DNA of 64,000 nucleotides from Phycisphaerae bacterium (lineage in GTDB: Bacteria; Planctomycetota; Phycisphaerae; Sedimentisphaerales; Anaerohalosphaeraceae), in assembly GCA_014859965.1 (NCBI GenBank), contig JACZKQ010000134.1, positions 1 to 64,000 on the forward strand, in the 5' to 3' direction. The notes beneath the pieces are model-generated. The model saw nothing but the letters and a program-made list of their open reading frames with translations, made no database searches and had not been told where the DNA came from. Both the position numbers and the translations under genes were made by a program. Numbering within the stretch: the first letter of the stretch is position 1; the number at the start of each line of letters is the position of its first letter. Shown piece after piece: positions 1 to 64,000 of the stretch.

Positions 1-134
1 GTACTATACCGATTCCCGGTGGGAATGGTGAAATACCAGTTCCCGGCGGTGGCGGTGATCCGGTTCCGGAACCCGCGACGATTGCACTTCTGGGACTGGG
101 AGCGGTCCTGTTTCTGCGGCGGCGACCGCAATAA
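1..134 (+). CDS. PEP-CTERM sorting tail of an exported protein (5' end outside window)
   Basis: Only the last 44 codons are present, read from base 3 to a TAA at 132-134. They encode a Gly/Pro-rich linker followed by a VPEP motif, a short hydrophobic helix (ALLGLGAVLFL) and a basic RRR end. This is the classic three-part PEP-CTERM signal that directs surface proteins to an exosortase. The function of the rest of the protein cannot be seen. The tail implies that the organism has an exosortase system elsewhere. Confidence 0.85.
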   Translation, partial: TIPIPGGNGEIPVPGGGGDPVPEPATIALLGLGAVLFLRRRPQ

Positions 135-163
135 GACAATCGAGTGAGGGCGGCTGGGGCGGA

Positions 164-487
164 TCAGCCCTTTCTGAAGACGGCGACGACGTTTTCAACT
201 TCGACCACGAAGAGTCGGTTGTCGCCTTCAAAATCAACGGGAATGGCGCCTTTGGGGTTAAAGAGCACCTTGTCATACTGACGCAGCGGCAGGTCTTCTG
301 AAGAGGCGACTTCGGCGCTGACCGAGACGATCCGGCCGGTGATTGTCGGTATTTCTATGTTGTCGGGCAGTTGAATCCCGCCCTTGGTCTGTTTCTTGTC
401 TTCGTCTTTGCGGATCAGAACTCTTGCGCCGATAGGCTCCACGGTTTCGAAGACCTCGTTTTTGGGGTCGTTCTTCTGATGCTTCAT
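164..487 (-). CDS. groES: Divergent co-chaperonin GroES (Cpn10-like), 107 aa
   Basis: The product fits the GroES fold: an N-terminal RVLIRKDE strand, a mobile-loop-like stretch (QTKGGIQLPDN), the conserved G-R-I/V-V-S-V strand, and a C-terminal VVEVENVVAVF strand. An ATG at 487 preceded by GAGGA fixes the start; longer in-frame readings into topA are not needed. The N-terminus carries about 18 extra charged residues compared with usual GroES. It lies 34 bases downstream of topA on the same strand and no groEL is in the window, so it may be an extra copy rather than the main co-chaperonin. GroES caps the GroEL folding chamber in the cytoplasm. Confidence 0.75.
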   Translation of the reverse strand: MKHQKNDPKNEVFETVEPIGARVLIRKDEDKKQTKGGIQLPDNIEIPTITGRIVSVSAEVASSEDLPLRQYDKVLFNPKGAIPVDFEGDNRLFVVEVENVVAVFRKG

Positions 488-521
488 ATCACGGTCCTCT
501 ACAGATGGCTTCGGGCCGCTG

Positions 522-2918
522 TCATTCTTCGGCCGATTTCTTCTTGCCGGTCGCCTTCTTGGTTTTCTTGGCGGTCTTGGTCTTAGTCCTGCCGAGCAGA
601 ATGTCGGCCTGCTCCTTGTCCGCGGGCGGCCACTTGCCCTCCGCCTGGAGTTCCTTGAGCTGGTCAAGCTGCTTGATGGAAACGATGGTGCGGCACCGCG
701 GGAACTTGTTGCACCCCAGGAACGGTCCTTTCTTGCTTTGCCGGATGACGAGTTCGCCGGCCTTGCACTTGTAGCACTTGACCCCGGAGGGTTCGGCCGG
801 CGGCTTGGGCGGCAGAACATTGCCTTCCTTGTCGATGCGCATGATGGTCTTACAATTGGGGTAGTCGGAACAGCCGAGGAAGGGTCCGAATCGGCCTGAT
901 TTCTGGAGCATGGGTTTGCCGCAGTTCGGGCATTTGTGCTCTGTGACTTGCTCGGCGATCATTTTTCCCTCACTGTCGCAGGGGGATGCAAATTTACACT
1001 CAGGGTACGCGGAGCAACTGAGAAAGCGGCCGTTTTTTCCGAAGCGATAGACCAGCGGAGCGCTGCAGTCGGGACATGTGTATTCGCTCGGCTTTGTTTC
1101 GGCACGGGCGTGCTTCATCTCCTCGGTGGCTTTCTCAAGGGTTTCCTTGAATGGGCCGTAGAATTCACGAAGCACGCCGAGCCAATCGAGGTGCTGCTCT
1201 TCAATCTGATCGAGTTGGTCCTCCATATGTCGGGTAAAGGCAATGTCCATGATGTGGGGAAAGAACTCGCAGAGCTTGTCGGTTACCACTTCGCCTATGG
1301 CGGTGGGCTGAAAGGTACGTTCGATCTTCTCGACGTATTTGCGATCCTGAATCGTACTGATAATCGAGGCGTACGTACTGGGTCTGCCGATGCCTTCCTT
1401 TTCCAGAGCCTTGACGAGGCTGGCCTCCGTATAGCGCGCCGGCGGTTTGGTGAAATGCTGCAGGGGCTTGACGTCAACGGTCTTGACGGCATCGCCGATT
1501 TTCATGGCCGGCAGGAACTGATCGTCGGAGGAAGTGGACCAGATTCGGGTGAACCCGTCAAAGACGAGTACACGGCCGGTTGCGCGGTACGTGCAGCAGC
1601 CGATGGGTGTCGCCGCATCGAGTTCGACAGAGGTGGTGTCCCACTGGGCGGCGGTCATTTGACATGCGACGAAACGGCGCCAGATGAGATCATAAAGCTT
1701 GTACTGGTCGTCCGTGAGAAACTGCCGGATCTCATTGGGGCTCAGGTCGCAGTCGGTGGGGCGAATGGCTTCGTGGGCCTGCTGTGCGCCCTTGCCGGAC
1801 GCATAGAAGATCGGTTTTTGGGGCAGGTACTCGGCGCCCAATTGCCGGGCGATGTAGTCGCGAGCGCTGCTGACGGCCTCCTGGGACAAATGGGTGCTGT
1901 CGGTTCGCATGTAGGTGATAAGGCCCAAGGCGCCCATGGAGCCCATGTCGACGCCCTCATAGAGGTCCTGTGCGACGCGCATGGTTCTTTTGGCGGCGAA
2001 GCCGAGGCGATTGGCCGCGGCCTGCTGCAGGGTCGATGTAATAAAGGGCGGCGACGGACGCGATGCAATGCGTTTGACGTTAAGCCGCGCGACCTTGAAA
2101 TCGGCGTCTTTAAGAGCGGCGAAGATTGCGGTGGCGGTCTTTTCGTCGGGGGCCTGAAATTTCTTACCGTCGACGGCATACATGTCGGCCCTGAAGGCGT
2201 TGTGTTTCGTCAGCCATGCGTTTTGTTCGGCGAGGGTCCTTCCCTTCTTTGGGTCGCTGGCCGAGTCCAGAAAGTGCTGCCATTCGGCGGAATAATCGCC
2301 GTTGAGATCGATGGTGAATACGCCGGGGATGAGCCAGTATTCGGTGGGGTTAAAGGCGCGGATTTCGCGTTCCTTGTCGACAATCATTCGTACTGCCACG
2401 GACTGGACGCGGCCGGCACTGAGACCCTTGGCCACTTTTTTCCACAGGAGCGGACTGATCTGATAACCCACAATCCGGTCCAGGATACGCCGGGCCTGCT
2501 GGGCCATGACCCTGTCCATGTTCAGTTTGGTGGGGCTGCTGAAGGCTTCCTGAATCGCATTCTTGGTGATGGCGTTGAAGACCACCCGGTAGATTCGGTC
2601 TTCGGGGACTCCGAGGACTTCGGCAAGGTGCCAGGCGATCGCTTCGCCCTCGCGGTCAAGGTCGGTTGCCAGGTAGAGGTTGTGGCATGTCTTTGCGCTG
2701 GCTTTCAGCGTGGTGACGGTTTTCTTTCGGCCGGGAGTAATATCATACGTGGGCGCGAAGTCGTTTTCAATGTCGACGTTCAGGCCCTTGGAAGGAAGGT
2801 CCCGTACATGTCCCATCGACGCTTTTACGTCAAAATTGGCGCCGAGATATTTATTTATGGTTTTTGCCTTCGCGGGCGATTCCACGATGACCAGCGATTT
2901 ATGCCCGGTTTTTGCCAT
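522..2918 (-). CDS. topA: DNA topoisomerase I (type IA)
   Basis: Relaxes negative supercoils by transient single-strand breakage. The 798-residue protein opens with the TOPRIM signature LVIVESPAKAKTI, has the DREGEAIAWHL acidic cluster near residue 90, and carries the catalytic tyrosine (Y336) in ITYMRTDS. After the core come three C4 zinc-ribbon repeats (CPDC...CSAYPEC, CPNC...CSDYPNC, CYKC...CNKFPRC) and a Lys-rich basic tail (TKTKTAKKTKKATGKKK). This is the usual full-length bacterial architecture. groES follows in the same direction. No damage is visible. Confidence 0.97.
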   Translation of the reverse strand: MAKTGHKSLVIVESPAKAKTINKYLGANFDVKASMGHVRDLPSKGLNVDIENDFAPTYDITPGRKKTVTTLKASAKTCHNLYLATDLDREGEAIAWHLAEVLGVPEDRIYRVVFNAITKNAIQEAFSSPTKLNMDRVMAQQARRILDRIVGYQISPLLWKKVAKGLSAGRVQSVAVRMIVDKEREIRAFNPTEYWLIPGVFTIDLNGDYSAEWQHFLDSASDPKKGRTLAEQNAWLTKHNAFRADMYAVDGKKFQAPDEKTATAIFAALKDADFKVARLNVKRIASRPSPPFITSTLQQAAANRLGFAAKRTMRVAQDLYEGVDMGSMGALGLITYMRTDSTHLSQEAVSSARDYIARQLGAEYLPQKPIFYASGKGAQQAHEAIRPTDCDLSPNEIRQFLTDDQYKLYDLIWRRFVACQMTAAQWDTTSVELDAATPIGCCTYRATGRVLVFDGFTRIWSTSSDDQFLPAMKIGDAVKTVDVKPLQHFTKPPARYTEASLVKALEKEGIGRPSTYASIISTIQDRKYVEKIERTFQPTAIGEVVTDKLCEFFPHIMDIAFTRHMEDQLDQIEEQHLDWLGVLREFYGPFKETLEKATEEMKHARAETKPSEYTCPDCSAPLVYRFGKNGRFLSCSAYPECKFASPCDSEGKMIAEQVTEHKCPNCGKPMLQKSGRFGPFLGCSDYPNCKTIMRIDKEGNVLPPKPPAEPSGVKCYKCKAGELVIRQSKKGPFLGCNKFPRCRTIVSIKQLDQLKELQAEGKWPPADKEQADILLGRTKTKTAKKTKKATGKKKSAEE

Positions 2919-3180
2919 TGCGAATTACACCAAATTTAAGCCTTTGAAGATTAAGCGAGCCAAACTCATGCTGCCGACACGCGGCTTTGGCGTCGCCTGA
3001 GAGGCAGATAGATAACACTTCCGCCGTCGGCGTGTCAAGGAAAAAGCCGGCGCGGGCCAATGGGCATGTCGGCAAAAAGGCGCTCCAGCGTAAAGAAATC
3101 ACCTGGCGCGACCGAAAAGCGCACGTTTGCGTATAAATAGTGTTATGAAAGCGAAAGCCGGGTATGTAAGGAGCCTTATC

Positions 3181-3390
3181 ATGTATGAAACGCAACAAAA
3201 AGGTCATGCGGGCCATATAGATGCGCACGGGCTGGGGTCCAAAGCTCAGCACCTGTTGCATGACGAACGATTTTGGGCGATTTTCGCGATCGTGGTAATT
3301 CTCGCCTTGTTGATTACGCTGGCGATAATTGCAGGCCAGGGAACCGGCGGAGCCCCGGATTATACGCCCATGTACCCTTACTATCCGTAG
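3181..3390 (+). CDS. Small single-pass membrane protein, unknown function
   Basis: A 69-residue protein with a His-rich N-terminus (GHAGHIDAHG), one strong transmembrane helix at about residues 32-51 (AIFAIVVILALLITLAIIAG) and a short Tyr/Pro-rich tail ending YPYYP. I chose the ATG at 3181 because an AAGGAG sits 8 bases upstream; an in-frame TTG at 3127 would add 18 residues without a good ribosome site. It stands between divergent and convergent neighbours, so it is probably transcribed alone. I do not recognise a family. Confidence 0.6.
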   Translation: MYETQQKGHAGHIDAHGLGSKAQHLLHDERFWAIFAIVVILALLITLAIIAGQGTGGAPDYTPMYPYYP

Positions 3391-3407
3391 CTGGAATGAC
3401 AGCAGGG

Positions 3408-4052
3408 CTATGGAACTTCCGGGCCAGCGTGAAGGACAGAGATCAAAAGGGGGCGAAGGTTAGCTAGAGCGGCTCCCCGATGCGACACTGCATTCTTTTG
3501 TTGGGCGGTTAATTCTGCCACGGTGCAGTTGCGGCCGGGAAGAAAAAAAATCGGATCGTAGCCAAATCCGTTGGTGCCTGACTCACGGTGTGTTATCCGG
3601 CCGGGCAGTGAGCCCTCTGCCTCTGCAAGAACCCGGTCTGGCGAGGCGAGGCAAATATTACAAACAAAGCACGCGGTACGTTTTTCGTCCGGTACATTTT
3701 CCATCAACGACAACACTTTAGCCATGTTGCGATGGTCGAGGAGTTGGCGGGTGTCGGGTTTCTTGACCGGCCCGGAAAACCTGGCGCTGCGAACGCCGGG
3801 ATCGCCGCCGAGCGCGTCGATTACAAGGCCGGAGTCGTCGGCAAGGGTCCACAGTCCTGTAGCGGCCGCATACCCGCAGGCTTTCTTGCGGGCGTTCTCC
3901 GCAAACGACTGACCGTCCTCGGGCACCTCGGGGACGTCGGGAAAATGTGCGAGGGTGAGCCACCGAACGTCTACATCCAAGGCGCCCAGCATGACAGTAA
4001 GCTCAGCGGCCTTGCCGCTGTTCGTCGTCGCAATCAGGATCTCTCTGCTCAT
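3408..4052 (-). CDS. rdgB: RdgB/HAM1 non-canonical purine NTP pyrophosphatase
   Basis: Hydrolyses dITP, ITP and XTP to monophosphates, keeping deaminated purines out of DNA. Visible family motifs are ATTNSGKAAE at the N-terminus (T-x-N-x-x-K), DDSGLVIDALGG-PGVRSARF in the middle, and GFGYDPIFF followed by the SHRGAAL end motif. The length (214 aa) is close to the usual ~200. It begins 17 bases downstream of argF and is probably the last gene of the argD-argF-rdgB operon, so its link to arginine synthesis is positional only. Confidence 0.93.
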   Translation of the reverse strand: MSREILIATTNSGKAAELTVMLGALDVDVRWLTLAHFPDVPEVPEDGQSFAENARKKACGYAAATGLWTLADDSGLVIDALGGDPGVRSARFSGPVKKPDTRQLLDHRNMAKVLSLMENVPDEKRTACFVCNICLASPDRVLAEAEGSLPGRITHRESGTNGFGYDPIFFLPGRNCTVAELTAQQKNAVSHRGAALANLRPLLISVLHAGPEVP

Positions 4053-4069
4053 CGTTTCAACGCGTCTGT

Positions 4070-4981
4070 TTATGCCAGAAGTTTCTTCAGCAGGGCTCGC
4101 TGGAAGTGGAGCCGGTTTTCAGCCTGATCGAAGATAACTGAGTTGGGTGATTCGGCGACTTCGTCGGTGATTTCGAGACCGCGATAAGCGGGCAGACAGT
4201 GCATGATTTTGGCTTTTGTCGGCGCGGCCTTGAGCAAATCGGCGTTTACCTGGAACCCTTCGAAATCCCTGACGCGTTTTTCTTTTTCTTCTTCCTGGCC
4301 CATACTGACCCACGTGTCCGTGTAAATGACGTCGGCGCCGTTTACCGCGGCGACCGGGTCATGTGTCTGAACGGCTGTGCCGGGGGTGATCGCGTTGGCC
4401 TGGTCGATGGTTGCGGCGTCGAGTTCGTAACCGGGCGGGGTGGCGCAGGCGTATTTCAAGCCGAATTTCGCGCAGGCGAAGGCCAGCGAGCGCGCGACGT
4501 TGTTGCCGTCGCCAATGAAAGTGAGCTTGAGGCCCTCCAGTGGGCCGCAATGTTCGCGGATGGTGAGCATGTCGGCCATGGCCTGGCATGGGTGCGACCA
4601 GTCGCTCAGTGCATTGATGACCGGCACGCTGGCGAAGCGGGCCAGTTCGACAATGGTGTCGTGCGCGAAGGTGCGCGCCATAATGCCGTGAACGTAGCGG
4701 CTGAAGACGCGGGCCATGTCTCGGGCGGGTTCGCGTTTGCCGATGATGCCGATGTCTTCGGGCTTGAGATAAATAGCGTCGCCGCCGAGGTCGACCATCG
4801 CCACATGAAAACTGACGCGGGTGCGAAGGCTGGTCTTTTCGAAGAGCATGGCCAGCGTCTTGCCGGCCAGGCAAAGGTCACGGCCGCCGCCGGCGTAGAG
4901 ATTCTTCAACTCCGCGCTGAGGTCCAGCAGCTCGTGGAGCTGATCGCTGGATAACTCGTTAAGTGCCAGGAAATGCTGCAT
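4070..4981 (-). CDS. argF: Ornithine carbamoyltransferase
   Basis: Makes citrulline from ornithine and carbamoyl phosphate. Motifs present: the carbamoyl-phosphate loop as SLRTR (a variant of STRTR), HPCQAMAD for the H-P-x-Q loop, DTWVSMGQE, and HCLPAYRG with the ornithine-binding Cys. The 303-residue form from the ATG at 4981 is standard length; AGGAAGGAT lies just upstream. The gene starts 4 bases after the argD stop, so the two are surely co-transcribed and consecutive steps of arginine synthesis are paired. Confidence 0.95.
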   Translation of the reverse strand: MQHFLALNELSSDQLHELLDLSAELKNLYAGGGRDLCLAGKTLAMLFEKTSLRTRVSFHVAMVDLGGDAIYLKPEDIGIIGKREPARDMARVFSRYVHGIMARTFAHDTIVELARFASVPVINALSDWSHPCQAMADMLTIREHCGPLEGLKLTFIGDGNNVARSLAFACAKFGLKYACATPPGYELDAATIDQANAITPGTAVQTHDPVAAVNGADVIYTDTWVSMGQEEEKEKRVRDFEGFQVNADLLKAAPTKAKIMHCLPAYRGLEITDEVAESPNSVIFDQAENRLHFQRALLKKLLA

Positions 4982-4985
4982 GTTT

Positions 4986-6167
4986 CTATCCTTCCTGTGC
5001 GAGTGCACTGTCAAGAATGGTCATGGCCTCGTCGATCTGCTCGGGCGTGACGGTCATCGAAGGCATGAACCGCAGGACGTTGCCCTGGGTGCAGTTAATG
5101 CGGAGACCCTTTTCGAGACAGTTGTCCACAATGCCGGCGCCGGGTGCGTTCAGTTGGATTCCGATCATCAGGCCCGTGCCGCGGATCTGGGTGATAACGG
5201 GGTACTTGTCCTTGAGGGCGGTCAGTCTTTCGACGGCGTACTTGCCCATGGCGGCGGCATTCGCCAGGAGATCGTCGGCCTTAATGGCCTCCAGTACGGC
5301 GATGCCGGCGGCACAGGCCAGCGGGTTTCCGCCGAAAGTGGATGCGTGGGTTCCTGGAACAAGACAAGCGGCCATGTGCTCTGTCGTCATCATTGCGCCG
5401 ATGGCGACGCCGCCGCCGAGGGCCTTGGCCATGGTGATCACGTCGGGCTGAACGTCATAGTGCTGATAACCGAACCATTTTCCGGTCCTGCCGAGTCCGG
5501 TCTGAACCTCGTCGAGGATCATGACGGCGCCATTGGCGTCGCAGAGATGGCGAATGGTCTGCATGTATTCTTCGGTGGCCATATTGATGCCGCCTTCGCC
5601 CTGAATGGGCTCGATCATGACGCCGGCGACCTCGTCGGTGAACGCGGCCTGCAGGGCATCGACGTCGTTGAAAGGCACGTATTCGAAGCCCGGCAGCATG
5701 GGCAGGAAGCCCTCGTGGTACTTGGGTTGAGCGGTGGCGGTCACGGTGGCGAAGGTGCGGCCGTGAAAGCTGCCTTCGGCGGTGATGAACTTGTATTTTT
5801 CGCGAGGGGTGAACCTGCGAGCGAGTTTCAGCGCGGCCTCGTTGGCCTCGGCGCCGCTGTTGCAGAAAAAGCACTTGCCGCCGAAAGCCCGCTGCGAGAG
5901 CATTTTCGCTAACTGGCCCTGCTGGGGGATGTAGAAGGTATTGTCGATGTGCAGAAGCTCACCGGCCTGTTTTCGGATGGCCTCGACGACCATGGGATGG
6001 CAGTGGCCGATGCCGCTGACCGCCCAGCCCGGAAACATGTCCAGGATCTTGTTGCCCTCGGCGTCGTAGAGGTAGTTGCCCTCGCCCTTAACGATGGCGC
6101 GGGGCAGACGCTTGTAGTTGGCGACGACATACTTGTCGAACATGTCCATGACTTCAGTGGTGTTCAT
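4986..6167 (-). CDS. argD: Acetylornithine aminotransferase (class III PLP enzyme)
   Basis: Converts N-acetylglutamate semialdehyde to N-acetylornithine; many members also act on succinyl-diaminopimelate. The 393-residue protein has the class III features: FCNSGAEANEAALKLAR for PLP phosphate, FHGRT, DEVQTGLGRTGKWF, and the PLP lysine in TMAKALGGG. I start it at the ATG at 6167 (GGAAGG upstream); a longer in-frame reading adds residues without family similarity. It leads the argD-argF-rdgB operon. argB lies separately near 14 kb. Confidence 0.94.
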   Translation of the reverse strand: MNTTEVMDMFDKYVVANYKRLPRAIVKGEGNYLYDAEGNKILDMFPGWAVSGIGHCHPMVVEAIRKQAGELLHIDNTFYIPQQGQLAKMLSQRAFGGKCFFCNSGAEANEAALKLARRFTPREKYKFITAEGSFHGRTFATVTATAQPKYHEGFLPMLPGFEYVPFNDVDALQAAFTDEVAGVMIEPIQGEGGINMATEEYMQTIRHLCDANGAVMILDEVQTGLGRTGKWFGYQHYDVQPDVITMAKALGGGVAIGAMMTTEHMAACLVPGTHASTFGGNPLACAAGIAVLEAIKADDLLANAAAMGKYAVERLTALKDKYPVITQIRGTGLMIGIQLNAPGAGIVDNCLEKGLRINCTQGNVLRFMPSMTVTPEQIDEAMTILDSALAQEG

Positions 6168-6392
6168 GTGAAAACCTTCCAAAGCAGTTACTGCATTCAA
6201 TGTTACCCTGTTCGGGTTACAAACAACACCCCTTCGGCGTTCAAGGGAAATGAACTGTCGACACGGGGCCAGGGACGCTGCAAAACGCAGTAACGTAATG
6301 ACGGCTGCTTCCGTTGTCAAGCAAAAACCGCTCCCGGCGGCTCGCCGATTTTACCTGCCGTCGCAAAGCCGAATCAGGAATTCGGGCCGGGA

Positions 6393-8918
6393 TCACGGCA
6401 TTCCGGCGATTCGTTGCGGGTTGGGCGCCGAGCCTTCGGGATTGGCCGGATCGTAGGTAAAGATATCCCAGTAAGCGCGATCGGCTTTGTAGGGGTCGAC
6501 CTGGTCGGGGGTTGTGCCTTGCGGCAGGATGCCGAAACGGACCATTTCGCGGACGTACTGGTGGTTGACCTGGAAGTTGGGGGCGCCGAAGCGGCGGGCC
6601 TTGAGCCATTCGGTCTGCCAATTCTTTGCAGCCTTGGCCATGGTCTGATAGTCCGGATCGTCAGTCGACTTGAATACGTCAGGGCAGGCGCCCCAGCCGC
6701 CCGCGGCCTTATCCAGCGGGGCCAACAGCACCGCGGATTTGTCGGGGCGGGTGGCGTTGAGCAGAACGTTCCAACTATAATGCCGCAATGGATCGTCTTT
6801 GATGACCATGCGTTCATAGGAGCCCGTGGGCCGGTTAAAGAGCGGACGCCGGGCGTCGTTGTCATAGCCTTCGCCGAGCTTGTTCCGGGGGCCCTTGCCG
6901 TTTGGATTGTGGCAACTGTAACAGCGTTTGCCAAGAATGCCGCCGCCGCCGGCAAACGCGCCGAACTTCACGTCCTGCTGAACTGCGTTTCGCAGGCCGC
7001 CGTTGGTGCCGCAGAAGGGGGCCGCCGCTTCTGTCCACGCCCAGACCTTCAGCCAGTCGGCACGATCGGCTTTGATGTCGTGGTGGCCGCCTTCGAGCTT
7101 GCGAAGGATGGGTGAAGCGCTCGAGCCCAACGACCGCGCGGGCTGATTGCCGTGTCCGTTTCGGCCGTCGGCGACCTGCTCCCGCATGATCAGCGACCAA
7201 TAGCTGATAGAAAATGTGGAGCCCATGTCGTCCTCCAGCGAGAGCCGGCCTTTGTAGTCGTTGACGTTGTGGCAGCCGACACAGTATTTGTCGAGAACCG
7301 GCTGGACATCGCGTATAAAGTCGGGCACGTCGGGGGCGCCGGCGACCGGCGTGATTTTCGACGGAGCTCGCTGCATGGCCAATACCCGGCTGGTGTCGCC
7401 GTAGTTGGTGCGGGAATGCTGCCGGTTTTCGTGGCAGCCGAGGCACGTCATGGTCTCGCCGGGCATGACGCTGGTGAAGCTCTGCATACGCTTGACGGAA
7501 AGGTCGTTTTCATCGAGCGCCACGTAGAAGATCGGCCGATTGGCGGGCAATTCGAAATTAGCCGATCCATCGGCCTCAACCGGGACGGTGCCGAGGATGC
7601 GTTCGAGGTTGAAGGAGCCTAACCAACTGAGCGTGTCCGGGCCGCCGGAGAAGTTCACGGCCTTCGGGAGGGTTTCAAGGATAAGAAGCTTCTTTATCTC
7701 GCCGCGTTTGACGCCTTCCATATTCTGCGAATTATAGACGTCCATCAGGATGTGCGTACCGGTCTCTTTGCGGGGATCAGTGCGGCTGGCAATAAGGCTT
7801 TCGCGCGGGCGCGCAAGGATGGGCTGCGGGTCCTGTGTAAGCCATTTGCGGTCGTTGTTCTGGATCTCGTAGAGAATGCGAAAGCCGTACTTCTCGCCCT
7901 GCTTTTCGACGACAAGGAGCCGGGACTTGTACCTGTCGGCGGCGAGGATTGTGTTGGCGCTGAGCGGCCAGGGGTCGCCCAGGTTCAGCCGTCCGCCACG
8001 AACATAATCGATGTGCTGGACGCCGCGGGGGTCGTCGGGACCATAGCGGCTGGAGAAGAAGGCGAGTTGGCCATAATGGTCGTTTTGGCCGTGGCCGGGC
8101 GAAAAGACGCCGAGGACGCGGTCGTCGCCCGGGACGGGGCGGCAGCTCAGGAACACGCCCCACGGTCTCTGATTGCCGTAGTAGATGATCTGGTTGGTTC
8201 CGTCGGGGTTCATCGTCCAGAGGTGGTGGAACTCGACCTGTGAGCGGTCGACGTATTCCCATCGCATATAGAGTATCTGACCGTTGGGCAGCACGGCGGG
8301 TGTGTTGTCGTGTTCAATGTTGCAGGACAGGGCGCGGATGTTTCGGCCGTTGGCGTCGCAGCGGTGGATGGTGCCGACCTGGGTCATCCAGCAGCCCACC
8401 CAGCGGCGAGCGCGGGTGGAGACGAAAACAATGTCGCCGTCGGGGAGGTATTCCGCTTCGTAATCGTCGAAGGGGCCGGAGGTGATCTGGCGGAGATTGC
8501 CGCCGTCGATATCGATCTCATGCAGATGGTAATAGGGTGAGCCGTCCGTGCGGTATGAGAAGAGGATTTTGCCGCCGTCGTAATGCACCTTGGGGTCGCG
8601 GATGCAGCCGTTTTCAGTCTCCAGCAGGATCGAGATTTTGCCCGTTTTGAGGTTCAGCCTGCACAGTTGCGCACCGGTGGTATAGGCCAGGTTGTTCTCG
8701 TCGTCGCAAAAATAGGCGATATTTGCGTACCAGTGGGGGTCTTCGTAACCGCCCCGCTGGAGGAAGATAATTTCTTCGCATGCCGCAAGTTCTGCGGGCA
8801 GATCTTTCAAGGCGTCGTGCATCACGCCGCTATTGACGGTTTCCAGTGTCGGCAGAGCCGCCGAGGCAATGGCTGCCTGAAGCATCAGAACAAAAGCTGC
8901 AATTCTACACCGCATCAT
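6393..8918 (-). CDS. Exported HZS-alpha-like beta-propeller/c-type heme protein
   Basis: An 841-residue exported protein with a Sec signal (about residues 1-20). Residues ~60-420 hold TolB/WD-like propeller blades (YLPDGDIVFVSTRA, VLPNGQILYMRWEYVD). The second half has three heme-binding CxxCH sites: CLGCH near residue 490, CVGCH near 546 and CYSCH near 667. This layout matches the family of planctomycete proteins that resemble the alpha subunit (middle domain) of anammox hydrazine synthase. Nothing nearby supports anammox, so I do not infer hydrazine synthesis; an exported redox or carbohydrate-related role is equally possible. AGGAGG sits 5 bases before the ATG, and a good promoter lies upstream. 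The gene appears intact and monocistronic. Confidence 0.8.
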   Translation of the reverse strand: MMRCRIAAFVLMLQAAIASAALPTLETVNSGVMHDALKDLPAELAACEEIIFLQRGGYEDPHWYANIAYFCDDENNLAYTTGAQLCRLNLKTGKISILLETENGCIRDPKVHYDGGKILFSYRTDGSPYYHLHEIDIDGGNLRQITSGPFDDYEAEYLPDGDIVFVSTRARRWVGCWMTQVGTIHRCDANGRNIRALSCNIEHDNTPAVLPNGQILYMRWEYVDRSQVEFHHLWTMNPDGTNQIIYYGNQRPWGVFLSCRPVPGDDRVLGVFSPGHGQNDHYGQLAFFSSRYGPDDPRGVQHIDYVRGGRLNLGDPWPLSANTILAADRYKSRLLVVEKQGEKYGFRILYEIQNNDRKWLTQDPQPILARPRESLIASRTDPRKETGTHILMDVYNSQNMEGVKRGEIKKLLILETLPKAVNFSGGPDTLSWLGSFNLERILGTVPVEADGSANFELPANRPIFYVALDENDLSVKRMQSFTSVMPGETMTCLGCHENRQHSRTNYGDTSRVLAMQRAPSKITPVAGAPDVPDFIRDVQPVLDKYCVGCHNVNDYKGRLSLEDDMGSTFSISYWSLIMREQVADGRNGHGNQPARSLGSSASPILRKLEGGHHDIKADRADWLKVWAWTEAAAPFCGTNGGLRNAVQQDVKFGAFAGGGGILGKRCYSCHNPNGKGPRNKLGEGYDNDARRPLFNRPTGSYERMVIKDDPLRHYSWNVLLNATRPDKSAVLLAPLDKAAGGWGACPDVFKSTDDPDYQTMAKAAKNWQTEWLKARRFGAPNFQVNHQYVREMVRFGILPQGTTPDQVDPYKADRAYWDIFTYDPANPEGSAPNPQRIAGMP

Positions 8919-8961
8919 GGCTACCTCCTAAGCAGGAATATCTGTTTCCGATTACTGCACT

Positions 8962-8990
8962 ATAGTATCGGATACGGCCGCAGGAATCAA
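8962..8990 (-). promoter_or_regulatory. Sigma-70-type promoter for the HZS-alpha-like gene
   Basis: On the minus strand TTGATT (8985-8990) and TACTAT (8962-8967) are separated by 17 bases, about 45 bases before the start codon. The match to the vegetative consensus is good and no other gene is served by this direction. Confidence 0.6.
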
Positions 8991-9129
8991 GTCTTGCTGG
9001 ATTGCGTCCATTTCGCAGAACTCTCAAGAAAAGGATGCAGCCGTAACACATTGGTAACATCGACCCGCTACAAATTCTGTTGTGGGAACGAGAAAAATCA
9101 TGTTAACCTGTTACGGAAAGGAGTTTGAA

Positions 9130-10953
9130 ATGAAAGACTGGACAATGAGGCTGGTTGTGCTGCTCTTGATGGTGCCGGCGGTGTGCGTGAATGGCGCGGC
9201 GCCCAAGGTGGTCGGGACGGTGCCGCAGAACGGGGACCAGACCGTGTGGCCGGGCTTGCAGCGAATACGGATCGTCTTCGACCAGGACATGGAGGCCGGT
9301 GGGTACTCGCTGTGTACAACGGACGCCCAGTTCCCGGAAATTTCCGGCGAGCCCAGGTGGGCTGACAAACGAACCTTAATATTGGCTGCAAAGCTGAAGC
9401 CAGGGACCGAGTACGGCATGAGCATCAACTCACTGGACCACAAGAACTTCAAGAACGTACTTGGAGAGCCCGCGGAGGTTCATGTCGTGACATTCAAGAC
9501 GGCTGCCGCTGGGGGCGCGGTCGCTGCGGCGTCAATCGCGCGATCGCCGGCCATGCTGCTGCAGCAGGGGCGCTACGCCGAGGAGACCGAGGGCGACCTG
9601 GACAAGGCGATCGAACTCTATGAGCAGGCTATCGAGCGAGCCGACCGGATTCAACGAATTGCCGCAGAGGCGACGTTTCAACTCGGCATGTGCCACTTGA
9701 AGAAGGGCGACAAGGCGGCGGCCGGGCACTATTTCGGGAAGGTCGTGAAGGACTTTGCCGACCAGACCTCGGTTGTTGAGAAGGCGCGGCAGCAGCTTGG
9801 CAAGATCGAGCCGGAGAAGGTGGACTCTGTGTTTGAGCAGATGTCCGATCAGGTGCTCACGTTCGTTGCGCAGACGTACGGGATACTGGTCGCCCGGGCA
9901 ATGGCGGAAAGTCTGCCCTGCAACGCCCACCTCTATTGTGTCGATGCGGACTTCAATGGCTATTCGGGCGGACTGGGGTATCATTACAACTGGACCGGGC
10001 GTTCGCTGACGGGCAGGGTCCATCTCTCGGGGACGAGTGTTCCAGATCAGACGCTCTACGATGCCACAGGGGAGAAGCTCGACATCGAAATCGTCGCCGA
10101 CCAGGAGAGGGCCAACTTCTATCACATCTACTGGATACCGAAGGAGCCGCTCAAACCGCAGGAAGCCCTCTATTTCGGTTGGAGCAACAACAAGAAAAGG
10201 GCTCTCAATCGTCTGCCGGACAGCGGCGGCGCCATGTTAACAATGCACAATGAGTACGGCCCCAAGGTGCTGGAGACGTTCTTCCTCGTGCTGCCGGCCG
10301 GGCTTGAGATCGCCGGCGAGGCAAAACCGACGGAAACTCGCGACTTCGGCGACTATAAAGTCCTCTGGTGGACCAAAGAAGTGCCCGAGAAGACGAGCCA
10401 TACTGAGAACGTACTCATACGGACTCGGGCCGGCGTTACGGATGCCACGGTGGTTGCCAATACAGTCGGCGAAGTGGTTCTGACCATATCGACCTGCGCC
10501 GAGACGGATCCTCGCGTGGCGGCGTCGCTGGTGAAATTGAAACCTCTGGATGCGAAGAAGGCCGTTACGGAGGTCGCCAGGTATCTCGATTCAGACAAGG
10601 CGACGGTGCGGCGTTCGGCGATCTTTGTACTCTGGCGGGGCGGTTTTGACAGCATTGGGCCGGTCGAGAAAAAGCTTGTCACGCTTTGCTCGCATTCGGA
10701 GAACTTGACGCGGGGCATGGCGGCCTTGGCGCTGGGTGCGGCCAAGGCTGAGGCCTCATACGATGCGCTCGTAAAGATGACGCTTGACGACGCAGACGGG
10801 TATGCACGGCGGTGTGCGGCATACGCATTAGGATGTTACGGCGACGCCAAGGCCCTGGATGTCCTGCAAAAGGCGGTTCAGGACAAGGACCCGCTGGTCG
10901 GGCAGAATGCCCAGGCAGCGATCAACATGCTGACCGAAAAGAAGGACAAGTAA
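9130..10953 (+). CDS. Exported Ig-like/TPR/HEAT repeat protein
   Basis: A 607-residue protein with a signal peptide (residues ~1-22, ending VCVNGA). Next is a Big_5-type Ig-like domain (~23-115: PQNGDQTVWPGLQRIRIVFDQDM, shortened here to its theme of conserved QDM and VVTFKTA ends), then TPR-like helices (~130-235, including YEQAIERADRIQRIAAEATFQLG), an unrecognised beta-rich middle part (~240-460), and HEAT-like repeats to the end. The start is the ATG at 9130 with GGAAAGGAG upstream. It ends 7 bases before the histidine kinase gene, so the three genes 9130-13640 form one operon. I infer a role in sensing or envelope scaffolding; no catalytic motif is visible. Confidence 0.75.
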   Translation: MKDWTMRLVVLLLMVPAVCVNGAAPKVVGTVPQNGDQTVWPGLQRIRIVFDQDMEAGGYSLCTTDAQFPEISGEPRWADKRTLILAAKLKPGTEYGMSINSLDHKNFKNVLGEPAEVHVVTFKTAAAGGAVAAASIARSPAMLLQQGRYAEETEGDLDKAIELYEQAIERADRIQRIAAEATFQLGMCHLKKGDKAAAGHYFGKVVKDFADQTSVVEKARQQLGKIEPEKVDSVFEQMSDQVLTFVAQTYGILVARAMAESLPCNAHLYCVDADFNGYSGGLGYHYNWTGRSLTGRVHLSGTSVPDQTLYDATGEKLDIEIVADQERANFYHIYWIPKEPLKPQEALYFGWSNNKKRALNRLPDSGGAMLTMHNEYGPKVLETFFLVLPAGLEIAGEAKPTETRDFGDYKVLWWTKEVPEKTSHTENVLIRTRAGVTDATVVANTVGEVVLTISTCAETDPRVAASLVKLKPLDAKKAVTEVARYLDSDKATVRRSAIFVLWRGGFDSIGPVEKKLVTLCSHSENLTRGMAALALGAAKAEASYDALVKMTLDDADGYARRCAAYALGCYGDAKALDVLQKAVQDKDPLVGQNAQAAINMLTEKKDK

Positions 10954-10960
10954 ACTGAAG

Positions 10961-12958
10961 ATGCAAGGTTCGACAAATCCGTTACGGTGGGTGATATTGC
11001 TGCTGGTGGCGGCGGTGATATTGCCCACCGTATGCCTGCTGTGGTTCATGACGCAGGCGGTGGAAAACGCACAACTGGCTGTAAAGACGAAGTTGGAGGA
11101 CGTTTATACCCGCCAGTGTCAATCCGCCGCGCAGAACGGGCTGAGGGCGGATTGGGTGTTATTGTGCACCAGTTTACCCGGCGCCGACGGCATACTTGTA
11201 TATGGCACCGCTGGCGTTCTCACGTTTCCCGTACCTGATAACATGAATGTCTCTGCCTCCGATGATTTTGAGGCGCCCTTCCGATTCGAATATGAGCACG
11301 AGTCCTATGACCAGGCTCTACAGGCATATCGCCAAATCGCCGAACGTTCGACAGATAATGCCATCCGGATCAAGGCCGAAGTTTCAGAGGCACGCTGCCT
11401 GCATAAGCTCGATAGAACGACGGAGGCGATCGCGAAACTAAATGACGTTTTGACCCGTTACGGTGACAGCGACATTGGGGTTAGAATTGAAAAGTGTCGT
11501 GCACATCTGCTGCTTCTGGACCTGTCCATGGAGGTCGACGGACCGGTATTTGAGAAGATATGGCTTGGCGCATACGATTACGCGGCGCGAGGGGTGACCC
11601 GCGATGAACTGGCGGTTGTTGGAAGGCCCGATTTCCTACAGATTGCGCTTCCGTCCGCCCTTCAGGCATTTGCCCTGACGCGACTGCTTGAGTGTGCAGA
11701 CAAGGTGGCAATGAGTGCGGATGCCAAAGCGAGAATTAAGTATGCGCAGAGGCTTGTCCCAACTCTTGAACTGTCGCTATCCGTTGCTGATCAAAGACTT
11801 GCGCCCGATTCCGATGATTGGGGGCTTTGCCGAAGGCTGGACGCCGAAGGGCAGTTATATGGCCGCTATGTGCAAATGCGGTCGCATGGCTATCTCCTGG
11901 TTTTTACGAGGGAAAGCATGGCGTCCATGTTGGTTCCCTATGTGGACGATCTGCAGAAACTGCCCTCGTTTTGCCGTGTGTACGACGAAAGAGGGGACTA
12001 CATCGCCGGGGCGGATGTTCCCGCAGGGCGAAAGCCCTTTGTCGTGGCGCCGGTGGCATGTGAATGGCCTTTTTCAGAACTCGGAACGACTTACCGATTT
12101 GATCCGGGCTGGTCGGCGCAGTTGTTTGTCGACGACGTGACCTTCGACAATGTTGCGAACAGGCAGGCAGCCGTTTACCTCTGGTCGACAATCCTGATGG
12201 TGACGTTGCTCGTCTTTTGCAGCGGAGCCGCAGCGCATCTGGTAATGAGGCAGCAGCGTACAAATCGGCTGAAAAACGATTTTATTGCGACGGTGACGCA
12301 TGAACTGAAGACGCCGCTGTCCTCGATGCGGGTGCTGGTGGATACGCTGCTGGAAGGGCGGTACGAGGACCGTGTGCAGGCCGTCGAGTACCTTCAATTG
12401 ATTTCGAAGGAGAACCTGCGGCTCAGCCGGCTGATCGACAACTTCCTGACGTTTTCGCGAATGGATCGCAACAAGCAGGCCTTCGAGATCGTGAAGACTT
12501 CGGCCAACGGGATTGCGGAGGCGGCTGTGGAGGCCATGCAGACAAAGCTCAACGGCGGACGCTGCCAATTCAGCGTGTCGATGCAGGAGCATTTGCCGAC
12601 AGTGCTTGCGGACAAGGATGCGATGGTGACAGTATTGGTGAACCTGCTGGACAATGCGTGCAAATACACGCGCGACGACAAACGCATCGAATTGAAGGTC
12701 TGCACCGAAGATAACATGGTACGCTTTTCCGTCACCGACGACGGTATCGGCATGACAGGCCGACAGGTGAAACGGATATTTGACCGGTTCTATCAAGCGG
12801 ATACTTCGCTCTCTCGGCGGGCCGAGGGCGCGGGCCTGGGCCTTGCAATCGTCAAGTTCATCTGCGAAGCCCATCATGCAAAGATAACAGTCAACAGCCA
12901 GCCCGGCGAGGGAAGCACCTTTACCATAGGACTCCCGGGTGCCGAGAGTAACGGATAA
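10961..12958 (+). CDS. Membrane sensor histidine kinase with TPR-like outside domain
   Basis: A 665-residue kinase. A first membrane helix lies at residues ~9-30 and a second at ~403-427; the ~370 residues between are outside the cytoplasm. That domain contains TPR-like helix pairs around residues 110-180 (YDQALQAYRQIAER, TTEAIAKLNDVLTRYG) rather than a known ligand fold. There is no HAMP: the second helix leads straight to the H-box (ATVTHELKTPLSSM, H447), followed by an N-box (LVNLLDNACKYT), DDGIGM and GAGLGLAIVK. All kinase boxes look intact. It sits between an exported TPR/HEAT protein and its response regulator, 4 bases from the latter. Confidence 0.92.
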   Translation: MQGSTNPLRWVILLLVAAVILPTVCLLWFMTQAVENAQLAVKTKLEDVYTRQCQSAAQNGLRADWVLLCTSLPGADGILVYGTAGVLTFPVPDNMNVSASDDFEAPFRFEYEHESYDQALQAYRQIAERSTDNAIRIKAEVSEARCLHKLDRTTEAIAKLNDVLTRYGDSDIGVRIEKCRAHLLLLDLSMEVDGPVFEKIWLGAYDYAARGVTRDELAVVGRPDFLQIALPSALQAFALTRLLECADKVAMSADAKARIKYAQRLVPTLELSLSVADQRLAPDSDDWGLCRRLDAEGQLYGRYVQMRSHGYLLVFTRESMASMLVPYVDDLQKLPSFCRVYDERGDYIAGADVPAGRKPFVVAPVACEWPFSELGTTYRFDPGWSAQLFVDDVTFDNVANRQAAVYLWSTILMVTLLVFCSGAAAHLVMRQQRTNRLKNDFIATVTHELKTPLSSMRVLVDTLLEGRYEDRVQAVEYLQLISKENLRLSRLIDNFLTFSRMDRNKQAFEIVKTSANGIAEAAVEAMQTKLNGGRCQFSVSMQEHLPTVLADKDAMVTVLVNLLDNACKYTRDDKRIELKVCTEDNMVRFSVTDDGIGMTGRQVKRIFDRFYQADTSLSRRAEGAGLGLAIVKFICEAHHAKITVNSQPGEGSTFTIGLPGAESNG

Positions 12959-12962
12959 TGCG

Positions 12963-13640
12963 ATGGAAACGGTTCTGATCATTGAAGACGATGCGACGAT
13001 GCTGCGGGGGCTGAAGGACAACTTTGGCTATGCGGGTTACAATGTCCTTGCGGCGGCCGACGGCGAGACGGGGCTGAACACCGCGCTCGACGCCAAACCC
13101 GACCTGATCATCCTCGATATCATGCTGCCGGAGATTAACGGCTATGAGGTTTGCCGCCTCATCCGCAAGGAAAAGCTCGATATGCCGATCATTATGCTCA
13201 CTGCAAAGGGAGAAGAGTCGGACATCATTCTTGGCCTTAACCTCGGCGCTGACGACTACGTCACTAAGCCGTTCAGCATCAAGGAATTGCTCGCCCGCGC
13301 GGCCGCCTTCCTGCGGCGGAGGCGGCAGGAGGAACAGGACGCATACACGTTCGGGGATTTCGTCTACGACGTGCCCGCGCGAAAGCTCATGCGTAAGAAA
13401 CGTGAGATAGAGCTTTCGCCCAAGGAATACAAGCTGCTCGAACTGTTCGTCAAGCGGCAGGGCAAAGCATTGACCCGGGATGAAATCCTCAACACCGTCT
13501 GGGGCTACAACAGTTTCGCCGGCCACCGCAGCGTCGACCGATTTGTCACCACCCTGCGAGGCAAGATAGAACCCGACTCGCACAACCCCACCTTTATCCA
13601 CACCCTGAGAGAAATAGGCTACAAGTTCGAACCTTGCTGA
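12963..13640 (+). CDS. OmpR/PhoB-family response regulator
   Basis: A 225-residue regulator. The receiver has IEDD acidic residues at the N-terminus, the phosphorylated Asp at D52 (LIILDIMLPE), the switch Thr in MLTAKGEE and the Lys in DYVTKPFS. The C-terminal winged helix (FGDFVYD...LSPKEYKLLELFV...VDRFVTTLRGKIE...GYKFEPC) is a PhoB-type DNA-binding domain. The ATG at 12963 lies 4 bases after the kinase stop; a GTG 24 bases earlier is possible. It is the obvious partner of the upstream kinase. Its targets are not visible. Confidence 0.95.
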   Translation: METVLIIEDDATMLRGLKDNFGYAGYNVLAAADGETGLNTALDAKPDLIILDIMLPEINGYEVCRLIRKEKLDMPIIMLTAKGEESDIILGLNLGADDYVTKPFSIKELLARAAAFLRRRRQEEQDAYTFGDFVYDVPARKLMRKKREIELSPKEYKLLELFVKRQGKALTRDEILNTVWGYNSFAGHRSVDRFVTTLRGKIEPDSHNPTFIHTLREIGYKFEPC

Positions 13641-13659
13641 CGCTTGCCGGTGCGGTGAA

Positions 13660-14535
13660 TTACTTGACGATCTGGGTGCCGATGCCTTTGTCGGTATAGA
13701 TCTCCAGGAGCAGCGAGTGCGGAATTCGGCCGTCGATGATGTGGGCCTTTTTGGCTCCGCCATCCAGCGCAGTGATGCAGGCCTCGACCTTGGGCTTCAT
13801 GCCGGAGGTGATCACGCCGTCGGCGATCATCTTTTCGATCTCGGCTTCGCTTGCGGAAGATATCTGGGTTGCGGGGTCGTTAATGTCAGTGAAAATGCCG
13901 TGCGTGTCGCTGAGGACGACGAGCTTTTCGGCCTCGACGGCGGCCGCGACCTTTCCCGCGACGCTGTCGGCATTGATGTTCAGTTTGCCGCCGGTCTTGG
14001 TGCAGCCGATGGTGGCGATGACGGGAATCACGCCGGCGTTGCAGACGGTGGTGAGCAGGCCGGCGTTGACGTGGATGACCTTGCCCACCAGACCCAGGTC
14101 GAGCTTGCGGCCGTCCTCGCCCTGCATCTGCAGCGGTTCGGCAAAGACCACGCAACTGCTGAGACTGTGCAGGCCCATGGCCTTGCAGCCCAACTCTTCG
14201 ATCATTTCGCAGATGGGAGTGTTGATCTTGTGGATGAGCGTGTGCTCGGCGATCGCCAGCGTCCGCTGGTCGGTGTATCGCCGGCCGTGCACCCAGACCG
14301 GCTCCAGGCCAGCGTCGGCCATCGCTTTGGTGATGGCCTTGCCGCCGCCGTGAATGATGATTGAGCGGATGCCGACTGTGGCCATAAACACGATATCAGT
14401 AAGCAGCTTTTTCTGCAGATCGAGGTCTTCGAGGATGCTGCCGCCGAGTTTGACCACAACGATGCGGCCATGAAAGCGGCGGATATACGCCATCGCCTCG
14501 ATGAGTGCCTTTGCCTTTTCAATCGCTTTTTCCAT
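13660..14535 (-). CDS. argB: Acetylglutamate kinase
   Basis: Phosphorylates N-acetylglutamate in arginine synthesis. Signatures: VVVKLGGSIL at the N-terminus, IHGGGKAI for the substrate loop, VWVHGRRYTD, NINADSVAGKVAAAV and LVVLSDTHGI for the ATP side, and the late GGMKPK-like motif as SGMKPKVEACI. The 291-residue length is normal. The ATG at 14535 has AGGAT upstream. It lies 35 bases downstream of tRNA-Thr on the same strand, so the two may share a transcript. It is convergent with the two-component operon and apart from argDF. Confidence 0.95.
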   Translation of the reverse strand: MEKAIEKAKALIEAMAYIRRFHGRIVVVKLGGSILEDLDLQKKLLTDIVFMATVGIRSIIIHGGGKAITKAMADAGLEPVWVHGRRYTDQRTLAIAEHTLIHKINTPICEMIEELGCKAMGLHSLSSCVVFAEPLQMQGEDGRKLDLGLVGKVIHVNAGLLTTVCNAGVIPVIATIGCTKTGGKLNINADSVAGKVAAAVEAEKLVVLSDTHGIFTDINDPATQISSASEAEIEKMIADGVITSGMKPKVEACITALDGGAKKAHIIDGRIPHSLLLEIYTDKGIGTQIVK

Positions 14536-14570
14536 GGATGATCCTGCTAAAACCACGTTTCATGCTGAAA

Positions 14571-14642
14571 AGCCAACGGAGGGAATCGAACCCTCAACCG
14601 CTGGTTTACAAAACCAGTGCTCTACCGTTGAGCTACGTTGGC
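14571..14642 (-). tRNA. tRNA-Thr (anticodon TGT)
   Basis: Read on the minus strand, the acceptor arms GCCAACG and CGTTGGC pair fully. The D-arm is GCTC/GAGC, the anticodon arm has CTGGT and ACCAG flanking a loop with TGT, and the T-arm holds GTTCGATTC. The length is 72 nt and no CCA is encoded. argB follows in the same direction. Confidence 0.95.
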
Positions 14643-14755
14643 GACGGCCTGCGGCATCACGCTTCTTTCTGCCGGCACAAACGGGGTATACTACGTATGG
14701 GGGCCCGCGGTTGCAAGACATTTCTATGCAATCTTACGCTGCTGCGACTGGGGGG

Positions 14756-14783
14756 TTGAGTTGTTGGAGAAAGTGTCTATACT
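14756..14783 (+). promoter_or_regulatory. Likely promoter for glyQS
   Basis: TTGAGT (14756-14761) and TATACT (14778-14783) are separated by 16 bases. They lie about 90 bases before the glyQS start in the only direction that has a gene downstream. No T-box-like leader is apparent in the remaining 90 bases. Confidence 0.5.
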
Positions 14784-14871
14784 GTGGGGTCTTTGCCGGT
14801 GCAGAGTCATTCGATGGCGCGGGCGCCATTGTGACGCTATGGCGCGGCATTTTTAGGATTTAAGGTGTTTT

Positions 14872-16338
14872 ATGGCTAAGATTACAAAACTGGATGACAT
14901 TGTGTCGCTTTGCAAGCGGCGTGGTTTTATTTTTCAGTCGAGCGAGATATACGGTGGGCTGGCGAGCTGTTACGACTACGGCCCCTTGGGTGTGGAGCTC
15001 AAGAGGAACGTTCGGAACGCCTGGTGGAAGCGGGTCGTGCAGATGCGGGACGATATTGTCGGCTTGGATTGCAGTATTCTGATGCATCCGATGGTGTGGA
15101 AGGCGTCCGGACATGCCGACAAGTTCGCGGACCTGGTGACGGTATGCCGCAAGTGCAATACCCGCTCGCGGGTGGACCATCTGGCCGACGACGGCGAGGA
15201 GCATACGGCGCACGTGCGGGTGGAGGCGGCGATGGCCGAGGCGGGGGAACTGGCGAGGAAGAAGTGCCCGGCCTGCGGGGCGGTGGGTCAGTTTGCCGAG
15301 CCCATGGCGTTTCGGTTGATGTTCGAGACGGAAATGGGGGCGAACGTTGACGACACGATGACGCTGTTTCTCCGGCCCGAGACGGCGCAGGGCATTTTTG
15401 TCAACTTCCGCAACGTTATGGACTCGACCCGCGTGAAGGTTCCGTTCGGCATCGCCCAGATCGGCAAGAGCTTTCGCAATGAAGTGACGACGAAGGCGTT
15501 TATCTTCCGGACGCGGGAGTTCGAGCAGGCGGAGCTGGAGTTTTTCTGTGCACCCGGGACGGACGACCAGTGGTACGAATACTGGAAAGCGGAGCGGTTC
15601 AGGTGGTATACCGACCTCGGGATTCAAGGCGAGAACCTGCGGCTGCGCGAGCATGATCCGGACGAGTTGGCGCATTATGCAAAGGGGTGCGTGGATGTGG
15701 AGTATCGGTTCCCGTTCGGGTCAGGCGACTGGCAGGAGTTGGAGGGGATCGCCAACCGGACGGACTTCGACCTGCGGCAGCACCAGCGAGGCATGCGGAC
15801 GATGAACGACTGGTATGAGGCGGGGCGCGATTTGACAAAGATTACGCTCAAGGAGGAGGATGCCGATTACATCAAAGGGCCGCTGTCGTACTTCAACGAG
15901 GAGACGAAGGAGCGGTTTGTGCCCTATGTGATCGAGCCGAGCGCGGGGATCGACCGGAGCACGTTAGCGTTTCTGGTGGACGCGTATGACGAGGAGGAGG
16001 TCAAGGGCGAGACACGAAATGTGCTGCGGTTTCATCCGGATTTGGCGCCGGTGAAGGCAGCGATCTTTCCGCTGGTGAAGAAGGATGGAATGCCGGAGAT
16101 TGCGCGGAAGATATATGACGACCTGAAGGCGCGGTTTACATGCTTCTACGATGAGAAGGGGGCGGTGGGGCGGCGCTATCGGCGGCAGGACGAGGCGGGG
16201 ACGCCGTTCTGTATTACCGTGGATGGTCAATCGAAAGAGGACAATACCGTGACGGTTCGCGACCGGGATTCGATGGAGCAGATCCGCGTGGGCGCCGATC
16301 AGATTCGTGGATATCTGATGGAGCGGCTCGGGATGTAG
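14872..16338 (+). CDS. glyQS: Glycyl-tRNA synthetase, dimeric class II type
   Basis: Charges tRNA-Gly. The 488-residue protein is the single-chain alpha2 type found in eukaryotes, archaea and some bacteria, not the alpha2beta2 type. The N-terminus has RGFIFQSSEIYGG and YDYGPLGVELK; motif 2 is SFRNEVTTKAFIFRTREFEQ; motif 3 is EPSAGIDRSTLAFL; the anticodon-binding domain is at the C-terminus. A Zn-type cluster CRKC...CPAC is inserted near residue 90-140. The gene is intact. Confidence 0.96.
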   Translation: MAKITKLDDIVSLCKRRGFIFQSSEIYGGLASCYDYGPLGVELKRNVRNAWWKRVVQMRDDIVGLDCSILMHPMVWKASGHADKFADLVTVCRKCNTRSRVDHLADDGEEHTAHVRVEAAMAEAGELARKKCPACGAVGQFAEPMAFRLMFETEMGANVDDTMTLFLRPETAQGIFVNFRNVMDSTRVKVPFGIAQIGKSFRNEVTTKAFIFRTREFEQAELEFFCAPGTDDQWYEYWKAERFRWYTDLGIQGENLRLREHDPDELAHYAKGCVDVEYRFPFGSGDWQELEGIANRTDFDLRQHQRGMRTMNDWYEAGRDLTKITLKEEDADYIKGPLSYFNEETKERFVPYVIEPSAGIDRSTLAFLVDAYDEEEVKGETRNVLRFHPDLAPVKAAIFPLVKKDGMPEIARKIYDDLKARFTCFYDEKGAVGRRYRRQDEAGTPFCITVDGQSKEDNTVTVRDRDSMEQIRVGADQIRGYLMERLGM

Positions 16339-16369
16339 ACAAGTCTTGGCCGCTGAAAAGGGCCGTATC

Positions 16370-17962
16370 ATGGCTGATAATGCTGCCGACAAGAGGCGCA
16401 GCAGGATTGTGGCGATCCTGGGATGGGCGTATGCCGTCGAGCGGTGTATTGCGGCGGCGGTGTTGGCGGCGGTGCTGATGGCAGCCCTGGTGGTGCGGGC
16501 GCCGTGGCGGATCAATATGGTGATTGGTCTCCTTTTGGCCAATGTGGTGCTGTCACCGCGGCATCTGCGGTTCGTATTCGACATAGTTACAATCGTTGTA
16601 TTTGCCGGGGTGGCGGCCTGGGTTTTCAGTCCTAATAATGATGTAGGCCGATGGGAACCTTACATCTACGAGCGGGACATTGCGCAAGCGGAGGCCGCGC
16701 GGGCGATCAGGCCGGAAGAGAATGCGGCAGCCCTCTATGCGAAGCTGTTCACAGCGCACCATCCCGATCTTTTTGATTCGGAGTTGTACGAGGGGGATAT
16801 CGACCGGGAGACACTCACGCGGGCGTGGCGCGATGTGGATTTTCCGGAGGTCAAACTTTGGCTGCAAAGCCATGCCGACGCGTTCGCCTTGCTGGCTGAG
16901 GCGGCGAAACTGCCGCAATGCCGATTTCCGCTTGTGACAACTCAGCTCCAGCAGGATGCGCAGATGCTGCGGAATAACCTGTTGAAGCGGTGGGCACTGG
17001 CTTTGGAGCGTGCGGCGAACAACGATTTCGGCGAGGGGCGAGACGCCGAGGCGATGGATAAGATTCGCATCCTGCGGCGCATGGCCGAGCACCTGTACCA
17101 GCAAAAGATGCTTCTCGATATGCCGCGCGGGCTGGAATTGGAGCGGATGGCCTGCACTGTCATGAGCCGTTTGATTGTGGAATGTGAGCCTGCCGAGGAG
17201 GTGCTGGGGGAGATGGAGCATTGGTTCCTGGACCTCGAAGAGACGCTGGATGAGGACTGGGCAAAGGTATTCGACCACGAGAAGCTGAAAATCAAGCATA
17301 TTGCCGGACTAATGTACGAGGTCAACGAGGCGGGCAAGGTGCGATGCGGTCGCCATTCGATTGATGCTTTCAATCGTCAGTTCAAGATGGGTTTGCACGC
17401 GGTGCGGCGCTGGGAGCATGCGCCCCGCCTGACGGCGCTGTTTCTATGGTTCACGATTCCGCATCGGCCGGAGTATGCAGGGAGGGTGATCGACCGGATA
17501 TTTGAACGCTACTTTACGACAATGGCGGCGCCCGGGGGCCATGACGCGCTGCTCAGGGCTGTGGAGGACCTGCAACTCAACTACAAAGGGATCATCGAAT
17601 TAGCGGCGTGGCGAACGGTGAACTGGGTGCATCCGCATCGGCAGCAATGGTCCAAGCGGTTGACGTGTCGTAACGCAACGCTGGTCCTCATCGCGCTGAA
17701 GCGGCATCAGCGCCGTCACGGGGATTGGCCGAAGACACTGGAAGCGGTTGCCGAGGCGGGAGATTTTCCTATTATCGTCGACCCCATCAACGGCGGGCGT
17801 TTTGCCTATCACCGGAGCGGGGACAGCTTTCTGCTCTACAGTATGGGAAAAAACGGTATCGATGAGGACGGTCGGAACGATCCGCGAGAGGGCAGCGACG
17901 ACCTGTGGATCTGGCCGGCCCGGGTTTCTATGTTGGGGGGAGCCGGGCCTGATGTAGAGTGA
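16370..17962 (+). CDS. Unrecognised membrane-anchored protein
   Basis: A 530-residue protein. Two or three hydrophobic helices occupy about residues 16-80 (AAVLAAVLMAALVV, INMVIGLLLANVVL, IVTIVVFAGVAAWVF); the remaining ~440 residues are soluble, mainly helical and rich in Glu and Arg, with no motif I recognise. The C-terminus (YHRSGDSFLLYSMGKNGIDEDG) resembles the last strands of planctomycete proteins whose ends look like type II secretion pseudopilin tails (YSxGxNGxDDGG). The start is the ATG at 16370 after AAAAGGG; a TTG at 16346 is possible. It begins 31 bases after glyQS. Confidence 0.65.
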   Translation: MADNAADKRRSRIVAILGWAYAVERCIAAAVLAAVLMAALVVRAPWRINMVIGLLLANVVLSPRHLRFVFDIVTIVVFAGVAAWVFSPNNDVGRWEPYIYERDIAQAEAARAIRPEENAAALYAKLFTAHHPDLFDSELYEGDIDRETLTRAWRDVDFPEVKLWLQSHADAFALLAEAAKLPQCRFPLVTTQLQQDAQMLRNNLLKRWALALERAANNDFGEGRDAEAMDKIRILRRMAEHLYQQKMLLDMPRGLELERMACTVMSRLIVECEPAEEVLGEMEHWFLDLEETLDEDWAKVFDHEKLKIKHIAGLMYEVNEAGKVRCGRHSIDAFNRQFKMGLHAVRRWEHAPRLTALFLWFTIPHRPEYAGRVIDRIFERYFTTMAAPGGHDALLRAVEDLQLNYKGIIELAAWRTVNWVHPHRQQWSKRLTCRNATLVLIALKRHQRRHGDWPKTLEAVAEAGDFPIIVDPINGGRFAYHRSGDSFLLYSMGKNGIDEDGRNDPREGSDDLWIWPARVSMLGGAGPDVE

Positions 17963-18438
17963 TAAGCTGCGTGCATCTCGTCGCTTAATATTCGATCCTT
18001 GGACTGTCCAGCGCGTGTCTGATAAGCTTGCCGCACAGTCCTGTCTGTACCGCGGGCAGGGGCATACCGAGGAGGCGGGGGCAATAAACTCTCCGTTCCG
18101 TGCGTCTGTGCTGTGAGAGCGTCGACACGGACGTCAAGAAGCGGCAAATTCCTGGATTTCAGACGGCGGTAAATTGCGCGCTAAAATTGTGTCAAGGCCG
18201 CTTGAATCTGTCGATAGAAACAAATGCCGGGGTGCTAATGAAAAGAGGAATGTGTCAGATGTTGAGATACGCGTGCATTTATTCGGACGGATCGAAACGA
18301 TTTAATGCATGATTTCTCGAATAAGTCGGTGTATTTGCTTGACGTGGTGGAATCCCTGCATATAATAAGGTCACCGGCACGGCCGGTCGGGGGCCCCAAG
18401 GGGATCTGTTGTTCAGGACCTTATCGGACGGAGTTGGC
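17963..18438. other. Long intergenic stretch with one promoter
   Basis: These 476 bases hold no convincing gene. I see no tRNA, no clear structured RNA and no repeats. The only strong signal is the promoter at 18339-18366. A strong GC-rich run (GGGGGCCCC) sits between that promoter and the start of the next gene. Confidence 0.5.
18339..18366 (+). promoter_or_regulatory. Strong sigma-70 promoter
   Basis: TTGACG (18339-18344) is followed after 16 bases by a perfect TATAAT (18361-18366). It is about 72 bases before the GTG start of the HEAT-repeat gene and points at it. It is among the best consensus promoters in the window. Confidence 0.7.
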
Positions 18439-20676
18439 GTGCGGAACGTAAACCTCATAATCTGCATTTTCCTGCTTTGGACAATCCGTCTCAGTTCGCG
18501 GGTTGCAGCCGAAGAGGCGTCTGCCGTTGTGGGGCCGGTCACGGCAGCGGACCGGGAGCAGGATGCATCACGTCAGCTTCGGATTTATGAGGAGGCACTC
18601 CTTCGCGGTTCGACCGATCAGAGCCGGACGGATGCGGCGATTGAGCTTCTGCGTCGGGGAGACGATGGGGCGTGGGAGGTGCTGATGAAGGCGCTCCTGA
18701 ACGGGGAACACGCGGCCGGCCGTCAGGCGGTTTGCCGAGGCCTCATCGCAAGCCGTTCATGGCCTGACAACCTGCGGAGCCGCAAACCATTCCTTGAACC
18801 TCTGCTGGGCATTCTGATTGACACTTCGGGCGCCGACGCACGTCTGGCGGCCGAGGCGTTGCTGGTGTTTCGCTATGCCGAGGTGGGCGAGCGTTTGGGG
18901 CGGCTGGCCCGCATGTCAGAACTTAATCGGCAGGTTCGGCTGAACGTTGTTTACACGCTGCGCTTGTGGCCGGACAAAGACGCCGTACTGGAGCTGGTCA
19001 ATCTTCTGGATGACGCCGACCCGGAGGTTGCATCGGCGGCATCGGCGGCGCTTCCATACTGGATCGGCACGGCGGCGGACAAGCAGACGATTCTCAAGGA
19101 ACTGCAGCGCAAGACCCCGGACGAGATTATCAAGGCCCGGCTGGAGGGTCTTCAGCAGCAGATGACCAGACTGGAGGGCGAGCGGGACTCGTGGAAGAAA
19201 CTGTATCTTGGAGCACTCGATCGCGAGTACGAGAAATCCGACGAGGACGGCAAGGGGAAGATGCTCGTCGAAAAGATGGCGGCCGAGCATGCGCCGGTGC
19301 GGCAGTGGGCGGTTCATAAGACGGCGGCGTTTACGGGGTCGCGGCCGAAGGGGTTCCGTGATAACCTGCTGTCGCTGATTTCGGACAAAGATCGCGAGAT
19401 TCGGCTGACCGCAGCGCGCGTGTTAGCCAATATGAGCGCGTTGGACCCGGCGGCCAAACTCCTGGCTCAACTGAAGGTCGAGCCCTATTCGGATGTGAGT
19501 CTGGCAATATTCGATGCGCTGGGTGAGGCGTGTTTCTTTGCGTCTTCTCCAGGATCGCCGATTGCTCTGGAGGAAGCGATCCGGGCCGAGACCCTTGCGA
19601 TCGCGGGCAAGTACCTGCAGAACGCAGAGGTGCGGGTGGCGATGCAGGGGGCGGCGGTGCTGGGCAAACTCCTGGAGTTGAACAACCTTGAGGGAGACGG
19701 CGCAGAGTCGTACCTGGGCCTTCTGGCAGAGCGTTATCAGCAGACCAAAGGAACGGTGCCAGCGCTTCGGGGGGAAATCCTGGCGGTGATGTCGCGCTTA
19801 TGTGTCAACGGGAGCCATCGACAGCAGGCGGGTGTGCTTTTCCGGCCATTCTTTCTGGAGGGACTTGGGGCGGGCGACGATAATATTGTCCGTGAGGCGT
19901 CCGCGACGGGGCTAATGAACATCGACAAGTCGGCCGCGTTTCGTTACTTCAAGGAGAACGGGCTGGCCAATGATCCGAGCGTGATCGTTCGTCGAACGGT
20001 AGTGCGCCTTGCCGGTGAACTGGGTGGAGCCGCAGACGTGGCGTGGCTTGCCGAACGGATCAACGGCAACGGCGAGGCGGAAGCGGCGTGGCAGGGGATG
20101 CGTGATATTCTGCTGCGGCAGGACGCAAAGGCGGTCTACGGGTGGGCACAGAAGGTAGCGGCGGGCGAAGACAAGTATAGTCATGCGCGGGAACTTCTGG
20201 AGATGGCGGAGAAGAAGGCCGAAGCCTCGCCGGATGCGGACTTGCTCCGTGCCGTGCGAACGGACCTTTGCGACTGGTACGGGCAAAGGGGCGATTACGC
20301 CAAAGTCATCGCTTACGCCGATCAACTGTTGCGGGCGGCCAGTGGTGCAGAAAAAGAGAATTTGCAGTTGCGACTCCTTGAGGCCTATCTGCAGACGGCC
20401 GACGCGGCCAAGGCGGCGGTACTGATGGGCGAGCGGTTGACTGCAAAGGACACTGCGGCGGACGATGCGTTTGCAGCGCGGATCGGGACATTTCTGGGGC
20501 TCCGCGACATCAATCCGGGCACGAAGACAGCGGTCGTTGAGGCCCTTGGGGCCATTAAAGCGCCCGCCGCACGGCCGCGATGGACGGCTCAACTCAACAC
20601 GTGGCGAAACATAGTGGCGGCCAAGCCGGCACAGCCCGTAACGGCCGCCTCTGTGCCGCCGACGGCCGACAAGTAA
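18439..20676 (+). CDS. Large exported HEAT-repeat protein with TPR-like end
   Basis: A 745-residue protein. I start it at the GTG at 18439, which has GGACGGAG upstream and gives a clean signal peptide (LIICIFLLWTIRLSS, cleavage near residue 25). Residues ~50-560 are HEAT-like helical pairs (AVLELVNLLDDADPEVASAAS, SLISDKDREIRLTAARVLANMS in parts). Residues ~600-700 look like TPR helices (YGQRGDYAKVIAYADQLLRAA, LRLLEAYLQTADAAKAAVLM). No catalytic motif is seen. It is likely a periplasmic scaffold or binding protein, transcribed alone from the promoter upstream. Confidence 0.75.
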   Translation: MRNVNLIICIFLLWTIRLSSRVAAEEASAVVGPVTAADREQDASRQLRIYEEALLRGSTDQSRTDAAIELLRRGDDGAWEVLMKALLNGEHAAGRQAVCRGLIASRSWPDNLRSRKPFLEPLLGILIDTSGADARLAAEALLVFRYAEVGERLGRLARMSELNRQVRLNVVYTLRLWPDKDAVLELVNLLDDADPEVASAASAALPYWIGTAADKQTILKELQRKTPDEIIKARLEGLQQQMTRLEGERDSWKKLYLGALDREYEKSDEDGKGKMLVEKMAAEHAPVRQWAVHKTAAFTGSRPKGFRDNLLSLISDKDREIRLTAARVLANMSALDPAAKLLAQLKVEPYSDVSLAIFDALGEACFFASSPGSPIALEEAIRAETLAIAGKYLQNAEVRVAMQGAAVLGKLLELNNLEGDGAESYLGLLAERYQQTKGTVPALRGEILAVMSRLCVNGSHRQQAGVLFRPFFLEGLGAGDDNIVREASATGLMNIDKSAAFRYFKENGLANDPSVIVRRTVVRLAGELGGAADVAWLAERINGNGEAEAAWQGMRDILLRQDAKAVYGWAQKVAAGEDKYSHARELLEMAEKKAEASPDADLLRAVRTDLCDWYGQRGDYAKVIAYADQLLRAASGAEKENLQLRLLEAYLQTADAAKAAVLMGERLTAKDTAADDAFAARIGTFLGLRDINPGTKTAVVEALGAIKAPAARPRWTAQLNTWRNIVAAKPAQPVTAASVPPTADK

Positions 20677-20899
20677 GCTTCTTGAAGATACCAACCCGTC
20701 ACCCGCCATTTCAATTGCCGTTGGATCGATGGTGCTGCGGTTATCTTGCCTGTCTTCACAGTCAAATTTCCTAATTTAAACGAGAACTGTACCTGCATAT
20801 CCATCTTAAAAGATTTCCGGGAAAATCTGTAATATTCGCACATCTGAAGGACTCTTAGAGGTATCGGGAAGAGAAAAGTCTGCTTTTTGCGGGGTACCT

Positions 20900-21151
20900 A
20901 TGATGGCTGCCAAACATACGAACACCGCGTTAACTGTTTTCCTGTCCCTTTTTTTTTGGGTGGGCGCGTAAAACCCGCAATTATTTATGTCGATGCCTGT
21001 GCGTCGCCCGGCGGGGACGGCGTGAGCTGGGAGCAGGCGTTTGATGCACTGCAGGAGGCATTGCGCGCGGCCCAGTTTAAACGGGGACTGCGTTGTGAAT
21101 CTGGCCGACTTTGCGCTGATGGCGGCGCATTGGCTGGAAGACGGCAGGTAG
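20900..21151 (+). pseudogene. Collapsed copy of the dockerin beta-helix gene (signal peptide and dockerin end only)
   Basis: Three pieces in three frames can be read. An ATG at 20900 starts a signal peptide (TALTVFLSLFFWVGA) that ends at a TAA just after a run of nine T. A second frame reads IIYVDACASPGGDG-SWEQAFDALQEAL, matching the N-terminal beta-helix lead-in of the intact neighbour (WYVQADANSPDSDGKSWETAL). A third frame reads NGDCVVNLADFALMAAHWLE, the dockerin-like end, then TAG at 21149. About 1.5 kb of middle is missing compared with 21191-22930. So this is a duplicate reduced by internal deletion and frameshift, not a working gene. Confidence 0.75.
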
Positions 21152-21190
21152 CTGTTAGCTGAGACGCTTTCAAACTGAGGGAGAAGAGAG

Positions 21191-22930
21191 ATGTATATGC
21201 AAAGAGCAGCGTTTGCGGTGGTTGTGACCATGCTTGCCGGATCTGTCGCGGGGGCGGCGGTCATTTACTTGGACGGCCGTGCGACGGGCGCGTATGAGTT
21301 TGGGGCGGGCGAGCGATGCCCCGTGATGTGGTATGTTCAGGCGGACGCCAATTCGCCGGACAGCGACGGCAAGAGCTGGGAGACGGCGCTGCCGTTTTTG
21401 CAGGATGCGCTGATGTTGGCCGGGGTTGGCGACGAAGTGCGGGTGGCGCAGGGTGTGTACAGGCCGGGCGATTTCGCGTTGAGCGATCGCCCGGGCCTGG
21501 GCCGCGCGGAGACTTTTGCACTGGCGACGGGGGTGACGATCAAGGGCGGCTACGCGGGGCTGGGTGCGCCGGACCCCGACGCGCGCGACGTGCGGCGGTA
21601 CGAAACGATTCTCAGCGGCGACCTGGCGGGAACGCTGCCGGTGCTGACGCGCGACAACTGTGAGGCGGTGCTGACGGTTCGCGGAAGGGAGGAATACGCC
21701 AACTGTTACCATGTTGTGTCGGCGGTTGGCGTCGACGGTTCCGCAGTTCTTGAGGGCGTCACGATCACCGGCGGCACGGCGAACGGCCCGGCCTATGGGG
21801 AGCCCGCGGAAGCGAAGTTCTTTCACGGCGGCGGCGTGTACGTTGAGGATGCCGCGCCGGTGTTTGTTGATTGTACCATCACGGGCAATATCGCGTTTGT
21901 GTACGGCGGTCCTGCGGCAAAGGGGGGAGGCATGTACTGCACAGGGAGCCAGCCGACACTGGTTCGCTGCCGGTTTGTGTTCAACTGGGTGGACGACTAT
22001 GATTCTGACGCGTACGGGGCGGGCATGGCCAATGACGACAGCAGTCCGATCCTCACCGACTGCACGTTTGAAAGCAACGGCACATGGAACTGGGGTGGGG
22101 CGATGGCAAACATGGGCGCGTCGTCTGTGAAACTGGCCGGCTGTGCCTTCCTGAACAACCGGGCGCAATACGGCGGCGGGGCGATATACCACGCGCCCAA
22201 CAATGAGCAGGTCCTGACGGCGACAAATTGTCTACTTGCGGGCAATCGGTCGGGATGGGAAGGCGGCGCGGTGAAGATTCCCAACGGGCGCGGCGTACTG
22301 ACAAACTGCACATTCACCGAGAATCGGGTGAGAGACTCTGAATACGGTCGTGCGGTGGCCTGCGACAACTGGGACGAGGCCATAGTCAGAGCGGTCAATT
22401 GCATTTTCCGCGATGGCGGTGGGGAGTTTGTGAGTGCAGACCCCAGCTGGGGGGCAATCACGTTCAGCAATGTCGAGGGTGGCTGGGAAGGCCAGGGCAA
22501 TATCGACGTCGATCCGCTGTTCGTCAATCCGGGCGTTTGGTACTCGACCGGTACACCCAGTCCTTTGCACGATACGTGGACGGCAGGCGATTATCATCTG
22601 AAGTCGCAGGCGGGGCGGTGGGATGCTGCACGGCAGGAGTGGGTGCGTGACAGCGTGACGAGCCCTTGCATTGATGCGGGTGACCCGCGGGTTTCGGTTA
22701 TGTACGAGCCGTTCCCGAACGGCGGAGTCATTAACATGGGCGCGCATGGCGGTACGGCTGAGGCGAGCAAGACGTACTTTGGCGAATTCATCTGTGAGGT
22801 GGTAACGATGGGCGATTTGAATGGGGATTGTGTGGTGAATCTTACCGATCTGGCGTTGCTGGCAGGGCACTGGATGGAGGATAACCGCATCGGCATGAGC
22901 AGCCAGGGATTGGAAGGTCCGCGGCCGTAG
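21191..22930 (+). CDS. Exported right-handed beta-helix protein with dockerin-like C-terminus
   Basis: A 579-residue protein with a signal peptide (residues ~1-23). The N-terminal part (YVQADANSPDSDGKSWETALPFLQDAL...EVRVAQGVYRPG) is the typical entry to the parallel beta-helix surface proteins of this group; residues ~110-480 contain repeated GG-G-Y, N-A-Y-GGG and C-I/F-N blocks (GGGVYVEDAAPVFVDCTITGN, in part). Residues 541-566 (GDLNGDCVVNLTDLALLAGHW) resemble one dockerin type I repeat with its calcium-loop Asp/Asn residues. Such proteins may bind or cleave polysaccharide, but no lyase active site is evident. Two decayed copies flank it. GAGAAGAGAG precedes the ATG. Confidence 0.85.
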   Translation: MYMQRAAFAVVVTMLAGSVAGAAVIYLDGRATGAYEFGAGERCPVMWYVQADANSPDSDGKSWETALPFLQDALMLAGVGDEVRVAQGVYRPGDFALSDRPGLGRAETFALATGVTIKGGYAGLGAPDPDARDVRRYETILSGDLAGTLPVLTRDNCEAVLTVRGREEYANCYHVVSAVGVDGSAVLEGVTITGGTANGPAYGEPAEAKFFHGGGVYVEDAAPVFVDCTITGNIAFVYGGPAAKGGGMYCTGSQPTLVRCRFVFNWVDDYDSDAYGAGMANDDSSPILTDCTFESNGTWNWGGAMANMGASSVKLAGCAFLNNRAQYGGGAIYHAPNNEQVLTATNCLLAGNRSGWEGGAVKIPNGRGVLTNCTFTENRVRDSEYGRAVACDNWDEAIVRAVNCIFRDGGGEFVSADPSWGAITFSNVEGGWEGQGNIDVDPLFVNPGVWYSTGTPSPLHDTWTAGDYHLKSQAGRWDAARQEWVRDSVTSPCIDAGDPRVSVMYEPFPNGGVINMGAHGGTAEASKTYFGEFICEVVTMGDLNGDCVVNLTDLALLAGHWMEDNRIGMSSQGLEGPRP

Positions 22931-23053
22931 ACGGGTTTTCGGCTATGGCCCTTGGTGATTGTAAACCAAAAGCGATTAGAGATTCTTTTGGGGAGTGCAG
23001 AAATATGGACTGGAATGCATGGGTAAGAACGGGGACTCTGGTGGTCGGCGATC

Positions 23054-23361
23054 ATCTATATTGATTCCGGGGCAACGGGCGCCAACAACGGGACGTGCTG
23101 GGCGGATGCATACATGGATTTGCAGAACGCTCTTGGACGCGACAACGACCCTTGCGAGATCAGGGTGGCCCAGGGCGTCTACAAACCCGGGAGGAACCGC
23201 CAAGCTGAACATGGGCGCCTACGGCGGCACGGCCGAGGCGAGCAAGGCGTGGTTCGGCGGGCCCATTTGCGAGACCATTTTGCCGGCGAATCAACGGTGA
23301 CTGCGCGGTGGACCTTGCGGATCTTTCCATTCTGGCATTGCACTGGCTCGGGCCCATGTAA
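23054..23361 (+). pseudogene. Second collapsed copy of the dockerin beta-helix gene
   Basis: From 23054 one frame reads IYIDSGATGANNGTCWADAY and then EIRVAQGVYKPG, matching the intact gene's N-terminus. After a frame change it continues as LNMGAYGGTAEASKAWFGG, matching the intact gene's INMGAHGGTAEASKTYFG just before its dockerin. A second frame change gives INGDCAVDLADLSILALHWL and TAA at 23359. The signal peptide and the whole central helix (about 1.3 kb) are gone. The order of pieces is that of the parent gene, so internal deletion is the simplest cause. Confidence 0.78.
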
Positions 23362-23591
23362 GACAGTGGTGCGCTTCAATCGTATTCTTGGAGAGATCAA
23401 CGATTACATCAAAATGTCCATGCTGGGCGCAATCGCTCGACTCGAATGGCATTACTGAAACATGCCGTATTATCGGCCCCGGTTCTTGTGTAGAAATCCT
23501 CTTGTAAATCCAGTTAAGCGGAGGAGCGGATTGTTCGACAACAAGTTTATCCGCGGATACGATAGTGTGATGCCCCTGATCTGGAGAAGAA

Positions 23592-25037
23592 ATGATATTT
23601 TCCGACACAAAGACGCTGGTTTCCGAAGGCCACTCTCTGAGCGGCAAACCGCACCTTGTTGAGGCGTTGTTCGAGAACAACCCGTGCCAGACAATCGTCG
23701 TGGATAGTGAGGGGCGGATCGTTACCTTCAACAGGGCCAAGAGAGACTCCGGCGACCGAATGCCGGCGCCCGGCGACCTTATCTTCAGGGATTACGCGGG
23801 GGGATACGAGCACGACATGTATTCCGAACTTATGGAATGCATCCGGACAACGCAAACCCGACGTTTTCCAGATCAGAAGTACGGGGGCAAGATATTGTCG
23901 ACGACGATCTCGGCTTTTCCGGGCGGTGCGACGATCATTACCGAAGATGTGACCGAGCAAAAGAAAGCCGAGGCGGAGCTGCGCCAAAGTGAAGCATTTA
24001 ACCGGGCGCTGTTCGACTACAATCCCTGCCAGACGATCATCGTGGATAAGAGCGGCAGAATCGTCACCTTCAACAAGGCCAAACGGGAAAGCGGCGACCG
24101 CCTGCCCAAAGAAGGAGATATTATTTTCAAGGATTACGCCGGACGGTACGAACACGACATGTATTCGGAACTGATGGAATGCATTCGTAAGGAGCAGACG
24201 CGCCGCTTTCCGGATCAGAAGTACGCCGACAAGATTCTTTCGACAACGATTTCGCCGTTTCCGGGCGGTGCGACGATTATTACTGAGGACGTTACGCAGC
24301 GCGTCGAGGCAGAGCGGAAGCTTGCGTCGGCCAACGAAGTGCTCAAGGAAAAAGACCGGCTGAAAACGGCGTTTGTATCGACGATCGCCCATGAATTACG
24401 CACGTCGCTGTGTATTTTTCAGAATGCCGTTTCGAACATGAATTCGGGCGCTATGGGCAAGGTCAATGGCAAACTGCGGGAAACGTTCGAGATGGCTGGG
24501 GAGAGTGTCCGGCGGCTGGCGCATGTCATCGACGATTTTGTCGAACTGTCGGAGGTGGAGTTGGGCCAGGGGGCGCTGGCGCGGGAACAACTGGACATGA
24601 CGGTGGTGTGTCGCGAAGCGATCGAGGCGGCCCGGCCGCGGCTGAAGGACAGGAATATCCATTTCAAGACACTGCTGCCGGAAGGCGGCTGCCTGGTGAC
24701 GGCCGATCGGTCCAAGATGGTCCGGGTTCTTCGGCATCTTTTTGACAATGCGTCGAAATATGCGCCGGAGGGCGGCGAGGTTGAATTCTGCCTCCAGGAT
24801 CGGGGACGCGATATTGCATTTTACGTCAAGGACAACGGGCCGGGCATCGCCGAAGAGAATCTGGAGAAGATATTTGATTGTTTTACGAGCATCGATGTGG
24901 CGGGGCAATCGCGCCGCGCGGGCATCGGCCTGGGCCTGACGCTTGTTCGGGAAATCGTCAAAATGCACGGCGGCGAGGTGCTTGCGGTCAGTAAACCCGG
25001 CAAGGCGACGACGTTTCGCGTGGTGATTCCCAAATAA
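23592..25037 (+). CDS. Soluble histidine kinase with two near-identical PAS domains
   Basis: A 481-residue protein without membrane helices. Residues ~22-130 and ~138-240 are PAS-like units that read almost the same: NNPCQTIVVD/YNPCQTIIVD, RIVTFNRAK/RIVTFNKAK, EHDMYSELMECIR in both, TRRFPDQKY in both, FPGGATIITEDVT in both. Next is the H-box (STIAHELRTSL, H267), an N-box (RHLFDNASKYAPEGG), DNGPGI and GIGLGLTLV. No receiver domain and no response regulator is adjacent, so it is an orphan kinase. The NPCQ and RRFPDQKY motifs are unusual for PAS; a bound cofactor cannot be assigned. Confidence 0.9.
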   Translation: MIFSDTKTLVSEGHSLSGKPHLVEALFENNPCQTIVVDSEGRIVTFNRAKRDSGDRMPAPGDLIFRDYAGGYEHDMYSELMECIRTTQTRRFPDQKYGGKILSTTISAFPGGATIITEDVTEQKKAEAELRQSEAFNRALFDYNPCQTIIVDKSGRIVTFNKAKRESGDRLPKEGDIIFKDYAGRYEHDMYSELMECIRKEQTRRFPDQKYADKILSTTISPFPGGATIITEDVTQRVEAERKLASANEVLKEKDRLKTAFVSTIAHELRTSLCIFQNAVSNMNSGAMGKVNGKLRETFEMAGESVRRLAHVIDDFVELSEVELGQGALAREQLDMTVVCREAIEAARPRLKDRNIHFKTLLPEGGCLVTADRSKMVRVLRHLFDNASKYAPEGGEVEFCLQDRGRDIAFYVKDNGPGIAEENLEKIFDCFTSIDVAGQSRRAGIGLGLTLVREIVKMHGGEVLAVSKPGKATTFRVVIPK

Positions 25038-25223
25038 TTGGGGTGTACTACCGGCCGAAATCTAATGCGGCCGCATCGGCTGTTTGTCGGCATGGCAGCG
25101 ACATTGAGGTTGAGCTGAATACAAGGGGGCTTGCAGGAAGGCTACCATCTTTTTTCGGATGTGAACCGGTGTTTCCAACTTTCGTAAGAAAGAATGACGG
25201 TTTATGACGAAAGGGGGTGTCTC

Positions 25224-25685
25224 ATGGAGATCACCGACAAACTGGACGAGGAAGAGGTGCCGTATAAAGTGTCGACGCATCGGCCGGCCTTTACGGCGCA
25301 GGAAGTGGCGCAGGAGGAGCATGTAAGGGGCATGAACGTCGCCAAGTGTGTCGTGGTAACTGCCGACGGACGCGATTACCTCTGTGTTCTGTCGGCCTGC
25401 TGTATGATCGATTTTGACGCTTTGAAGAGCGCTTTGGCGGCTTCGGAGGTCCATTTGGCGAGTGAGGCGCATGTCGCCGAACTGTTCGAAGACTGCGAGG
25501 TTGGGGCGGAGCCGCCATTTGGCAGTTTTTACGGGTTGCCCACGCTTATGGACGACCGTATGGAGCGCGAGGATTTTATCATGTTCCAAGGCGGACGGCA
25601 TGACCGGGCTATTCAAATGGACATGCAGACTTATCTGCGAATCGAAAGGCCGCGGGTATTCAGCTTCAGCAGCCGGTTGCATTAG
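25224..25685 (+). CDS. YbaK/EbsC-type aminoacyl-tRNA deacylase-like protein
   Basis: A 153-residue single-domain protein. The pattern Y-K-V-STHRPAFTAQEVAQ...GMNVAKCVVV and the later FGSFYGLPTLMDDRM...FQGGRHDRAIQMDM match the YbaK/prolyl-tRNA editing fold, including the conserved Lys after NVAK and the GxxxP loop. Such proteins hydrolyse mischarged aminoacyl-tRNAs in the cytoplasm. The ATG at 25224 is preceded by AAAGGGGG; an earlier in-frame ATG at 25194 has a poorer site. A terminator follows. The exact substrate amino acid cannot be told. Confidence 0.85.
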   Translation: MEITDKLDEEEVPYKVSTHRPAFTAQEVAQEEHVRGMNVAKCVVVTADGRDYLCVLSACCMIDFDALKSALAASEVHLASEAHVAELFEDCEVGAEPPFGSFYGLPTLMDDRMEREDFIMFQGGRHDRAIQMDMQTYLRIERPRVFSFSSRLH

Positions 25686-26005
25686 AATGAGGGTATATTA
25701 TCGAGGCAGGAGGCGATTTTTTTATCGGACGTTATCAGTGAAATAAGAAAGAGCCAGCCGGTGATGACTGGCCCCTTCTTTTGGAGGAGGAGAAAAGCTT
25801 ATTTTACCTCAAGGAGAAAACCCTTTTTTCAGTTCTTTCCAACCTTTGTCAGGTCTGTTATTATTACTCGCCTGAGCCGAAGTGGTTCGCGCGAAGTCCA
25901 AAAATTTTTTGACCAGCCCACGAATATCTTATCTGGGCGTCGGACAGCGGCCACGACCGGCGACCATGGTTTCTTATCGGCTTTTTTTAACACAAGGACG
26001 AGATT
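25686..26005. other. Intergenic stretch with a terminator
   Basis: These 320 bases contain the terminator at 25745-25781 and are otherwise T- and A-richer than the flanking genes, with several runs of T. I see no gene or RNA in it. A promoter for the next gene is likely here but I cannot place it with confidence. Confidence 0.5.
25745..25781 (+). terminator. Rho-independent terminator after the YbaK-like gene
   Basis: An AAGAAAG-GCCAG arm (25745-25757) faces CTGGC-CTTCTTT (25768-25781) across a 10-base loop, ending in a T-rich run. The A/T-rich foot on both sides could make it work in both directions, but the opposite strand has no gene to end. Confidence 0.6.
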
Positions 26006-27025
26006 ATGGCACCTTTTTTTTGTGCGGCAGTGAGTTTTTTGATGCTTCTAAGCCCAACCGAGATGATGGGGGCGGTCGACCCTGATGGGGCGGTGGGTAA
26101 CAAACCGGAGATTCGGGTGGTCGCTCGCATATGGGACACCGGGGGGCACAATGCATTTACGGACCTGCTGCGTTTCGACGGCCGGTGGCTCTGTGTATTT
26201 CGCGAGGCCGAAGCACATGTTTACGGTCGCGACGGGCAGATCCGGGTGATTTGCAGTAAAGACGGCGAGACCTGGGAATCGGCGGCAATCCTGGGTGAGA
26301 AGGGTGTGGATCTTCGCGATCCGAAAATTAGCCTCGCGCCGGATGGGCGATTGATGATCGTAATGGGAGGCAGCGTTTATGACGGCCGGACGCTGGTGAC
26401 ACGGCAGAGCCGGGTTGCGTTTTCGTCGGACGGGCGGTCGTGGTCACAACCGCAAAAGGTGCTTTCGGCCGGTGAGTGGCTGTGGCGGGTGACCTGGCGG
26501 GGGAACGAGGGCTTTGGCGTTGCCTATGGGGGCCCATCCGGCTCGGGCGAGTCACCGTTGAGACTTTACCGGACGGAAAACGGCAGCGGTTACGAACTGG
26601 TGACGCCGCTGGAGGTGCAGGGCGCGCCTAACGAGACGACGCTGCGGTTCGCGGCGGATGGACAAATGATCGCGCTGGTGCGGCGGGAGGCGGGCGATAC
26701 CCGTGCATGGATCGGGTCCAGTTCGCCGCCATTTACGCGCTGGCAGTGGCGGCAGACACAGCATCAGATCGGCGGGCCGAACTTTGTCGTGCTGCCCGAC
26801 GGGCAAATGTGGGCGGCGGGGCGAAGCTATACCGGCGGGGCAAAAACGGCGGTGGGACGATTGACAAAGGGCGGTTACGAGCCGATGCTGACCGTGCCGA
26901 GCGGGGGCGACACAAGCTATCCCGGGCTGGCCTGGCACGATGGCCTGCTTTGGATGAGTTATTACTCATCGCACGAGGGCAAGGCGGCGATATACCTTGC
27001 GAAGATTGCGCTGGCGGCAGATTAG
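26006..27025 (+). CDS. Exported sialidase/BNR-repeat-like protein
   Basis: A 339-residue protein with a signal peptide ending near residue 22. Asp-box-like motifs (CSKDGETWESA, FSSDGRSWSQP) and repeated GNE/W-V/T strands point to a six-bladed sialidase-type propeller. A glutamate/arginine set typical of true sialidases (DLRDPKIS, FREAE) is present, but I cannot confirm the catalytic Tyr/Glu pair, so it may be a different exo-glycosidase or binding protein. It is followed 19 bases later by a DJ-1-family gene. Its place among other sugar-active genes supports a role in glycan use. Confidence 0.7.
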   Translation: MAPFFCAAVSFLMLLSPTEMMGAVDPDGAVGNKPEIRVVARIWDTGGHNAFTDLLRFDGRWLCVFREAEAHVYGRDGQIRVICSKDGETWESAAILGEKGVDLRDPKISLAPDGRLMIVMGGSVYDGRTLVTRQSRVAFSSDGRSWSQPQKVLSAGEWLWRVTWRGNEGFGVAYGGPSGSGESPLRLYRTENGSGYELVTPLEVQGAPNETTLRFAADGQMIALVRREAGDTRAWIGSSSPPFTRWQWRQTQHQIGGPNFVVLPDGQMWAAGRSYTGGAKTAVGRLTKGGYEPMLTVPSGGDTSYPGLAWHDGLLWMSYYSSHEGKAAIYLAKIALAAD

Positions 27026-27044
27026 GCTTGAATGGAAGGAGCGG

Positions 27045-27602
27045 ATGATGGCCAAACGCGTGTTAGTCACAATTGCCGACGGCATCGAAGAGATCGAGGC
27101 CGTGTGCATTATCGATACGCTGCGGCGAGCCGGCGCACAGGTGACGGTTGCCTCGGCGAACGGTTTGCAGGTGAAGGCCTCGCGCGGAGTCAAGCTGGTC
27201 GCGGACAAGTTGATCGGCGAATGTGCGGGTGAAACATTTGACCTGATCGTGCTGCCGGGGGGTATGCCGGGTGCGGAGCATCTGCGGGACTCTGAGACGC
27301 TGGGCGACATGCTCAAAAAGCAAAAGGGGGCGGGGCGGATGTACGGGGCGATCTGTGCATCGCCGACGGTTGTGCTGAGCCATTACGGCTTGCTGGACGA
27401 CAAGCGGGCGACATGCCATCCGGCGCTGACGGACAAACTCGTCTGTGCGGAGAAGGCGGACGAGCGCGTGGTGGCGGACGGTAACTGTGTGACCAGCCGC
27501 GGACCGGGGACGGCGATTGAGTTCGCGCTGGAACTGGTGCAGCAGTTGTTTGGGGCCGATTGTGCTGAGGCGGTGGCCGGGCCCATGCTGGCGGAACGCT
27601 GA
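27045..27602 (+). CDS. DJ-1/PfpI family protein (YajL-like)
   Basis: A 185-residue protein. Family marks are the acidic residue in ADGIEEIEA, the nucleophile elbow GAICASP with Cys at residue 104, and the GTAIEFALELV C-terminal helix. Members of this family act as chaperones, glyoxalase III or deglycase-like enzymes; the sequence alone does not decide. Tandem ATGs at 27045 and 27048 follow AAGGAG. It starts 19 bases after the sialidase-like gene and is probably co-transcribed. Confidence 0.92.
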   Translation: MMAKRVLVTIADGIEEIEAVCIIDTLRRAGAQVTVASANGLQVKASRGVKLVADKLIGECAGETFDLIVLPGGMPGAEHLRDSETLGDMLKKQKGAGRMYGAICASPTVVLSHYGLLDDKRATCHPALTDKLVCAEKADERVVADGNCVTSRGPGTAIEFALELVQQLFGADCAEAVAGPMLAER

Positions 27603-27640
27603 TTCGGTTCTTCTTGTTTCATATATTAAGGGGTGGCGCA

Positions 27641-29032
27641 ATGAGAACGCACTGGGTTTTAGCCGGATGTATGGCTCTGGTTATTTGCGGTTTTCGGCTG
27701 CCGTCGGCGTTCGGAACGGCGCTGGATGATTATGTTCACCGGCCGGACGCGGCGTTTAAGTATGAGGTCGTTCGGACGATGGAGAGCCCGGAGGGGACGG
27801 GGTACATTCTCGATATGGTATCGCAGTCGTGGCGCAGCGCCGATGAGGTCAATCGGACCGAGTGGCGGCACTGGGTGCACGTCGCGGTGCCCAAAGCGTT
27901 GCGGCATAAGACGGCGATGATGATCGTTGATGGAGGTCGAGTGGGCGAACCCATGCCCGAACGCGTTGATGGGGCGGTGGCGTCGATTGCCGTGCGGACA
28001 CAGTCGGTTGTGGCGCGGGTCCGTATGGTGCCGAATCAGCCGTTACGGTTTGCCGGCGAGGATTCCGAGCGGTGGGAGGATGCGATTATCGCCTACTCAT
28101 GGGACCGCTTTATTGAAACGGGGGATTCGGACTGGCCGGTGCAGTTGCCGATGGTCAAGTCGGTGGTTCGGGCGATGGATGCGGTACAGGAACTCGTGAG
28201 TCAGCGGCACCAGGCGGCAGTCAAGGCGTTTGTGGTGACCGGGGCGTCGAAGCGGGGTTGGACGACCTGGCTGACCGCGGCCGTGGATGCGCGTGTCGCG
28301 GCGATCGCGCCGATTGTGATCGACATGCTCAATGCCCGTGAGTCGTTCGATCATCACCGGGCAGTATACGGGTTTTATGCTCCGGCGGTGCGGGACTACG
28401 AGCAAATGGATGTCTTTGCGAGAATCGGGTCGCCGGAAGCGGAAAAGCTGCTGGCGATTGTGGACCCTTACGCTTACCGGGACAGACTGACGATGCCGAA
28501 GTTTATTCTTAATTCGGCGCAGGATCAGTTCTTTCTGCCGGATTCATGGCAGTTCTATTATGACGGGCTGAAAGGCGATAAGTACCTGCGGTACGTGCCG
28601 AACACGGGGCACGGCTTGGAGGATTCCGATGCGATGGAGACGGTCGTAATGTTCTACCAGGGGGTCCTGGAGGGGTGGAAACTGCCGCGTTTCAAAGTGT
28701 CGTATCCGAATGAAGGGATGATCAGCGTGCGGCCGGTGGATGCACCGGCGGCGGTGAGGCTTTGGCAGGCGACCAACCCCAATGCGCGGGACTTTCGCAT
28801 CGATGTGCTGGGCAGGTTGTGGAGCAGCGTGGTGCTGCAGCCTGACGGCGAGGGTCGCTACGTGGCGCAGGTGGAGAAGCCCGCACAAGGGTTTACGGCA
28901 TTTTTCATGGAGTTGATGTTTGACAATCCGCGAGGGCATCCGTTGAAGTTTACGACCGGCACGCGGGTGATTCCGGATGTGAAGCCGTTTGCGGAAAAAC
29001 CCGCAGCCGCCGTCAAGAAAAAACCGGATTAG
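27641..29032 (+). CDS. PhoPQ-activated pathogenicity-related (PqaA-like) alpha/beta hydrolase
   Basis: A 463-residue exported protein with a signal peptide (HWVLAGCMALVICGFRL). It has the PqaA family pattern: SWDRFIETGD, the nucleophile elbow GASKRGW with Ser at about residue 203, an AYRDRLTMPKFILNSAQDQFF Asp-side block (given in part) and PNTGHGLED with the His. The substrate is unknown in this family. The ATG at 27641 has AAGGGG upstream. It ends 2 bases before the convergent radical SAM gene. Confidence 0.9.
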   Translation: MRTHWVLAGCMALVICGFRLPSAFGTALDDYVHRPDAAFKYEVVRTMESPEGTGYILDMVSQSWRSADEVNRTEWRHWVHVAVPKALRHKTAMMIVDGGRVGEPMPERVDGAVASIAVRTQSVVARVRMVPNQPLRFAGEDSERWEDAIIAYSWDRFIETGDSDWPVQLPMVKSVVRAMDAVQELVSQRHQAAVKAFVVTGASKRGWTTWLTAAVDARVAAIAPIVIDMLNARESFDHHRAVYGFYAPAVRDYEQMDVFARIGSPEAEKLLAIVDPYAYRDRLTMPKFILNSAQDQFFLPDSWQFYYDGLKGDKYLRYVPNTGHGLEDSDAMETVVMFYQGVLEGWKLPRFKVSYPNEGMISVRPVDAPAAVRLWQATNPNARDFRIDVLGRLWSSVVLQPDGEGRYVAQVEKPAQGFTAFFMELMFDNPRGHPLKFTTGTRVIPDVKPFAEKPAAAVKKKPD

Positions 29033-29033
29033 C

Positions 29034-30467
29034 TCAGTTTTTCATACTCTTCAGGATGTGCCAGTACGCGCCTCGGGCGCCCTCGGCGATGGCGTTTGCC
29101 AGTTCGGTATTGTCGTTGTAGTTGTGGTCGGAGGCGGGCTGAGCGGCGTCGGCGAGGTCGGGCATGGGTGCAAAAAAGCGGGTATCCCCGGCGATTAGGC
29201 CGCGGACGAGATTGGCGGGGGTATCGCCGAGTGCATGGGCGATGTAGAAGGTGGGCTGGAAAAGGTCGACAGTGCCTTCGTAACGGCGGCGAATGTTGGG
29301 GTTGGTTTCGAGTGGCCCTTCGGCGGCTGCGATTCGGGCGATTTCCGTGTGTGGATAGATGCGTATGCCAAGGGCCGTGCCGGCGCAGTCCGGGTCGATT
29401 TGTTTGACAAAGCCGATGGTTCGGGCGACGGTTTCAGGAGTTTCGCCGGGGCCGCCGATCATCAGGTCGATCATAACCTCGATACCATGTTTCCTGCAGG
29501 CCGTAACGGTGCGGGCGAGGTCTTCGGGCGTGTGCCGCTGGCGGTAGGTTTTGAGCATGGCGGGCGAGCCGGAATCCCCGGTGAAATTAATACCCGCGCA
29601 GCCAGCGGCTTTCATCGCGGCGGCAAGCGCATCATCGAACGGGGTTGTTGTGAGATAGGCGTACCATCGAAGTCTGTCGGCGAGTTTGCGGCGGATGAAT
29701 GCGTCGCAGACTGCCGCGGCGTGATCGCGCGGAATGTTGAATTCGCTGTCGCAGAGATGGAGCACGTCGACACCCTTTTTCAGCAGGTACTCGGCTTCGT
29801 CAGCCACTTCTGCAGGATTGCGCCGGCGAAGCATCTTACCTTTCGCGAGGTGCTCGGCGCAGTAGATGCAATCACGATTGCAGCCGCGTTTGGTTTCGAG
29901 GCCGGCCTGGCCGCCGAGGCGAAAATAGGTGCGGTTGTCGAGGGCGTCGCGGCGCGTGGCCAACGTCAGCGTGTCGGGCCATGCGGGGGGATTGGCGAGG
30001 ATTGTATCGCCATCCCGCCATAGCAGGCCGGCTATGCCCTGGTAATTCTGCCTGCCTTCGACTGCGCGGTAAAGTTGGATCAGGGCCTGTTCGCCATCCC
30101 CGCGGATGCCCAAATCGGCCCCGGTATACCGGAGGATATGCTCTGGGAAGATCGCGTATCCGACGCCGCCCAGGACGATGGGCGCGTCGGTGAGTCGGCG
30201 GAGGTCGTCGACAATCTTCCTGTGGTCGGGGACGAACCATTGGGCGTTAGGCCAGAAGCAGTCGTCTACGTTGCGAAGCGTCACACCGACGAGCGTTGGG
30301 CTGTGTGCCCCGAAGTAGTCAGCCATTGCTTTCTGGGGGTCATCGACCAGGCAGAGGTCCAGCACCTCGGTTTGAATGCCCGCTGCCTCGGCCGCGGCGG
30401 CCAGATAGTCCAGGCCAATAGGGGCAATCGGCGGCCGCATGCGGTTGGGATTGACAAGGGTAAGCAT
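29034..30467 (-). CDS. B12-binding-domain radical SAM protein
   Basis: A 477-residue protein. The N-terminal ~140 residues (VNPNRMRPPIAPIGLDYLAAA, VGVTLRNVDD in parts) form a cobalamin-binding-like domain; it lacks the DxHxxG motif, so B12 may bind base-on or not at all. The radical SAM core has the CNRDCIYC cluster (Cys 196, 200, 203), which holds the 4Fe-4S cluster, and GGPGETPETV for SAM. The product is not predictable. The ATG at 30467 has GGAGAA before it. It stands alone, facing the PqaA-like gene. Confidence 0.88.
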   Translation of the reverse strand: MLTLVNPNRMRPPIAPIGLDYLAAAAEAAGIQTEVLDLCLVDDPQKAMADYFGAHSPTLVGVTLRNVDDCFWPNAQWFVPDHRKIVDDLRRLTDAPIVLGGVGYAIFPEHILRYTGADLGIRGDGEQALIQLYRAVEGRQNYQGIAGLLWRDGDTILANPPAWPDTLTLATRRDALDNRTYFRLGGQAGLETKRGCNRDCIYCAEHLAKGKMLRRRNPAEVADEAEYLLKKGVDVLHLCDSEFNIPRDHAAAVCDAFIRRKLADRLRWYAYLTTTPFDDALAAAMKAAGCAGINFTGDSGSPAMLKTYRQRHTPEDLARTVTACRKHGIEVMIDLMIGGPGETPETVARTIGFVKQIDPDCAGTALGIRIYPHTEIARIAAAEGPLETNPNIRRRYEGTVDLFQPTFYIAHALGDTPANLVRGLIAGDTRFFAPMPDLADAAQPASDHNYNDNTELANAIAEGARGAYWHILKSMKN

Positions 30468-30658
30468 ACGTTTTCTCCGGGCGGTAAGCACTTATATTAT
30501 GCTGCCGCGGGCCTGCACACAACATCCTGTGACGGTCCTCTGAATCTGTAACCTTTTGAGAGACAGTAATATACGTCGACTGGCCGAGCAAATGCAAGGA
30601 TGGGGTTGAAATCGGCGCGGCCGGCGGATAGACTACGGCCTTTTTGGAGATCAATGCA

Positions 30659-31048
30659 ATGGGTCGAAAGGTGCGAATTACGGCGGGTCAGGTGACGGTG
30701 TCGGCGGAACTTTCGGAGACGCCGACGGCGGAGGCGATCCATGCAGTCCTGCCCATACAGGGGCTGGCGCAGCGGTGGGGCGGTGAAATCTATTTTTCGA
30801 CGCCCGTAACGGTCGGAACCGAAGCAGATGCTCGGGAAGAGTTACAAGCAGGCGAGTTGGCGTATTGGGCGCCGGGCAAGGCATTCTGCGTTTTCTTCGG
30901 TCCTACGCCGGCCTCTAACAACGCCGAACCGAAGGCTGCGTCCGCGGTGAACGTGTTCGGGAAGATCACGGGTGACACGGAGAGCCTTTGGGAGGTCGCT
31001 GACGGAGAAGCGGTTGTCGTTGAGTCACTCGAAGGAGAGCGTGCATGA
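30659..31048 (+). CDS. Cyclophilin-like fold protein (DUF369/TM1367-like)
   Basis: A 129-residue protein with the start of this family (KVRITAGQVTVSAELSETPTAEAI), the WGGEIYFSTPV block and AYWAPGKAFCVFFGPTP. Archaeal and bacterial relatives have a cyclophilin-like barrel without the isomerase active site. The ATG at 30659 has GGAG 10 bases upstream. Its last 4 bases overlap the next gene (ATGA), so the two are translationally coupled. Function is unknown. Confidence 0.8.
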   Translation: MGRKVRITAGQVTVSAELSETPTAEAIHAVLPIQGLAQRWGGEIYFSTPVTVGTEADAREELQAGELAYWAPGKAFCVFFGPTPASNNAEPKAASAVNVFGKITGDTESLWEVADGEAVVVESLEGERA

Positions 31049-31782
31049 TCATCACCAAGTCGGTTTTAAACATGGTGGCCTATTCAATCGTGTTGGTCCT
31101 GATTCTCTTGATGGGCCTGGCGCTGCTGAAAGCCAAGGGGGATAACGCGGACTCTTTGGTCTCGGCGGAGAAGCTTGCGCAGACGAACAAGATCAGGTTG
31201 GATGAGATCGAGAATGCCGTCGAAGAGAAGGTCGATACGGCGGTATCGGCAAAGATGGCTCAACTGAATAGATCTTTTGAGGAGAAGTTGAGTCTGCTTC
31301 GGGCTCAGGACATCAAGCACCAGCAGCAGTTGATCGATTTGCAGCGCAAGATCGATGCGCCGGCCCAGAGCCAGAAAGGGCTGACTTGGGTCGTCAACCC
31401 CGAGACCCGGCATTCTTATGCACTGATCCCGTTTGCGCTGCCGTGGCATGCGGCCAAGGCGTTTGCCGAGTCCGAGAAGGGGCATCTGGTGGTGATCAAC
31501 GACAAGGGAGAAAACGAGTGGCTGGTCCAAACGTTCGGTGCCGACACGGAGTACTGGGCGGGGCTGACCGACGAGGCGGAGGAAGGAAAGTGGAAGGCCG
31601 TCAACGGTGAACCGGTGGAGTATTTCAACTGGGCGCCGGGGGAGCCGGACAACTACCGCAAGAATCAGCACTACGTGATGATCAACGCCAAGGCCCCGCA
31701 CCTGAATCATACAGCGGCGGGGCGCTGGAACGACGTGCCGGCCAATGAGCCGCGCATCGGCATTATCGAGCGGCCGTTCTAA
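31045..31782 (+). CDS. Membrane protein with coiled coil and C-type lectin-like domain
   Basis: A 245-residue protein. A membrane helix spans about residues 10-28 (VAYSIVLVLILLMGLALL), a Glu/Lys-rich coiled coil about 40-108, and a C-type lectin-like fold residues 113-245. The lectin part shows YALIPFALPWHAAKAFAE, WAGLTDEAEEGKWK, the EPDNY loop and the RWNDV (WND) motif that usually contribute to calcium and sugar binding. The domain faces out if the N-terminus is cytoplasmic. It overlaps the cyclophilin-fold gene by 4 bases. A role in surface glycan recognition is likely but unproven. Confidence 0.85.
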   Translation: MIITKSVLNMVAYSIVLVLILLMGLALLKAKGDNADSLVSAEKLAQTNKIRLDEIENAVEEKVDTAVSAKMAQLNRSFEEKLSLLRAQDIKHQQQLIDLQRKIDAPAQSQKGLTWVVNPETRHSYALIPFALPWHAAKAFAESEKGHLVVINDKGENEWLVQTFGADTEYWAGLTDEAEEGKWKAVNGEPVEYFNWAPGEPDNYRKNQHYVMINAKAPHLNHTAAGRWNDVPANEPRIGIIERPF

Positions 31783-31933
31783 AAAGCATGTCATCAACCG
31801 TTGTGGAATCGCTCGGTTTTTCTTCGGGCCGGATTCCGCTGCCAGTAAACAGCTTGTCATCCGGCGCCTTGTGCATGCCGATGATCTCATAAAAGACCGT
31901 CCTGATTCATATGGCGGGCGAGGTTGTCGAGGC

Positions 31934-32875
31934 ATGTGGATAAAAATATTTTTTATTGCGTTGTTGGCATTTACGTTTGCCGCTCCATCTTCCGGGCGCG
32001 ACCTGACCTTTTTCGTCTGGTCGGATACGCATTTCGGGGCGTATGACGATGCCGACATAACGCGTCTGAAGATAATCGAGCAGATGAACCGCCTGCCGGG
32101 CACAGAATACCCCGCCGAAATTTTCGCGGATGCGACGGTCGGCAGGCCGGAGTTTCTGCTCCATCTTGGCGATATCAGCGAGCATGGGTTTGCGAGCGAG
32201 TGGAACGATCCGAATCTCGCCGATCAACGGAGTTACATTCAGACGATCAAACATCTGACCGCGACCGACCAGACTTACGAAGTGCTCGGCAATCACGACA
32301 GCCGCGGGCGACCCGGCATTCGGCGGCGGATTGCCCGCAAACAGGGCGACACGTTTTATTCGTTTGACGCGCAAGGCGTGCATTTTGTTGTACTCGATCT
32401 TTACAGACATCTCAATACGCAGGTTCCCAGCCTCGACGAGGAGCAACTTGACTGGCTCCAGAGCGATCTGGACCGGATCGACGACACCGTGCCGGTGATT
32501 ATCGCGATGCACGCAGTGCCGCCGCGATGGACGGCCGCCGCCGATGTCCCGCGGGCGGTCTGCAACAGTTTCGACCGTCTCTGGAATATCGTCGCAGACA
32601 AAAATATTCTGGCATTTCTCCACGGGCACGTGCATGTGGCCCGGTCCGGAAGATGGTATGAATTCGACACGCTCGCGCCGGCCGGGTTCGCTTACATGCG
32701 GCGCCGCTGTCCGCAGGGCGAGCCGGTGTTTGCGGTGGTGCGAATTACGGACGACCGAATGACTGTCTGTGGATGGGACTGGGAGAAGGAGCGGTTCTTT
32801 AAGGCGCTGGTTTTTGACAAGTCTTTTTCGCCGGCGCCGGAGGACGGATCGCCGTGTACTCTGCCCGGGCCGTAA
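31934..32875 (+). CDS. Exported calcineurin-like metallophosphoesterase
   Basis: A 313-residue protein with a short signal peptide (IFFIALLAFTFAAPSSG). All metal-site motifs are present: SDTHFG, LGDISE, GNHDSRG, MHAVP and HGHVHV. Such enzymes cleave phosphate mono- or diesters outside the cytoplasm. The ATG at 31934 is chosen for the signal peptide; an in-frame start far upstream is not supported by any similarity. It lies in an accessory-gene run with no operon partner. Confidence 0.88.
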   Translation: MWIKIFFIALLAFTFAAPSSGRDLTFFVWSDTHFGAYDDADITRLKIIEQMNRLPGTEYPAEIFADATVGRPEFLLHLGDISEHGFASEWNDPNLADQRSYIQTIKHLTATDQTYEVLGNHDSRGRPGIRRRIARKQGDTFYSFDAQGVHFVVLDLYRHLNTQVPSLDEEQLDWLQSDLDRIDDTVPVIIAMHAVPPRWTAAADVPRAVCNSFDRLWNIVADKNILAFLHGHVHVARSGRWYEFDTLAPAGFAYMRRRCPQGEPVFAVVRITDDRMTVCGWDWEKERFFKALVFDKSFSPAPEDGSPCTLPGP

Positions 32876-33025
32876 GCGGCCTCGGCGATTCGTTGTAATA
32901 CGCTCTGGCGGAGTGTCAATCCCGGGGAGCCGTCGTTTGGCTTTCAGGCGGTGGACGGGCAGTGACGATCCTGGTATAATCCCTGTATGTGAGCGGCGCG
33001 CAGGTTTCTTATGCGGAGGATATAC

Positions 33026-34357
33026 ATGAAAACCATGAGCGGCAAAACAGCGGCAATGAGCCGGCGGGCGTTTTTGAGAGCGGCGGCCGGCGGGGCGCTG
33101 GCAGCGCCTTATATTGTCAGTGCCCGGGCCCTGGGCAAGGACGGCGTGCCCGCGGCGAGCGAACGGATCACAATGGCGGCCATCGGCGTGGGCGGGCAGG
33201 GGATGCATGATACGCGGTCGCTGCTGAACGACGCGCGGGTGCAGTATGTGGCGGTCTGCGACGTTCAAAAGAAGAACGCCGAGCGGGCCCGCCAGATCGT
33301 TGCGGAGCATTACGGGGGTGATGGTGCATACCCGGGTTGCCAGGTGTACAGCGATTTCAGACAAATCCTTCAGCGCCCGGATATCGATGCGGTCAACATC
33401 GCCGCACCGGACCACTGGCACGCGATCATTGCCATCCAGGCGGCTCAGGCGGGTAAGGACATTTACTGTCAGAAGCCGCTGTCGCTGACGGTCGAGCAGG
33501 GGCGCAAGATGGCGCAAGCGGCCAAACGCTACGGGGTGGTCTTCCAGACGGGCACGCAGCAGCGGTCCGAGGAGCGTTTTCGGCGGGCGTGCGAACTGGT
33601 GCGTAACGGGCGGATCGGCAAGGTGCGCAGTGTGGAGGTGGAGGTGCCCGGCAGCCAGGCGGCCGACGGATTCTATGAGGACCCCATGCCGGAGGGTTTC
33701 GATTACGACATGTGGCTGGGTCCGGCCCCTGCGGCGCCGTTTGCGTACAAGCGCATAGACCCGTTCGGGTGGCGGTGGATATTCGATTATGCGGGCGGTT
33801 GCGTAACGGATTGGGGGGCGCACCATATAGACATTGCGCAGTGGGGCTTGGGGACAACCCTTACCGGGCCGGTGGAGGTCGAAGGCGAGGCGGTATATCC
33901 GGCCAAGGGCATGTATAATACGGCGCTGCACTGGCGGTATCAGTGCCGCTATAAGAACGGCGTGACGCTGACATGCTTTGCGAAAGATGAGCTGCGGCTG
34001 CCGAATTTCCCCAACGGCGTGAAGTTCATCGGCGACAGCGGGTGGCTGTACGTAAACCGGGGCGGTATGGACGCTGAGCCGAAGTCGATCCTGCAGGAGA
34101 AGATCGGGCCGGACGAGACCCACTTATATGTGTCGAAGGATCACTATCGCAACTTCATCGACTGCGTGATTTCCCGACAGACGCCGGCAGCGTGCGTGGA
34201 GGAGGCGCATCGGTCGGTGACGATCTGCCACCTGGCGAACATCGCGATGCGGCTGCAATGCCTGGTGCGATGGAACCCGGACACTGAGCAGATCCTCGGC
34301 GATGAAGCGGCGTCTCGCATGCTTTCGCGGCCCATGCGGCCGCCGTGGCGGTTATAA
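33026..34357 (+). CDS. Tat-exported Gfo/Idh/MocA-family oxidoreductase
   Basis: A 443-residue protein with a twin-arginine signal (MSRRAFLRAAAGGAL). The Rossmann GVGGQGMHD loop binds NAD(P), and DHWHAIIAIQAAQAGKDIYCQKPLSL contains the usual C-x-K-P catalytic-lysine region. The family oxidises or reduces sugars and cyclitols; planctomycetes have many exported copies, the exact substrate of which is unknown. GGAGG lies 5 bases before the ATG at 33026. It is followed one base later by the MtfA-like peptidase gene. Confidence 0.93.
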   Translation: MKTMSGKTAAMSRRAFLRAAAGGALAAPYIVSARALGKDGVPAASERITMAAIGVGGQGMHDTRSLLNDARVQYVAVCDVQKKNAERARQIVAEHYGGDGAYPGCQVYSDFRQILQRPDIDAVNIAAPDHWHAIIAIQAAQAGKDIYCQKPLSLTVEQGRKMAQAAKRYGVVFQTGTQQRSEERFRRACELVRNGRIGKVRSVEVEVPGSQAADGFYEDPMPEGFDYDMWLGPAPAAPFAYKRIDPFGWRWIFDYAGGCVTDWGAHHIDIAQWGLGTTLTGPVEVEGEAVYPAKGMYNTALHWRYQCRYKNGVTLTCFAKDELRLPNFPNGVKFIGDSGWLYVNRGGMDAEPKSILQEKIGPDETHLYVSKDHYRNFIDCVISRQTPAACVEEAHRSVTICHLANIAMRLQCLVRWNPDTEQILGDEAASRMLSRPMRPPWRL

Positions 34358-34358
34358 T

Positions 34359-35195
34359 ATGGAGCCCATGACCGGCATTATCATTGTACTGGCTGGCGTT
34401 GCGGCCTGCGTGATGTTCGGCTGTTGGCGGATCAAGTCCCGGCACACGCGCCGCCGCGAACTTATGGCGGCGCCGTTTCCCGATGAATGGCAGGAGATTT
34501 GCCGCCGCACTGTGGGGCTTTACAATCGGCTGCCAAACGATCTGCAAAAGCAACTGCACGGGCTCGTGAACGTATTTCTGGACGAGAAGCGGTTCTACGG
34601 GTGCAAGGGGCTGGAGATCACCGATGAAATTCGGGTGACGATTGCCGCGCAGGCCTGCATGCTGCTGCTGAATAGGCCGACGGGCTTTTTCCGCAGACTC
34701 AAGACCATCTACGTATATCCTCAGACCTATGTGGCCAAAGAGACGATACGCGACGGCATTATCGAGATCGAGGGCCACAGCGTTCGCCTTGGCGAGTCGT
34801 GGCAGCGCGGACCGGTTGTCCTGGCGTGGGACAGCGTTCGAGGCGGAGCGAGGAACATAGAAGACGGTGCAAACGTGGTCCTGCACGAGTTTGCGCATCA
34901 ACTGGACCAGGAAGACGGCGAGGCCGACGGCGCGCCCGTGCTCGACGGGCGGTCCGGTTATGCCGCCTGGTCGCGGGTGCTGGGCGGTGAGTACAAGGAG
35001 TTGTGCGACAAGGCGAAGCGGGGGCGCTATTCGGACATCAACGCGTACGGGGCGACGCATCCGGCCGAGTTTTTCGCGGTAACCACGGAGGCTTTTTTTG
35101 AAAAACCGAAGCAGATGCAGCGGAAACATCCGGAGTTGTACGAGCAACTGAAAAATTACTATAAGCTCGACCCGGCGGCGTGGCCGGAGAAATGA
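34359..35195 (+). CDS. mtfA: MtfA-family zinc peptidase (M90)
   Basis: A 278-residue protein. The N-terminus has a hydrophobic helix (GIIIVLAGVAACVMF) suggesting a membrane anchor. The zinc-binding HEFAHQLD motif lies at residues 176-183, and the late ATHPAEFFAVTTEAFFEKP holds the third ligand Glu. Known MtfA (E. coli) controls the glucose repressor Mlc; here no such partner is visible. It starts 1 base after the oxidoreductase stop, so the two are co-transcribed. Confidence 0.9.
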   Translation: MEPMTGIIIVLAGVAACVMFGCWRIKSRHTRRRELMAAPFPDEWQEICRRTVGLYNRLPNDLQKQLHGLVNVFLDEKRFYGCKGLEITDEIRVTIAAQACMLLLNRPTGFFRRLKTIYVYPQTYVAKETIRDGIIEIEGHSVRLGESWQRGPVVLAWDSVRGGARNIEDGANVVLHEFAHQLDQEDGEADGAPVLDGRSGYAAWSRVLGGEYKELCDKAKRGRYSDINAYGATHPAEFFAVTTEAFFEKPKQMQRKHPELYEQLKNYYKLDPAAWPEK

Positions 35196-35205
35196 AGGGG
35201 TTGCG

Positions 35206-36552
35206 GTGAGAGACAAAGTAGTATGCATCGTGTTTGTCAGTGTGATGGCGTGGGCGACCTGTGCCCCATGCGCAGCCGCAACGGCGGCGCCGGAGGTGCT
35301 GGAGGTTATGGATGTATCCCCCGTGTGGTCGGCGCATCCGGTGGGTTTCTGCCTGCTTAGCGCGGGACAGCACCAATACGTTGCGTATTACGATGCCCAG
35401 CGGCGGATGACCGTGGCGAGCCGCACGCTTAACGAGCAGAAATGGCATTACGAAATACTGGACTCAAGTCTGGGTTGGGACAGTCACAACTATATCACCA
35501 TGGCGATAGACGAGGCGGGTTGCTTGCATGTGGCGGGGAATATGCACTGCGTGCCGCTGGTTTATTTTCGAAGCGAACGGCCGCACGATCTTTCCACGTT
35601 GCGGCGGGTAAAGCAGATGACCGGGCAATTGGAGCAGCGCTGTACGTATCCTGTTTTCATCGACGCAGACGGGGCTCTGATCTTCCGCTATCGCGACGGC
35701 GGCAGCGGCAACGGCAATGAGATTTACAATGTGTACGATGCGGCGACACAGACGTGGCGGCGCTTGCTGGATACACCGCTGACCGACGGCCGCGGCCGAA
35801 TGAACGCCTATCCGAAGGGCCCGGTGAAAGGGCCGGACGGGTGGTTTCACCTGACGTGGATATGGCGGGATACGCCGGACTGCGCGACAAATCACGATCT
35901 GTCGTATGCCAGGAGCACGGACCTGGTCCAATGGTGTACTGCCGACGGGCGCAAGATTGATCCGCCCATGACAACGGATACGCGGGGTGTAGTGGTCGAT
36001 CCGATTCCATCCCATGCCGGCCTGATCAACGGCACGGGCAGCGTGGGTTTCGATTCTCAAAATCGGGTGCTGATCGCCTACCATAAGTTCGACGCCAACG
36101 GGCATACGCAGGCGTACGTCGCGCGATGGCAGAACGGGGCGTGGGTGATCCGGCAGGTGAGTGACTGGACCTGGCGGTGGGATTTCAGCGGGGGCGGCTC
36201 CATTAATTTCGATATCGTTCTGGGTGCGGTGACGTGCGAGCCGGACGGCACGCTGGGGCTTTCGTATCGACATAAGGAATACGGCAGCGGTATCTGGCGG
36301 CTTGATGAAGAGACGCTCAAGCCCATCGGCCGCATCGCACGACGCGCGACGATTCCATCGCACCTCGGCAAGCCCGAGAGCGATTTTGCAGGCATGCAGG
36401 TGCGATGGGCGCACGACAAAGGCGGCGCCGCGGACGGTGCAGCCTACGTACTGCGTTGGGAGACGCTGGATCGAAACCGCGACCGTCCGCGTTCCGGGCC
36501 TCTGCCGGATCCCTCTGAATTGCGGCTGTACAAATTGTCGAAGCCGAACTGA
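35206..36552 (+). CDS. Exported BNR_4-family protein (possible polysaccharide lyase)
   Basis: A 448-residue exported protein starting at a GTG (35206) with a signal peptide ending near residue 23. The whole chain is made of seven or so BNR_4-type blades (YYDAQRRMTVASRTL, YPKGPVKGPDGWFHLTWIWRD, IDPPMTTDTRGVV in parts). BNR_4 proteins include PL24/25/42-type lyases active on ulvan or rhamnose-glucuronate links, and also sugar-binding members. The catalytic His/Tyr pair cannot be confirmed by eye. It starts 10 bases after mtfA, so it belongs to the oxidoreductase operon. Confidence 0.75.
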   Translation: MRDKVVCIVFVSVMAWATCAPCAAATAAPEVLEVMDVSPVWSAHPVGFCLLSAGQHQYVAYYDAQRRMTVASRTLNEQKWHYEILDSSLGWDSHNYITMAIDEAGCLHVAGNMHCVPLVYFRSERPHDLSTLRRVKQMTGQLEQRCTYPVFIDADGALIFRYRDGGSGNGNEIYNVYDAATQTWRRLLDTPLTDGRGRMNAYPKGPVKGPDGWFHLTWIWRDTPDCATNHDLSYARSTDLVQWCTADGRKIDPPMTTDTRGVVVDPIPSHAGLINGTGSVGFDSQNRVLIAYHKFDANGHTQAYVARWQNGAWVIRQVSDWTWRWDFSGGGSINFDIVLGAVTCEPDGTLGLSYRHKEYGSGIWRLDEETLKPIGRIARRATIPSHLGKPESDFAGMQVRWAHDKGGAADGAAYVLRWETLDRNRDRPRSGPLPDPSELRLYKLSKPN

Positions 36553-36654
36553 CACGGGCCGACGTTGGGACAGCGGCGCAGGTTTTGATGTTTCTGCTTG
36601 CACAATTCGCAATTGTGAGGCAAGATGACAAGTGGCTGCACGTGAGGACTTGGC

Positions 36655-37473
36655 ATGGAAGTGGATACCAGCACATTGATTTTTGCTTTCTCGTTGACGC
36701 TTTTCGCGGGGCTGGCGACGGGCATCGGCAGTTGTCTTGCCTTCTTTGCCAAGCGGACTAATACACGGTTTCTGTCGATCGCGCTGGGGTTTTCGGCGGG
36801 GGTCATGATCTATGTGTCCTTCATAGAAATCTTCCAGAAAGCCAAAGACACCCTCGTCGACGCATTGGGCGTATACGCCGGTTACTGGACGACAATTTTA
36901 GCGTTTTTCGGCGGGATGGGTTTAATCGCGCTAATTGACAAATGTGTACCGTCGTTTGAGAATCCACATGAGATCCACAAAACCGAGGAGATGGATGACC
37001 CGGGACTTGCGGCCCGGTTCAACCGGCTCTACCGGATGGGGCTGTTGACCGCGCTGGCGATCGCGATACACAATTTTCCGGAGGGGCTGGCGACCTTTAC
37101 CATCGCCCTGCAAGACCCTCACTTGGGGATTGCCATCGCCATTGCCATTGCCATTCACAATATCCCGGAAGGGGTGGCGGTATCAATTCCTATCTACTAC
37201 GCCACGGGCAGCCGCCGTAAGGCGTTTGTGTGGTCGTTTTTATCGGGCCTTTCTGAGCCCTTGGGCGCTGTAGTAGGTTACATGCTGTTAGCGGCGTTTT
37301 TCAACGAGGTTGTGTTCGGCATTCTCTTTGCAGGGGTGGCGGGTATCATGGTTTTTATTTCGTTCGACGAACTGCTGCCGGCGGCCCAGGAGTATCATCA
37401 GCACCACCTTCCACTCTATGGTCTGATCATAGGGATGATCGTCATGGCGATGAGCCTGGTGCTCTTGTCATGA
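36655..37473 (+). CDS. zupT: ZIP-family metal transporter
   Basis: A 272-residue inner-membrane protein with about eight hydrophobic helices. The two metal-binding motifs typical of ZupT are present: HNFPEGLATF in helix IV and HNIPEGVAVSIPIYY in helix V. A cytoplasmic loop between helices III and IV contains KTEEMDDPGLAAR. ZupT imports zinc and other divalent metals. It is transcribed alone; no Zur box is visible. Confidence 0.93.
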   Translation: MEVDTSTLIFAFSLTLFAGLATGIGSCLAFFAKRTNTRFLSIALGFSAGVMIYVSFIEIFQKAKDTLVDALGVYAGYWTTILAFFGGMGLIALIDKCVPSFENPHEIHKTEEMDDPGLAARFNRLYRMGLLTALAIAIHNFPEGLATFTIALQDPHLGIAIAIAIAIHNIPEGVAVSIPIYYATGSRRKAFVWSFLSGLSEPLGAVVGYMLLAAFFNEVVFGILFAGVAGIMVFISFDELLPAAQEYHQHHLPLYGLIIGMIVMAMSLVLLS

Positions 37474-37645
37474 TATCGCGGTTTTGGATCGGATGCTCCG
37501 GTGTTTCTTTTGTGGTCACGGAAACGGGATGAAGCCGGAGAATTTTAGGTTTTCGGCGTATACCCGGTTGCATTTCGGCCGCCTTTGCCATATAAGCACC
37601 CAAAGGAACAAGTCATAAACCAGATTATTCTGAGAGGGATTTCAA

Positions 37646-38401
37646 ATGAATTCGAAAACCTGTAAGAACATGAGTATCGGCCTGCTTATCGTATGTCTCT
37701 CGCTGATGGGGTGCAGAAAAAAAACGGCCGAGCCTGTCGAAGAAAATGGCGGCCAGCCGGTCATCGAATCCCGGGTTATTCAGCAGGAACCCGTCCGTGA
37801 AACGCCGCCAATCATGACGCCGTCGGCAAACATAGAGCCGGTAACCCCGCCGCCGGCCATTGTGACGTCGCAGCTTGCGCCGCAGGAACTTAAGGCGGTT
37901 CAGATCTCTTTGCAGACGAGCAAGGGCGAAATCGTTGTCGAGCTGAATCAGAAGGCCGCGCCGGTTACGGTGGCCAACTTCCTGCGCTATGTCAACGCGG
38001 GTTTTTATGATGGTACGGTTTTTCACCGGGTCATCGCCGGATTCATGATCCAGGGCGGGCGGTTCACGTCGAACATGGTTGAGAAAAAGACCCATACGGC
38101 CATCATCAACGAGGCGTCCAACGGCCTCAAGAACGAACGCGGGACAATCGCGATGGCCCGAACGCCGCTGCCGCACAGCGCGACAAGCCAGTTCTACATC
38201 AATCACAAGGACAACGCGATGCTGGACTACGGCACCTGCGATGATGGTTACGGATATACGGTGTTCGGAAAAGTCATCAAAGGCATGGAAGTCGTCGATG
38301 CCATCGCTGTCTCGCCGACAAAGATGTTCGAGGACGAAAAGAGTTTTCCCGTTCAGTCGATCACAATCAGTAAGGCTGCGGTGGTCGGCGGCGGTGTCTA
38401 A
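37646..38401 (+). CDS. Cyclophilin-type peptidyl-prolyl isomerase lipoprotein
   Basis: A 251-residue lipoprotein: signal peptide with lipobox LSLMGC (Cys 23), a Pro/Glu-rich linker (~24-85), then a cyclophilin domain. FHRVIAGFMIQGG, NERGTIAMAR and SQFYINHKDN are active-site motifs with the catalytic Arg in FHR. It helps fold exported proteins from its membrane anchor. The sister gene 88 bases downstream encodes a soluble cyclophilin, so this is likely an old gene duplication with targeted copies. Confidence 0.92.
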   Translation: MNSKTCKNMSIGLLIVCLSLMGCRKKTAEPVEENGGQPVIESRVIQQEPVRETPPIMTPSANIEPVTPPPAIVTSQLAPQELKAVQISLQTSKGEIVVELNQKAAPVTVANFLRYVNAGFYDGTVFHRVIAGFMIQGGRFTSNMVEKKTHTAIINEASNGLKNERGTIAMARTPLPHSATSQFYINHKDNAMLDYGTCDDGYGYTVFGKVIKGMEVVDAIAVSPTKMFEDEKSFPVQSITISKAAVVGGGV

Positions 38402-38488
38402 ATCTCTTTTCCGAGGCCCATCGGGGCACCCGTGAACAGTAGACCAGTGAAAATTCGGTGTTTGCCGGATATTGAATAAGGAGACAGC

Positions 38489-38989
38489 ATGAAGGATGCC
38501 GTAAAACTTGAGACAAGCGCCGGCGACATTGTAATCGAACTGAACCGCGAGAAGGCTCCGCTTACGGTCGCCAATTTCATGACGTATGCCGAGGATGGCT
38601 TTTTTGACGGGACGATCTTTCATCGTGTCATACCGGATTTCATGATCCAGGGCGGCGGGATGACGGCGGATATGTCGCAGAGGAAGACGCGGGCGGCCAT
38701 CAAGAACGAGGCCTCCAACGGACTCAAGAACGATCGCGGCACGCTGGCCATGGCCCGGACCAATGACCCCGACAGCGCGACGGCACAATTCTTCATCAAC
38801 TTGAAGGACAATGATTTTTTGAATTACAAGGGACCTTCCAATCCCGGCTATGCCGTCTTTGGCAAAGTGGTCGAGGGTATGGACGTGGTCGACGCCATCG
38901 CGGCCGTGAAGACGACATCAAAGGGCCACCACGACGACGTGCCGGCAGAGCCCGTGGTAATCAAGTCGGCGACCGTAGTCGAAGAATAA
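38489..38989 (+). CDS. ppiB: Cytosolic cyclophilin-type peptidyl-prolyl isomerase
   Basis: A 166-residue cyclophilin without signal peptide. [27 protein letters not shown] and [13 protein letters not shown] are intact active-site motifs. AAGGAGA precedes the ATG by 6 bases. It is a paralogue of the lipoprotein cyclophilin just upstream, sharing whole strings such as [10 protein letters not shown]. Cytoplasmic protein folding is the expected role. Confidence 0.95.
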
Positions 38990-39005
38990 GCGATCTGCAA
39001 GCATA

Positions 39006-39746
39006 AGCGACGGTCGCCTGCTGTCGAGGCTGAACGTCGGCGGAATCGCACTTAAGTACGTCACCGGTCTCGTGCTTGCGTTGATTGTCCAAATCTGCCC
39101 CATGCTCTTTGCGATGGCAGTCGGCATCATGTCTGGTGAAGTCAAGCTGAAAGCGGCGCGATTCACGCTGCCGACCATAGTTCTGCTTCCGGTTCTGCTC
39201 TCTGTTATGACGTACAGCCTGTGCTTTGCGTGCAATGTCGTCGTGCGCAAGACGGCACGATCCTGGCTGATCGGTATGGGCGCGGCGTGCCTGCTGCTGC
39301 TCGTCCCGTTCGTGCTGCCGTTGGGGTATAAGGATATAGTCAGCGACGTGGCGCTATGGGCGTCCGGGTTCTATCTTGCGATCATGCTCGTCGCGGCAGC
39401 GGGCGCGTTTGTGCTTGCGATCCTGGCGGCGCAATACGATTGGCGACTGAAGACAAACCTCAAAGGCCTCCTCTGGGCGGGCGCGGCCATGGTTTTCGGA
39501 CGGATGCTGTTTGCAAGCAGTCAGGTCGCCAACCTCAAAGTGCTGGCGGAATTTGTTGCATCAGCTTCATACCAGTGGCATGGCGGCGAACTCGAAAACG
39601 TTGGCGGGCAGATCGTATTGCTCCATGCCGGGTACGTTGATGTCGATGACGCTACCTTATCCCTGCAGCTCGGCGTCGAAGCCGATCGTATCCCATTCCG
39701 GCCTCCTTTCATCGCTGGAAAAGAGGATGGTTACTCCGAGCCGGGG
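39006..39746 (+). pseudogene. Remnant of an ABC transporter permease
   Basis: One open frame reads from about 39006, overlapping the ppiB end, with hydrophobic helices such as LVLALIVQICPMLFAMAVGIM, PVLLSVMTYSLCFA, LLLLVPFVLPLG and LAIMLVAAAGAFVLAILAA. It resembles the middle of an ABC-2-type permease, but a start with a ribosome site is missing and, after about 39560, the sequence loses its membrane character. It is followed in another frame by the tail of an ATP-binding subunit. I infer a deletion joining two broken genes. Confidence 0.55.
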
Positions 39747-40107
39747 GGTGACAGTCTTCTTTTCGAGCCATTTGCTCTATGAGATCGAGCCCGTGGCCGA
39801 CCATGTTGCGATCCTCGACAATGGCGTTATTGTCAAGACCGGCAGGACCGAGGAACTCAGGGACAGCGTGCGAAGGTTCATTTTCACGCCCGCATCCGAG
39901 GCAGATGTCGAGCGTATTCCGGGCGTTCTGGATGTAATCCGGTCAAGCAATAGTGTTTCGGTGACGGTTGAAGACTGTGCCGATGAGAAGAGACACAGGA
40001 TAAAGGCGCTATCCGCCAACAGCCTTACGACGGAAGCGGCTCTGAATCTGGACGAAATATTCGAGGCGTATGTCATAGGCAACCGGGGGCGAGCGCCCGC
40101 CATGTGA
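39745..40107 (+). pseudogene. C-terminal remnant of an ABC transporter ATP-binding protein
   Basis: A frame starting near 39745 reads VTVFFSSHLLYEIEPVADHV and AILDNGVIVKTGRTEEL, the H-loop switch region (SSH) and following strands that every ABC ATPase has, then ~85 residues of the usual C-terminal extension to a TGA at 40105. Walker A, the signature motif and Walker B are all missing. The remnant therefore cannot hydrolyse ATP. It sits after the permease remnant although ATPase genes usually come first, which suggests rearrangement as well as loss. Confidence 0.72.
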
Positions 40108-40554
40108 AGCTTTATCATGACTTACGAGCGGATAACAGTTTTTTACATGTGACTTATCAAAAAAGTGCCATTCTGCGGCGGCTGTAATTCGCTTTTGCAC
40201 GGCCCGAATCCGTTTCCCGCCGAGACGTGCCCGCCTTCATAGCCTCTGGCGCAACCAAAACCTGTCCTTCTATCTCAGACACCGCTGTGTCCATGGTTCA
40301 ACTCGGGCTTTTTTAGTCCGATAACCACGTTTGCCGGGATATTCGGGGCTGGTGCGTGCCGCGGCGTGGCGAAAGGAAGTTTGTTCGTAATCCCCGTCCG
40401 CAGGGCTGTATTGTTGCGCCGGGCCTCGATTTTGCCGACTATAGACACGGGGAGCGCCAATGGCGGCAGTGTCCGGGTGCGAGGCCGGCGGGTTGGGAGG
40501 CGTTAACCGATTGAACTTGACTGGTTTTGAGGAGGGCCACTTTGAAATTTTGGG

Positions 40555-40582
40555 TTCACATCCGCAGTATTTGACGTATAAT
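40555..40582 (+). promoter_or_regulatory. Promoter of the ECF sigma-factor operon
   Basis: TTCACA (40555-40560) and a perfect TATAAT (40577-40582) lie 16 bases apart, about 70 bases before the sigma-factor ATG. The element fits a vegetative promoter rather than a typical ECF -35 (GGAAC), so self-activation is not obvious. Confidence 0.6.
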
Positions 40583-40588
40583 AGAAGG

Positions 40589-40602
40589 CAAACTATAGTT
40601 TG
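40589..40602. promoter_or_regulatory. Perfect 14-bp palindrome at the predicted start site
   Basis: CAAACTATAGTTTG is a perfect palindrome. It begins 6 bases after the TATAAT, so it covers the predicted transcription start of the sigma-factor operon. The position suits an operator for a dimeric repressor. Confidence 0.45.
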
Positions 40603-40649
40603 ACCGGGAGAAGCGTTCCGGCGTCCTGAAAGGATGTCCAGACCGAAAG

Positions 40650-41255
40650 ATGAATCCATTGTTAGAAAAATATACCGATGCAGAGTTGCTAAAGCGATAC
40701 CGAGAGGGCGATGAGAGGGCATTTCGTGAGATCGTCGAGCGGTACAAAAACTCGTTATACTCGTTCCTAAGGCGGTTTTTGAACCGGCAGGACCTTGTCG
40801 AGGACGTCTTTCAGGAAACGTTTTTGCAGCTTTTTGCCAGCCGGGACAGCTTTGATGTCGATCGCCCGCTGCGGCCGTGGCTCTTCACTATTGCGGCAAA
40901 CAAAGCCAAGGATGCCCTGCGTAAGATGCAGCGGCATTCCTCGATGTCGCTGGGTGCTATTGCGGACTCAGGGGATGTTTCGGTTGACGATGTGGTAAAT
41001 ATTCTTGCTTCTTACAAAGTCACCCCGTCGGATGAAGTGACCAAAGACGAGACCGCTCGTCGGGTACGTCAGATCATAGCGGAAATGCCGGAAAACCTGC
41101 GGGGTATCCTTATCCTGGCCTACTTCGAGCAATTTTCTTACAAACATATGGCTGAGATCCTCAGTATACCAATCGGAACCGTTAAGAGCCGCCTCCACAC
41201 GGCGGTCATGCACTTTACTAAGAAGTGGAACGCCGCAAACCGGGAGCCCCGATGA
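40650..41255 (+). CDS. ECF-type RNA polymerase sigma factor
   Basis: A 201-residue sigma factor with region 2 (LLKRYREGDERAFREIVERYKNSLYSF, DVFQETFLQLF, RPWLFTIAANKAKD in parts) and region 4 (MPENLRGILILAYFEQFSYKHMAEILSIPIGTVKSRL, cited as its A-E-I-L and GTVKSRL ends). The linker of ~40 residues between them is Ser/Asp-rich. It directs RNA polymerase to a special set of promoters. The next gene starts 1 base later and encodes its likely membrane partner. Confidence 0.95.
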   Translation: MNPLLEKYTDAELLKRYREGDERAFREIVERYKNSLYSFLRRFLNRQDLVEDVFQETFLQLFASRDSFDVDRPLRPWLFTIAANKAKDALRKMQRHSSMSLGAIADSGDVSVDDVVNILASYKVTPSDEVTKDETARRVRQIIAEMPENLRGILILAYFEQFSYKHMAEILSIPIGTVKSRLHTAVMHFTKKWNAANREPR

Positions 41256-41256
41256 C

Positions 41257-42309
41257 ATGTGTAGCCTAAGCAAAGAAGATAAGGACATTATACTCGATTT
41301 TTATTTTCGATGCGGAGATGAGGAGACAATCAATCGGGGGCGCGATTTGGTGGCAGCCAGTTCGGAAGCCGCCATTCTTTATGCGCATTTGGAGGAGACG
41401 CTTACCCAGCTTGACAGCATCAAATACGAGCCATGCCCGGATAATCTTGTAGAACTGACCATTGCGCGCCTGACGCTTGCGGCGTCGTCCGGTCAGACTC
41501 AGTTGGAGAAACTCCTTGAACTGGAGGGGCAAAAGGCCGGGGATAATGCGCCGCAGCAGGAACCTGTGGGGCGGGTGCTGACTTCGCCGAAATGGTGCTT
41601 CCGCGAGAGCCTGCTGAAAATGAGCAGTATGGCGGCGGTGTTGCTGATCACTGCCGGGATTGCATGGCCTACGCTGCAAAACATGCGGCAGACCGCACGG
41701 CGTATAACCTGCACAGGCCATCTTGGCAATCTGGGTTCGGGCCTTGCCAGATACGCCAGCGAGAGCGACGACTACATCCCGTACGCGGCGGGGATGGGTG
41801 CTTCGCAGTGGTCGCGCATCGGCGAGGCCGGTTCGCATACCAGCAACCCGTTTATGCTGCTTAAGAATCAGTATGCCGGAGCCGAAGATTTTATTTGCCC
41901 GGGCCACGCGAATGCGACCCCTCTGAAGGTCCGGCCCGAGGACCTGGCCTCACTGCAGGACTTTGCGTGTCGAAACAACCTCAGCTACAGTTTTCGTGTG
42001 TTGGGTCCGATGTCGGACAAGCGCCTTTCGCAGTTGCGCGGGCCTATCCTGGTGGATATGAGTCCCGTTTTCAAGAGTTTTTGCACACAGTCCCAATCGG
42101 GACCCGTTGAACTGGACGACGAACTGCTCAAGAGCCTCAGCAATAATCACGGACGCAGGGGGCAAAACATTTTGTCGACCGACGGCAGCGTGCAGTTCGT
42201 GCGGATGCGGCTTGTGGGCAACGATGATATTTTTACCATCCGCGGTGTCACGGTTTATTACGGTAACGAGCTGCCTGTCGATCCCGGCGACATCTTTCTG
42301 GCGCCGTGA
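41257..42309 (+). CDS. Membrane protein with anti-sigma-like start and H-X-DG (DUF1559-like) end
   Basis: A 350-residue protein coupled to the sigma-factor gene. The first ~115 residues are soluble and helical and have the position of an anti-sigma domain, though no zinc-type HxxxCxxC motif is seen. One membrane helix follows (~123-139, AAVLLITAGIAWP). The outside part resembles the pseudopilin-derived planctomycete DUF1559 family: TCTGHLGNLGSGLARYASE after the helix and, at the end, H298 followed ten residues later by D309-G310 (HGRRGQNILSTDGSVQF). I infer a sensor that holds the sigma factor at the membrane. The ATG at 41257 is 1 base after the sigma stop. Confidence 0.65.
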   Translation: MCSLSKEDKDIILDFYFRCGDEETINRGRDLVAASSEAAILYAHLEETLTQLDSIKYEPCPDNLVELTIARLTLAASSGQTQLEKLLELEGQKAGDNAPQQEPVGRVLTSPKWCFRESLLKMSSMAAVLLITAGIAWPTLQNMRQTARRITCTGHLGNLGSGLARYASESDDYIPYAAGMGASQWSRIGEAGSHTSNPFMLLKNQYAGAEDFICPGHANATPLKVRPEDLASLQDFACRNNLSYSFRVLGPMSDKRLSQLRGPILVDMSPVFKSFCTQSQSGPVELDDELLKSLSNNHGRRGQNILSTDGSVQFVRMRLVGNDDIFTIRGVTVYYGNELPVDPGDIFLAP

Positions 42310-42312
42310 CTC

Positions 42313-43275
42313 TTACACATAATCGGCGTTTGCCAGGCATATCCTGGCGTTGCGCTGTAATCGTTCCAGGCCCAGGCGTTCTACGGGCGAATCTGCAAAG
42401 CATCTCCTGAAGTTTTCTTCATTCCACGTGAGCACCTCGCGAAGCGGCAGTCGGCCCGGTCGGCGGAGCGGCAGTTGGCGGCAGGGGCGACAAGGGGCAT
42501 GATACGTACACGGACACGCCAACACGCATTCATCGCAGCCGAACAAACGGTCGCCGATCAGAGGCGCCAGCGCCGGGTCGATCGGCCCGCTATGCTCGAT
42601 GGTCAGATAGCTGATGCAGCGGGCCGAATCGAAACCGCCGTCCGGGCGCAATGCACCTGTGGGACAGGCTTTTGTGCAGCGGTTGCAGTCTCCGCAGGCC
42701 GTCGGTACGGGCCCATCCGCGTCAAGCACCAGGTCGGTAACAATTTCCCCCAACAGCATCTGTGATCCCAACCGCTCGTTGGTGAGCATGTGATTTCTGC
42801 CGACGAAACCCAGGCCTGCGCGACGGGCAAGCGACCGCTCGGCCAGCGGTGCCGAATCGACGCATATCTTAAAACGTGGGCACTTGCCGCCGGCCAGACC
42901 GGCTGCGGCGTCGGCGAGGGCGAATAGCCTGTCCTTCAGGAAAACGTGGTAATCGTCCAGTCGGGCATAATCGGCGATCCGGCCATGCGGCCCGGCGCCA
43001 GGCGGCTCCGGAGTTTCAGTAGGACTCAATGGTCCGTAGACGGTCGCGGTGCAGATGACCGAGCGGGCGCCGTTCAGCAGGGCCGCCGGATGCATTCGTT
43101 TGGCGATATTGCGGTGCATCCAGGACATGCCCGCGGCACAGTCCATGCTGAGCCATTTTTCGAAACAGGCTTGTTCGTCGGCGGAGATCGGCTCGGCCGT
43201 GGTGACGCCTACGAGATCAAAGCCAAGTGCAAGGGCCGCTTCCTTTATCGATTGGGTCAGGTTCATTGACTTCAT
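42313..43275 (-). CDS. queG: Epoxyqueuosine reductase
   Basis: Last step of queuosine synthesis for tRNA wobble bases: reduces epoxyqueuosine with cobalamin and 4Fe-4S clusters. The 320-residue protein (ATG 43275; a second ATG at 43266 also fits) has KICVDSAPLAERSLARRAGLGFVG (in part), CGDCNRCTKACPTGAL for one cluster and CDECVLACPCTYH for the second. Length is slightly under the usual 350-380, mainly because it lacks the C-terminal HEAT extension. It converges with the sigma operon (4 bases apart). Confidence 0.94.
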   Translation of the reverse strand: MKSMNLTQSIKEAALALGFDLVGVTTAEPISADEQACFEKWLSMDCAAGMSWMHRNIAKRMHPAALLNGARSVICTATVYGPLSPTETPEPPGAGPHGRIADYARLDDYHVFLKDRLFALADAAAGLAGGKCPRFKICVDSAPLAERSLARRAGLGFVGRNHMLTNERLGSQMLLGEIVTDLVLDADGPVPTACGDCNRCTKACPTGALRPDGGFDSARCISYLTIEHSGPIDPALAPLIGDRLFGCDECVLACPCTYHAPCRPCRQLPLRRPGRLPLREVLTWNEENFRRCFADSPVERLGLERLQRNARICLANADYV

Positions 43276-43327
43276 TATAGCGTCGTGACCGAATGTTTTC
43301 GACCCCTTACTCGGCTCATAGGGCAGA

Positions 43328-43511
43328 CGCATTCTCCTCATCGCTCGCAGCGCAGGTGTCGCCGGAGGACAGAGCAAAACCGTCCGGGGTCCCAGAGGCC
43401 AAAATCCCCCCCGGCGAACAGATGCTCCCATTTTGGCCTCTGCCCAAACGGTTTTGCTCTCCAAGGTCGCCGCAGGCCGTGTTTGGGATGAGGACGTCCG
43501 GAGAATGCGAC
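43328..43511. repeat. Imperfect inverted repeat of about 180 bp
   Basis: Matching blocks appear in inverted order on both halves: GCATTCTCC at the outer ends (43329-43337 and 43501-43509 inverted), TCCTCATC, then AGAGCAAAACCGT (43371-43383) against ACGGTTTTGCTCT (43448-43460), and CAGAGGCCAAAAT (43393-43405) against ATTTTGGCCTCTG (43430-43442). The centre is a ~24-base loop rich in C and G. It fills the 323-base gap between queG and mtnP. No transposase is present; it could be a MITE-like relic or a folded RNA/terminator structure. Confidence 0.6.
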
Positions 43512-43598
43512 AACCCTGCTTGGCTCGTTTGGTTCTTGAAATCGGGGTCCGATGGCGTTAGCATGGCTGTTGGATGTCATTTTTGGAGATTCCACGGC

Positions 43599-44474
43599 AT
43601 GAAGGAAGAAATGATTGGTATTATTGGCGGGACGGGCGTTGGGGACGCTGTCCTGAAAATGATCGACGGTGTGGAGCACCGCCAGGTCGATACGCCATTC
43701 GGCAGACCCAGCGCCCCGGTTGCGGTTGGACGGCTCGGGACAAAAAAGGTTGCTTTTCTCAGCCGTCACGGCAGCGATCACACGATGTCGCCGAGCGAGG
43801 TCCCATACGCCGCCAACGTCTTCGCGCTCAAGCAGCTCGGTGTGACGACGCTGATTGCAAGCGGGGCGGTGGGCTCGCTGCGTGAGGGCATTGCCCCGCG
43901 CGAGCTGGTAGTGGTCGACCAGTTCATAGACAAAACGTACCGGCGGCAGAGCAGTTTTTTCGGCGGCCTGGGCGCGGTCCACTGTGAGCTTTCGCACCCG
44001 TGCTGCGGGCGATTGCGGACTTTGATCATAAGCGCCGCGGCCGACGTTGATGCGGTCACGCACCACCAGGGCACCTATGTCTGCATGGAAGGTCCGCAGT
44101 TCAGTACGCGGGCCGAGTCGCTCATGCATCGGCAGTGGGGCGGCGACCTGATCGGCATGACGGCCATGCCGGAGGCGAAGCTGGCCCGCGAGGCCCAGAT
44201 GTGCTACGCACTGATTGCGCTGGCCAGTGATTACGACTGCTGGAAGGAACACGATCCCGCCAAGGGCAAGAAGGCGCTGCTGGAGGAGATTCTGGGGCAC
44301 GTGCAGGCGGCGACGGCCAATGCGGCAAAACTGCTGACGGCCGTATTGTCGGCTGACGGCAGCCTCTGCGACGAAACATGCGCGTGCAGGAAATCGCTCG
44401 AACTGGCCGTCTGGACCCGGCCGGATGCCATCGATGCGGATAAGAGAAAGTCACTCGGCGTACTGTTCGAATAG
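43599..44474 (+). CDS. mtnP: S-methyl-5'-thioadenosine phosphorylase
   Basis: Splits methylthioadenosine, a by-product of polyamine synthesis, to adenine and methylthioribose-1-phosphate. The 291-residue protein has GIIGGTGVGD, the RHGSDHTMSPSEVPYAANV block (phosphate and His site), CMEGPQFSTRAES, and IGMTAMPEAKLAREA with the usual Asp in ASDYDCW. The ATG at 43599 with GGAGA upstream is chosen; an upstream extension into the repeat has no similarity. A CGGC gene and priA follow in the same direction. A methylthioinosine or purine phosphorylase remains possible but less likely. Confidence 0.93.
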   Translation: MKEEMIGIIGGTGVGDAVLKMIDGVEHRQVDTPFGRPSAPVAVGRLGTKKVAFLSRHGSDHTMSPSEVPYAANVFALKQLGVTTLIASGAVGSLREGIAPRELVVVDQFIDKTYRRQSSFFGGLGAVHCELSHPCCGRLRTLIISAAADVDAVTHHQGTYVCMEGPQFSTRAESLMHRQWGGDLIGMTAMPEAKLAREAQMCYALIALASDYDCWKEHDPAKGKKALLEEILGHVQAATANAAKLLTAVLSADGSLCDETCACRKSLELAVWTRPDAIDADKRKSLGVLFE

Positions 44475-44482
44475 AGGCTGCG

Positions 44483-44905
44483 ATGGTAGATTTGCTTAAC
44501 AAGGAATATGTTGTCATCGTTCAGTGCGACATCGTCAAGCAGCGGTGTCCGGGATATTTCTGTGAGAAAGCGTATTACGAACGGACGGGCGGGTTTTCCG
44601 AGTACCCAAAGGACAAGGCGTACCGGGTGCTGCATATTAGCTGCGGCGGCTGCTGCGGGCGGGCAGTGCATCGCAAGCTGACGCTGCTGAAACGCCGGCT
44701 CAAGAAGAAGGAGGACATCGGAAAGGACAAGATTGTCGTGCAGCTTTCTTCGTGTATGACGAAGGACAACTACCACGCGCCGCCGTGTCCGCACCTCGAC
44801 TACATCAAGACGCTCATCGGCCGCATCGGCATCGATATGTTGGAGGATACGGAGATCAGCGAGGTGGCGGAAAAACGTCGAGGCGAAGGCGTGTACGACG
44901 ACTGA
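44483..44905 (+). CDS. CGGC-domain protein
   Basis: A 140-residue protein with the namesake motif in ISCGGCCGRAVHRKL, plus Cys in IVQCDIVKQRCPG and SSCMTKDNYHAPPCPHLDY. The eight or so cysteines suggest metal or thiol chemistry; the family is uncharacterised. It starts 8 bases after mtnP and ends 17 bases before priA, so it is probably co-transcribed with both. Confidence 0.85.
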   Translation: MVDLLNKEYVVIVQCDIVKQRCPGYFCEKAYYERTGGFSEYPKDKAYRVLHISCGGCCGRAVHRKLTLLKRRLKKKEDIGKDKIVVQLSSCMTKDNYHAPPCPHLDYIKTLIGRIGIDMLEDTEISEVAEKRRGEGVYDD

Positions 44906-44922
44906 GTCCGCGGCGGACAGAG

Positions 44923-47292
44923 ATGAAGAAGGATCGCACGAAAAGCCTGTTCGATAACGAAGACCCCGTCGAAGTCGGCGCTCATATTGTGCGTATCGCG
45001 TTCGACACAGGGGTGGATACGGAGTTTGACTATTCGGCTCCCGAGCGGCTGTGGCCCATAGCGGTGGGCCAGCGGATCGAGGCGCCGTTCGGACGGGGCA
45101 ACAAGCCGACGATGGGGTTCTGCGTGGCGGTGATCGAGTCCGATTCCTCACGAGAAAAACGCGCCGGCACGCGGCAATTCAAACTCAAGACAATCAACAA
45201 AGTGCTGGACGCCGAGCCGTTGATTGATGGTCCGCTCATGGAGCTGGCGCGGTGGATCAGCGCCTATTACGTGTGTCCGTTGGGGCAGGTGCTTGCGGCC
45301 GTCGTGCCGGCGGCGGTTAAAAAAGGGATGGGCGTCAAGAAGGAGATATACGTCTATCTTGCAGGCGGTGAAGAGGACTGCGTGCAAAACACAGTGGGGG
45401 GCAAACAACGGGCGATTCTCGACGTTCTGCGACAGGCCGGGGCTGTGGACGCCGACAGTGCGATGGCCAGGAAGGGTCTGTTGGAGACGGCGCAGTGTAC
45501 GGATGCCCCGCTTAAACAACTTGTGAGAAAATCGCTGATTCGCACATATCAGAAGGAGCATGTGCGAACTTCGCCTGCCGTGCCGTGCGGGCTGCAATCG
45601 TCCGACGTATCCATTCAACTCAACGCCGATCAACATTATGCGGCGCAGCATATTGCCGATCAACTCAACCTGCGGCAATTCGGCGTCAGTCTCCTGTACG
45701 GCGTTACCGATAGCGGCAAGACCGAGGTCTACATACGTGCGATCCAGTGCGCAATCGAGCAGGGCCGCAAGGCGATAGTGCTGTTGCCGGAGATCGCCCT
45801 GACGGCGCAGACGGTGGAGCGGTTTCGGTCACGGTTCAGCCGCCTGGCGGTGCTTCACTCGCAACTGACCGGCCCGCAGCGCAATGCCGAATGGCAGCGC
45901 ATCAAGGCGGGCCAGGCGGATGTAATTGTCGGGGCGCGTTCGGCGGTTTTTGCGCCGGTACCGGACCTCGGACTGATCGTCGTGGACGAAGAGCACGACG
46001 CCGGGTACAAGCAGGACACGACGCCCCGCTATCACGGACGCGATGTGGCGATTATGCGGGCCCATTTCGCTCGCGCGCATTGCCTTCTGGGGTCCGCGAC
46101 GCCTTCGCTGGAGACGCTGCACAACTGCCGCACAAAAAAGCATTATACGCTGTTGCGTCTGCCGCATCGCGTGATGGATCTGCCCATGCCCGAGATAAAG
46201 CTGGTGGACATGTCGACGGCATTCAATGGCGGCAGCGGGCAGGGGGTCCAGCTAATCAGTCCGCTGCTTGAACAGCATCTTGCGGAGGTGCTGGCGCGCG
46301 GAGAGCAGGCAATCCTGCTGCTCAATCGCCGCGGCTACAGCAATTTTGTTTTCTGTGCGAGTTGTCGGCATACGCTTCATTGTCATAACTGCGACGTGAC
46401 ACTGACGTTCCATAAGAAACCGGGCGTTCAGAAACGCGAAACCTTTCTCGGCAAGCACATGGCCTCGGGATATGCGATGTGCCATTACTGCCTGTCCAAG
46501 ACGCTCGTGCCCGAAACGTGCCCGCTGTGCGGCAAGCGCATGGCGATGATCGGCGTGGGTTCTCAGCGGCTGGCGGAGGAACTGGCTGTGAAGTTTCCCG
46601 CGGCGCGTGTCCTGCGCGTGGACACCGACAGCATGCAGGGAGGCGATCCCGAGCGATATTACCAGTTGCTGAGCGACTTTGCGCAGGGCCAGATTGATAT
46701 TCTCGCCGGCACCCAGATGTTGGCAAAGGGCCTGCATTTTGCCAACGTGACGTTGGTGGGCGTCATCAGCGCCGATACCGCCCTGGCGCTTCCGGATTTC
46801 CGCGCCAACGAGCGGACGTTCCAGCTTATTTCGCAGGTGGCGGGGCGTGCCGGCCGTTCGGAAAAGGGGGGTGCGGTGATCGTGCAGACCCTCATGCCGG
46901 ACCAGCCGGCCATCCGGTTGGCGATGGCTAACGATTTCGAGGCCTTCGTGAAAGCCGAACTGCCGCACCGCCAGAGGTGCAATCTGCCGCCGTTTGGACG
47001 AATGGCGATGATTCGGGCGAAAGACGCCAGTTTTGAACGGCTGGAGGCGGCCTGCCAAGCGATCCGGCGACAGGTCGACGCCGTTATCGGCCGTGAAGGG
47101 CTCAATATCACCGTTCGCGGGCCTGTACCTGCCGCAATCAGTCGAATTCACAGCTTTCACCGCATGCAAATCATCCTTCAAGCCCCATCTGTCGAGCCCT
47201 TAAGCCGGTTTTTTGTCTGTTTCAGGGCCTTGCCGCCCGTTCGCCCGGCGGTGCACTCGGCTTACGATATTGATCCAATTAATTTATTGTGA
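44923..47292 (+). CDS. priA: Primosomal protein N' (PriA replication-restart helicase)
   Basis: Restarts stalled replication forks. The 789-residue protein has the N-terminal DNA-binding region (VRIAFDTGVDTEFDY), Walker A as GVTDSGKTE (a D in place of the usual G), DEEHDAGYKQ for Walker B, GSATPSLE, and eight cysteines (CASC...CHNCDV, CHYC...CPLCGKRM) that bind two zincs. The helicase C end shows GTQMLAKGLHF and QVAGRAGRSEKGG. The ATG at 44923 follows the CGGC gene closely. Length is normal. Confidence 0.96.
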   Translation: MKKDRTKSLFDNEDPVEVGAHIVRIAFDTGVDTEFDYSAPERLWPIAVGQRIEAPFGRGNKPTMGFCVAVIESDSSREKRAGTRQFKLKTINKVLDAEPLIDGPLMELARWISAYYVCPLGQVLAAVVPAAVKKGMGVKKEIYVYLAGGEEDCVQNTVGGKQRAILDVLRQAGAVDADSAMARKGLLETAQCTDAPLKQLVRKSLIRTYQKEHVRTSPAVPCGLQSSDVSIQLNADQHYAAQHIADQLNLRQFGVSLLYGVTDSGKTEVYIRAIQCAIEQGRKAIVLLPEIALTAQTVERFRSRFSRLAVLHSQLTGPQRNAEWQRIKAGQADVIVGARSAVFAPVPDLGLIVVDEEHDAGYKQDTTPRYHGRDVAIMRAHFARAHCLLGSATPSLETLHNCRTKKHYTLLRLPHRVMDLPMPEIKLVDMSTAFNGGSGQGVQLISPLLEQHLAEVLARGEQAILLLNRRGYSNFVFCASCRHTLHCHNCDVTLTFHKKPGVQKRETFLGKHMASGYAMCHYCLSKTLVPETCPLCGKRMAMIGVGSQRLAEELAVKFPAARVLRVDTDSMQGGDPERYYQLLSDFAQGQIDILAGTQMLAKGLHFANVTLVGVISADTALALPDFRANERTFQLISQVAGRAGRSEKGGAVIVQTLMPDQPAIRLAMANDFEAFVKAELPHRQRCNLPPFGRMAMIRAKDASFERLEAACQAIRRQVDAVIGREGLNITVRGPVPAAISRIHSFHRMQIILQAPSVEPLSRFFVCFRALPPVRPAVHSAYDIDPINLL

Positions 47293-47303
47293 TTTATTGT
47301 GGC

Positions 47304-47332
47304 TTGCAATCGCGCCGAAACTTCTGTATATT
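47304..47332 (+). promoter_or_regulatory. Promoter of the tRNA-Pro gene
   Basis: TTGCAA (47304-47309) and TATATT (47327-47332) are 17 bases apart. They end 14 bases before the tRNA, which is the expected spacing for a stable-RNA promoter. Confidence 0.7.
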
Positions 47333-47346
47333 GCCGGTTTCGATGC

Positions 47347-47421
47347 CGGGGAGTAGCTCAGCTTGGCTAGAGCGCTGCGTTCGGGACGCAGAGGTCGCAG
47401 GTTCAAATCCTGTCTCCCCGA
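47347..47421 (+). tRNA. tRNA-Pro (anticodon CGG)
   Basis: Acceptor arms CGGGGAG and CTCCCCG pair fully with discriminator A. D-arm GCTC/GAGC, anticodon arm CTGCG/CGCAG with CGG in the loop, and T-arm GCAGG/CCTGT with GTTCAAAT complete a 75-nt cloverleaf. A run of seven T just after the gene probably ends transcription. No CCA is encoded. Confidence 0.95.
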
Positions 47422-47627
47422 CTTTTTTTGTAAGTCGGCGTCAGCAATCCGGGCGCCGACCCACACCGCCCTTATTATCGGCCACTTTAATCCTTTTTTT
47501 TATGGGCATGCATAAATCACTTCTGCCTCCTTAAGTGCCACTTTCTTTGTGACGAAACATGATGTGCCGACTCCGTTGACAGGCGACGGGCGGTACATTT
47601 CTATTTCAAGACATCGGAGGTAGTGTG

Positions 47628-50330
47628 ATGGGTGCAAGAAAGAGGGAGTTCGTACGAGGGGTCATCAGTCTTTGGCTGATTTTCACGTTGCTGTTGTCAG
47701 GGTGCGCCGACCGTTACGGTCGGGTTATTAAGCCCTCTCCTGAACGTCTGGAAATCAGCAGGGCGCATTCGGAGTTTTCCACTCTGGCCAACAATTCCGA
47801 TCTGCCGATCATGTACGTGAGCGAAGGCAAAATCGGCGTTTCGAAAGTCGAGGCGGCCATGGAAGAAGCAGATGCTTATGACGCGCAGGCCCGTGCCGAA
47901 CTGAGCAAGCAAATGGCCGACTTCAATGCGCGACGTACGGAGTTGGCAGCACAGGTCAACAAGAACCTGAAAGACACCGACGCGTTTCGCGAGAAGTACC
48001 GCAAAGAATACGGTAAGGCGATGGCGCAGATCGAGGCCCGTGAAGCAGAGCTGAATGCGCTGCTGGAACGCAAGGAGACGACGGTCGGGGCGCTTATTAA
48101 AGAAAACGACAGCAAACGCAACGATATCGTAGCCGACGCACGCGAAAAGTTCGAGAGCCAAACGGCTCGCATCGAACAGGTTAAAGAGATTCACAATGCG
48201 ATCGAGGTCGAGAGCAATGCGAAGATTCTTGAAATGACCGAAGCCGCAAAGGCGACTCGGGAACGCGCCGCAGCGACTGTCATGGAGCTTGAGGCGCAGG
48301 CCAAGTCGGTGCAACTGGCGACGGCAGCGCGTGTGGACGAACTCGAAGAAGAACTCAGATCGACAAAGGTCCAGACGAAGGCGGAAGCCGACCGGCTGAT
48401 CGGTCTTCGTGAGGCCATTCTTAAAGATTCAGCGGCACGCGTAAGGGAACTGCGGGCCAGGGCCGCCACGATCGAGGCGAACCTTGCCGGCGAAGCGTAT
48501 CAGTTGAAACTCACCGAAGCGGCATCCGTCAAGGCTGCAGCCCGGGCAAAAACGCAGGAGAAGTCCGCCAATGCGCCGACCCGCTTCGATCGGGCGATGG
48601 CCGAGATTGATCGTCTGCGGGCGGAGATCCACCATCATGAAAACAGCGCCGCGGCCGACTACGCCTCGCACCTTGCTGAAGTGCAGGCCCGGCTCAGCGA
48701 CGAAATGAACGAGATCAGCAAGATACGGGCCGGTGCGGACCGCGCCGAGCAGATCGCCCGCGCCGAATTCGTCAAGGCCGAAGCCGCCGCGCGTGCCGAG
48801 GCCGTGCGTCAGACGGCAGCCCATGCCGAAGCTCTTGCCGAAGCGCAAAAGCGCCAGATCATTGCCGAGGCCGAGGCCGAAGCGGCGCGCATCAAGCAGG
48901 AAGTGCTCGAAGAAATCGCCGCCAAGAAAGCCGCCAGCAAAGTAGAGATCGACAAGAACACCACCTGCATCGTGCAGCATACCGATGCCCTTCACCGTGT
49001 GCCGGCGACACCGCAGGTTGTGCCGACAGCGCCCCGGATCGAGCCGGACCACATCGCCCAGTACCGCATTGGCTTTGCCGAGGTGATGCGGGCCAGGTCC
49101 CAGGCGGACGCCCGTGAGCTGGTGTGCAATGCCACATACACTGAAGCCCAGACAAACCTGCTGGCCGTCAAGACGCAAGAAGATGCGGTTGCCGCCGAAC
49201 AGTTGGCCATTGCCGACGCCCTTGAGGCCCAGGCTCGTGCACGGTTCACCGAAATTGAGAGCAAGACTGCCAAGGAGATGGACGTCCTCGAATCGAAATA
49301 TCGCGAGCACCTGGTCCAAGCCGAATCTTTCCGCAAGGAAAAAGAAGCCGAGGTCCTGGACCACCAGAGCCAGGCCAACGCCCTGGAGCAGATCGCCACA
49401 GCGCGTGGCGAGCAGCTCGCGGCAGAAGCCCAGGCGGTTACTGTGCGCGGCGCCAATGATGTGAAAGAGCTGAATGTGACGCTGTGGGCGGTGCAGCAGC
49501 GGGGCGAGGCCGAGTATTCCAAGCTGATGGCCGAATCTCAGAGCGTATTTGAATCTCAGGAAGCCCTTGCTCTGCAGATCGACGCTCAGATTGATGCGGC
49601 CCGCAGATCGCTCGATGCGGAACTGGCGAAAATTGAGAACACAATCAAGTCCGCCGAGCGGATCGCGCAAGCGGATTATCAGGAGGCCTTGACGCGGGCG
49701 ACGGTTCTCCAGCAGAGGACCGACGCAGAAATCAGCCGTCTGAACGCCCAGTTCGCGATGGAGCATGCAGTGGCCAAGGCCCAGATCGAACGCGACCGGG
49801 AACTGGCACTGAGCCAGAGCCTTCGAGGCGAAGCGGCTTGCGACCGGATGACGGCCGATGCGAATACGACGAAACTGTGCGGAAACGCGGACATCGACGC
49901 CAGATATGCCACTGCACAGGCCGACATGAACATCATTGTGGCGGCCAACAGCGCCAAGCGTCAGGCGGCGGAGGTTTATCTCAATGCCGTCAAGGCCCGC
50001 TTCAATGCACGCATCCAGCAAGTCAAGGCTGAGCGTATTATCGAGCAGGCCGGCGAGGAAAACGCGATGGCGATGAAACGGACCGACCTGGCCGGCGCAC
50101 TCGCGCAGGCTACGGCCGCCCGCGAGAACTCGGCCCGCAAGCTGGCCGAATTGAAGAAGCGCCAGACAGAGCTTCAGACGGCGTCTCTGATTAACTGGTC
50201 TGATAAGCTGGCTATGGTGAAAAACAGCACCGTCGAATTCCAGCCCGTTGACTACATTGCACCTTCGCGGCCGCCGGTGGAAACGCCCGAGCCGCAGGTG
50301 ATGCGCACCGCCGACTGGCGCGTTGACTAA
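47628..50330 (+). CDS. 900-residue coiled-coil lipoprotein
   Basis: An exported lipoprotein: signal peptide with lipobox LLLSGC (Cys 26), then residues ~70-890 almost wholly alpha-helical and rich in Ala, Glu, Lys and Arg (ELAAQVNKNLKDTDAF, KAEAAARAEAVRQTAAHAEAL in parts). A Pro-rich break near residue 460 (VPATPQVVPTAPRIEPD) splits it into two long coiled coils. The C-terminus is Pro-rich (APSRPPVETPEPQVM). GGAGG lies 7 bases before the ATG. No enzyme motif exists. I infer a structural link from outer membrane to wall or inner membrane. A terminator follows it. Confidence 0.8.
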   Translation: MGARKREFVRGVISLWLIFTLLLSGCADRYGRVIKPSPERLEISRAHSEFSTLANNSDLPIMYVSEGKIGVSKVEAAMEEADAYDAQARAELSKQMADFNARRTELAAQVNKNLKDTDAFREKYRKEYGKAMAQIEAREAELNALLERKETTVGALIKENDSKRNDIVADAREKFESQTARIEQVKEIHNAIEVESNAKILEMTEAAKATRERAAATVMELEAQAKSVQLATAARVDELEEELRSTKVQTKAEADRLIGLREAILKDSAARVRELRARAATIEANLAGEAYQLKLTEAASVKAAARAKTQEKSANAPTRFDRAMAEIDRLRAEIHHHENSAAADYASHLAEVQARLSDEMNEISKIRAGADRAEQIARAEFVKAEAAARAEAVRQTAAHAEALAEAQKRQIIAEAEAEAARIKQEVLEEIAAKKAASKVEIDKNTTCIVQHTDALHRVPATPQVVPTAPRIEPDHIAQYRIGFAEVMRARSQADARELVCNATYTEAQTNLLAVKTQEDAVAAEQLAIADALEAQARARFTEIESKTAKEMDVLESKYREHLVQAESFRKEKEAEVLDHQSQANALEQIATARGEQLAAEAQAVTVRGANDVKELNVTLWAVQQRGEAEYSKLMAESQSVFESQEALALQIDAQIDAARRSLDAELAKIENTIKSAERIAQADYQEALTRATVLQQRTDAEISRLNAQFAMEHAVAKAQIERDRELALSQSLRGEAACDRMTADANTTKLCGNADIDARYATAQADMNIIVAANSAKRQAAEVYLNAVKARFNARIQQVKAERIIEQAGEENAMAMKRTDLAGALAQATAARENSARKLAELKKRQTELQTASLINWSDKLAMVKNSTVEFQPVDYIAPSRPPVETPEPQVMRTADWRVD

Positions 50331-50362
50331 ATCCGGATCGTACCGGAGAATCGCAGTATTGC

Positions 50363-50398
50363 AAGCAGGACGGATACATGGTGTCCGTCCTGCTTCTT
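50363..50398 (+). terminator. Rho-independent terminator after the coiled-coil lipoprotein
   Basis: AAGCAGGACGGA (50363-50374) faces TCCGTCCTGCTT (50384-50395) with a near-complete pairing of the intervening bases down to a 3-base loop, followed by a short T-rich end. It is the clearest terminator hairpin in the window. Confidence 0.8.
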
Positions 50399-50542
50399 CA
50401 TTATGGGGGCCCGCGGCGACACCTCGCCATTTTATTATTGTCGAGGCTTCCCATCCCGGCAGTGTTTGTGTAGAATGACCCGCCGAGCCGCCCGAACGTT
50501 TGGCGCGGCCCGACGTATCCAAAACTATTTACGGGTAAGACC

Positions 50543-51727
50543 ATGGGAAACGACAAGGGACACGGCCGCGATAAATCGAAGTATCTCTGCGGCAAACGAA
50601 TACTTCCGAAGCCAATCACAAAGGCGATGGACATTGTACAGCTCATCGACGGCATGGATGCCTATAATGCGGGACGGCTGAGAGCGGCCTGCCACCTGCT
50701 TCGGGACAAGTATTCCCAGCCCGACGTGACGATCGGCATGAGCATCGCCGGGGCGCTCACGCCAGCGGGTTTAGGTCCTTCGGCGATCATACCGCTGATG
50801 AATCACGGCTTCATCGACTGGCTCAGCGCCACGGGCGCCAACATGTACCACGATCTGCATTTCGCGTTCAACCTGCCGATGCATCGCGGCAGCCACCTGG
50901 TGGACGATGTGGATCTGCGGGACAAGGGGATTACGCGCATTTACGACATCCTGTTCGATTATGAGGATGTCCTCATGGAATCAGATCGCCGGCTGCGGCA
51001 TATTATGCTCCGGCCGGAATTCCAGAAGGAGATGGGCACGCGGGAATTCTATCATCATCTCGGCAAGGTGCTTAACGAACACGAGCAGAAAAACGGTCTC
51101 GGCCAGGTCAGTGTTCTGGCGGCGGCCTACCGCAACGGTATTCCCGTGTTCACCTCGTCGCCGGGCGATTCGACCATCGGCATGAATGTGGCGGGTCTGG
51201 AACTGCTCGCCGAGGCAAAGGGCCTGGGTGACCGTTTCAAACTGAAGATTAACCCGAGCATCGACGTCAATGAGTCCACCGCCATTATTCTGAACGCCAA
51301 GCGATATGAAAAGGGCAAAACAGCCGTCATGCTGATCGGCGGCGGAAGCCCCAAGAATTTCATGCTCCAAACTGAGCCGCAGATACAGGAAGTCTTGATG
51401 ATCCCGGAGGTGGGGCAGGATTACGACATCAACGTGACCGATGCCCGGCCGGATACGGGCGGACTCTCCGGTGCACCGCCCAGCGAAGCGGCAAGCTGGG
51501 GCAAGATCGACCCGTCGAAGCTTGACGAGGCCGTGACGGCCTATCTCGATGTGACGGTCGCTCTGCCGATGATGGCTGCCTACGTCATTCAAACGACCGA
51601 GCCCAAACAGCTCAAACGGCTCTATGACCGTCGCGACGAGCTGCATAAGAAGCTCATCGCATCGTATCTGGAAAACAACACGGAAGTCGACATGCTCAAG
51701 AAGGCCATCGAGAAGCTCACGGCCTGA
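50543..51727 (+). CDS. Deoxyhypusine-synthase-like enzyme (probable homospermidine synthase)
   Basis: A 394-residue DHS-family protein. The NAD-site pattern (GMSIAGALTPAGLGP, LSATGANMYHDLHF) and the SWGKID motif are present; its Lys (K321) corresponds to the lysine that carries the butylimine intermediate in deoxyhypusine synthase. Bacteria have no eIF5A substrate, and DHS-like bacterial proteins are reported to make sym-homospermidine from putrescine or spermidine instead. The next gene, 17 bases downstream, is an ornithine/lysine-type decarboxylase that would supply the diamine. The start is the ATG at 50543. Confidence 0.88.
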   Translation: MGNDKGHGRDKSKYLCGKRILPKPITKAMDIVQLIDGMDAYNAGRLRAACHLLRDKYSQPDVTIGMSIAGALTPAGLGPSAIIPLMNHGFIDWLSATGANMYHDLHFAFNLPMHRGSHLVDDVDLRDKGITRIYDILFDYEDVLMESDRRLRHIMLRPEFQKEMGTREFYHHLGKVLNEHEQKNGLGQVSVLAAAYRNGIPVFTSSPGDSTIGMNVAGLELLAEAKGLGDRFKLKINPSIDVNESTAIILNAKRYEKGKTAVMLIGGGSPKNFMLQTEPQIQEVLMIPEVGQDYDINVTDARPDTGGLSGAPPSEAASWGKIDPSKLDEAVTAYLDVTVALPMMAAYVIQTTEPKQLKRLYDRRDELHKKLIASYLENNTEVDMLKKAIEKLTA

Positions 51728-51744
51728 TACGAAACGAAGGTGAT

Positions 51745-52878
51745 ATGAAGGAAACATCTCTCAAACTGGCCCGGGAGCACGGTACGCCCTTGTTCATCAT
51801 CGACCATCAGCGGATAAGGGACAACTACCGCGCATTCAAGAAGCACCTGCCTCGCGTACAGGCTTATTACGCGGTGAAAGCCAACTCCCATCCGGAAATC
51901 ATCCGGACGCTGTTCGACGAAGGGGCCAGTTTCGATGTGGCGTCGTATAACGAGTTTATGCAGGTTTACGATTACATCAGCCATTTCGAGGAGAAGGACA
52001 AGGAATTTTACATCTGGGACAAGATCATCTTCTCCAATACAATCAAGGACACCGCCACACTGAGCAAAATACGGCGATATAAACCGCTAGTGACTTTTGA
52101 CAATGCTGACGAGCTAAAGAAGATCAAGGCACATTGCGACACGGCGGGGGTGGTCCTGCGGCTGCGGGTGCCGGACGTTGGCTCGCAGGTGGAAATGGGC
52201 TCCAAGTTCGGCGCCGAGCCCGGCGATGCCCGGCAGTTGATCGATCAGGCACTGGACCTTGGGCTCGTGGTTGAGGGGCTCAGCTTCCATGTGGGCAGCC
52301 AGTGCACCACGTTCGACAATTACGCGGTTGCACTGAGTATCGTCCATAACGTAGTCTGCGATACAGAGAAGCGCGGGCATAAGATCAATATTGTGGATAT
52401 AGGCGGCGGTTTTCCGGTGCCGTATGATTCGCGCGTCCCGCAGTTTGCCAGACTGGCCGCGGTGATAAACGCCGAGTGCGAACGCCTCTTTGAAGATGAC
52501 GTGGAGATTATCGCCGAGCCGGGGCGATTCATGGTTGCCACCGCCGCGGTGCTCGTGTCCGAGATCATCGGAAAGGCCCGGCGGGACGGCAAAATTTTCT
52601 ATCATATTAACGACGGCGTGTATCACACGTTTTCCGGCGTGGTCTTCGACCACTGGGTTCCCGAGTTTGAGGCATACAGGACGGGCGCTGCGGAGGTCTG
52701 TGCCGTTGTCGGGCCAACGTGCGACAGCTTTGACAAGGTGACGCTTTCGGCGCAGTTGCCGGCGGATCTGGAGATCGGCGACTGCCTCTATACAGAGAAC
52801 ATCGGCGCCTACAGTATCGCCTCCTCGACCCGCTTCAATGGCTTCGACGGCGCTCGGATCGTGCACCTCAACAACTGA
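51745..52878 (+). CDS. Type III PLP decarboxylase (ornithine/lysine type)
   Basis: A 377-residue alanine-racemase-fold decarboxylase. The PLP lysine is K45 (YYAVKAN), GGGFP and EPGRF bind the cofactor phosphate, and the C-terminal GPTCDSFDK carries the active-site Cys (C326). This fits eukaryotic-type ornithine decarboxylases and bacterial lysine/ornithine decarboxylases; carboxynorspermidine or diaminopimelate enzymes have other C-terminal motifs. With the DHS-like gene before it (17-base gap), it forms a small polyamine operon. Confidence 0.92.
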   Translation: MKETSLKLAREHGTPLFIIDHQRIRDNYRAFKKHLPRVQAYYAVKANSHPEIIRTLFDEGASFDVASYNEFMQVYDYISHFEEKDKEFYIWDKIIFSNTIKDTATLSKIRRYKPLVTFDNADELKKIKAHCDTAGVVLRLRVPDVGSQVEMGSKFGAEPGDARQLIDQALDLGLVVEGLSFHVGSQCTTFDNYAVALSIVHNVVCDTEKRGHKINIVDIGGGFPVPYDSRVPQFARLAAVINAECERLFEDDVEIIAEPGRFMVATAAVLVSEIIGKARRDGKIFYHINDGVYHTFSGVVFDHWVPEFEAYRTGAAEVCAVVGPTCDSFDKVTLSAQLPADLEIGDCLYTENIGAYSIASSTRFNGFDGARIVHLNN

Positions 52879-52896
52879 TTCGCGGCGGGCGCAGCA

Positions 52897-53065
52897 TCAG
52901 GGCTTCCAGGGAAGTTCGCCAAGTTTGGAGCCCTGCCGTGCGAAGTAGGCAGCCAGGGTTATGACGTCAAAGACTACCTGCAACTTCTCAAAGTGGCTTA
53001 TGCCGCCGTAAAGCAGGCTGCCCCGCAGGCTTTCGTGATCGCCGGCAGTCCAGACAGGTGCGGCG
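52897..53065 (-). pseudogene. Possible gene remnant between the decarboxylase and aldolase genes
   Basis: A minus-strand frame without start codon reads [36 protein letters not shown] and ends ITLAAYFARQGSKL...PWKP at a stop at 52897. The same bases on the plus strand also read protein-like (GYDVKDYLQLLKVAYAAVKQ, reminiscent of glycoside hydrolase helices) to a stop near 53080. Only one can be the true remnant. The minus-strand reading has a more protein-like end. It has no start codon and enters the end of the aldolase gene, so it cannot be an intact gene. Confidence 0.3.
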
Positions 53066-54124
53066 TCAGGCGACCGTGATCGAACTGTCGAGGTAGACGT
53101 CCTGAATCAGGTTCAGCAGTTCGACGCCTTCTTTCATCGTGCGCTGGAACGCCTTCCTCCCGCTGATGAGTCCCAGTCCGCCGGCCCGTTTATTGATTAC
53201 CGCCGTTCGGATCGCCTGGGCCAGGTCGTTCTTGCCGGACGAACCGCCGGAGTTGATCAGCGGACACCGCCCCATGTAGCAGCAGGCCACCTGGAAGCGG
53301 GTCATCTCGATCGGATTGTCATCGGGGATGAGATTGTCGTATACTCGCGGGTCGGTCTTTCCGAACTTCAACACCTCAAAACCGCGGTTGGATACCGGCA
53401 GTTTTTGCTTTATAATATCCGCCTGAATCGTTACACCCAGGTGATTGGCTTGTCCCGTCATGTCGGCCGCCACGTTATAATCCGCCTCGCTCGTTTTGAA
53501 AGCGTTGTTTCGGAGGTAGCACCATAGAATCGTGACCATGCCCAGGTCGTGTGCTATTTCGAACGCCTCAGAGACCTCCTCAATCTGTCGGTTCGACTCT
53601 TCGGAGCCGAAGTAGATGGTTGCGCCGACGGCTGCGGCCCCAAGATCGAAGGCCTGTTCGACGGAGCCGAAGAAGATCTGATCGTACTTGTTGGGATAGG
53701 TCAGCAGCTCGTTGTGGTTGAGCTTGACGATGAATGGTATACGGTGCGCGTACTTGCGCGAAACCGCGCCCAGTACGCCTAACGTCGAGGCGACGGCGTT
53801 GCAGCCGCCTTCGATGGCGAGTTTGACAATGTTGGCCGGATCGAAGTATTGCGGGTTGGGCGCGAAGCTTGCACCCGCGGTATGCTCGATTCCCTGATCG
53901 ACCGGCAATATCGAAACATGCCCCGTACCGGCTAAGCGTCCATGATTCAGTATCGCCTGAAAGTTTCGCAGCGTACCGGGCTTTCGGTCCGTCCCCGCCA
54001 CGACGCGTTCCACGAAATCCGGCCCGCAGGGATGCAGCAGCTCCTTGCTGAAACCCCGTGCCTTATAGTTAAGAAGTGCGTCCGCCTCGTCCCCCAGCAG
54101 TTCGTAAATTCTTTGGTTCGCCAT
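53066..54124 (-). CDS. fbaB: Class I fructose-bisphosphate aldolase (FbaB type)
   Basis: A 352-residue DeoC/FbaB-family aldolase, the same length as E. coli FbaB. Motifs include [43 protein letters not shown] (in parts) and [17 protein letters not shown], which binds phosphate. The Schiff-base Lys is expected in the second half ([10 protein letters not shown] region). It works in glycolysis or gluconeogenesis. It is transcribed alone; the scpB operon ends 133 bases upstream of its start. Confidence 0.93.
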
Positions 54125-54256
54125 CGTCTGCCCCCTTTCCCTGAAAATACGTTAGCCCCTTAGCGCTCCACTCTATTTATTCGGCGATATGCCCGACGTC
54201 GTCAAGCAATTTTTGGCTTCGGTGTTTACATCTCAACGTCTGCGTCCGGTACACTT

Positions 54257-55087
54257 CTAATCCGGTTTCTTCAGTTCCTCCACCTTGGGCAGGTCTTTGA
54301 GGGAACTGAGCCCGAAGATATCGAGAAATCGTCGGGTTGTGCCGTAAAGCATGGGCCGTCCGATGACTTCCGCCCGCCCCACGATTTTCACGAGCCCCTT
54401 GTACATCAGATTGCGGATGACCTCCCCACTGGCGACGCCGCGAATGGCTTCGATGTCGGCACGGATGAGCGGCTGCTTGTAAGCGATGATCGCCAGTGTT
54501 TCAAGGGCAGCCTGAGTGAGTTTGTTGTCCGTCCGGACCCGCAGCAGTTTTCGCAGCCACGGATTATACGCCGGCAGCGTCATCATCTGGTAACCGCCGG
54601 CGATCTCCTCGATGCGAAACGCACAATTGGAGCGGGCGTATTTCTTGTTGAGCTCCTTGACACTGCGGCGAACCTGCTTGACCGACCCGGCCTCGAGCAC
54701 GCTGACCAGCCGCGCAGGCGTCAGCGGCTCATCGCTGGCGAACAAGATCGCCTCGATCACCGAGTCCATGTCGCTCATGATCTCGCCGTCGGGCTCGTCG
54801 TCTTCGTCGTCCTCCTCGCTGTCCGTCCCGTCCTCCATGCCGTCGCTGTCGTCCGCTCCATCAGTAGGCGAATCGTCGTCAAGCGAGGGTTCGTCGTCAG
54901 CTTCGTTTGCGGGTGTCTGGTCTTCCACGAGACCGTCAACGAGCTGATCGTCACATATCTGTTCGTCTATATCGTTATCTTCCACCGGAGTCGGCTCACC
55001 GCCCCCGTCGACCGCTTGCCGGTCTGTCGCCGGTGCGTCATCAGGCGTCTGTGCCGCGTCCATGCCGGTTTCCTGCTGCTGTGTCAT
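54257..55087 (-). CDS. scpB: ScpB, SMC-ScpAB complex subunit, with acidic N-terminal extension
   Basis: Chromosome condensation partner of SMC and ScpA. Residues ~105-276 contain the ScpB double winged helix: DSVIEAILFASDEPLTPARLVSVL, YARSNCAFRIEEIAGGYQMMTLP and TDNKLTQAALETLAIIAYKQP...IRGVASGEVIRNLM (cited in part). Residues 1-105 are almost all acidic (DDEPSLDDDSPTDGADDSDG) and are not part of normal ScpB, so function is unknown. The ATG at 55087 overlaps the end of the upstream gene by 4 bases. It is the last gene of the rpmE operon. Confidence 0.92.
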   Translation of the reverse strand: MTQQQETGMDAAQTPDDAPATDRQAVDGGGEPTPVEDNDIDEQICDDQLVDGLVEDQTPANEADDEPSLDDDSPTDGADDSDGMEDGTDSEEDDEDDEPDGEIMSDMDSVIEAILFASDEPLTPARLVSVLEAGSVKQVRRSVKELNKKYARSNCAFRIEEIAGGYQMMTLPAYNPWLRKLLRVRTDNKLTQAALETLAIIAYKQPLIRADIEAIRGVASGEVIRNLMYKGLVKIVGRAEVIGRPMLYGTTRRFLDIFGLSSLKDLPKVEELKKPD

Positions 55088-56196
55088 ATTGTCTTCCAAA
55101 CAAACGGATCCCTGTCTTTGGTGCTCTGCTTTATTGTGACGCCGCTGAGCCCTTTTTTCAACTGTTTTGCAAGATTTTTCAGGGCAAAACGCTCGGAGAC
55201 TGTGTGCGACAGACAGATGCAGGTCAAGCCCGCCTCCTGGGCCATCAACGCCTGATGGTGCTTCAGTTCGCCGGTAAGATACAAGTCGCATTGGCGGTCG
55301 ATAACATTGCTTATGAGCTTGCCGCACGAGCCCGCGCAGACGGCGGCGGTCTTGACGGTGCGTTTCTGATCGCCGATGATGCCCGCCGCGGCGGCGCCCG
55401 TGACCTCCTTGATGCGTGCCAGGAGATCGTCGACGCGGCGGGGCTCGGCGAGCCGGCCGATCCGCCCAAGGCCGAAGGTCTTTTCGACATCCCAGTGACG
55501 AACAACATCAAAAGCGGGGGTTTCGTAGGGATGGGCCTTGCGAAGGGCGGCGACCACTGCGGTGACCTTTGCGGCCGCGACTACTGTCTCCAGACGTACT
55601 TCTTCGACTTTTTCGAATTTGCCCTGGCGTCCGATGGCAGGGCTTGCACCTTCGAGCGGCAGAAACGTACCGGTGCCTTCGGTGCGGAACGCGCATTTTG
55701 CATAGTTGCCGACCTGCCCGGCGCCGGCGGCATGCACCGCCTCGGCGACCTTGTCCACATCCGGCGCCGGCACGAAGGTGATCAGCTTGTAGAGCGGCCC
55801 AGCGGGATCATCCACATAATCGCCTATAGGTCCGCATTCGACCAGACCGAGGATGTCGGCCAATGCATCGTTGACGCCCCCGGCGGCCACGTCCAGCGAA
55901 GTGTGAATCGAATACACGCCGATTCCGGCCCGGATCAGATTGTAAATTACGCCGCTGGGCCCCGCGGCGGTGATCTTCTTGAGCCCATCCCAGATTGCCG
56001 GATGGTAACTTACGATCAGGTCCGCTTTGTACGCCTTGGCCTCGGCGACAACGTCCCGCGTGATATCGATCGTCACGAGTATGCGGTCGATCTCGCGATC
56101 AGGATCACCTATGAGAAATCCGACATTGTCCCAGTCCTGAGCCAGCTTCAGCGGTGCGATCTTTTCGATTTCGGCGGCGATCCGGTCTATCTTCAT
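55084..56196 (-). CDS. Nif3-like dinuclear metal-centre protein (YqfO type)
   Basis: A 370-residue protein. The Nif3 halves appear at the N-terminus (WDNVGFLIGDPDREI, IVSYHPAIWDGLKKI, AGIGVYSIHTSLDVAAGGVND) and C-terminus (DLYLTGELKHHQALMAQEAG, LSHTVSE), which hold the His/Asp/Glu metal ligands. The middle ~100 residues (LYKLITFVPAPDVDKVAEAV, HPYETPAFDV) are the inserted PII-like domain of YqfO-type members. Function in bacteria is unsettled; the family is often called GTP cyclohydrolase I type 2. The ATG at 56196 follows AAGGGA. It is in the operon between pabC and scpB. Confidence 0.9.
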   Translation of the reverse strand: MKIDRIAAEIEKIAPLKLAQDWDNVGFLIGDPDREIDRILVTIDITRDVVAEAKAYKADLIVSYHPAIWDGLKKITAAGPSGVIYNLIRAGIGVYSIHTSLDVAAGGVNDALADILGLVECGPIGDYVDDPAGPLYKLITFVPAPDVDKVAEAVHAAGAGQVGNYAKCAFRTEGTGTFLPLEGASPAIGRQGKFEKVEEVRLETVVAAAKVTAVVAALRKAHPYETPAFDVVRHWDVEKTFGLGRIGRLAEPRRVDDLLARIKEVTGAAAAGIIGDQKRTVKTAAVCAGSCGKLISNVIDRQCDLYLTGELKHHQALMAQEAGLTCICLSHTVSERFALKNLAKQLKKGLSGVTIKQSTKDRDPFVWKTI

Positions 56197-56213
56197 TGCA
56201 GGTCCCTTATAGC

Positions 56214-57056
56214 TCAATGTGTTGCAATGTACTCGTTAAACAGGCTGAGCAAACGCTTCGTCACCGGCCCGGGTTTGCCTGAGCCCACAGTATGAGCTTC
56301 CACGGCGACCACCGGCAGCGTCAGCATCACCACGTTAGTGACAAATACTTCATCGGCCCCTAACAGGTCATGAATTGTAAGATCCTTCTCCTCCAAGGCG
56401 ATGCCCGCGGCAGCGGCCAGTTCGCACACGGTTTTGCGGGCGATGCCCGGCAGTATACCGGCCGACAGATCAGGCGTGACAATGGCGCCGTTCTTAACGA
56501 GGAACACGTTGCTCATGCAGCCTTCCGCCAGCCGGTTGTCCATCGTAAACCACAGTGCCTCGGCGGCGAGTTTGCGATGCGCAGCGCTCAGCACCAGCAG
56601 CCGCGAGGCGTAACAGGTGCTCTTGTGGCCGCTCAGCGGGTCCGTCGGGTTCTGCCGCGCCTCGGTCAGCACCACCCGTACGCCGCTGTCATAGTACTCC
56701 GCAGGATACGGAGCAAAATCCGTCGCTGTAATCAAGAGCGTCGGATGTGTTTCGTTCTCCGCCCGCGGCGGGCCGTTGGTCAGCGTCAGGCGCAGCCGGG
56801 CATCCGACAGGCCGTTGGCTTCCAGCAGGGCGGTTACTGCCTCGGTGATGTATGCTCTATCCCAGGCGTGATTTATAGACAGTGCCTCAGCGCTGGCGAA
56901 AAGCCGCTGCAGGTGATCGCCCAGCCCGAAGACCTTTCCGCCCCGGCTGCGCATTGTCTCAAACAGCCCCATGCCGTAGAGAAACCCGCTGTCGTTGTAC
57001 GCAATTGCGGCTTCAGCCGCCTTTACCAGCCTGTCGTTTAAGAATACCTTCGCCAT
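56214..57056 (-). CDS. pabC: Class IV PLP enzyme, probable aminodeoxychorismate lyase
   Basis: A 280-residue fold-type IV PLP protein: YGMGLFETMRSRGGKVFGLGDHLQRL (in part), the PLP lysine in LSGHKSTCYASRLL, and AEGCMSNVFLVKNG plus LPGIARKTVCELA. Class IV also contains branched-chain and D-amino-acid aminotransferases. The gene starts 17 bases after pabB, so aminodeoxychorismate lyase (release of p-aminobenzoate and pyruvate) is the best reading. The ATG at 57056 has GGGAT upstream. Confidence 0.85.
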   Translation of the reverse strand: MAKVFLNDRLVKAAEAAIAYNDSGFLYGMGLFETMRSRGGKVFGLGDHLQRLFASAEALSINHAWDRAYITEAVTALLEANGLSDARLRLTLTNGPPRAENETHPTLLITATDFAPYPAEYYDSGVRVVLTEARQNPTDPLSGHKSTCYASRLLVLSAAHRKLAAEALWFTMDNRLAEGCMSNVFLVKNGAIVTPDLSAGILPGIARKTVCELAAAAGIALEEKDLTIHDLLGADEVFVTNVVMLTLPVVAVEAHTVGSGKPGPVTKRLLSLFNEYIATH

Positions 57057-57073
57057 CGTATCCCGTCCAATTC

Positions 57074-58516
57074 TTATGACTGTTGCACCGCAGCGATTCC
57101 GGCAAGCAGCGCCCTGGCCTTGGTGATCGTCTCTTCCCACTCGGCTTCGGGTTCCGAGTCCGCGACAATGCCGCCCCCGGTCTGCGCATACGCCGTGCCG
57201 CCGGCAATGATAACCGTGCGAATAGCGATATTCAAGCATACGCTGCCGTCGAGACCGATATAGCCGATGCTGCCGGTGTATACGCCCCGTCGGGTCGGTT
57301 CGAGCTCGTCGATGATCTCCATCGCGCGAATCTTCGGTGCACCCGTGATCGACCCGCCCGGAAAGACCGCCCGCAGGATATCCGTGAAGCTGCATGCAGG
57401 CCTCAGCCTTCCCTCGACGGTTGCCACGGCATGGAAGACCGTCGGGTAAGTTTCGATCGTCCGCGGCTGCGAGACAAAGCGGCTGCCCGGTACGCAGATG
57501 CGGGCCAGGTCGTTCCGCTCCAGATCAATGATCATGTTGAGTTCGGCCTGTTCCTTCTCGCTGCGCACAAGTTCGAGAAAATTCGCCTCATTGAGCACCG
57601 CCGCCTCCGGGTGCCAAACGAGCCGCCGGCGCGTGCCCTTGATCGGCTGGGTCGAAACCCGCCCGTCCCGCACGGTCAAAAACATCTCCGGCGACGCGCT
57701 GATGATTGAAAACCGCCCCGCATCGATGTATGCGGCGTACGGGCTGGCGTTGTAGCGGTTCTGCCAGTGATACAGTGCGATCGGTGAACGATCATAGGCA
57801 CATTCGAAACGCTGTGAAAAATTGATCTGGTAAACGTCGCCGTCGCAAATGTACTGCCGGATTCGCTTCAGTGCGTCGAAGTAGGCGCCGCGGCTCATAT
57901 TGCAGCCGGTCCGCGACACATCCACGGCCCCAAGATCCCCCTCGCCGACGGCCGGAACAATCGCGTTCTGTGCCTCTCTCAACAAATGGAGCAATCCATC
58001 TAATTTTGCCCGGGGCAATTGAACGTCTTCTTCCATCTCCAGCGCCACGAGCCACCACCGCTGCTCCAGGCGGTCATAACAGACGGCACGGTCGTAAAAG
58101 CAAAGGCGTATGAGCGGCAGGTGCAGATCGTCCACTGCCACGGCGGGCGTCTTTTCGATAAACCGTCCGAGATCGTAACTGAAGTACCCGATCCATCCGC
58201 CGCAAAACATGCCCGCGGGCAAGTCCGTGGCGCCGGGGGCATCCAGAGCGTATCGACTCACCTCCTGCTGTAATCGTTCCAAAGGCCGCTGCTCGTCGGC
58301 GCTGCACTCAAAAACCTCTCTCGGTTCCGCGGCCCACACGCCGAAACGGTTGGCTTGGCAGTCTGCCTCATTGCCGCCCAAAATTGCAGGCAGGGGCCGC
58401 TGTGCGAACAACTGGGTGAGGGCGTCCGGCCGGATTTGCATCGCGAGGCTCTTGCAGTGCAGGCGGACGGTCCGGTGAGAGGCTGCCGAACACGACGTGT
58501 CCGAACGCGCGGTCAT
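57074..58516 (-). CDS. pabB: Aminodeoxychorismate synthase component I
   Basis: Makes 4-amino-4-deoxychorismate for folate. The 480-residue chain has the chorismate-binding motifs TQPIKGTRRR (lysine typical of PabB, not the Ala of anthranilate synthase), LIDLERNDLARI-like IDLERNDLARICVPGS, FPGGSITGAPKIRAMEIID and TGSIGYIGLDG, ending with QTGGGIVADSEPEAEWEET. Its start codon overlaps the deoC stop by 4 bases, and pabC follows 17 bases on. The glutamine amidotransferase partner PabA is not in the window. Confidence 0.92.
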   Translation of the reverse strand: MTARSDTSCSAASHRTVRLHCKSLAMQIRPDALTQLFAQRPLPAILGGNEADCQANRFGVWAAEPREVFECSADEQRPLERLQQEVSRYALDAPGATDLPAGMFCGGWIGYFSYDLGRFIEKTPAVAVDDLHLPLIRLCFYDRAVCYDRLEQRWWLVALEMEEDVQLPRAKLDGLLHLLREAQNAIVPAVGEGDLGAVDVSRTGCNMSRGAYFDALKRIRQYICDGDVYQINFSQRFECAYDRSPIALYHWQNRYNASPYAAYIDAGRFSIISASPEMFLTVRDGRVSTQPIKGTRRRLVWHPEAAVLNEANFLELVRSEKEQAELNMIIDLERNDLARICVPGSRFVSQPRTIETYPTVFHAVATVEGRLRPACSFTDILRAVFPGGSITGAPKIRAMEIIDELEPTRRGVYTGSIGYIGLDGSVCLNIAIRTVIIAGGTAYAQTGGGIVADSEPEAEWEETITKARALLAGIAAVQQS

Positions 58517-59271
58517 GATGGACCGACCTCATTGTCGAAATTTTCCATGATCTGAACGGATGCCGAAGTGCCGATGCGACTTGCCCCGGCCGCCAGCATC
58601 TGCAATGCCTGTTGCGCTGTCCGGATACCGCCTGCCGCCTTGATCCGGCAGTTCGGAGCGCTTTCGGCCATGAGTTTAACGGCTTCAGCGGTGGCCCCAC
58701 CCTCCGGCCGCAGCCCTGTGCTGGTCTTAACAAAATCAATGCCCACCTGCTCCGCGGTCCGGCAGGCAAAGAGGATCTGCTCGTCCGTCAAGGCCGCTGA
58801 TTCAATAATGACTTTCAGCAGCACCGGCGGGCGCATTCTGTGACATTCCCTGTAAACCGCTTTCATATCCCCCGCTAAACGCTCCACATCGGCCTCCATA
58901 ATGGCCGACACGTCCGTCACCATATCAATTTCATCCGCACCCGCCATGATCGCCTCGCGAGCCTGTCGGGCCTTAATCGCCGGCGAATCCTCTCCGGACG
59001 GAAAGCCGGCCAAACCGACGACCTCCACCGGTTGGTCGCGCAGGAGATCCGCCGCCGCTGCGGTCCATTGAGGCGGCACACACACCGCATGGAACCCGTA
59101 AGCAACGGCCTCGCGGCAGTGCCGTTCAATGGCTGTTTTTGTGGCCAACGGGTTGAGCACCGTATGATCGATGCAGGCGGCCAATTGTTCCTTCGTCGTC
59201 GGCACGCCGGGACAGCTTGCGCCGTCGAACGATTCAGCCATATCGCCTGCCTCTGTCCGGTCGGTGTCCAT
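58513..59271 (-). CDS. deoC: Deoxyribose-phosphate aldolase
   Basis: Splits 2-deoxyribose-5-phosphate to acetaldehyde and glyceraldehyde-3-phosphate. The 252-residue protein shows IDHTVLNPLATKTAIE, LAGFPSGEDSPAIKA, EIDMVTDVSAIM, the Schiff-base lysine in LLKVIIESA and the second lysine in DFVKTSTGLRPEGG. The ATG at 59271 has GGAGATG upstream; a second ATG at 59241 would remove ten residues. It overlaps the upstream gene's end by one base and the pabB start by 4 bases. Its neighbour looks nucleoside-related, which may be meaningful. Confidence 0.93.
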   Translation of the reverse strand: MDTDRTEAGDMAESFDGASCPGVPTTKEQLAACIDHTVLNPLATKTAIERHCREAVAYGFHAVCVPPQWTAAAADLLRDQPVEVVGLAGFPSGEDSPAIKARQAREAIMAGADEIDMVTDVSAIMEADVERLAGDMKAVYRECHRMRPPVLLKVIIESAALTDEQILFACRTAEQVGIDFVKTSTGLRPEGGATAEAVKLMAESAPNCRIKAAGGIRTAQQALQMLAAGASRIGTSASVQIMENFDNEVGPS

Positions 59272-59272
59272 G

Positions 59273-60361
59273 TCACATCTCCGCCAGTGCGTATTCTGTC
59301 TTGAAGAATGCGACGGCTTCGTCCATGCCGGAAAAAACCTTCGTCGCCGTCTGCGTAACGAACACCGACGGTCCCGCCGGCGCCGTCCACACCACATACG
59401 CGTCCTTGCCCGCCTCATGGGCATGCTGGAGTTCGCGCTCCACGCCGCTGGAAATCGCCGCACGCCCGTCGGACAGGCCGGGCACACAGCTTATGATCAT
59501 GTCCGACTGATCGATCAGGGCGAAATCGCGTGCGTAGATCTGGCTGTTGATGTCGCCGCGAATCTGCAGCACCTCCCTGGCGTCGAAGCGGATGCGCCGC
59601 CCCAATGCGGTCACCTCGATCTGCTGTTTGCCAGCTGCTATTGCCTCGGCGGCATAGCACGGCAGATACGCCTCTTCGAGATCCGCCGGATCAAAACACG
59701 TGAACATCTCCTTCATCTGCGTCCGAAACGCACCGATTTCCGCGACAACCCCCGGCTGATCCATGACGTGCGTCATCGGAAAGCTCAGATAGGCCTTCTT
59801 CCGATGCGGCTCGAACGCGAGCCGGTAGAATGTCTCTGTCGTGGGGCTCTCGACCCCGCGGGCCACGCAATAAAACGGCGCGGCCTCATTGGTGCCTCGC
59901 TGCATCATCTCCGTCGCCAGCAATTCCTCCTCGCGCCAGACGAGCAAATCTTTGAGCGAGTGCCGTATCGGATGCTCCTCGGTGAGCCTTACGTGCAGCG
60001 CCTCGACCCCGTCGACCATGCAGACGTACATGTCCGCCGCAAGCTGCCGGATCTGGTCGAAATCGAACGCCGGAAACAGGCCGTGCCGCCAGCGAAATGT
60101 GGCGTGCGTGTTCACGATGAGATGCTCCACGGTCCGCGATCGCGCGATGATGTCCTTCATGACGCTGCGCCGCAGATTGTGAAGCCGCTTGAGAGGAATA
60201 TCCAGGATACGCCCCGCAGCCAGATCCGGCGCCTCCGCATACATCATATCGCCGATACTGCACACCAGAATGTCGATCCCCTGGGTTGCGGCCAGCGCAC
60301 GGACCTCCTCCAGATAGCGCTTCTTGTCAATACCCACCGTTCCCGTGACGACAATGATCAT
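59273..60361 (-). CDS. Unusual two-part protein: P-loop kinase-like start, deoxyribosyltransferase-like end
   Basis: A 362-residue protein I do not recognise as a whole. The N-terminus (MIIVVTGTVGIDKKRYLEEV) resembles nucleotide-kinase P-loops, but the Walker A is degenerate (GTVGIDKK has no GK[S/T] end). Residues ~190-340 look like a nucleoside 2-deoxyribosyltransferase/TIR-type fold: KAYLSFPMTHV strand at the start, then IDQSDMIISCVPG and SSGVERELQHAHEAGKDAYVVW, where the Glu would be the nucleophile. It sits between prfA and deoC and ends at the deoC start, so it is co-transcribed. A role in deoxynucleoside salvage with deoC is an inference. Confidence 0.6.
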   Translation of the reverse strand: MIIVVTGTVGIDKKRYLEEVRALAATQGIDILVCSIGDMMYAEAPDLAAGRILDIPLKRLHNLRRSVMKDIIARSRTVEHLIVNTHATFRWRHGLFPAFDFDQIRQLAADMYVCMVDGVEALHVRLTEEHPIRHSLKDLLVWREEELLATEMMQRGTNEAAPFYCVARGVESPTTETFYRLAFEPHRKKAYLSFPMTHVMDQPGVVAEIGAFRTQMKEMFTCFDPADLEEAYLPCYAAEAIAAGKQQIEVTALGRRIRFDAREVLQIRGDINSQIYARDFALIDQSDMIISCVPGLSDGRAAISSGVERELQHAHEAGKDAYVVWTAPAGPSVFVTQTATKVFSGMDEAVAFFKTEYALAEM

Positions 60362-60447
60362 CTTCTATCCTGCGCTCCCGCAAGGCGGTATGCCCGCCGT
60401 TGTATGCACCCCTTGGTCCGGGCGCCATATCAGTCCCCCATGTCGGC

Positions 60448-61539
60448 TCAAAGATTCTGCAAGCGTTGCTGCTTATCGAAATCCTGCAGGGCTACAATCA
60501 ATTCGTCCATCTCGCCTAAGATTATCCGTTCGAGGCTGTAGAGCGACAAGTTTATTCTGTGATCCGTCAGCCGATTCTGCGGAAAATTGTACGTGCGAAT
60601 CCGCTGCGAGCGGTCGCCCGAGCCGATCATGATGCGCCGCTTGTCCTCGCGGTCCTTATCGAGGAGGCTCTGGTAATGTTCGTACACGCGGCTCCGCAGG
60701 ATGCGCCACGCCTTTGCGCGGTTTTTATGCTGGCTCTTTTCCTCCCGCATACTGACGGTAATGCCCGTAGGCACGTGCTCGAGCTTGATCGCGCTGTTGA
60801 GCTTGTTGACGCTCTGGCCCCCCGGGCCCCCGGCGCGGCTGACGTGCTCAAGGACGTCGCTGGGTTCGATGTGAACGTCCACTTCCTCCGGCTCCGGCAG
60901 AACCGCCACCGTGGCCGCCGACGTATGAACACGACCCTGCGACTCCGTTTCGGGTACCCGCTGCACGCGGTGGCCGCCCCCTTCGTAACCGAGTTCCGCC
61001 CACACGCCCGGACCCTTGATATTCATGATAGCCTCGCGAAGCCCGCCCATTTCCGCGGGGCTGAAATCGAGGATTTCCACCTTCCAGTGTCGCCGATCCG
61101 CATATCTGACGTACATTTGCTGCAGATCGCGGGCAAAGAGCGCCGCCTCCTCGCCGCCGGTGCCGGGCCGAATCTCCATAATGATCGAATCGATCGCCGC
61201 GTCGTCGGCCATCACCAGTGTGTCTTTGATCTCCTCCAGCAGCGTGGACTTCTGCTCGGTGAGCTGCGAGATTTCCTCCTGCGCCATCTGCCGAAAATCG
61301 GGTTCGATAGCCGCGTCGGCCAGCATGGTCTCGGCATCCTGAATCCCACTGCTAAGCTCTTTAAACTTCCGATATCGTGTGACCAGCGGTCTGAGCTTGC
61401 CCTGCTCCTTGCTCAGCGAAATGAGCTTCTCATGATTAGCGGCCACTCCCGGGTCGCTGAGCTGCCGCTCGATTTCCGCATAGCGGTTGTCGAGTTCGTC
61501 GAGCTTGGTCAGTAAATTATGGTCCTGCTGCTGAGCCAT
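60448..61539 (-). CDS. prfA: Peptide chain release factor 1
   Basis: Terminates translation at UAA/UAG. The 363-residue protein has RPGTGGEEAALFARDL, the codon-recognition tripeptide as PET in RVPETESQGRVHTSA (PxT in RF1, versus SPF in RF2) and the GGQ catalytic loop as GGPGGQSVNK. Downstream LTDHRINLSLYSL is standard. rpmE lies ~200 bases upstream on the same strand. Intact and full length. Confidence 0.96.
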   Translation of the reverse strand: MAQQQDHNLLTKLDELDNRYAEIERQLSDPGVAANHEKLISLSKEQGKLRPLVTRYRKFKELSSGIQDAETMLADAAIEPDFRQMAQEEISQLTEQKSTLLEEIKDTLVMADDAAIDSIIMEIRPGTGGEEAALFARDLQQMYVRYADRRHWKVEILDFSPAEMGGLREAIMNIKGPGVWAELGYEGGGHRVQRVPETESQGRVHTSAATVAVLPEPEEVDVHIEPSDVLEHVSRAGGPGGQSVNKLNSAIKLEHVPTGITVSMREEKSQHKNRAKAWRILRSRVYEHYQSLLDKDREDKRRIMIGSGDRSQRIRTYNFPQNRLTDHRINLSLYSLERIILGEMDELIVALQDFDKQQRLQNL

Positions 61540-61736
61540 TTTCCAAGGAACCTTAACGCTTTACGGCAATTCAAGAGCCGGATCGCTACACAAACCCGCA
61601 CGCTGTGCTCTCTGCGGCTTCACGGCCCGGCCTCCGAGTTCTACGGCGCACCGCGGGGTAAGTACAAAAAAATTACGCTGCCAATACATAATCTGTTTAA
61701 TCATGACCGACAGCGCAAGTTGTAGATGGTATACAG

Positions 61737-61955
61737 CTACTTCTTTTTCTTGAAGTACTCGGACCCGAACTTCTTTTGGAACCGCTCGATGCGTCCCGCC
61801 GTGTCCACGAATTTCTGCTTGCCTGTATAGAACGGATGGCACATAGAGCAGATTTCCGCATGAATTTCCTTCGCCGTGCTGCGGGTCTCGAACGAATTGC
61901 CGCACCCGCAACGTACTTTCACGACCTGGTATTCCGGATGTATCTTTTCTTTCAT
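61737..61955 (-). CDS. rpmE: 50S ribosomal protein L31
   Basis: A 72-residue L31 of the zinc-binding type: Cys 16, 18, 36 and 39 (CGC...CSMC) plus [20 protein letters not shown]. It has no tail for the zinc-free L31B type. A promoter is seen about 50 bases upstream. It is first in the run rpmE-prfA-(59273 gene)-deoC-pabB-pabC-nif3-scpB, though a 200-base gap separates it from prfA and could hold a second promoter. Confidence 0.95.
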
Positions 61956-62001
61956 TTTGTTTATCTCCGTGTCTTAGTTCTTGCAACAGGTAAAACACGG
62001 T

Positions 62002-62029
62002 ATTATATCGAGAAGCGTTCGCAGTTCAA
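62002..62029 (-). promoter_or_regulatory. Promoter of rpmE and probably its operon
   Basis: On the minus strand TTGAAC (62024-62029) and a perfect TATAAT (62002-62007) are 16 bases apart, about 50 bases before the rpmE start. Confidence 0.6.
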
Positions 62030-62103
62030 ACCATTTTTTCCAAAATTTCCGCATTCTGCCGGCCGGACACGAAAATGCTCCGCCACTGGACTATAAGAGT
62101 AAA

Positions 62104-63078
62104 CTATGCGTGCGACCCGGCAGCCATAGCCGCATCCGCATGGGTAAAGCTCTCCCGGAGCGCATCGGCGGAGGCTGCCAGTGCCTCCTGTTCGCTCTGC
62201 GACAGGCGTGCCTGAATAATCGAACTGATGCCGCTGGTGCCCACCACGCAGGGCACACTCAGGCATGTATCCCGCAAACCGTATTCTCCCACCATGAGTG
62301 CCGAAACTGTTAAGACGCTGTTTTCGTTCCGCAGGATCGCCTCCGAAATCCGCCGCAGCGCCAGGCCGATCGCCCAGTAAGTCGCTCCCTTATAATCGAT
62401 AATATGGTACGCCGAGTTGCGAACCGCTTGTTCAATCCGCTGGTGCTCCGTCTGGAACTCGCACCGCCCGCACGTCTTGCAGTACTCTGTGACCTTCAGC
62501 CCGCCGACATGGGCCATGCTCCATGCGGCGAATTCCGTATCGCCGTGCTCTCCCAGGACATAGGCATGAATACTCCGCGGATCCATGCCGCAATGATCGC
62601 TGAGCATATAACGAAACCGGCTGGTGTCCAGCACCGTCCCGGAGCCCATCACCCGCCCGCGCTGCCACCCCAGTTTGCGGATGGCGACATACGTCAGAAC
62701 GTCTACCGGGTTGGTCACGACCAGCAAAACACTTTCGCGGCAATACGTGGCGATCTCGTCGCATATTGAGCAAATGATTTCTGTGTTCTTTCGGACCAGG
62801 TCCAGCCGCGACTGGCCCTGCTTCTGCTTGGCGCCTGCCGTCAAAACAATCAGATTGGCGTCTGCACAGTCCGGATAGGCCCCCGTTCGAATCAGCACCG
62901 GCGGCACAAACGCAAGCCCGTGGCACAGGTCCATCACCTCACCTTCGGCTCGCTGCTGGTCGACATCTATGAGCACGATCTCATTGGCCAGACCCGTCTG
63001 CATCATGACGTAACAGTAGGTCGCACCGACCGAACCGGCCCCGATCACCACCACTTTCCTTGACTGAAACTCCTGCAT
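62104..63078 (-). CDS. ldh: L-lactate dehydrogenase
   Basis: Interconverts pyruvate and L-lactate with NAD. The 324-residue protein has VIGAGSVGAT, IDVDQQRAEGEVMDL, LTAGAKQKQGQSRLDL (Gln in the specificity loop, the mark of LDH rather than malate dehydrogenase), VLDTSRFRY with the substrate Arg, and LGEHGDTEFAAW with the catalytic His. An odd four-Cys insert (CKTCGRC) occurs near residue 205. The ATG at 63078 follows a GGGGGTG; a GTG two codons earlier is possible. It is transcribed alone, away from rpmE. Confidence 0.92.
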   Translation of the reverse strand: MQEFQSRKVVVIGAGSVGATYCYVMMQTGLANEIVLIDVDQQRAEGEVMDLCHGLAFVPPVLIRTGAYPDCADANLIVLTAGAKQKQGQSRLDLVRKNTEIICSICDEIATYCRESVLLVVTNPVDVLTYVAIRKLGWQRGRVMGSGTVLDTSRFRYMLSDHCGMDPRSIHAYVLGEHGDTEFAAWSMAHVGGLKVTEYCKTCGRCEFQTEHQRIEQAVRNSAYHIIDYKGATYWAIGLALRRISEAILRNENSVLTVSALMVGEYGLRDTCLSVPCVVGTSGISSIIQARLSQSEQEALAASADALRESFTHADAAMAAGSHA

Positions 63079-63193
63079 TTCCACACCCCCGATCTAATGG
63101 TTTTACCCCTGTGTCATCGGCACTCGTGTGAATCGAATTGATCGATGCCGGTCCCTGGCGTGTCGTCCCAGCCTTTTTCAGCCAAAAACCGCA

Positions 63194-63222
63194 TTTACAT
63201 GCACGCCCGGACGTGGTATATT
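63194..63222 (+). promoter_or_regulatory. Promoter of the GH127 gene
   Basis: TTTACA (63194-63199) and TATATT (63217-63222) are 17 bases apart on the plus strand, about 100 bases before the GH127 ATG at 63322. The fit to sigma-70 consensus is good. Confidence 0.6.
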
Positions 63223-63321
63223 GACCAGTCAGGCTCCGAAACCCCAAGGTGAGCCAGGAAGAGGTCCGAAATGAAAAGCATGCCCATTAAAGGCGGCCGT
63301 CTGCCGGAAAGGACGAAACTC

Positions 63322-64000
63322 ATGAACCATCGTCAAAAAATCACATGCCTCGTCGGCATTTGTCTCACAATTTCAGCGGTTTGCGCCGCAGCACAGGGCC
63401 CCGCACAGCTCCAGCGTGACTACAACGTCAAACCGGTGCCGTTCAACCATGTGCACGTCACTGACGGCTTGTGGACGCCGCGACTGGAGACCAACCGCAC
63501 CGTAACGATCCCCTACGCCTTCGAAAAATGCGAAGAAACCGACCGCATCAGCAACTTTGAAAAAGCCGCCGGCCTCCGGGACGGCAAATTTGAAGGCACC
63601 TATTTCAACGACTCCGACGTCTACAAAATCATGGAAGGGGCTGCCTACTCGCTCCAGGTCAACCCCGACCGCATGATGCGCCTTTATCTCGACCAGCTTA
63701 TCCGCGTCATGGCCGCGGCGCAATGGGAAGACGGCTATCTCTTTACCTTCTATTCCGTTCCTGATCGCCAGTTGGACAAGCTATGGACCAATATCGGAGG
63801 GATGCACGAGCAGTACTGTGCCGGCCACATGTACGAGGCGGCGGTCGCCCATTTCCAGGTCACGGGCGAAAAGACGTTTCTCGACGTCGCCATCCGCAAT
63901 GCCGACCTGATGTGCAAAGTCTTCAATCCGAACGCCCGCACCGATCCGCCCGGCCACCAGGAAATCGAGATTGCCCTCTGTAAGCTCTACCGCGCAACGG
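63322..64000 (+). CDS. GH127-type glycoside hydrolase (beta-L-arabinofuranosidase-like), 3' end outside window
   Basis: The first 226 codons of an exported enzyme. A signal peptide lies at residues ~1-22 (KITCLVGICLTISAVCAAA). The rest fits DUF1680/GH127: PFNHVHVTDGLWTPRLETNR, SNFEKAAGLRDGKFEG, FNDSDVYKIMEGAAYSL and HEQYCAGHMYEAAVAHF. Catalytic Cys residues lie further along, beyond the window. I start at the ATG at 63322 (GGAAAGGA upstream); an ATG at 63271 with GAGG before it is also in frame. The enzyme would release arabinofuranose from plant polysaccharides outside the cell. Confidence 0.88.
   Translation, partial: MNHRQKITCLVGICLTISAVCAAAQGPAQLQRDYNVKPVPFNHVHVTDGLWTPRLETNRTVTIPYAFEKCEETDRISNFEKAAGLRDGKFEGTYFNDSDVYKIMEGAAYSLQVNPDRMMRLYLDQLIRVMAAAQWEDGYLFTFYSVPDRQLDKLWTNIGGMHEQYCAGHMYEAAVAHFQVTGEKTFLDVAIRNADLMCKVFNPNARTDPPGHQEIEIALCKLYRAT

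Follow-up and report, generated by a model that had tools for sequence, protein, structure and literature searches.

An exported TPR protein, a histidine kinase and a PhoB-type regulator encoded in one recurrent operon probably form an autoregulated envelope sensor

The 64-kb stretch of DNA analysed here (the window) carries an operon coding, in this order, for an exported protein hereafter called A (9130-10953, 607 aa), a sensor histidine kinase (10961-12958, 665 aa) and an OmpR/PhoB-type response regulator (12963-13640, 225 aa). The three genes and all the features of the operon lie on the + strand. Intergenic gaps are 7 bases between A and the kinase and 4 bases between the kinase and the regulator, and the gene calls of the window reproduce the coordinates, the single operon and the gaps given in an earlier note on this DNA. 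The A-kinase-regulator arrangement is far beyond chance and recurs in dozens of genomes belonging to several phyla. The coupling of A and the kinase is well supported by their co-occurrence (41/41 kinase-bearing genomes), by their genetic linkage and by the TPR-like solenoid predicted in the kinase. We propose, with a probability of about 60%, that the operon encodes an autoregulated three-component envelope sensor in which A, as a predicted docking and sensor protein, binds the kinase by its TPR module.

The N-terminus of A is a hydrophobic export signal. A hydrophobic N-terminal segment was found in 60 of the 62 members of the A family and a lipobox in 2 of them, indicating that A is mostly not a lipoprotein. 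The description of A as an exported Ig/TPR/HEAT protein devoid of enzyme motif was borne out: Pfam analysis highlighted a Big_5 Ig-like module (residues 23-124, positions 9196-9501, E = 2e-5) and HEAT repeats (residues 438-603, positions 10441-10938, HEAT_2 E = 7e-15) without any enzyme domain, and the TPR module (residues 140-225, positions 9547-9804) was delimited by the family alignment, by AF2 helices and by HMM matches in all A proteins. This list of modules was however incomplete since it overlooked a beta-sandwich that is absent from Pfam (residues about 264-432, positions 9919-10425). In the AF2 model of A (mean pLDDT 86.5), the strands of this sandwich, with pLDDT >90, are located between the TPR and the HEAT modules, and the same module is seen again in relatives in which the module order has changed. 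Sel1 repeats reached only E = 0.22 in Pfam, where the TPR and HEAT families dominate. Foldseek gave beta plus ARM look-alikes of M1 peptidases (TM 0.14-0.21) and HEAT designs; as Pfam shows no peptidase family, a peptidase or other enzyme function of A was rejected. The TPR is the sole part of A retained throughout the family. The Big_5 and HEAT modules are swappable and, together with the beta-sandwich, DUF3108 and PsbP-like modules, are shuffled among relatives in changing order, laminin-G lectin, beta-helix, PD40 and long TPR arrays being further exchangeable modules. An invariant TPR associated with a shuffled remainder is expected of a docking part equipped with exchangeable readers.

In the kinase, the HisKA dimerisation/phosphoacceptor domain (residues 438-503, positions 12272-12469, Pfam E = 2e-15) and the HATPase_c catalytic domain (residues 551-659, positions 12611-12937, E = 3e-27) were identified, and HAMP went undetected in all 66 relatives, in agreement with the absence of HAMP reported in the earlier note. 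The outside region had been described there as TPR-like and free of any known ligand domain. In the AF2 model (mean pLDDT 85.7, about 95 in the solenoid stretch), a run of paired helices forms a TPR-like solenoid at residues 101-276 (positions 11261-11788), and the A-TPR profile compared with the kinase by hhalign matched residues 99-168 (probability 92.9, E = 3.7e-7). With Pfam on the single kinase sequence, the TPR matches in this region were all sub-threshold, and a PDB sequence search with the sensor alone gave only weak TPR/PPR-type chains (best E = 3e-4). The TPR-like character is therefore retained on the basis of AF2 and hhalign, whereas the statement on ligand domains needs a caveat. 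On either side of the solenoid, the AF2 model has strands (residues 77-89 and 289-389), and their order possibly resembles that of a PDC/Cache sheet, so that the beta-sheet part (residues 277-391, positions 11789-12133) may be PDC/Cache-like. Foldseek matches of the whole kinase model were dominated by the catalytic core and did not confirm this assignment.

The first transmembrane segment and the next helix of the kinase (residues 11-50, positions 10991-11110, LPTVCLLWFM..V.N..LAV..KL) stand out by their column identity. Mean values reach 0.78 in TM1 and 0.71 in the following 17 residues; they drop to 0.33-0.37 for the outside region, with 0.53 for the surroundings of TM2 and 0.81 for HisKA. 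TM1 is thus as conserved as the catalytic core. Conservation of the TM1 helix LPTVCLLWFM...NERLAVRQKL at this level holds across phyla; it could be accounted for by a specific membrane contact, and we have no other explanation to offer.

The regulator consists of a REC domain and a winged-helix Trans_reg_C domain (Pfam E = 1.5e-30 and 6.6e-24, respectively), which confirms the OmpR type previously assigned to it, and the region of its recognition helix, RSxDRfvtTLRnKIE, is conserved in 48 members. With HisKA and HATPase_c in the kinase and REC and Trans_reg_C in the regulator, the pair belongs to the OmpR/PhoB family, and the tandem direct-repeat operator near -35 that characterizes this family is present as a predicted operator with an 11-bp period and a fixed -10 spacing. 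The pair does not qualify as an equivalog of the PhoR/PhoB phosphate system, as all the NCBIfam scores are far under the cut-offs: the nearest names are PnpS (225 bits, cut-off 400) and PhoR (195, cut-off 334) for the kinase core, and RpaB (213 bits, cut-off 330) and PhoB (207.5, cut-off 296.2) for the regulator. In loci L082, L089, L094, L111, L120 and L143, two tandem PhoB-type regulators instead of one are found behind the kinase. An anti-phage defence function was discarded because the PADLOC matches merely correspond to generic HATPase, REC and HEAT.

The operon promoter (positions 9018-9074, 51.3 bits with a 58-bp weight matrix) is composed of degenerate upstream half-sites, a tandem box and a -10 element. 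The box, GTAACA-cattg-GTAACA (positions 9043-9059), is a PhoB-type tandem operator with an 11-bp period and the predicted binding site of the regulator. The -10 element tacaaa (about 9069-9074, family consensus TATAAT), recognized by position-specific conservation, lies 9 bp past the box. When the promoter architecture was aligned over about 50 loci, the family box GTAACA-N5-GTAACA was present upstream of A in essentially every locus, preceded by two weaker half-sites of the same period and followed, nine to ten bases past the box, by a TATAAT-like -10 conserved at positions +26 to +31 relative to the start of the box. The box is perfect in 32 of 52 A promoters and has at most one mismatch in 45 of the 52, while shuffling the same sequences gives 0.05; locus L145, missed in this test, has a 42.6-bit site slightly further upstream. 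In E. coli, PhoB recognizes tandem repeats of 7 bp separated by 4-bp spacers (PMC4971064), and these repeats overlap the -35 region (PMC3348028). This layout designates the A promoter as a PhoB-type activated promoter of different sequence. The fixed spacing of the -10 after the box is typical of PhoB-type activation, and we infer that the box is bound by the regulator of the same operon for activation and not for repression.

In the envelope-sensor reading, A would be exported and its TPR module would dock on the kinase's TPR-like solenoid, while its swappable modules (in this case Ig, HEAT and beta-sandwich) would monitor the condition of some component of the envelope or surface. A docking or release event would be relayed to HisKA via the highly conserved TM1 and TM2, and the kinase would phosphorylate the regulator. 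The latter would bind the tandem GTAACA boxes, which overlap -35, to activate A-kinase-regulator and, in a subset of genomes, between one and three additional genes for exported or envelope products. Both a direct TPR-TPR contact between A and the kinase and envelope damage as the signal are presumed here, whereas the 'protein-level status' put forward in the earlier note as a signal found no support. The mirror-tree comparison of the A TPR with the kinase gave r = 0.43 and a partial r of 0.20 after the catalytic domain; this correlation mostly reflects the shared operon history and is not specific for contact. The sign of the control could be fixed by assuming a homeostatic loop like those of ExoR/ExoS or CpxP/CpxA, in which free A would hold the kinase off; titration of A by its target, or degradation of A, would make the kinase fire, and more A would then be made. 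ExoR provides the precedent of an exported alpha-solenoid kinase inhibitor (PMC4550343), and the location of A at the head of an autoregulated operon suits negative feedback. However, the sign of control is not readable from the sequence, and QseG, whose gene also accompanies that of its kinase, acts as an activator (PMC6075780). We regard an inhibitory A as somewhat unlikely; it is a sub-case of the envelope-sensor reading with its sign fixed and is compatible with it.

The exact box occurs once in the 5.28-Mb host genome, at the A operon, and one extra match with one mismatch is within the control level; a large regulon was not found in this genome, the box being limited to the A operon. The earlier note mentioned neither the conserved PhoB-type promoter, nor this restriction to one operon, nor the TM1 signature. 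The 58-bp weight matrix, applied to selected loci and to the 64-kb window, gave a median of 57 bits for the operon sites and did not exceed 15.5 bits over 1.15 Mb of reversed sequence, and the operon promoter is the only site >12 bits in the window. A wider promoter pattern detected 44 sites in 48 system-bearing genomes versus 2 for the reversed pattern. The non-operon sites >27 bits are mostly located ahead of exported or envelope proteins, the targets being a GH127 lipoprotein, a GyrI-like protein, a TIKI/DUF5694 protein followed by DUF4097, a DUF2268 protease, a DUF4097 lipoprotein, a beta-lactamase-fold protein, an HlyD protein, a Big_5-AhpC protein and unknowns. In genomes G178 and G248, the single DUF4097 gene sits in a unit predicted to be controlled by the box, and G268 shows the same arrangement with a weak 18-bit site. 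DUF4097/toastrack proteins are known to accompany envelope-stress two-component systems (PMC11237479). The DUF4097 gene of the host genome (L219) has no box and, the box being confined to the operon, an envelope regulon is therefore not demonstrated in the host. Box matches in L164, L166, L167 and L173, in which the promoter context is absent, were discarded as likely chance. At L214:787 (genome G245), a 57-bit operator-promoter precedes only a 13-codon frame and no recognisable gene; a small RNA, a lost gene or a very short peptide are candidates for this site.

The fact that the host genome has the box solely at the operon of A would also fit an effector role of A, in which the kinase would sense through its own beta/TPR outside domain and the output would be A itself, a structural or binding envelope protein. 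The lectin, beta-helix and HEAT binding modules carried by A and the additional box targets, likewise exported proteins, point in the same direction. This role is nevertheless rather improbable, as it leaves unexplained both the invariance of the TPR compared with the changing 'working' modules and the TPR match between A and the kinase.

Relatives were sought in named genomes with the kinase N-terminal alignment and with patterns derived from TM1 and the following helix, A having no role in this query. Eighty loci were kept, originating from Planctomycetota (mostly Sedimentisphaerales/Phycisphaerae), Verrucomicrobiota and relatives, Acidobacteriota and two MAGs labelled Deltaproteobacteria; the same three-gene order, sought in other planctomycete genomes as previously suggested, recurs there and in further phyla. 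An A-TPR gene was automatically called upstream of 58 of the 72 TM1-bearing kinases recognised. The remaining 14 comprise 10 kinases at contig starts, one with a frameshifted A (L105) and three with gaps; runs of N are found upstream of the kinase in L088, L119 and L141. For several of the contig-start kinases, a partial upstream frame ends in a TPR or another A-like tail. All assembled upstream genes are A or A-like, and no kinase clearly devoid of A was found among the 72. Of the two outcomes that would have spoken against the coupling according to the earlier note, a kinase outside region with no predicted TPR fold and kinase relatives clearly lacking the exported gene, neither was observed. 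In 298 same-class genomes, the kinase was detected in 41, the A-TPR in 49 and both in 41 (about 7 expected by chance); A adjoins the kinase in 38 of these 41 genomes and the kinase is at a contig end in the other 3. Six of the eight genomes with A only are weak matches (47-68 bits); the other two are G274, with A and its box at a contig end, and G213, in which a diverged kinase and regulator are followed by an A-type protein with no box (L177, 62-5629). This last pairing and the kinase-free A-type TPR proteins of some genomes (L179 and L180) indicate that the A-type TPR is not reserved for this kinase. Among 294 genomes drawn across the phylum, the kinase was present in only 12, most with weak scores. 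Ordinary adjacency of an unrelated exported TPR protein and a generic PhoR-like kinase, conceivable because these genomes commonly encode TPR and HEAT proteins and the kinase and regulator earn no special family name, is rejected in view of the gene order recurring across phyla, the complete co-occurrence and the shared promoter.

It is tempting, if still doubtful, to go further and suppose that one kinase, its TM1 signature and a private operator have been reused across phyla, the sensing modules being swapped behind a constant TPR docking unit, which would retarget the core to lectin-, HEAT-, Ig-, beta-helix- or propeller-bound signals. In L055 (G024, 4446-15363), two A genes surround the kinase and regulator, the second with DUF3108 and PsbP-like modules; DUF1648 and methyltransferase-like genes are also found around the pair, followed by a lipoprotein that is toastrack-like by eye. 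In L180 (G221, 1753-3691), a short membrane-anchored A-type TPR protein is encoded directly after an apparent sigma-70-type factor gene (by eye), and other regulators may also make use of the TPR module. In the window, positions 6393-8918 (- strand), divergent from the A operon, encode an exported protein with an HZS_alpha middle domain (hydrazine-synthase alpha, E = 4e-21) and several CxxCH haem motifs; the host genome is not otherwise shown to be anammox. A second HEAT-repeat protein is encoded near the operon (18409-20676, + strand, HEAT_2 E = 2.5e-23) and is followed by a beta-helix protein (21191-22930).

The operon gives a testable signalling unit, including a promoter and a candidate regulon, in planctomycetes, a group about whose envelope biology and regulation little is known. 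As the operator is nearly private to the operon, the input-output loop is unusually easy to test and, if the docking is true, the kinase could be retargeted by exchange of its secreted partner instead of its own sensor domain. No paper on the A-kinase-regulator layout was found in the open-access literature; the earlier statement that no such system is described goes too far as regards the principle, for which QseG-QseE and ExoR-ExoS are precedents. The system appears to be a new and undescribed family among accessory-protein two-component systems.

The LiaFSR/PSP toastrack systems (PMC11237479) resemble it by the DUF4097 genes found among the box targets of some relatives, a likeness founded on the second targets of two or three genomes; PspA, PspC and LiaF were absent from the three window proteins and the neighbouring genes scanned. 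The PhoR-PhoB/PnpS/WalK class provides the nearest kinase and regulator names and shares the PhoB-type tandem operator overlapping -35 (PMC3348028, PMC4971064), but the kinase studied here has a different sensor with no HAMP or PAS, the box sequence differs and there is no link to phosphate genes. In the ExoR-ExoS-ChvI system of Rhizobiales, the exported ExoR, made of six Sel1 repeats, acts on the periplasmic domain of the kinase ExoS and holds it off (PMC4550343). An exported alpha-solenoid partner and an OmpR-family regulator are common to both systems, whereas ExoR is a repeat-only inhibitor of about 268 residues and a Sel1-repeat protein, and A is a TPR/HEAT protein, without recognized Sel1, that has exchangeable extra modules. 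The ExoR gene is encoded apart from exoS-chvI; in contrast, A sits in the kinase operon and the kinase has its own TPR-like solenoid. The QseE-QseG-QseF system of Enterobacteriaceae is also a three-gene operon of a kinase, an exported partner and a regulator, in which QseG binds the periplasmic domain of QseE and switches the kinase on (PMC6075780, PMC12691602), and its response is envelope-linked, like the reading proposed here. QseG is however an outer-membrane lipoprotein, which A mostly is not, and the sensor of QseE is a four-helix bundle, compared with a TPR-like solenoid plus beta strands in the AF2 model of our kinase. Finally, QseF acts at sigma-54 promoters, whereas the operon described here combines a PhoB-type regulator with a sigma-70-like -10 element.
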